A DNA stretch of 21,325 nucleotides from a virus, in the IMG/VR virus record IMGVR_UViG_3300020392_000097, positions 1 through 21,325 of that record, one strand, 5' to 3'. Positions 1 to 21,325 of the stretch are shown here, one piece after another. The notes beneath the pieces are model-generated. The model saw only the letters and a list, made by a program, of their open reading frames with translations. It had not been told where the DNA came from and did no database searches. A program made the position numbers and the translations under genes. The number at the start of each line of letters is the position of its first letter. The stretch's first letter is position 1.

Positions 1-750
1 TTGTTGCCCTTGTCTTTTAGTCATTTAAACGAATTTGCTTTCTATAGGGAAAGATGGGCTTTAAGAAGAATATTTGGCTATCAATTCCCAACAAGTGCTT
101 CAGCAGAAAGAGGAAGTGCGGTTGAAAGCGGTTTAAATATGGTTTTAAACGGAATATCAGTTGAAGAAGCTAGTAAAAAAATGATTGATGAATACAATGA
201 AAATTGTAGTCGTATTACAGACCCAAAAATTGACGATGAAAGAGAAAATTTAGTACCATTGTTAGAATTAGGGGCTAGGACATTTCAAAACTATGCTTTC
301 CGCTGGGAACTTTTAGATTATCAAAAAAAGGTTCAACTTGATATCGAGGGAATACCTTTTATCGGTTATACAGACTTTCATTTCGAGGATAAAAACACAA
401 AAGAAGATTTTTATATAGATTTGAAAACATCTAAAAATTTACCAAAAGAAGTTTCAATATCCCATGCCATGCAACAAGCAGTTTATTTTAAAGGTACAAA
501 TGCAAGACAATCTTTATGGTATTTGAAAACACCAACAAAAACTAAAGGTGCAGAATTTACAAACCTATCTGTTGAGGATTATCAAACACCAATGTCTATT
601 TGTATTCATGCAGTAAAAGCAATGGCAAATTTTCTTAAAATGGTTGATAATAAAGAAGATGTAAGGGATATTTTAATCCCTAATCCCGATAACTGGATTT
701 GGAAAGAGGAAACTGTCCTAAATGCAAGAAAAGAGGTTTGGGGCTATTAA
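1..750 (+). CDS. PD-(D/E)XK (RecB/Cas4-like) nuclease, 5' end at window edge
   Basis: Probable metal-dependent DNA exonuclease of the PD-(D/E)XK superfamily, likely serving phage recombination or replication. The visible 249 residues carry the family motifs in order: a GSAVESG helix motif near residues 38-44 (G..hE type), GYTDF at 122-126 with Asp125, then YIDLKTSK with Asp140 and Lys142 as the D-x-K catalytic pair, and a Q158-x-x-x-Y162 motif as in RecB, AddB and Cas4 nucleases. No cysteine cluster for a Cas4 iron-sulphur site is seen. The reading frame is open from base 1 (TTG TTG CCC). The opening LPLSFSHLNEF is typical of the start of such proteins, so probably only a few residues, if any, are missing, but the true start cannot be seen. 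It stops 24 bases before the next gene's ATG. Function is confident at superfamily level, exact role is inference. Confidence 0.85.
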   Translation: MLPLSFSHLNEFAFYRERWALRRIFGYQFPTSASAERGSAVESGLNMVLNGISVEEASKKMIDEYNENCSRITDPKIDDERENLVPLLELGARTFQNYAFRWELLDYQKKVQLDIEGIPFIGYTDFHFEDKNTKEDFYIDLKTSKNLPKEVSISHAMQQAVYFKGTNARQSLWYLKTPTKTKGAEFTNLSVEDYQTPMSICIHAVKAMANFLKMVDNKEDVRDILIPNPDNWIWKEETVLNARKEVWGY

Positions 751-774
751 TAAACTAATGAGATTGGAGTGATT

Positions 775-1626
775 ATGTTTATAGAGGAAAATTCAAAACC
801 AAGAGAAAAATTAAAGGCTTGGTATCTGTTCACAGATGATTTTATTGCTGGAACAGCACATTGTACTAATGTTTCTATTGGCTGTTATGTTCGATTATTG
901 TGTTGGAATTGGAACAAGGGTTGTCAAGGTATACCAAACAATGCCAATACATATCATCGTATAGCAATGTGTGTCACAGAAGAAGAAAAATTAGCTTGTG
1001 ATGAGGTGATAAAAGAGTTTTTTGTTGAGGTAAATGGTATTTATCAAAATGAAAGACAATTACAGGAATATCTTTACATTACAAATAGAAGGGAAGCGTC
1101 TAGGAAAAATGGAAAGCTGGGTGGTAGACCAAAAAAACCTAGCATAGAACCTAGCATAAAAGCTAACAGAAAGCCCCCTAACCCTAACCCCTTACCCTTA
1201 CCTAATACCAAAACCAATAATTTTAGTATATTTTGGGAAAAGATAAAATATAAGGTCAGTAAAGGTAGAGCCGAAAAAAACTTTGGTAAACTTGATAAAG
1301 AATGGCATAATAAACCAACTGAACTTTGCGAATTGTTTAACAAATATTATGATTCTGTAACAGACAAACAATATGCAAAACACCCCGCATATTGGTTATC
1401 AGACAAAAAATATTTAGATGAAATACCATCAAACAATACAGAAAAGGTTGATATGTATGATTTGAGGTTAAAAGGTTTCAAAGAATGTATAGATAAAAAA
1501 ATAACAAAACGTTTTATTGTTACATCAGCAAGACAAAACCCAAGCGATGTTTTAAGAGCCATAAAAGAAGGTGAGTTCACAAAACAAGAAGCAGAACTTT
1601 ATTTAGACATGAAGGGTTGGGTGTAA
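775..1626 (+). CDS. Phage replication protein (DUF1376 N-terminus, replisome-organizer-like C-terminus)
   Basis: Probable replication initiation or helicase-loading protein. Residues about 12-100 match the DUF1376 pattern: KAWYLFTDDFIAGTAH, then CYVRLLCWNWNKG, ending in a basic NRREASRKNGKLGGRPKK stretch. A Pro/Asn-rich linker (about 125-145) follows. The C-terminal half has the FWEKI-KYKVSKGRAEKNFGKL pattern and the KHPAYWL signature found at the end of many phage replication proteins of the O/DnaT type. Start: ATG at 775 has GGAG at 766-769 with 5-base spacing, so I prefer it over the in-frame GTG at 769. Its stop overlaps the next ATG by one base (TAATG). The linker-coding DNA carries direct repeats and a C-rich tract that may be a replication origin (separate entries). 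Family assignment is from pattern recognition. The role is inferred. Confidence 0.75.
   Translation: MFIEENSKPREKLKAWYLFTDDFIAGTAHCTNVSIGCYVRLLCWNWNKGCQGIPNNANTYHRIAMCVTEEEKLACDEVIKEFFVEVNGIYQNERQLQEYLYITNRREASRKNGKLGGRPKKPSIEPSIKANRKPPNPNPLPLPNTKTNNFSIFWEKIKYKVSKGRAEKNFGKLDKEWHNKPTELCELFNKYYDSVTDKQYAKHPAYWLSDKKYLDEIPSNNTEKVDMYDLRLKGFKECIDKKITKRFIVTSARQNPSDVLRAIKEGEFTKQEAELYLDMKGWV
1138..1161 (+). repeat. Two tandem 12-bp direct repeats (iteron-like) inside the replication gene
   Basis: CCTAGCATAGAA (1138-1149) is followed directly by CCTAGCATAAAA (1150-1161), identical at 11 of 12 positions. They encode PSIEPSIK in the linker of the replication protein. A C-rich tract and an AT-rich stretch follow. 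The arrangement recalls initiator-binding repeats inside lambda O, but two copies in a low-complexity linker can also arise by chance duplication. Confidence 0.55.
1174..1202 (-). other. Telomere-like G-quadruplex-forming tract (G-rich on - strand)
   Basis: On the + strand, runs of 5, 3, 4, 3 and 2 cytosines are separated by TAA, TAA, TTA and TTA. On the - strand this gives four G-tracts of at least three with 3-base loops, the canonical intramolecular quadruplex pattern, resembling (TTAGGG)n. It is conspicuous in an AT-rich genome. It encodes the PNPNPLPLP linker of the replication protein, so coding for a Pro-rich linker is a sufficient alternative explanation. Confidence 0.6.
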
Positions 1627-1826
1627 TGTTTAAAGCAATAGCATTAATCTGTTCAGCTTGGATAGCAAATGGAGAAGCCAAACAAGCCTGTTTTACTCAT
1701 ATGTTTGATTGGAAGTTTGAAACAAAAAAAGAGTGTCAAATGCGATTGATATATTATCGTGCTAAAGAAGTACCACCATATCACAATATTGTTATGGGTG
1801 AATGTATAGAGGTAAATAAATTATGA
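1626..1826 (+). CDS. Small putative exported Cys-containing protein
   Basis: 66-residue protein of unknown function. The N-terminus MFKAIALICSAWIANGEA is hydrophobic with one Lys near the start and could be a signal peptide ending near ANGEA. The rest holds three spaced cysteines (in QACF, KECQM and GECIEV contexts) that could form disulphides outside the cytoplasm. ATG at 1626 overlaps the previous stop (TAATG) and has GAAGGG at 1611-1616 upstream. A TTG at 1617 in the same frame is less likely. The next gene overlaps its stop (ATGA). Small exported proteins of this style are common in marine phage early regions, but I cannot assign a role. Confidence 0.65.
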   Translation: MFKAIALICSAWIANGEAKQACFTHMFDWKFETKKECQMRLIYYRAKEVPPYHNIVMGECIEVNKL

Positions 1827-2008
1827 CACTTGAAGAAAGATGCAGTAAAGCATTAATATTAAAAAACAGATTAAAATTTACAAGTAAGTATTCTATAGAA
1901 CATTTATGTAAGTCTTATAATATTTCTATGAAACAATTTAAAAAGTATGAGAAAAAAACAATGGAAAATCTAGTCAAAGTAATGATGGGAACTTATGAAG
2001 TACGATAA
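1823..2008 (+). CDS. Small hypothetical protein, possible helix-turn-helix
   Basis: 61-residue Lys-rich protein with no recognised family. The segment YSIEHLCKSYNISMKQFKKY (about residues 23-42) has the spacing of a short helix-turn-helix (helix, turn at YNIS, second helix), so DNA binding is possible but not shown. Its ATG overlaps the preceding stop by four bases (ATGA), and its end overlaps the following gene by 14 bases, so it sits in the same translationally coupled string. Confidence 0.6.
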   Translation: MTLEERCSKALILKNRLKFTSKYSIEHLCKSYNISMKQFKKYEKKTMENLVKVMMGTYEVR

Positions 2009-2183
2009 TGGATTGACAAAAGAACAACAAGCCGAAGTAGATGCTAAATATGAAGAACTTATGGAATGTTTAAAAATAGTTAATCCATTACTTTATAAGA
2101 CAATGCAGAAACAAATAATCGATATTAATAATCCAAAAGGCATAATAGCCGATAATAATAATCAGATAGAAATGTTATTTTAG
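1995..2183 (+). CDS. Small hypothetical acidic helical protein
   Basis: 62 residues, start ATG at 1995 with GGGA at 1987-1990 upstream, overlapping the previous gene by 14 bases. The first half (LTKEQQAEVDAKYEELMECLKIV) looks like an amphipathic helix. No catalytic or metal motif is visible. It is the last gene before a terminator-like region, closing the early/replication string. Its TAG stop is part of an inverted repeat at 2181-2222. Confidence 0.6.
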   Translation: MKYDNGLTKEQQAEVDAKYEELMECLKIVNPLLYKTMQKQIIDINNPKGIIADNNNQIEMLF

Positions 2184-2222
2184 GGGGTACTAACATACCC
2201 GAAGACTTGTTTACACCCCCTA
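2181..2222 (+). other. Inverted repeat with alternative pairing upstream of terminator
   Basis: TAGGGGGT (2181-2188) is complementary to ACCCCCTA (2215-2222), an 8-bp perfect stem with a 26-base loop. The same G-run can instead pair locally: GGGTA (2185-2189) with TACCC (2196-2200). The two stems exclude each other. This non-coding stretch (2184-2327) separates early from packaging genes. Function unknown. Confidence 0.45.
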
Positions 2223-2223
2223 G

Positions 2224-2258
2224 AAACCTCTTAAATCAAGATTTAAAGCTAGGTTTTT
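2224..2258 (+). terminator. Probable intrinsic terminator after early module
   Basis: AAACCT (2224-2229) pairs with AGGTTT (2251-2256), and inside it TTAAAT (2231-2236) pairs with ATTTAA (2241-2246) around a CAAG loop, with a small asymmetric internal loop. TTTTT runs at 2254-2258. The stem is AT-rich, hence moderate strength. Position between the replication string and terS fits a transcription boundary. From here to the terS start I see an AT-rich leader but no convincing -35/-10 pair. Confidence 0.6.
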
Positions 2259-2327
2259 AATAAAAAAGTAGATTTTTGTGTAAATACTAGATAAATTCTA
2301 ATTACCTACACTTAGGGTTAAAAGGAC

Positions 2328-2633
2328 ATGGCAAGACCAAAGAAATACCATATTGATACAAAACAATTACAAAAATTAGCGAAGTTTGGCTGTACAAATA
2401 AAGAAATGGCAGACTTTTTTGGTTGTTCAGCAGACCTTTTAGAAAAGAGTTATTCGGAATATCTTACAAAAGGTAGAGCAGAACAGAAAATGAGATTAAG
2501 ACAACTACAATGGAAGTCAGCAGAAAAGGGAAATGTGTCGATGCTTATATTCTTGGGCAAGAACATATTAGGTCAGCAAGATAGATTAGAAGAAAACCAA
2601 TTAGAAGAACCTTTAACATGGTCTAATGATTAA
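2328..2633 (+). CDS. terS: Terminase small subunit (putative)
   Basis: 101-residue protein immediately before TerL. It has an N-terminal helix-turn-helix region (about residues 12-45, with CTNKEMADFFGCSADLLEKS typical of TerS DNA-binding domains), followed by KGRAEQKMRLRQLQW and KGNVSMLIFLGKNILG, a pattern seen in many small terminase subunits (the K-G-N-x-x-x-x-I-F-L segment). It would recognise the packaging site and load the large subunit. The stop overlaps the terL start by one base (TAATG). AAAGGA lies only one base before the ATG, and TAGGG is about 11 bases upstream, so the ribosome site is not standard. Family by pattern and position. Confidence 0.8.
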   Translation: MARPKKYHIDTKQLQKLAKFGCTNKEMADFFGCSADLLEKSYSEYLTKGRAEQKMRLRQLQWKSAEKGNVSMLIFLGKNILGQQDRLEENQLEEPLTWSND

Positions 2634-3850
2634 TGCCACTTACAGAACCACAAAAGAAAGTTATTAATAATCCATCAAGATTTCGGGTTTTGATTACAGG
2701 CAGAAGGTTTGGCAAAACATATTTAGCAATCAATGAAATAGCTAAGTTTGCTTCACAGCCCAAGAAGAAAGTTTGGTATGTTGCCCCCAGCTATAGACAA
2801 GCAAAGGCGATTTGCTGGGGTGTATTAAAAGAAAAAATGATATATCACAAATGGGTTAAAACAATAAATCATAGTGACCTTACAATTACACTTAGAAATA
2901 ATTCACAGATTACACTTCGGGGAAGCGATAATGAACAATCACTTAGAGGTGTTGGGCTTGATTTTATTGTTTGTGATGAATTTTCGGATATTAATAAAAC
3001 AGCTTGGTTTGAAGTGCTTAGACCAACATTATCAGATACAAATGGTCATGCTTTATTTTGCGGAAGCCCAAGAGGGTTTGGAAACTGGTCATATGAATTA
3101 TTTAAAATGGGTGAAATGAACAATGAATGGTCATCGTTTAAATACACCACACTAGAAGGCGGACAAGTTCCACAAGAAGAAATAGAACAAGCAAAACAAG
3201 ATTTAGATTTAAGAACATTTCAGCAAGAATATGAAGCAACATTTGTTAATTATTCGGGAATGATTTATTACAACTTTAATCGAGAAAAAAACATTTTAGA
3301 AAAATATACTAGCGATAGCCCTATTTATCACATTGGTTTAGACTTTAATATTGACCCAATGTGCGGTGTTGTTTGTATTGTTCAGCATGATAAAATAATT
3401 GTAATAGATGAAATACAGATATACAGTAGTAATACGAATGAAATGTGTGAAGAAATTAGAAACAGATACAAAAACAAACAGATAGCTGTTTATCCCGACC
3501 CTAGTGCAAGACAAAGAAAGACTTCTGCGGGTGGTGTTACAGATTTGGCTATACTTAAAAATGCTGGGTTTAGTGTAAGGACAAGAAACACAGCCCCTTT
3601 AGTCAGAAACCGAATAAATGCAGTAAATTCTAAATTAAAAAATGTTAATGGAAAAAATTCTTTGTTTGTTGTAAAATCATGTAAAAATGTTATTAAAAGT
3701 TTGGAAAGACAAATTTATAAGGAAGGCACAACACAGCCCGATAAAGACAGCGGTTTCGACCACATGAACGATGCCTTGGGTTACTTAGTGGAATATTTAT
3801 TTCCATTGCGAAGAAACTTTGTGCCTAGCCAACCGCAAAGGTGGAGTTAA
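2633..3850 (+). CDS. terL: Terminase large subunit
   Basis: DNA-packaging motor, 405 residues, complete. The ATPase domain has Walker A GRRFGKT at 23-29, Walker B FIVCDE at 111-116 (Asp115, Glu116) and the coupling segment LFCGSPRG near 141-148. The C-terminal RNase H-like nuclease shows GLDFN (Asp237), IDEI (Asp259, Glu260) and FDHMNDALGY (Asp376, Asp380), the usual acidic metal-binding set. It packages DNA into proheads through the portal encoded next. The start overlaps the terS stop (TAATG) and the stop overlaps the portal ATG in the same way, so translation of the three genes is coupled. Length is typical for the shorter phage TerL proteins. No missing motif. Confidence 0.97.
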   Translation: MPLTEPQKKVINNPSRFRVLITGRRFGKTYLAINEIAKFASQPKKKVWYVAPSYRQAKAICWGVLKEKMIYHKWVKTINHSDLTITLRNNSQITLRGSDNEQSLRGVGLDFIVCDEFSDINKTAWFEVLRPTLSDTNGHALFCGSPRGFGNWSYELFKMGEMNNEWSSFKYTTLEGGQVPQEEIEQAKQDLDLRTFQQEYEATFVNYSGMIYYNFNREKNILEKYTSDSPIYHIGLDFNIDPMCGVVCIVQHDKIIVIDEIQIYSSNTNEMCEEIRNRYKNKQIAVYPDPSARQRKTSAGGVTDLAILKNAGFSVRTRNTAPLVRNRINAVNSKLKNVNGKNSLFVVKSCKNVIKSLERQIYKEGTTQPDKDSGFDHMNDALGYLVEYLFPLRRNFVPSQPQRWS

Positions 3851-5274
3851 TGAACAGAAAACAATTACAGCAAAAACATGAATTATGGGAAGCCAATATA
3901 GCAAATTGGGAATTTTACATAAGAAGTTATTTAGGCGGTAATGATTACAAAAATGGAATGTATTTAAACAGATATATTTTAGAAAGCCCCGAAGAATATG
4001 ATGCAAGGGTTAAACATACACCTGTTGATAATCATTGTAAAAATGTTGTTCAGATATACACCAGCTTTCTTTGGAGAGTACCGCCAACACGAGATTATGG
4101 CGATTTAGATGGTGATGAATCATTGTTATCTTTTTTAGATGATGCAGATTTAGACGGAAGAAACTTTAATACTGTAATGCGGGAAGTTCAAATGAACGCT
4201 AGTATTTATGGTAATTGCTGGGTTATTGTCGATAAGCCACAAACTGTAACAAAGACTAGAGCAGAAGAATTAGCACAGGATATTCGACCTTATATTTCTA
4301 TTCTTACCCCCGAAAATGTTGTCGATTGGAATTATGCAAGGGCTTCAAGCGGTAGGTTTTATTTAGATTATTTAGTTGTAATTGAAGATATAAATGCAGA
4401 ACGGGCAATCGTAAAAGTATTTACAGAAGAATTAATAAGTACATACGAAGTTGAAGAATACGAAAAAGAGTATGAAGAAGGTAGTGCAAAACTACTTGAA
4501 GAAATTGCAAACCCGATAGGCAGAATTCCAGCAGTAAATGTCTACAACCTCAGAGGACATAAAAGACCTATCGGGATAAGTGATTTAGCAGATGTCGCTT
4601 ATTTACAGCAATCTATTTATAATGATTATTCCGAGAAAGAACAGTTAATCAGATTATCAAATCACCCAAGTTTAGTAAAAACACCGAATGTCGAAGCAAG
4701 TGCGGGTGCTGGTTCTATTATTGAAATACCCGAAGATTTAGAAGCTAGTTTAAAGCCTTATATTATCCAGCCTAGCGGTCAAAACCTAGACGGGATTATG
4801 AAATGTATACAAATGAAAGTTGATGCCATAGACCGCATTACACACATGGGAAGCGTGAGGGCTACAGGACAACAGATTGCAAGTGGTATAGCCTTACAAA
4901 CAGAATTTCAGCTTTTAAATGCACGATTATCAGAAAAAGCAGATTACTTAGAAAATGCAGAAATGCAGATATGGTCATTGTTTGCCACATGGCAAGATAA
5001 ACAATGGAATGGTCAAGTTAATTACCCCGATACATTTGATATTCGTGATTGGGCTAATGATTTACAATATTTACAAATGGCAAAAGCTAGTGGCATTAAA
5101 TCAGAAACATTTAATAAAGAACTTGATAAGCAAATTGCAGAAGCGGTCATTGATGATAGTGAAACAATCAGAACTATTAATGATGAAATTGATGCAACAA
5201 GAGCAGTAAGAGGGCAGTTTCAAACAACAGAAGTGGAAGGTCAAACAGTTGGCGAGGAAGAAGCGGAAAGTTAG
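3850..5274 (+). CDS. Portal protein
   Basis: 474-residue portal, placed directly after terL. The N-terminal region (NRKQLQQKHELWEANIANW, then a YDARVKHTPVDNHCKNVVQ segment and SFLWRVPP) fits portals of the DUF4055/SPP1-like type, where a helical start leads into the clip/stem region. The C-terminal tail is acidic and Gln/Glu-rich. It would form the dodecameric ring at the capsid vertex through which DNA passes. Start: ATG at 3850 overlaps the terL stop and has GGTGGAG at 3840-3846. An in-frame GTG at 3841 lies inside that ribosome site and is less likely. The end overlaps the next small gene by 26 bases. Assignment rests on position plus sequence style. Confidence 0.85.
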   Translation: MNRKQLQQKHELWEANIANWEFYIRSYLGGNDYKNGMYLNRYILESPEEYDARVKHTPVDNHCKNVVQIYTSFLWRVPPTRDYGDLDGDESLLSFLDDADLDGRNFNTVMREVQMNASIYGNCWVIVDKPQTVTKTRAEELAQDIRPYISILTPENVVDWNYARASSGRFYLDYLVVIEDINAERAIVKVFTEELISTYEVEEYEKEYEEGSAKLLEEIANPIGRIPAVNVYNLRGHKRPIGISDLADVAYLQQSIYNDYSEKEQLIRLSNHPSLVKTPNVEASAGAGSIIEIPEDLEASLKPYIIQPSGQNLDGIMKCIQMKVDAIDRITHMGSVRATGQQIASGIALQTEFQLLNARLSEKADYLENAEMQIWSLFATWQDKQWNGQVNYPDTFDIRDWANDLQYLQMAKASGIKSETFNKELDKQIAEAVIDDSETIRTINDEIDATRAVRGQFQTTEVEGQTVGEEEAES

Positions 5275-5440
5275 ACGAGTACCCAAAGACAAAGAAACGA
5301 AGATACCTAAAAAATATCTTTCGGGCTTAAAGGGTGCAAAAAGAAGGGCTAGGGCTAGTTTAATTAAACAAGTAAGTTCTTTGTATCGTGCTGGTTTAAG
5401 AATACCTAGAAACTTATTAAAGCGAAGGACAAGGACATAA
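5249..5440 (+). CDS. Small highly basic protein 1
   Basis: 63 residues, about 40% Lys plus Arg, with no acidic domain. VPKDKETKIPKKYLSGL, then KGAKRRARASLIKQVSSLYRAG and a basic tail resemble a family of small basic proteins found beside portal genes in marine phages and large viruses (recognition from memory, no domain name certain). The start is a TTG at 5249 with AAGG at 5237-5240, inside the portal gene's end. It overlaps the next gene by one base (TAATG). Likely binds nucleic acid or acts in head assembly. Function not shown. Confidence 0.7.
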   Translation: MARKKRKVRRVPKDKETKIPKKYLSGLKGAKRRARASLIKQVSSLYRAGLRIPRNLLKRRTRT

Positions 5441-5703
5441 TGGCAGTAAGAAGGAAACCTTTATCAGCAAAAGTAGTCGCAAATCTTAAAGCAAAAGCAA
5501 AGAAATCTAAATTATTTAATTTAACGGATTTGAAAAGAAGTTACAGAAAAGGGCAAGGTGCTTTTTTAAGTGCTGGAAGTAGACCAAGAATAGGTATGCA
5601 ACAATGGGCTATGGCGAGGGTAAACAAACTAATTAAACTGGGTAGACGGGCAACATTTGATAAAGAGATTATTCGTTCAGCAGTAAAAAGGAAAAAGAAA
5701 TAA
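5440..5703 (+). CDS. Small basic protein 2
   Basis: 87 residues, strongly basic at both ends (MAVRRKPLSAKVVANLKAKA start, KRKKK end). The central GAFLSAGSRPRIGMQQWAMA segment is the most distinctive part; similar S-G-x-R-P-x-x-x-x-Q-x-W-A strings occur in small hypothetical proteins of marine myo- and siphophages. ATG at 5440 overlaps the preceding stop by one base and follows AAGGAC. Second member of the basic cassette between portal and MuF genes. Probable virion or assembly protein, role unknown. Confidence 0.7.
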   Translation: MAVRRKPLSAKVVANLKAKAKKSKLFNLTDLKRSYRKGQGAFLSAGSRPRIGMQQWAMARVNKLIKLGRRATFDKEIIRSAVKRKKK

Positions 5704-5705
5704 GT

Positions 5706-5846
5706 TTGGTTAAACTTTGTATTAGGTGCAAGGTTGCTTTGAAGGAAGTGATTAAAAAGGTTTGGAAATGTCCAATCTGTAAAACAATTATTAACGATAG
5801 GTTAAAAAATGGCGAAGTATCGGGGCAAGGAAGTAAAATTAAATAA
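5706..5846 (+). CDS. Zinc-ribbon mini-protein
   Basis: A 46-residue open frame between two basic-protein genes. It contains CIRC near residues 5-8 and CPIC near 24-27, i.e. two C-x-x-C knuckles separated by 15 residues, the layout of a zinc ribbon. The frame fills the gap between the neighbours (5704-5808) and runs 38 bases into the next gene. The only plausible starts are TTG at 5706 or an ATA at 5700; AAAAGGA at about 5686-5691 is 14 bases from the TTG, a little far. Codon use resembles its neighbours. The paired knuckles in a gap this short argue for a real gene, but the weak start keeps confidence moderate. Probable nucleic-acid or protein binding. Confidence 0.6.
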   Translation: MVKLCIRCKVALKEVIKKVWKCPICKTIINDRLKNGEVSGQGSKIK

Positions 5847-6096
5847 ACCTTTTAGATTATCACCAGACGAATCTAAAAATAAAAAGTTTGGTGTTTATGT
5901 CAGAAATAAGGCAACAGGCAAGATTAAGAAAGTTACTTATGGTGCAAGGGGTATGTCGATTAAAAAGAATATACCAGCAAGGCAAAAATCGTTTTTGGCT
6001 AGAATGGGCGGAGTTCTAAAAAAGGTCAAAGGTCAGAAGTCTTTATCACCCGCATTTTGGTCTATTAGGGCATGGAAAAAAAGTTCCACATTATAA
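5809..6096 (+). CDS. Small basic protein 3 (DUF6321-like)
   Basis: 95 residues, basic. The pattern KKFGVYVRNKATGKIKKVTYG, then MSIKKNIPARQKSFLARM and FWSIRAWKK matches a family seen next to head genes of cyanophages and other marine phages (I believe DUF6321). In relatives I remember, the RARH-x-C and YWSC positions carry cysteines that could bind metal. Here the equivalent places read ARMGG and FWSIRAW, so those cysteines are absent. ATG at 5809 lies within the zinc-ribbon gene. A weak AGG at 5799-5801 precedes it. Likely head-assembly or packaged protein. Family call from memory. Confidence 0.7.
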   Translation: MAKYRGKEVKLNKPFRLSPDESKNKKFGVYVRNKATGKIKKVTYGARGMSIKKNIPARQKSFLARMGGVLKKVKGQKSLSPAFWSIRAWKKSSTL

Positions 6097-6099
6097 TTC

Positions 6100-8097
6100 A
6101 TGTCAAAAATTTTAGAAAAACTAGCAGACCAGCATGAAGAAAGAATAATCAATGTTTTATATAAACTTGAAGAAGATGTTGTCAAAGAAGTTACAAGAGC
6201 AACAAAAGGGCAACTGGTTTCACAAAGATTAGCTATTCAATTACGACCAGCTATAAAAAAACTAATTGATGAAAGTTTTTTAGATGAAGCAGACACAATT
6301 ATAAATCAAGAATATAACAAAATAGCCAAAGAAGTTTTAGATAGATTTGGTGAAATGCCAATCCCAAGTAAATTCAAAAGCCTTACAGAAGTTGACCTTA
6401 GAACTATAAATGCCCTTAAATATCAATCATTTAGCGGATTTGAGGACATTGCAGAAAGATTTCTCAAAGTGATTAATGATGAAGTTTACCAAAGTACAAT
6501 AGCTGGTAGACCTTTTGAAGATATGGTCAGCAATATTAGGTCACATATAAACGGGGTTTATAAATCCTCAAATAGTGCAGAAATTAATGAACTGGTTGAT
6601 TTTATAAATGAAAATAAATTTGATAATGCAAAAAAAGCACAGGTAGAAGAAGCGGTCAGAAAATTACACACACAATATGCAAGTGATAGGGCTGGAAACA
6701 ATTTAAGAAGATATGCAAGTCAGATAGCCCATGATTCTGTAATGCAATTTCACGGACAATTTACAGTCGCAAAAGCAAAAGAAGCTGGGCTTACTCATTT
6801 TACATATACAGGAACTTTAGTTCGAGATAGTAGAGAATTTTGTGTTGGTATGCTTAACAGGACACTCACAGAAGAACAAATACGAGAAATGTGGAACAGA
6901 AGGTCTTGGCAAGGTAAATCAACTGGTGACCCTTTTATTGTAAGGGGTGGTTATAGATGCAGACATACTTGGCTTCCAACAGACCCAGCATGGGGCGAAG
7001 AAGCAGATGAAATACCCGAAGAAACACCAGTACAACCGACAACACCCCCGCCAGTTGTTGACGAAACAGACATATTTCAACCTATCAATCGTGAAGGTGT
7101 TACAGAACAAACAATTAAAATAGTTTCTGCAAATGAAGCTACAAAAAGACTAAATAAAATTTTTAATGATGCCAGTAAAGATGACAGATATTTAAATAAA
7201 AATAAAGTTCATTACTCAAGACAAAGAGTTGAAGACTTTGGAAAATTAGCGGGTTCAAAATTAGATGACAATAGTTTGTCTATGATATTGGCTTTGATGC
7301 CCGAAGCAGAACAATTATGTAAAAAATTTAATGTGCCTATGATAAGAGGAATAAGAGGTTCAAAAAATACAACTTCTTTTTTAGCTAATATGGGCGATGG
7401 AACAATGGGTATGCAAGTTCAATTTGCAAAAAGAACTTCAAAAAATATTGGAAGTAAAGCTGTAAACGAAGCTAGAAGCAAAAAAATAGAACAACAACTT
7501 GATAAACTTTTAGATGAACAAGATGTTTTAACTAAGCAATTAGAAAAAATTTATAAAGAAGTTGGGGCTGAAACCTATTTTGAATTTAGAAGAAACACAG
7601 GCATAACTTTAGTTCAACTAAGAGCAGTAGAACAATTATTAAAAAAGAAAACTAAATTAAATGACAAATATAATGAACTCAATCAATTATCAAGTTCATC
7701 ACTTTATACCGAGAAATCTAATTGGAAAAGAGGTGATAATTTAAAAAATAGACCTTTTTCAGCAAAGGCATTTGAAGATAATAATTTAGACCAGTTTAGA
7801 GCCACATTTTACCATGAAATAGGACATCATGTTCATCAGCAATACAAAATTAAAGATATTAGGGTAAGCCCCGCTAGTGGACTTGAACCCGAATGGACAC
7901 AAGTTGAAAGACCATTAGAAAAAAGACTAAATAAAGTTAGAAACATTAAAGAACACAGCCCATCGGGTTATGGAACAACTAACACAAAAGAATGGTTTGT
8001 TGAAAACTTTTCACTTTATTATAGAGGTAAAGAAGATTTAGTAGCCCCCGAATTTTTGAAATTACTACAGGAAATAAAAGATGACAAAATCCCTTGA
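6100..8097 (+). CDS. MuF-type head morphogenesis protein fused to C-terminal HEXXH metallopeptidase domain
   Basis: 665 residues, at least two domains. The N-terminal 1-190 is helical. Residues about 195-295 form a Mu F/SPP1 gp7-like domain: YASQIAHDSVMQFHGQF, THFTYTG, RDSREFCVGMLNR and GGYRCRHTWLP, with conserved Cys248 and Cys287. A Pro/Glu-rich linker (298-325) follows. Residues 330-665 are unlike ordinary MuF proteins and hold a helical stretch (about 455-530) and FYHEIGHHVHQ, giving the zincin motif H572-E573-x-x-H576, with KEWFVENFSLYY at 630-641 offering Glu631 or Glu635 as third ligand. MuF proteins are minor head proteins carried in the virion, and C-terminal MuF fusions to toxin or enzyme domains are known. 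The peptidase may therefore be an injected effector, or may process capsid or scaffold. No clear ribosome site before ATG 6100. Confidence 0.85.
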   Translation: MSKILEKLADQHEERIINVLYKLEEDVVKEVTRATKGQLVSQRLAIQLRPAIKKLIDESFLDEADTIINQEYNKIAKEVLDRFGEMPIPSKFKSLTEVDLRTINALKYQSFSGFEDIAERFLKVINDEVYQSTIAGRPFEDMVSNIRSHINGVYKSSNSAEINELVDFINENKFDNAKKAQVEEAVRKLHTQYASDRAGNNLRRYASQIAHDSVMQFHGQFTVAKAKEAGLTHFTYTGTLVRDSREFCVGMLNRTLTEEQIREMWNRRSWQGKSTGDPFIVRGGYRCRHTWLPTDPAWGEEADEIPEETPVQPTTPPPVVDETDIFQPINREGVTEQTIKIVSANEATKRLNKIFNDASKDDRYLNKNKVHYSRQRVEDFGKLAGSKLDDNSLSMILALMPEAEQLCKKFNVPMIRGIRGSKNTTSFLANMGDGTMGMQVQFAKRTSKNIGSKAVNEARSKKIEQQLDKLLDEQDVLTKQLEKIYKEVGAETYFEFRRNTGITLVQLRAVEQLLKKKTKLNDKYNELNQLSSSSLYTEKSNWKRGDNLKNRPFSAKAFEDNNLDQFRATFYHEIGHHVHQQYKIKDIRVSPASGLEPEWTQVERPLEKRLNKVRNIKEHSPSGYGTTNTKEWFVENFSLYYRGKEDLVAPEFLKLLQEIKDDKIP

Positions 8098-8269
8098 AAA
8101 AATAACAGAAATTTTACAAGAAAAAGGCGAAAATCTTTCTAAAGAAAATATTGCACAAATTAGAGAATTGTATGTGGATTTAAGTTTGAAAGAGAATACA
8201 ATCATCAATGATATCGAAGAAATAATATCACAAATTGAAATAACACCGAAAGAAGATGTAAAGATTTGA
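8081..8269 (+). CDS. Small acidic helical protein downstream of the MuF-peptidase
   Basis: 62 residues, no recognised family, predicted almost fully helical (EKITEILQEKGENLSKENIAQ, then ELYVDLSLKENT). It overlaps the end of the MuF-peptidase gene by 17 bases and has AGGAAA at about 8070-8075. The tight overlap suggests coupled expression. Position directly after a possible effector makes it a candidate inhibitor or immunity partner, or simply a small assembly protein. Neither is shown. It overlaps the -35 element of the next promoter at its 3' end. Confidence 0.65.
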   Translation: MTKSLEKITEILQEKGENLSKENIAQIRELYVDLSLKENTIINDIEEIISQIEITPKEDVKI

Positions 8270-8294
8270 AAAAATTCAATAAATTTGATATAAA
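8266..8294 (+). promoter_or_regulatory. Sigma70-like promoter for scaffold and capsid genes
   Basis: TTGAAA at 8266-8271 and TATAAA at 8289-8294 are separated by exactly 17 bases, each one mismatch from consensus. Expected transcription start is near 8301, three bases before GGAGGAC (8304-8310), an excellent ribosome site 4 bases ahead of the scaffold ATG. The gap 8270-8314 is one of the few non-coding gaps in the window. AT-rich sequence can mimic promoters, but spacing and position support it. Confidence 0.6.
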
Positions 8295-8314
8295 TAGTAA
8301 AATGGAGGACATAA

Positions 8315-9028
8315 ATGTCAGAAGAAAATAAAGTAGAACAAACAGAAGAACAGGAACAGGTTACACAGCCCGAAGTTACTGAAGAAAAGCCAAAAGAAAG
8401 AATGTTTACAGAAGCAGAAATGCAAGAGATTGTTACAAACAGAGTGGCAAGGGATAGAAGTGCATTAAATAAAAGGTTGGGTGTAAAAGACTTTGATGAA
8501 GCTGTATTAGCTGTAAAACAACAAAAAGAATTAGCAGAAAAACAAAAGATACAAAAAGGCGAGTTTGAGGAAATTCTAAAAAACAAAACTCAAGAGTTTA
8601 ACAGGGAAAAAGAAGAATTACAAAACCAATTAAGAGATATAAAGATTAATAAAGCATTGTTATCGTCTGCTTCAAAAGGCAGAGCAATAAACCCCGACCA
8701 AGTAGTTTCACTTTTACAAAATCAAATCAAACTAAATGAAACTGGAAATGTTGAAATACTTGATTCAAAAGGTTTACCAAGATATAACAATAATGGGGAA
8801 CTCTTTACAACCGATGAACTGGTTCAAGAGTTTTTGACACAGAACCCGCACTTTGTATCACCAACCCCTAGCGGTAGTGGCACAAGGTCAAATGTGGACA
8901 GACAAGAACTCAAATCGTCTTTTAAACTTGAGGATTTAGATTTTAGTAACAAAGAGCATAGAGATATCTACCGCAAATATAAAGCGGAAAGAGATTCCAA
9001 GCCTAGAGTTATTAACATAAACAAATAA
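8315..9028 (+). CDS. Capsid scaffold protein
   Basis: 237 residues, soluble, highly charged. An acidic Glu/Gln/Thr-rich N-terminus (1-28) is followed by MFTEAEMQEIVTNRVARDRS, a signature of many phage scaffold proteins (the F-T-x-x-E-x-x-x-x-V-x-x-R pattern), then a long coiled coil (about 60-115). The C-terminal half is Gly/Ser/Asn-rich and ends basic. It lies directly before the capsid gene, as scaffolds do, and would guide prohead assembly and then leave. The ATG is preceded by GGAGGAC at 8304-8310, the best ribosome site in the head module. No protease domain is seen in it, so any removal would need an outside protease or exit intact. Confidence 0.87.
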   Translation: MSEENKVEQTEEQEQVTQPEVTEEKPKERMFTEAEMQEIVTNRVARDRSALNKRLGVKDFDEAVLAVKQQKELAEKQKIQKGEFEEILKNKTQEFNREKEELQNQLRDIKINKALLSSASKGRAINPDQVVSLLQNQIKLNETGNVEILDSKGLPRYNNNGELFTTDELVQEFLTQNPHFVSPTPSGSGTRSNVDRQELKSSFKLEDLDFSNKEHRDIYRKYKAERDSKPRVININK

Positions 9029-9052
9029 TTTAGCTTTTTTAAGGAGTAATAT

Positions 9053-9892
9053 ATGGCTAATGAAACAACCAGTTCAACCATTTCGGAGTTGTACACCGAG
9101 ATAGTTGCAGAAGCATTGTTCATTGCTAATGAGCAATCAATTATGAGAAACCTTGTCAGAAACTACACTATTGCGGGTGGTGGTAAATCAGTTGAAGTTC
9201 CAATTTATTCAGCGGTATCAGCGTCAGCAGTAAACGAAGCTACTGATTTAAGTAATACAGCAGTAAATCCAACATCAGTTACTATAACAGCTTCAGAAGT
9301 TGGTATTATGACAACATTAACAGACCTTGCAAGAAATTCAGCTTCAAGAAATGTAGCTGGAGATATTGGAAGATTATTTGGGGAAGCTATTGCAAAAAAG
9401 ATAGATGGTGATTTATCAGCATTATTTACTGGCTTTTCTACAGAAAAAGCGGGTGGTGCTGGTCAAGAACTTACAGTTCAAGACTTGTTTGAAGCTAGTG
9501 CAGAACTTATGACAAATAATGCCCCAGCCCCTTACTATGGTGTATTTCACCCGAAGCAAATATTCAATGTTAAGAAGTCTTTAACAAATACATTTGCTGG
9601 TTTAAATACAGAATTATCAAACGAAGCTATGAGAAATGGTTTAGTTGGTCAGATTGCTGGTATTCAAATTTTTGAATCAAGTAATATTTCTGTTGATGGT
9701 TCAGACGATAGTATTGGTGGAGTATTTTCCCAAGATGCTTTAGCTTTAGCAATGATGCAAGACCTAAAGATTGAAAGTCAAAGAGATGCTTCATTAAGAG
9801 CAGACGAAATCGTTGCAACAGCAGTTTATGGTGTCGGTGAATTACACGATACATATGGTGTTAAATTAACAGCAGACTCAGTTGCAAGTTAA
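9053..9892 (+). CDS. Major capsid protein (HK97-fold)
   Basis: 279 residues. The N-terminal helix SELYTEIVAEALFIANEQS, followed by MRNLVRNYTIAGGGKSVEVP and a Ser/Thr/Ala-rich strand region with EATDLSNTAV, is the typical N-arm/E-loop layout of HK97-fold capsid proteins. The later PYYGVFHPKQIFNVKK, GLVGQIAGIQIFESSNI and ALAMMQDLKIESQRDASLRAD segments fit the A and P domains. There is no long N-terminal delta domain, consistent with a separate scaffold. Strong ribosome site AAGGAG at 9041-9046. A terminator hairpin follows directly, as expected for the most abundant virion protein. Codon use is Ala GCA/GCT-rich and biased as for high expression. Confidence 0.93.
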   Translation: MANETTSSTISELYTEIVAEALFIANEQSIMRNLVRNYTIAGGGKSVEVPIYSAVSASAVNEATDLSNTAVNPTSVTITASEVGIMTTLTDLARNSASRNVAGDIGRLFGEAIAKKIDGDLSALFTGFSTEKAGGAGQELTVQDLFEASAELMTNNAPAPYYGVFHPKQIFNVKKSLTNTFAGLNTELSNEAMRNGLVGQIAGIQIFESSNISVDGSDDSIGGVFSQDALALAMMQDLKIESQRDASLRADEIVATAVYGVGELHDTYGVKLTADSVAS

Positions 9893-9899
9893 AACTTAT

Positions 9900-9921
9900 G
9901 GGGTGGGAAACCACCCCTTTT
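9900..9921 (+). terminator. Intrinsic terminator after capsid gene
   Basis: GGGGTGG (9900-9906) pairs perfectly with CCACCCC (9911-9917) around a GAAA tetraloop (GNRA type), followed by TTTT (9918-9921). The short T-run may allow partial read-through so that downstream neck and tail genes are transcribed at a lower level. Confidence 0.87.
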
Positions 9922-9937
9922 CATTAAGGGAAAGATT

Positions 9938-10126
9938 ATGGATAAGGTAAAACTTACAAAAGGCGATAGAGTTATCGAAAGACCTAAAGTTGATTATGAA
10001 AACAATATTGATATATGGACAAGAAGGGGTTGGAAGCTAGACGAAGGCAAGCCAAAAGCCCCGCCAAAAGACCAAACTATTATTGAGGAAAAACCAGCCC
10101 CGAAACCAGCTAAAAAGGATAAATAA
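9938..10126 (+). CDS. Small hypothetical protein between capsid and neck genes
   Basis: 62 residues. The N-terminal KLTKGDRVIERPKVDYENN leads to IDIWTRRGWKL, then a Lys/Pro-rich tail (PAPKPAKKDK). Small proteins with an F/W-x-x-x-G-W/Y-K motif and charged tail are frequent near the heads of marine phages. The gene at 11506-11661 shares this layout. AAGGGA (9926-9931) precedes the ATG, and the stop overlaps the next start (TAATG). Probable minor structural or assembly protein. Function unknown. Confidence 0.65.
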   Translation: MDKVKLTKGDRVIERPKVDYENNIDIWTRRGWKLDEGKPKAPPKDQTIIEEKPAPKPAKKDK

Positions 10127-10602
10127 TGTCCTCAACAGTTTTTAGTGTCCAAAATACACATCTGCAAAAGATACAGCCCGATATTTTAGAATTTGGAATA
10201 ACAACTTTTGTTGACCAAATACAATTTGCTGAGAATGATGTTATAAGGCGAATTAGGGAAGAATGGTGGGAAAGATACAGACACACAGTTCGTTACAAGG
10301 ATATTACTAAAGTAACATCTGTTGAAATGGAAAATAGCAAACTTACACCCGCACAATTTGAACTGGCAGTTGTTTATTTGGCATTATGGAAATATATTTA
10401 TCCTCAATTAACGAAATGGCGTGACCCCGACACAGGCGAAGGTAAAGACACATTTCAAGTTCAGATAGACTTTTATCAAAAAAGATATGATGAAGAGTTT
10501 CAAGCTATTTTACGAGATGGTGTTGAATATGATGAAGATGGTGGCGGGACTGTAAGTGATAGTGAAAAAGAACCAATTCATCATTTACGATTAGTTAGAT
10601 GA
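10126..10602 (+). CDS. Head-tail connector/adaptor protein (putative)
   Basis: 158 residues with helical N-terminal half (IQFAENDVIRRIREEWWERYRH) and LTPAQFELAVVYLALWKYIYP in the middle, then an acidic tail. First sizeable gene after the capsid, in the place normally occupied by the head-tail adaptor that sits under the portal. The pattern of conserved aromatic residues (EEWWERYR, LWKYIYP) fits adaptor proteins in related siphophages, but no fold motif is diagnostic. AAGGA at 10115-10119 before ATG; the end overlaps the next gene by four bases (ATGA). Confidence 0.6.
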   Translation: MSSTVFSVQNTHLQKIQPDILEFGITTFVDQIQFAENDVIRRIREEWWERYRHTVRYKDITKVTSVEMENSKLTPAQFELAVVYLALWKYIYPQLTKWRDPDTGEGKDTFQVQIDFYQKRYDEEFQAILRDGVEYDEDGGGTVSDSEKEPIHHLRLVR

Positions 10603-11066
10603 TACAAGCACAAGCCAAAGTTAACACAATAGAGGTTACGAACCTTTTAAAAAGAATTGGTAGAAAACAAAGGGCTGTTATTACTAAATCACTTAATAGA
10701 GTTTCAAACATGGCTGTAATGATGATAACTAAGCGTACACAGGCTGGAAAACTACCCGATGGTGGTCAAATGCGGTCATATGCAAAAGGTACTGTCAGAA
10801 GCCGAAAAAAGAGGGGTAGACAAACAGGTTTTGTTGACCTTACAGACACGGGCAAAATGTTTCGCAGTTTAGATTTCAGAACAACAGGATTTAAAAGCAC
10901 ATTGTTTTTTTCAAATATGGAAAGAGCAAAAATTGCTTCTTTTCACGATACTTTCGGTGTTGGTAGAAGAAAAATTACACGACCATTTTTTTCCATTGGA
11001 GATAAAGAAGAACTCAAAATAAAAGCTGAATTTTCAAAGTTTTATTTTAAAGAAATGAGATTATGA
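10599..11066 (+). CDS. Neck/tail-completion protein (HK97 gp10-like)
   Basis: 155 residues, strongly basic. Shows the family pattern LTDTGKMFRSLD (81-92), AKIASFHDTFG (110-120) and RRKITRPFFSIG (123-134), as in HK97 gp10-like and virion-morphogenesis proteins whose RPF(F/L)xG motif is a hallmark. It would complete the head-tail joint. The start overlaps the previous stop (ATGA) and its own end overlaps the next start the same way, so the three neck genes are coupled. Assignment by motif and position. Confidence 0.8.
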   Translation: MIQAQAKVNTIEVTNLLKRIGRKQRAVITKSLNRVSNMAVMMITKRTQAGKLPDGGQMRSYAKGTVRSRKKRGRQTGFVDLTDTGKMFRSLDFRTTGFKSTLFFSNMERAKIASFHDTFGVGRRKITRPFFSIGDKEELKIKAEFSKFYFKEMRL

Positions 11067-11506
11067 GCAAAAGAGAAAACATAGCTGGTGATATAATTAC
11101 AAAACTTGATGCAGTTACCAGCCCTATCGAGTTTAAAAAAATTACAAGAGAACCTTTTGAAGTTGAAGAATTAAGTGATGCACAATTTCCAGCCTTATTT
11201 GTGCAATCGGGTGACGAAACAAGGGAAGTGTCTAGCATAGGTGATACTGGTGCTGGAACTTACAAAGGTACATTAGATTTTTTGATTGTTGCTTTTGGAA
11301 AAGGCACAACAAGCAATATTGATACAGTTAGAAACCAAATTATTGAGGTTATCGAAGAAACACTTGATAATGATGTAACAAGAAACGGAAACGCTATTGA
11401 TACACAGATAATTGAAGCAACAACAGACGAAGGGACAATTTATCCCTATGGCGGGGTAAGAATAACTGTTAGAGTAATATATGAATTTACAAGAGGGAGT
11501 GCATAA
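11063..11506 (+). CDS. Tail terminator protein (putative)
   Basis: 147 residues. Layout resembles lambda gpU/HK97 tail terminators: N-terminal helix (ENIAGDIITKLDAV), a strand with FPALFVQSGDE, then YKGTLDFLIVAFGKG, a helical segment IDTVRNQIIEVIEETL and a closing strand TVRVIYEFTRG. Such proteins cap the tail tube at the head side. Position between the gp10-like gene and the tube gene is right. Overlaps the previous gene by four bases, and its TAA overlaps the next ATG by one. Confidence 0.7.
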   Translation: MSKRENIAGDIITKLDAVTSPIEFKKITREPFEVEELSDAQFPALFVQSGDETREVSSIGDTGAGTYKGTLDFLIVAFGKGTTSNIDTVRNQIIEVIEETLDNDVTRNGNAIDTQIIEATTDEGTIYPYGGVRITVRVIYEFTRGSA

Positions 11507-11661
11507 TGGCAAAACAAATCACAATGTCAAAAGATGACATGATTATTCGTTGTTCAGAAGACCACATAGAACATTTTAAAAATCTTGGGTACAAAGAACA
11601 AAATAATACTTCAAAGAAATCCGAAAAAATGTTAAAACCAAAAGAAGAAGAAAAGGAGTAA
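11506..11661 (+). CDS. 51-residue small protein
   Basis: A short gene between tail terminator and tail tube. It begins at an ATG that overlaps the upstream stop (TAATG) and ends four bases before the tube gene ATG. It codes for MAKQITMSKDDMIIRCSEDH, then IEHFKNLGYK and a Lys/Glu-rich tail. The F-x-x-x-G-Y-K motif followed by a charged tail parallels the W-x-x-x-G-W-K and charged tail of the 62-residue protein at 9938-10126. AAGGAG for the next gene lies within its last codons. Translation coupling and fit into an otherwise empty 158-base gap make it very likely real. Function unknown. Confidence 0.75.
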   Translation: MAKQITMSKDDMIIRCSEDHIEHFKNLGYKEQNNTSKKSEKMLKPKEEEKE

Positions 11662-11664
11662 AGC

Positions 11665-12051
11665 ATGGCTACACATCACGGAAAAGAGGGTGTTGTTACT
11701 ATTGGTGGAACGACACTTGGCAATGCAACTGGATTTACAGTTGATACTACACACGATGTTGTTGAAGATACCGCATTAGGTAATTCAATGAAATCTTTTT
11801 TAGTCGGAAGGGGTACATTTACCGCCACGATTGAAATGAATTTTGATGAAACCGATACTGGTCAGACAACAATGGTACAGGGTTCTGAATTAACATTTGC
11901 ATTTTTGCCCGAAGGCAATGAAAGTGGCGATAGAAAATTTAGTGGCACAGGTATCGTAACTGGAATGTCAGTTGGTGTACCTTTAGATGGTGTAATAACT
12001 AGAACTGTTAATATTCAAGGCACGGGTGGTCTTACAATCGGCACAGTTTAA
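11665..12051 (+). CDS. Major tail tube protein
   Basis: 128 residues, beta-rich. HHGKEGVVTIGGTTLGNATG at the start, VEDTALGNSMKSF, then GRGTFTATIEMNFDETD and TGIVTGMSVGVPLDGVITR fit the compact tail-tube fold of siphophages, with a long loop between early strands. It would polymerise as hexamer rings around the tape measure. Strong ribosome site AAGGAG at 11653-11658 suits an abundant protein. Followed by the tail chaperone genes, the conserved order in siphophages. Confidence 0.85.
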   Translation: MATHHGKEGVVTIGGTTLGNATGFTVDTTHDVVEDTALGNSMKSFLVGRGTFTATIEMNFDETDTGQTTMVQGSELTFAFLPEGNESGDRKFSGTGIVTGMSVGVPLDGVITRTVNIQGTGGLTIGTV

Positions 12052-12065
12052 TTTAAGAGTTAAAC

Positions 12066-12419
12066 ATGGCAGATAACAAGATTGATTATTTTAGTGGTGT
12101 TCGTGACCATTTTAATAGCCTAGAAACACAAATTATAGAAGTCCCCGAATGGGGCTTGGTAGGTGATATGGCTATCCATACCAAACCTTTTAACATGATG
12201 GAAAAGCAAAAATTGTTTAAAGGTGCCACTAATACTGATTTGTTAGTTTTGATTGATGTAATTATTACAAAGGCTTTAACAAAAGATGGTGAGTTAATGT
12301 TTAATGCAAGTGATGCTTTAAGTTTCAAGAAAAAAGCAGACACAAACATTATTGCAGAAGTTGCTACAAAAATAATGGGAACAGGAAACACCGATGTTGA
12401 TGACTATAAAAAAAACTGA
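12066..12419 (+). CDS. Tail assembly chaperone, short form (lambda G-like)
   Basis: 117 residues in frame 0, ending in DDYKKN and a TGA at 12417. Helical protein between tail tube and tape measure, the standard place of the gpG-type chaperone that coats the tape measure before tube assembly. Typical features are the EVPEWG strand near the start and KQKLFKGATNTDLLVLIDV in the middle, seen in many chaperones of this class. AAGAG at 12055-12059 precedes the ATG. A frameshift near its end produces the longer form (next entry). Confidence 0.85.
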   Translation: MADNKIDYFSGVRDHFNSLETQIIEVPEWGLVGDMAIHTKPFNMMEKQKLFKGATNTDLLVLIDVIITKALTKDGELMFNASDALSFKKKADTNIIAEVATKIMGTGNTDVDDYKKN

Positions 12420-12586
12420 AGAACGATAATGAACTTCACAATATTTTTAGTTTAGCCGAAAGATTACATAAAACAGTTTCCGAAATCTTGCAAATGCCAG
12501 TAAGTGAATTTTATATGTGGATAGCATATTATGAAATTCAAAACGAAGAAAGAGAACGAGAAATGAGATTGGCACAGGCAAGATAA
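12066..12586 (+). CDS. Tail assembly chaperone, -1 frameshift fusion (lambda G-T-like)
   Basis: Product of programmed -1 slippage at A AAA AAC (12410-12416). After the slip the reading continues CTG AAG AAC GAT AAT to a TAA at 12584-12586, giving a 173-residue fusion. The added C-terminal part (NDNELHNIFSLAERLHKTVS, then PVSEFYMWIAYYEIQNEER) has the M/L-P-V-x-E-x-x-x-W-x-A-Y/F pattern of the T-type domain in HK97 and lambda tail chaperones. The downstream frame fills the gap before the tape measure and has no credible start of its own. Both the site and the order are as in characterised systems. Confidence 0.85.
12410..12416 (+). promoter_or_regulatory. -1 ribosomal frameshift slippery heptamer
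   Basis: A AAA AAC in zero-frame register (codons AAA AAC at 12411-12416), the end of an 8-A run (12408-12415). The zero-frame stop TGA follows at once at 12417. The only stem seen downstream is weak (TGAAG 12417-12421 with CTTCA 12434-12438, no spacer), so slippage may depend mainly on the heptamer. Confidence 0.85.
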
Positions 12587-14695
12587 ATGGCAAGTAAACA
12601 AGTAAATATTGACATCATAGCGAAGGATAAAACCCGACAAGCTATGCAAAGTGCGACAACGAATGTCGACAAAATGAAAAATGCAGTATTTAATTTGCGA
12701 AATGCACTTATAGGATTAGGTGCTGGGGTTGCAATTAAATCTTTTGTTGATGTTGGTAAACAAGTTGAATCTTTACAAATCAGATTAAAATTTTTGTTTG
12801 GAAGTGTCGATGAAGGTGCGAAGGCTTTTGATGTCATGGCTAAGTTTGCTTCTAAAGTACCTTTTAGTTTACAGCAAATCCAACAGGGGGCGGGTAATCT
12901 AGCTGTAGTAAGTAAAAATGCAGAAGAACTTCAAGAAATGCTTCAGATTACAGGAAGAGTTGCTTCTGTTACTGGTTTAGATTTTAGAACTACAGCCGAA
13001 CAAATTCAAAGGTCTTTTTCTGCTGGTGTGGCTAGTGCCGATATTTTTCGTGAAAGAGGTGTTAGAGATTTACTTGGATTTAAAGCTGGTGCAACAGTAA
13101 CAGCAGAAGAAACAGCCGAAGCATTTAGAAGGGTTTTTGGTGCAAATGGTAGGTTTGCAAACGCTACAAGTGACTTAGCCAATACATTAGAAGGCAGACT
13201 TTCAATGATTGGCGATAAGTTTTTTAACTTTCAAAAAGTTGTGGCTGAACAATTCTTTGTAGGATTAAAAAGAGAATTTGGGGCATTAGATAAAGCCCTT
13301 GAGGACAATCAAAAAACTATTGATGACATTGCGAAATCTATTGGTGAAGGTTTATCCACAGCAGTTATAAAAGCTGGTGAAGCAGTAAGATTTATTAAAG
13401 ATAACTTTGAAATATTAAAGGCACTTGGTATAGCGATAGTAGTCGGTAAAATTGCAACCGCTTTTCTTAATTTAGCAGTAGCGATAGGAAAAGCAAGGAT
13501 AGCTTTATTAGCTTTTGGAACAGTTGCAAGAACATCAATTATTGGGGCTTTTGTTGGTATTTCTACCGCTATTTTATTAATGAATGATGCAATGGCAAAA
13601 GGTGTAAAACCAACAAATACATTAAATGATTTGTTAAGAAGAAAAAAATTATTAGATGAACAATTAGCAAAAAGCGGAAATGTTGTAAGCAATACTTTAA
13701 AAAACCAAGTGAAATTTATAGACTTACAAATTCAAAAAATAAAAGATGCTGAAACAGCCCGTGCTATGGAAGAAGCTGGAATTAAAAGAATAATTGTCGA
13801 AACGGGCAAACATACAGATGCAATTATATTACAAGCAAAAGCCCTTGATGCTTTAAAAAATGCAAAACCAAAACCCACAGATGGAACAGCTTTAGGAATT
13901 GATGCCAGTTTACCAAGTGTCAAGCCACAAGCATTAATAGATGAAGAAAAATTAGATGCTGTAAAACAAATGGCAAAACTTGAAATGGATATTATGACTC
14001 AGCTTCATAATGACAAAATTAAATCAATAATGGAGAATGATGAATTACAAGCTGAACTTGATAGAATAAGAGCAGATAAAAAAATACAACTTGCACACGA
14101 TACAGCACGAAAAGAATTAGAAATTCAAAAACAAGTTATGTCACAAACTATGCAATTATTAAAAGCTGGTAGGGCTGGTGAAATAAATGTTGAAAAATTA
14201 ACAGGTGAACAAAAAACTGATTTAGCAGTTAAGGTTGGAAGGGAAGCATTAGCCGAAATGGCAAGACATAATGAAAAAGCATTTAAATTAAACAAGGCTT
14301 TTAATTTGGCAGAAGCTATAATGTCCACAGCTAGAGGTGTTGCTAAAGCATTGCCGAATATACCATTAGCCATTGCAATAGGTGCTTTAGGTGCGGTTCA
14401 AATAGCCACGATTGCTAAAACAAAATATCAAGGAAGAAGGCTTGGCGGTAGAATGAACAGGGGTGAGCCTTACATGGTAGGTGAAGCTGGTGCAGAAATG
14501 GTTGTTCCCGATGCCCCAAGTACAGTTATACCAAACAGCAAGTTAAATTCAGTAAGTCAGCCCGTTACAGTAAATTTTAATATAAATACTGTAGATGCTA
14601 GAGGTTTTAATGAATTACTGGTAAATAGTAGGGGTACAATAATAAATTTAATAAATAGTGCAGTTAATGAAAAAGGCAAAGTGGCGATAGTATGA
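12587..14695 (+). CDS. Tail tape measure protein
   Basis: 702 residues, mostly helical. N-terminal NIDIIAKDKTRQAMQ with VDKMKNAVFNLRNALIGLG is the usual tape-measure opening. A hydrophobic block (about 275-335) can form the membrane-inserting region. The C-terminal part has a long coiled coil and then LGGRMNRGEPYMVGEAGAEM and VVPDAPSTVIP (about 617-645), a pattern at the C-terminus of many tape measures. Length sets tail length. At the usual ratio of about 0.15 nm per residue this gives a tail of roughly 100 nm. ATG follows the chaperone fusion stop directly (TAA ATG). The end overlaps the next gene by four bases. No peptidase or lysozyme domain recognised. Confidence 0.92.
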   Translation: MASKQVNIDIIAKDKTRQAMQSATTNVDKMKNAVFNLRNALIGLGAGVAIKSFVDVGKQVESLQIRLKFLFGSVDEGAKAFDVMAKFASKVPFSLQQIQQGAGNLAVVSKNAEELQEMLQITGRVASVTGLDFRTTAEQIQRSFSAGVASADIFRERGVRDLLGFKAGATVTAEETAEAFRRVFGANGRFANATSDLANTLEGRLSMIGDKFFNFQKVVAEQFFVGLKREFGALDKALEDNQKTIDDIAKSIGEGLSTAVIKAGEAVRFIKDNFEILKALGIAIVVGKIATAFLNLAVAIGKARIALLAFGTVARTSIIGAFVGISTAILLMNDAMAKGVKPTNTLNDLLRRKKLLDEQLAKSGNVVSNTLKNQVKFIDLQIQKIKDAETARAMEEAGIKRIIVETGKHTDAIILQAKALDALKNAKPKPTDGTALGIDASLPSVKPQALIDEEKLDAVKQMAKLEMDIMTQLHNDKIKSIMENDELQAELDRIRADKKIQLAHDTARKELEIQKQVMSQTMQLLKAGRAGEINVEKLTGEQKTDLAVKVGREALAEMARHNEKAFKLNKAFNLAEAIMSTARGVAKALPNIPLAIAIGALGAVQIATIAKTKYQGRRLGGRMNRGEPYMVGEAGAEMVVPDAPSTVIPNSKLNSVSQPVTVNFNINTVDARGFNELLVNSRGTIINLINSAVNEKGKVAIV

Positions 14696-15300
14696 GTGGT
14701 GCATTACCAAACACAGATTTTACAGCGATTAATCTTAAAAGTAATCAGAAAACTTTGTTTAGTGAAACAGATAGTGGCAAAACTTTTAGAAGGCAAATTC
14801 AAGGTCAGCATTTTAGTTTTACAATACAGTATCAGCCAATGACACGGGCAGATTTTGCCCCGATACAGGCTTTTATTATGAAACAAAGGTCAAGAAAAGA
14901 AAATTTTACAGTTACTTTTCCCAGTTATTTCAATGCTTTAGGAAATGAAACTGGCACATTACTTGTCAATGGAAGCCATGCGGTTGCAGATACTACAATA
15001 GCCATAGATGGTTTTGCTGGTGATGGTGCTGGTAGATTGAAAGCTGGTGATTTTATTAAATTTGCACATGATAAAGTTTACATGGTTGTTGACGATGTAA
15101 CTTCTTCAAGCAATTCTGCAACAGTAACAATAGAACCACCATTAAGGGAAGCATTAGCGGACAATAGTGCGGTCACTTATGATAGTGTGCCATTTACAGT
15201 ATATTTAACAAGTGATGTTCAAGAATTTAACACAAATTCAAATGATAAAAATGGTAATTTACTTTTTTCTTATGAATTTGATGTTCGAGAAAGTTTATAG
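14692..15300 (+). CDS. Distal tail protein (putative)
   Basis: 202 residues, beta-rich, directly after the tape measure. The segment SFTIQYQPMTRADFAPIQAF followed by KQRSRKENFTVTFP resembles a family of tail-tip proteins of marine siphophages (Y-x-P-M-T-R-x-x-F-A-P then a short strand), which I recognise from memory without a firm family name. It likely forms the ring at the tube end. Start overlaps the previous stop (ATGA), stop overlaps the next GTG (TAGTG). Confidence 0.65.
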   Translation: MSGALPNTDFTAINLKSNQKTLFSETDSGKTFRRQIQGQHFSFTIQYQPMTRADFAPIQAFIMKQRSRKENFTVTFPSYFNALGNETGTLLVNGSHAVADTTIAIDGFAGDGAGRLKAGDFIKFAHDKVYMVVDDVTSSSNSATVTIEPPLREALADNSAVTYDSVPFTVYLTSDVQEFNTNSNDKNGNLLFSYEFDVRESL

Positions 15301-15866
15301 TGGCTAGAGGTCTATCAAGTGCGGTAAAAACAGAACTAGCAACAGGTAATATTGAACCTGTTATGTTAGTTGAATTAGGTTTTGGCACACCTGTTTATTT
15401 AACCAATGCAAGTTTTAATATTGTTTCAAATGTTTCGGGTTCATCAAGAACTTATTTAGCAAATGGACATTTAAGAGGAATAACAAATATTAGTGAAACA
15501 AATCAGCCAACAAAAAACAGTTTATCATTAAGTCTTTCGGGTGTTGACCAAACATATGTATCACTTGTTTTAAATGAAAATGTTATTAATGATGATGTCT
15601 TTATATACAGGGGTTTTTTAGATTCAAATATGGCACTAATAGCCAATCCTTTTTTACTTTTTTACGGAACGATTGACCAGTTTAAAATTACAGATACGAC
15701 ACAAACAGCAAGTGTAGTTTTAACAATTACTTCACATTGGGCTAATTTTTCCAAAACTAGCGGGAGGACAACAACAGATAATTCACAAAAAAGATTTTTT
15801 AGTTCAGATAAAGGCATGGAGTTTTCTGCCCTTACTGTAAGAGATATTAAATGGGGTAGGGTATGA
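15300..15866 (+). CDS. Tail-tip hub protein, DUF2163-like
   Basis: 188 residues with GTG start at 15300 overlapping the upstream stop by one base; no closer ATG is in frame nearby. N-terminal MARGLSSAVKTELATGNIEP with VMLVELGFG and the C-terminal SQKRFFSSDKGMEFSALTV then WGR match the general DUF2163/GTA gp13-like pattern (tail hub component next to J). Stop overlaps the next gene by four bases (ATGA). Call based on pattern and on order: tape measure, distal tail, this gene, acetyltransferase, J-like protein. Confidence 0.6.
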   Translation: MARGLSSAVKTELATGNIEPVMLVELGFGTPVYLTNASFNIVSNVSGSSRTYLANGHLRGITNISETNQPTKNSLSLSLSGVDQTYVSLVLNENVINDDVFIYRGFLDSNMALIANPFLLFYGTIDQFKITDTTQTASVVLTITSHWANFSKTSGRTTTDNSQKRFFSSDKGMEFSALTVRDIKWGRV

Positions 15867-16306
15867 CAAGCGTGCATTTATACCAAGCAGAAAAAAAAGA
15901 TTTTCAAAACATTTATGATTTATTGGTAGAGTTTAAAGAAGTTGATTTAGTAGACCTAAATTTTCCCGATATTGATAAAGGTAAACTCACAACTTTTATT
16001 AATACAATATTACAAAAGGGAAAAATTATTCTTTTAAAAGATTTAGACAAAAATGAACTAATAGGCTGTTGTATATTTCACAAATCAGAATTTTGGTTCA
16101 GTAAAGGGCAAATGATAAATATTCATGTAATTTACATAAAGAAAAATTTTAGAAATTATAAACTTGTAAAAACTATGATTGAAAGCGTGAAAAAAATTGC
16201 AAATGGATTGCCGATTGTTTTGGGAGTAACAACAGGCTTACAAATAGACCCAGTATTTAAAAAACTAGGATTTGAAAATATGGGTAGTAACTGGAGATTG
16301 CTCTAA
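15863..16306 (+). CDS. GNAT-like N-acetyltransferase in tail-tip operon
   Basis: 147 residues. Fits the GNAT order: N-terminal helices (KKDFQNIYDLLVEF), strands with GKIILLKDLDKNELIGCCIF, then motif-A strand INIHVIYIKKNFRNYKLVKTMI and C-terminal LQIDPVFKKLGFENMG with the K-x-G-F motif. The acetyl-CoA loop reads RNYKLVKT where most GNATs have a Gly (R/Q-x-x-G-x-G/A), so cofactor binding may be altered. In gene transfer agents and many siphophages this slot, between the DUF2163-like hub and the J-like protein, holds an NlpC/P60 peptidase, so the acetyltransferase is a substitution. Fully overlapped starts on both sides (ATGA, and TAA directly before the next ATG) show it belongs to the operon. 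Target unknown. Confidence 0.75.
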   Translation: MTSVHLYQAEKKDFQNIYDLLVEFKEVDLVDLNFPDIDKGKLTTFINTILQKGKIILLKDLDKNELIGCCIFHKSEFWFSKGQMINIHVIYIKKNFRNYKLVKTMIESVKKIANGLPIVLGVTTGLQIDPVFKKLGFENMGSNWRLL

Positions 16307-19300
16307 ATGTGCGGATTTGTTGGAGATATTATTGATGGCATTGTCGATATTATCGAAGATGTTGTCGAAATTGTTGTTGATGTTGTCGAAGATGTTATCG
16401 GTTGGCTTGTTCCAATGCCCGATATCCCCGAATTTGGTGATAATTTTGCAGAGCAACAGGCAAAAGGTGTTTTGGTCAATAAATTCACCGCAAATGCACA
16501 TATTCCTATAGTTTACGGAACAAGAAAAGTCGGTGGTAATGTTGTATTTTTGCAAACATCGGGAACAGATAATCAATATCTTTATATGGCTATTGTTTTA
16601 AGTGAAGGCGAAATAAACGATATAACAAAAATATTTGTTAATGATAAAGAGGTAACTTTTAGCGGGGATTTACAAGACAATGTTCAAAGAACTGTCGCAA
16701 GTAGTGATGTAAATTTCTTTGATAGTTCAAGTTTGATAACTGTAGAACCACATTATGGAACAGATAGCCAAACAGCTTCATCATTATTATCAACCTTAAC
16801 TTCATGGACAAGCAACCACAGATTAAGAGGTCTAGCTTATTTAGCAATTCGATTTGAATGGAACGCTGATAAATTTGGTTCATTACCAACTGTTCAAGCT
16901 ATTGTAGAGGGAAGAAAAATATATAATCCAAACTTAGACAGCACAGTTACAGGCGGAAGTGGTAGTCACAGAAAAGATGACAGCACTACATGGGAATATT
17001 CAGATAATCCAATACTTCAACTATTAGATTATTTAAGAAATGAAAGATTTGGTATGGGTATACCTAACAGCTATTTTGACAGTAATTTTGCAGATTGGCA
17101 AACCGCAACAGATGTTTGCGATACAAATATAACCCCGTTCAGCGGTGCAAGTCAGATTCATTTGATGGATAGCCATACTGTTGTAGATACATCGGTCAAA
17201 GCAATAGATAATGTGAAAAACTTTGTTAGGGGTTCAAGGTCATACTTAGATTTTAGTTCGGGTGTATATAATATTTTAGTAGAAACAAGCGGTTCGGCTT
17301 CTATTTCTTTAACTGAAGATAATATTATCAATGGCATTAGTATTCAAAGTAAGAATAAAAACTCAAGATATAATAGGGTTATTGTAAGTTTCATAAATCC
17401 CGATAAAAACTTTCAATCAGATACAGCACAATTCCCACCAGTAGACGAAACTGGTTTGGCAAGTGCAGACCAACACGCTACTATGAAAACAGCAGATGGC
17501 GGGTTGCTTTTAGAAGGTAGGTTTGATTTTTCCATGTTTACAAGCCCATATCAAGCCCAAGAAATGGCAGAAATCATTTTAAGGCGGTCTAGGTCAAGTT
17601 TAGATATATCGCTCACAGCAGACGCTACAGCCCTTGACTTGTCTATTGGAGATATTGTGAATGTTACCCATGCAACACCAGCATTTTCAGCAAAGCCATT
17701 TAGGGTTCAAGGTTTGACTATAAATTCAGACCATACAGTAAGTTTACAATGTTCAGAACATCAAGATAGTTTTTATACATTTGGAACACAACAAGAAGTG
17801 CCAACAATACCCGATACAGTTTTACCAAATCCTTTTAGTGTATTACCACCAGCAAGTTTGACTTTAGATGATGAATTAGTCGAATATGCAGACGGAATTG
17901 TTATAACAAGATTGTTAATAACTATTGGTGCTTCAACGGATTTATTTGTCGATAACTACGAAGTTCAAATCAAACAAACTTTAGACCCAAGCGGTAATGC
18001 TGTAAGCGATGAATTTAGAGAAATAGCAGTTGGAAAAATACTTGAATATCAACATCTTAATGTTATTGATGGTGCAACATACCAAGTTAGAGCAAGGGCA
18101 GTAAATACGATTGGTTCAAAAAGCACATTTATTTCTACAACAAGGGTTATCATCGGTGGTGTTGATGCCCCTAGTAATGTTGAAGATTTTGCGGTTGAAC
18201 TACATGGACAAGACCATTTAAAATTAACTTGGACACCGCCTTCTGCAAATAGTGATTTAGATATTTCTTTTTATGAAATTAGATATCAAAATGTGACAAC
18301 TGGTGCAAACTGGTTAAATTCAACAAATCTTGTTCGATGTCCTAGAAGAAAATGTGATAATGCAATCGTACCCGCAAGAGTAGGTTCATATCTAATAAAG
18401 GCAGTAGATAAAAACGGAAATACTTCCGCAGAAGCTACAATTATTTCAACCAATATTTCAGCTATACAAGCATATCAGCAAATATCAACTTTTTCAGAAA
18501 TACCCAATACATTTACAGCATTAGACCAAATGGACACAAGTTTCCCATTAGCTGTAAAAGTAGATGCTTCGGGCGATACTGTTTTAACCCTTGATACTGT
18601 TACAAATTTTGACGATACAGTTGGAAATTTTGATAGCCCAACAGGTGATTTTGAATTAGGCGGAACAGATTCAACATCAAACCCTAATTTTAATAATTCA
18701 AATAGAGATTCTAAAGGGTTTTATAATTTTATAAACTCATTAACACTTCCTCAAATATATGACGGGAATGTTGAGCCAAGTATTACACTTGATGCAGAAA
18801 ACCCTTATGATTTGTTTGATAGTGGTCGGGGTGCATTGTTTTTTGATTCAGCAAAAGCCCCTTTTGATGGTACAGAACAAATTCACGCTTTTCATAGGGT
18901 GCAAATTGCAACATCAACAACATCATTAGCAGATTGCACAAATTTCGGTGACATTAGTCAATCAGCAACATTTAAATTTAAATTTGCTAAATTTAGATTA
19001 AAATTGACAAATGACGATAATCAAACTTCTAGCAATGTAAAACAAATTGATATAAAATTGAACATGGAAGAAAGAACTTTTGCGGAGAATGATTTGCAAA
19101 CTTCAAGCGGAACAAAAACAATTACATATACAAATCCATTTTATGCAGTTCCAGCGATAGGAATTTCTGCACAAAATATGTCAACAGGTGATGTTTTTAC
19201 AATAAGTTCTAAAACAGTAAATGGCTTTACAATAGCTTTTGCAAACTCAAGTGGCGGGGCTGTTGATAGAACTTTTGATTACATTGCTAAAGGTTATGGT

Positions 19301-19315
19301 TTGCAAAGTAGTTAA
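16307..19315 (+). CDS. Tail tip/host specificity protein, J-like
   Basis: 1002 residues. An unusual acidic-aliphatic repeat (residues 7-31: DIIDGIVDIIEDVVEIVVD and on) opens the protein. Then KGVLVNKFTANAHIPIVYGT (54-72) is the signature of J-like tail-tip proteins in marine siphophages, followed by GGNVVFLQTSG and the hub domains. Two fibronectin type III-like domains lie at about 510-615 and 617-715 (APSNVEDFAVELHGQDHLKL, LTWTPP, FYEIRYQ). The C-terminus is a beta-rich region ending FDYIAKGYG. It would bind the host receptor and form the tail baseplate hub. GGAGA at 16293-16297 precedes the ATG. No lysozyme or peptidase domain recognised. Confidence 0.9.
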   Translation: MCGFVGDIIDGIVDIIEDVVEIVVDVVEDVIGWLVPMPDIPEFGDNFAEQQAKGVLVNKFTANAHIPIVYGTRKVGGNVVFLQTSGTDNQYLYMAIVLSEGEINDITKIFVNDKEVTFSGDLQDNVQRTVASSDVNFFDSSSLITVEPHYGTDSQTASSLLSTLTSWTSNHRLRGLAYLAIRFEWNADKFGSLPTVQAIVEGRKIYNPNLDSTVTGGSGSHRKDDSTTWEYSDNPILQLLDYLRNERFGMGIPNSYFDSNFADWQTATDVCDTNITPFSGASQIHLMDSHTVVDTSVKAIDNVKNFVRGSRSYLDFSSGVYNILVETSGSASISLTEDNIINGISIQSKNKNSRYNRVIVSFINPDKNFQSDTAQFPPVDETGLASADQHATMKTADGGLLLEGRFDFSMFTSPYQAQEMAEIILRRSRSSLDISLTADATALDLSIGDIVNVTHATPAFSAKPFRVQGLTINSDHTVSLQCSEHQDSFYTFGTQQEVPTIPDTVLPNPFSVLPPASLTLDDELVEYADGIVITRLLITIGASTDLFVDNYEVQIKQTLDPSGNAVSDEFREIAVGKILEYQHLNVIDGATYQVRARAVNTIGSKSTFISTTRVIIGGVDAPSNVEDFAVELHGQDHLKLTWTPPSANSDLDISFYEIRYQNVTTGANWLNSTNLVRCPRRKCDNAIVPARVGSYLIKAVDKNGNTSAEATIISTNISAIQAYQQISTFSEIPNTFTALDQMDTSFPLAVKVDASGDTVLTLDTVTNFDDTVGNFDSPTGDFELGGTDSTSNPNFNNSNRDSKGFYNFINSLTLPQIYDGNVEPSITLDAENPYDLFDSGRGALFFDSAKAPFDGTEQIHAFHRVQIATSTTSLADCTNFGDISQSATFKFKFAKFRLKLTNDDNQTSSNVKQIDIKLNMEERTFAENDLQTSSGTKTITYTNPFYAVPAIGISAQNMSTGDVFTISSKTVNGFTIAFANSSGGAVDRTFDYIAKGYGLQSS

Positions 19316-19335
19316 AAAAAAGGTATAAAAATATT

Positions 19336-19650
19336 ATGGCACAAGTATCAGATGTAAGTTTAGCCAATCAAGGCTTCAGCAGTTTTAGAACTGAACTTAA
19401 CAATATTTTATCTGCTCTTAATAGTTCGCATATAGGAAGTTCAGCCCCTAGTTCGGTAACTACAGGCACAATATGGGTTGATAATGGCACAAGCGGAGTT
19501 TTAAAAGTAAAAATAAATGATGGTTCAGATAATGTTGAATTATTTCAAATTAATATAAGTAGTAATGCAATTTCAAGTAATATGTCGGTTACGGGAACAA
19601 TTTCGGAAACAGACCCAAATGCACTACCTTTAGCAATAGCACTTGGATAA
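19336..19650 (+). CDS. Small virion-associated protein (fibre-type)
   Basis: 104 residues. The N-terminal VSDVSLANQGFSSFRTELNN followed by ILSALNSSHIGSSAPSS and TTGTIWVDN is a pattern common in small tail-side proteins of marine phages (head or tail appendage, annotated variously as tail fibre or structural). The GTIWVDN turn and following strands suggest a small beta domain. Weak ribosome site (AAGG about 13 bases upstream). Function as a structural appendage is inferred. Confidence 0.6.
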   Translation: MAQVSDVSLANQGFSSFRTELNNILSALNSSHIGSSAPSSVTTGTIWVDNGTSGVLKVKINDGSDNVELFQINISSNAISSNMSVTGTISETDPNALPLAIALG

Positions 19651-19659
19651 GGGGGATAA

Positions 19660-20010
19660 ATGGCAAATACATTTAAAGTTAAAACAAATGGGGCAATGCC
19701 CGCAAGTGCGGGAACACCGCTAACCCTTTACACAGTACCCAATTCAACAACAACAGTTGTAATAGGATTGTTACTTTGTAATATTCACACAGCAACAGTT
19801 ACAGTAGATGTTCAACTTGTTTCAGATACATCAGACACAGAAACAAACGAAACAGTTTTATTAGCAAAAGATGTTTCAATACCAGTTGGTTCAACATTAG
19901 AACTTTTAACGGGTGGTAAAGTTGTTGTTCAAGCAACAGATGTTTTAAAAATTGATTGTAGTGTAGCTGGAAAAATTGATGCTACATTAAGTATTTTAGA
20001 AATTACATAG
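19660..20010 (+). CDS. Small beta-rich virion protein
   Basis: 116 residues, Thr/Val-rich beta protein (PLTLYTVPNSTTTVVIGLLLC, DVQLVSDTSD, STLELLTGGKVVVQATDVLKI). The pattern, with a Y-T-V-P-x-x-T-x-x-V-V-I core, is typical of small structural or appendage proteins in marine phages. Strong ribosome site AAGGGGG at 19649-19655. No enzymatic motif. Probably decorates the virion or fibre. Confidence 0.6.
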   Translation: MANTFKVKTNGAMPASAGTPLTLYTVPNSTTTVVIGLLLCNIHTATVTVDVQLVSDTSDTETNETVLLAKDVSIPVGSTLELLTGGKVVVQATDVLKIDCSVAGKIDATLSILEIT

Positions 20011-20017
20011 GTGTAAT

Positions 20018-20575
20018 ATGGGATTTATCGGAGTACAACCAGCAACAGTTCCTTTAACATCATCAGATATTACAGATGGTATTATAACAACAGCTAAGAT
20101 TGCAGATGATGCAGTAGGAAATACAAAATTAGATTTAACAGCAAATTATGCTTTTACTGGAACTATAACTGGTGCAGGTAAACTTGGACAAGTCTTAACA
20201 CAAACGCCAACAAGTTCACAAACTTCTGCAACAAGTAGTTATGTTGATAGTGGTCTAAGTATTAATATTACACCTGCTTCAACTTCAAGTACAATATTAG
20301 TAATGGCTGTTCATAATGCACAAAATTCAGCCAATAATACTGGGGTGCATATTAGATGTTTTAGAGATTCTACACAAATAGGTGGTGGTAGGAGTGATGA
20401 CTTAGCTTTTTGGGTAGCAGGTGCTTACAACCATGATGGATATCCAGTTATTATATTAGATTCTCCAAACACAACAAGTCAAGTTACTTATAAAACAGAT
20501 TTTAAAGCATTTAATGGTGGAACAGCTTATTTAAATCATAATTCAACAATGGTGTTACAAGAAATATTAGGTTAA
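20018..20575 (+). CDS. Tail fibre protein
   Basis: 185 residues. N-terminal FIGVQPATVPLTSSDITDGI and TTAKIADDAVGNTKLDLTAN is a fibre N-terminus common in marine phages (attachment motif followed by a trimerising repeat region). The C-terminal domain (residues about 60-185) is beta-rich, with STILVMAVHNAQN and GVHIRCFRDSTQIGGG. It is the only gene with GCA-GGT codon pairs and contains all GCAGG/CCTGC pentamers seen in the window (near 20176, 20271 and 20418), suggesting different ancestry from its neighbours. AGGTG at 20009-20013 precedes ATG. Likely receptor-binding. Confidence 0.7.
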   Translation: MGFIGVQPATVPLTSSDITDGIITTAKIADDAVGNTKLDLTANYAFTGTITGAGKLGQVLTQTPTSSQTSATSSYVDSGLSINITPASTSSTILVMAVHNAQNSANNTGVHIRCFRDSTQIGGGRSDDLAFWVAGAYNHDGYPVIILDSPNTTSQVTYKTDFKAFNGGTAYLNHNSTMVLQEILG

Positions 20576-20580
20576 AAAAA

Positions 20581-20886
20581 ATGGCAACAATACAAGAAGC
20601 ATTACATGAATTGGGCATTAAAGAATGGGCAATTTTTGGAGAGCCTACAAATGAAACTGAATTTAAATCTATGTTTAAGAAATCACTAGGAGAAGATAAA
20701 AATGGCAGAGCCATATTAAGTTCTAAAGAAACAGATTTTGGTGTTACATGGAAACAAATTCAAGATAAAAAAACTGAATTAGAAAAAGCAGAAATAACTA
20801 AGATAGAAAAAAAGAAATCAGCAAAGTTAAAACTTAAAGATTTAGGTTTAGATGATGAAGAAATTAATGCACTTATAGGACAATAA
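20581..20886 (+). CDS. Tail fibre assembly chaperone-like protein (putative)
   Basis: 101 residues. ALHELGIKEWAIFGEPTNET with EFKSMF and ILSSKETDFGVTWKQIQDK is a pattern I recognise from small proteins placed beside fibre genes in marine phages (G-E-P-T-x-x-x-F, then D-F-G-V-T-W). They are usually annotated as hypothetical or fibre-assembly proteins. The C-terminal half is charged and helical, ending KLKDLGLDDEEINALIG. It lies between two fibre genes, which fits a chaperone role, but this is inference from position. Confidence 0.55.
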   Translation: MATIQEALHELGIKEWAIFGEPTNETEFKSMFKKSLGEDKNGRAILSSKETDFGVTWKQIQDKKTELEKAEITKIEKKKSAKLKLKDLGLDDEEINALIGQ

Positions 20887-21325
20887 ATGGCATATATAGG
20901 CAAATCACCACAACAGGGCAATTATGTAGTGCTAGATGCAATTACAGCTTCAAGTACAAATACATATAATTTATTAAATGGTGGTGTAGCATTTACACCC
21001 GAATCAGCTAATCATATGATTGTTAGCTTAAATGGCGTTATACAAGCCCCAAACACAGCTTTTAGTGTTTCGGGTTCAACAATAACTTTTCTGCCTTCTA
21101 GTGGCACATTATCTTCAGCAGATACAATAGATTTTATTATGGTATTAGGTAATGTTTTAGATATTGGAACACCAAGTGATAGTACAGTTACAAATGCAAA
21201 AACAAATTTTGTTTCAAGTTCTTCAAGTGCTGGTCTATCAATAAAAGGTGATGGAACATCAAGTGGTACTGGTGGTCAGTTACAGCTTAATTGTAGTTTA
21301 AATTCTCATGGAATTAAATTAGAAT
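20887..21325 (+). CDS. Tail fibre protein, 3' end outside window
   Basis: 146 codons, open to the last base, so truncated by the window edge. ATG at 20887 directly follows the previous stop, with AGGA at 20877-20880. The start AYIGKSPQQGNYVVLDAI, then GGVAFTPESANHMIVSLNG, VIQAPNTAFSVSGSTITFLP and IDFIMVLGNVLDIGTPSDST is a widespread fibre N-terminus in marine phages. The last residues before the cut (GGQLQLNCSLNSHGIKLE) begin a typical C-terminal beta region of these fibres, often followed by a long collagen-like or chaperone-type end. The N-terminus resembles the one at 20018-20575 (G-F/Y-I-G-V/K-x-P), hinting at a shared attachment motif. Confidence 0.75.
   Translation, partial: MAYIGKSPQQGNYVVLDAITASSTNTYNLLNGGVAFTPESANHMIVSLNGVIQAPNTAFSVSGSTITFLPSSGTLSSADTIDFIMVLGNVLDIGTPSDSTVTNAKTNFVSSSSSAGLSIKGDGTSSGTGGQLQLNCSLNSHGIKLE

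Follow-up and report, generated by a model that had tools for sequence, protein, structure and literature searches.

Near-Total, Lineage-Specific Loss of Short DNA Words in a Pelagiphage Genome Fragment and a Probable Recent Import of Its Tail-Fibre Tip

Introduction

Rusinov et al. (2018, PMC6286503) described the avoidance of restriction sites in prokaryotic viruses, mainly for palindromic sites, and found none that was systematic where type I, III, or IIG systems are concerned. In pelagiphages, a single methylation motif, GANTC, is depleted in about half of the phages, and SAR11 genomes had yielded no report of restriction systems (PMC9516812). A third arrangement of relevance is the modular exchange of tail-fibre tips, which involves a conserved N-terminal part, a swapped C-terminal receptor domain, and a small neighbouring gene.

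The stretch of DNA analyzed here, referred to as the window, is the whole of record IMGVR_UViG_3300020392_000097 and is 21,325 bases in length. An earlier note on this DNA proposed that the word GCAGG is avoided everywhere but in one fibre gene, which escaped the constraint and was recently imported. The pattern found resembles the avoidance of PMC6286503 in that recognition-site words are depleted in the phage and not in host-like DNA. It differs in that many words are lost at once, with five four-mers and 14 five-mers, many of the latter asymmetric, close to zero across 21 kb, and in that the sets differ between related phages. Compared with the GANTC depletion of PMC9516812, the phage world is the same but the purge falls on about 19 other words; the count of GANTC, which is the CcrM site, is roughly halved in the window (18 copies against 41 expected). 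In contrast to the report of no restriction systems in SAR11, apparent type II loci were found here in SAR11-like genomes. The fibre gene follows the usual layout of tip exchange, except that words forbidden to the recipient flag the swapped part, giving the avoidance set of the donor. Restriction-site avoidance itself is already known; what is new is its breadth, the lineage-specific sets, and the host setting.

Materials and Methods

Word counts were limited to the span of the window, and near-identical longer relatives were used in addition. The relatives compared were viral contigs with a capsid protein 86–100% identical. Codon-preserving shuffles kept the protein and the codon counts. The comparison of the window with the relative G006 used genes aligning at approximately 70–81% DNA identity. 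Enrichment for restriction sites was calculated after reducing each lineage of the clade to a single representative.

The host survey covered 197 genomes of one family, approximately 0.6–1.6 Mb each. The family was reached through an approximate proteorhodopsin query (best identity 65%) and is called SAR11-like from its genome size, CcrM, and proteorhodopsin neighbourhood. The fibre protein was modelled as a monomer with AlphaFold2 using an alignment of 20 relatives.

Results

The Window and Its Closest Phages

By terminase and capsid proteins, the nearest cultured phages are the Pelagibacter phages HTVC026P, HTVC112P, HTVC202P, and HTVC111P. The window is probably part of the genome of a siphovirus-type pelagiphage that is a relative of these four. 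Scans of it for Rfam families and tRNAs gave no matches.

Several genes outside the fibre region are worth recording. Positions 6100–8097 encode a head-morphogenesis-like protein of 665 aa. Its C-terminal part contains an HExxH motif (YHEIGHHVHQQY) and is possibly a fused metalloprotease domain; Pfam gave nothing above cut-off for this protein. A GNAT-type acetyltransferase gene at 15863–16306 is flanked by tail genes, and the same place in cultured relatives is occupied by a gene labelled toxin-activating lysine-acyltransferase. The relative G001 carries a 74-aa HNH_3 gene (L162, 3912–4136) between the small and large terminase genes, which the window lacks at that point (2633).

GCAGG in the Window

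The features used below are listed here by coordinates, strand, and description. G005 and G006 are relatives of the window; G003, G014, and L002 are contigs that carry the C-terminal domain of the fibre gene.

1..20149, no strand, purged core in which the 19 words of the next section are near-absent; exceptions are ACGT at 1509 and CCAGA/TCTGG at 5863
20018..20575, + strand, tail-fibre gene, 185 aa, an open reading frame whose relatives are annotated as tail fibre
20018..20174, + strand, resident-type N-terminal part of the fibre gene, 91.7% DNA identity to G005/G006
20175..20575, + strand, C-terminal domain, probably imported; G014 94.6% identical over 20224–20480, G003 83%, L002 81%
20581..20886, + strand, small gene, 101 aa, which probably came with the domain; G014 89.4% identical over 20558–20879
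20174..20178, + strand, GCAGG site 1, GCA-GGT here, GCA-GGA in L002, GCT-GGA in G003
20273..20277, − strand, GCAGG site 2, CCT-GCT on the + strand, CCT-GCA in L002, CCT-GCT in G014, CCA-GCT in G003
20417..20421, + strand, GCAGG site 3, private to the window, GCA-GGT here, GCA-AAT in G014, GCT-AAT in L002 and G003

A recount on both strands of the window bears out the earlier note, which had placed GCAGG or its complement near 20176, 20271, and 20418 alone. There are three copies in 21,325 bases, at 20174 (+), 20273 (−), and 20417 (+), one to two bases from those positions, and none lies outside the fibre gene. Dinucleotide shuffles predict 21 copies and codon-preserving shuffles 25.5, with a minimum of 13 in 400 shuffles. 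Outside the module at 20150–20886, no copy is present where codon-preserving shuffles give 24.1, so chance is rejected and the word is avoided. The probability that three randomly placed copies all fall within this module is approximately (1.44/25.5)^3 = 2e-4.

Upstream of 20160, where about forty CAGG had been read as ACAGG throughout, ACAGG occurs 34 times on the + strand and four times as CCTGT. CCAGG and TCAGG are absent from the window, and ACAGG is the sole NCAGG word in use outside the fibre gene. The alanine codons before GGN also agree with that reading: GCT is used 28 times, GCG seven times, and GCA twice (both in the fibre gene), despite GCA making up 244 of the 491 alanine codons in the window.

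A Wider Purge of About 19 Words

GCAGG is one among about 19 purged words, a breadth that the earlier note missed. Codon shuffles predict 40 copies of GATC, and the window has none. GGCC, CCGG, and GCGC are also absent, and ACGT occurs once. The five-mers with zero copies are TCAGG, GAGCT, CAGTG, GGATG, GAGAC, GAGGC, GGAGC, ACGGT, and ACGCA, and likewise GCAGC, CCAGG, and GGACC; CCAGA/TCTGG has one copy. Together, the 19 words have five copies in the window against 296 in codon-preserving shuffles (minimum 263), a total that is descriptive only since the words were picked after viewing the window; the relatives and known restriction sites form the real test. The depletion exceeds codon and composition effects. 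The five leftover copies are the three GCAGG sites, ACGT at 1509, and TCTGG at 5863.

Other words are over-used in the window, among them CCCG (83 against 32 expected) and AGCCC (48 against 13). This excess is likely a by-product of the loss of their synonyms.

Word Sets Differ Between Lineages

Nearly all of the compared relatives are purged of some words, and the sets differ between lineages. The base forbidden before CAGG is C, G, or T in the window, and A, C, or T in G005 and G006. In G007 (L174 and L175), which belongs to another phage group, CCAGG is present 240 times against 35 expected, and GCAGG and ACAGG are both at zero. A single degenerate enzyme acting on every non-A NCAGG was considered and set aside because other phages forbid other NCAGG members. 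Within the first 21 kb, the asymmetric four-mer AGCC is at 0/91 (observed/expected) in DSL-LC06 (L190), and GCCC, likewise asymmetric, has no copy against 31–33 expected in HTVC203P (L192; 0/33) and Lederberg (L195). CATG stands at 0/51 in contig L100.

Among the control phages, depleted five-mers number none in Vibrio phage 1.240 and one in Kolga, and in lambda the depleted words are of CTAG type. Markov simulations of the same genomes gave no depleted words.

The aligned genes of the window and G006 exchange opposite words at the same codons. The 44 GCAGG of G006 correspond in the window to 23 GCTGG and five GCGGG, and never to GCAGG. Conversely, G006 never has ACAGG where the window has it (31 positions), and reads ACTGG at 17 of them, and none of the window's 42 GCTGG is GCTGG in G006. 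G006 has 52 TCTGG, and 26 of them are TCGGG in the window. About 70% of these word differences are synonymous, and such mirror-image swaps point to selection acting on DNA words and not on proteins.

Purged Words and Known Restriction Sites

Recognition words of catalogued restriction enzymes account for nine of nine purged four-mers (background 23 of 136, p = 2e-8) and for 21 of 40 purged five-mers (background 66 of 499, p = 3e-10). Among words with three or more G/C, the enrichment has p = 5e-7. GCAGG itself matches known sites only within a degenerate one, GMAGG. In 174 kb of DNA from the host family, the frequencies of the purged words are normal, with ratios of 0.75–1.76.

A PF01555 methyltransferase is over cut-off in 179 of the 197 host-family genomes, mostly as one CcrM-like copy. 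In the centre genome of the family, proteorhodopsin adjoins a thioredoxin-reductase-like gene, both names being read from the sequences. A C5 methyltransferase is over cut-off in 34 of the 197 genomes, several as adjacent pairs. Paired adjacent methyltransferases are usual for enzymes with asymmetric sites. These C5 methyltransferases adjoin HNH_2 nucleases and NgoFVII-, Bsp6I-, Eco47II-, TdeIII-, and SinI-like nucleases, and PADLOC type II nucleases are also found beside them. An NCBIfam scan of these host nucleases named none above cut-off.

In four host-family genomes (L235, L238, L234, and L237), two adjacent C5 methyltransferases lie next to an HNH_2 nuclease. These are apparent type IIS restriction loci. 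The prototype specificities are GGNCC for Eco47II and TdeIII, GGWCC for SinI, and GCNGC for Bsp6I, and the corresponding host nucleases appear to be relatives of such cutters, a family name being no proof of specificity. GCAGC and GGACC are among the words purged most often in the clade representatives. Judged by their genes, type II systems do occur in the SAR11-like family, and their enzymes may cut at purged words. The suggestion of a different restriction pressure in the earlier note agrees with the restriction-site type of the purged words and with the type II systems of the SAR11-like hosts, but no enzyme cutting GCAGG was identified.

The Fibre Gene Is a Mosaic

The closest relative changes within the fibre gene at approximately position 20174, from G005/G006 to G014. 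The claim that the fibre gene escaped the avoidance stands for the part after this position; the first 157 bases are of resident type. The portions shared with this phage amount to 2–4% of G014, 4–7% of G003, and 15–19% of L002, which is a short contig. G014 is donor-like at 95%, not fully identical, and its contig ends in that region.

The carriers of the domain differ in their treatment of GCAGG. It is tolerated in G014 (43 copies against 32 expected) and L002 (18 against 7), and avoided in G003 (1 against 25). In G003, the same domain is present with the sites at 20174 and 20273 removed by synonymous codons. In the window, these two sites show the state expected of a GCAGG-tolerant donor. 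The earlier idea of an import from a differently constrained phage gains support from this, narrowed to the part after approximately 20174 and the next gene, 20581–20886. By its position, the product of that gene is a possible fibre chaperone.

Predicted Fold of the Fibre Tip

The AlphaFold2 model (mean pLDDT 76) has a mostly confident predicted beta-sandwich at residues 55–185, weaker at 121–140. The best solved Foldseek matches are TNF-like lectins, with an E value of 2e-6 and a TM score of approximately 0.5 by query and 0.67 by target. The predicted jelly-roll is like that of PLTL (9ib6) and the N-terminal domain of BC2L-C (2wq4), a likeness of the monomer fold model alone at 14–18% sequence identity. 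The matched lectins bind sugars. Together with the tail-fibre annotation of relatives, the lectin-like predicted fold supports the C-terminal domain as a putative receptor-binding tip.

Tail Blocks of G001 and G002

G001 and G002 are 87–97% identical to the window over 1–17904 and have the same clean core. The tail block of G001 (20144–25121) contains 37 of its 42 forbidden words at 39-fold density (p = 1e-24), and that of G002 (20079–24351) contains 43 of 54 at 25-fold density (p = 1e-27). Since the limits of the blocks were drawn by eye on those same counts, both p-values are a little too favourable. In the G002 block, ACAGG numbers 0 against 8 expected, TCTGG 19 against 4, and GCAGG 10 against 5, which is the G005/G006 pattern. 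GGCC, GCAGC, CAGTG, and GAGGC are absent from both blocks. These blocks, 4–5 kb in length, are an independent and larger version of the fibre-tip case in the window.

Discussion

The account proposed here, a restriction-driven, lineage-specific purge followed by the recent import of a fibre tip from a GCAGG-tolerant phage, is probably correct as a whole. Selection has stripped the lineage of about 19 words of four or five bases, for the most part by synonymous substitution. The purge most likely stems from type II or IIS enzymes of encountered SAR11-like hosts, which would cut unmodified DNA at those words. The forbidden set is particular to each phage lineage. The putative receptor-binding tip and the next small gene would then have been swapped recently through recombination at about 20174, the partner being a GCAGG-tolerant phage with little other relationship to this one. 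The new domain retains two donor-type sites and carries a private third, perhaps because selection has lacked time or because the enzyme is no longer met. The escape is visible for GCAGG alone since the other forbidden words are each expected about once or less in so short a module.

The gaps could in principle reflect codon or codon-pair preference, mutation bias, or an assembly artefact, with no selection on DNA words. The window is indeed skewed in base and strand composition, and some of its words, CCCG and AGCCC among them, are over-used. However, 296 copies persist in shuffles that conserve the protein and its codon use, opposite words are swapped at the same codons between sister phages, cultured isolates are purged as well as metagenome contigs, and host-family DNA has no such gaps. 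As far as these tests go, this explanation is refuted, and hardly any credence is left to it. Another source of selection would be small HNH nucleases of the phage itself or of co-infecting phages, which would cut host or rival DNA at short sites that the phage's own genome must then lack, with the forbidden set shifting when a nuclease is swapped. HNH proteins are found in four cultured relatives and are mutually 34–67% identical, G001 has HNH-like genes and a VRR-NUC gene, and SAR11 has been stated to be without restriction systems (PMC9516812). Against this, one or two nucleases would not suffice for as many as 19 different words in one genome, at least half of the purged words match known restriction specificities, and type II systems do appear in SAR11-like genomes, making the nuclease explanation unlikely.

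For the fibre gene, the competing explanation is that it is resident and evolves fast, and that mutation created its GCAGG sites with no recent import. In its favour, the private site at 20417 may have originated where it stands, and the module lacks the other forbidden words as well. This explanation is quite improbable given the sharp switch of closest relative inside the gene, the 95% identity to a phage that has little else in common with this one, the two sites common to the tolerant carriers, and the matching pattern seen in the G001 and G002 tail blocks. Import of the tip is the preferred reading.

More broadly, we lean toward the view that pelagiphages carry dialects, lineage-specific sets of several to about 20 words held near zero, which would record the restriction enzymes of past hosts and which imported genes would keep from their donor for a while. 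SAR11 bacteria are among the most abundant in the sea. The near-total, lineage-specific loss of restriction-type words, taken with the type II systems in SAR11-like genomes, suggests that restriction exerts strong pressure in that setting. Such forbidden words also serve as a tracer of just-acquired genes and of the type of phage that donated them, even where no close donor has been sequenced. If the dialects are real, they would expose hidden SAR11 restriction systems and mark recent gene exchange between unrelated phages.
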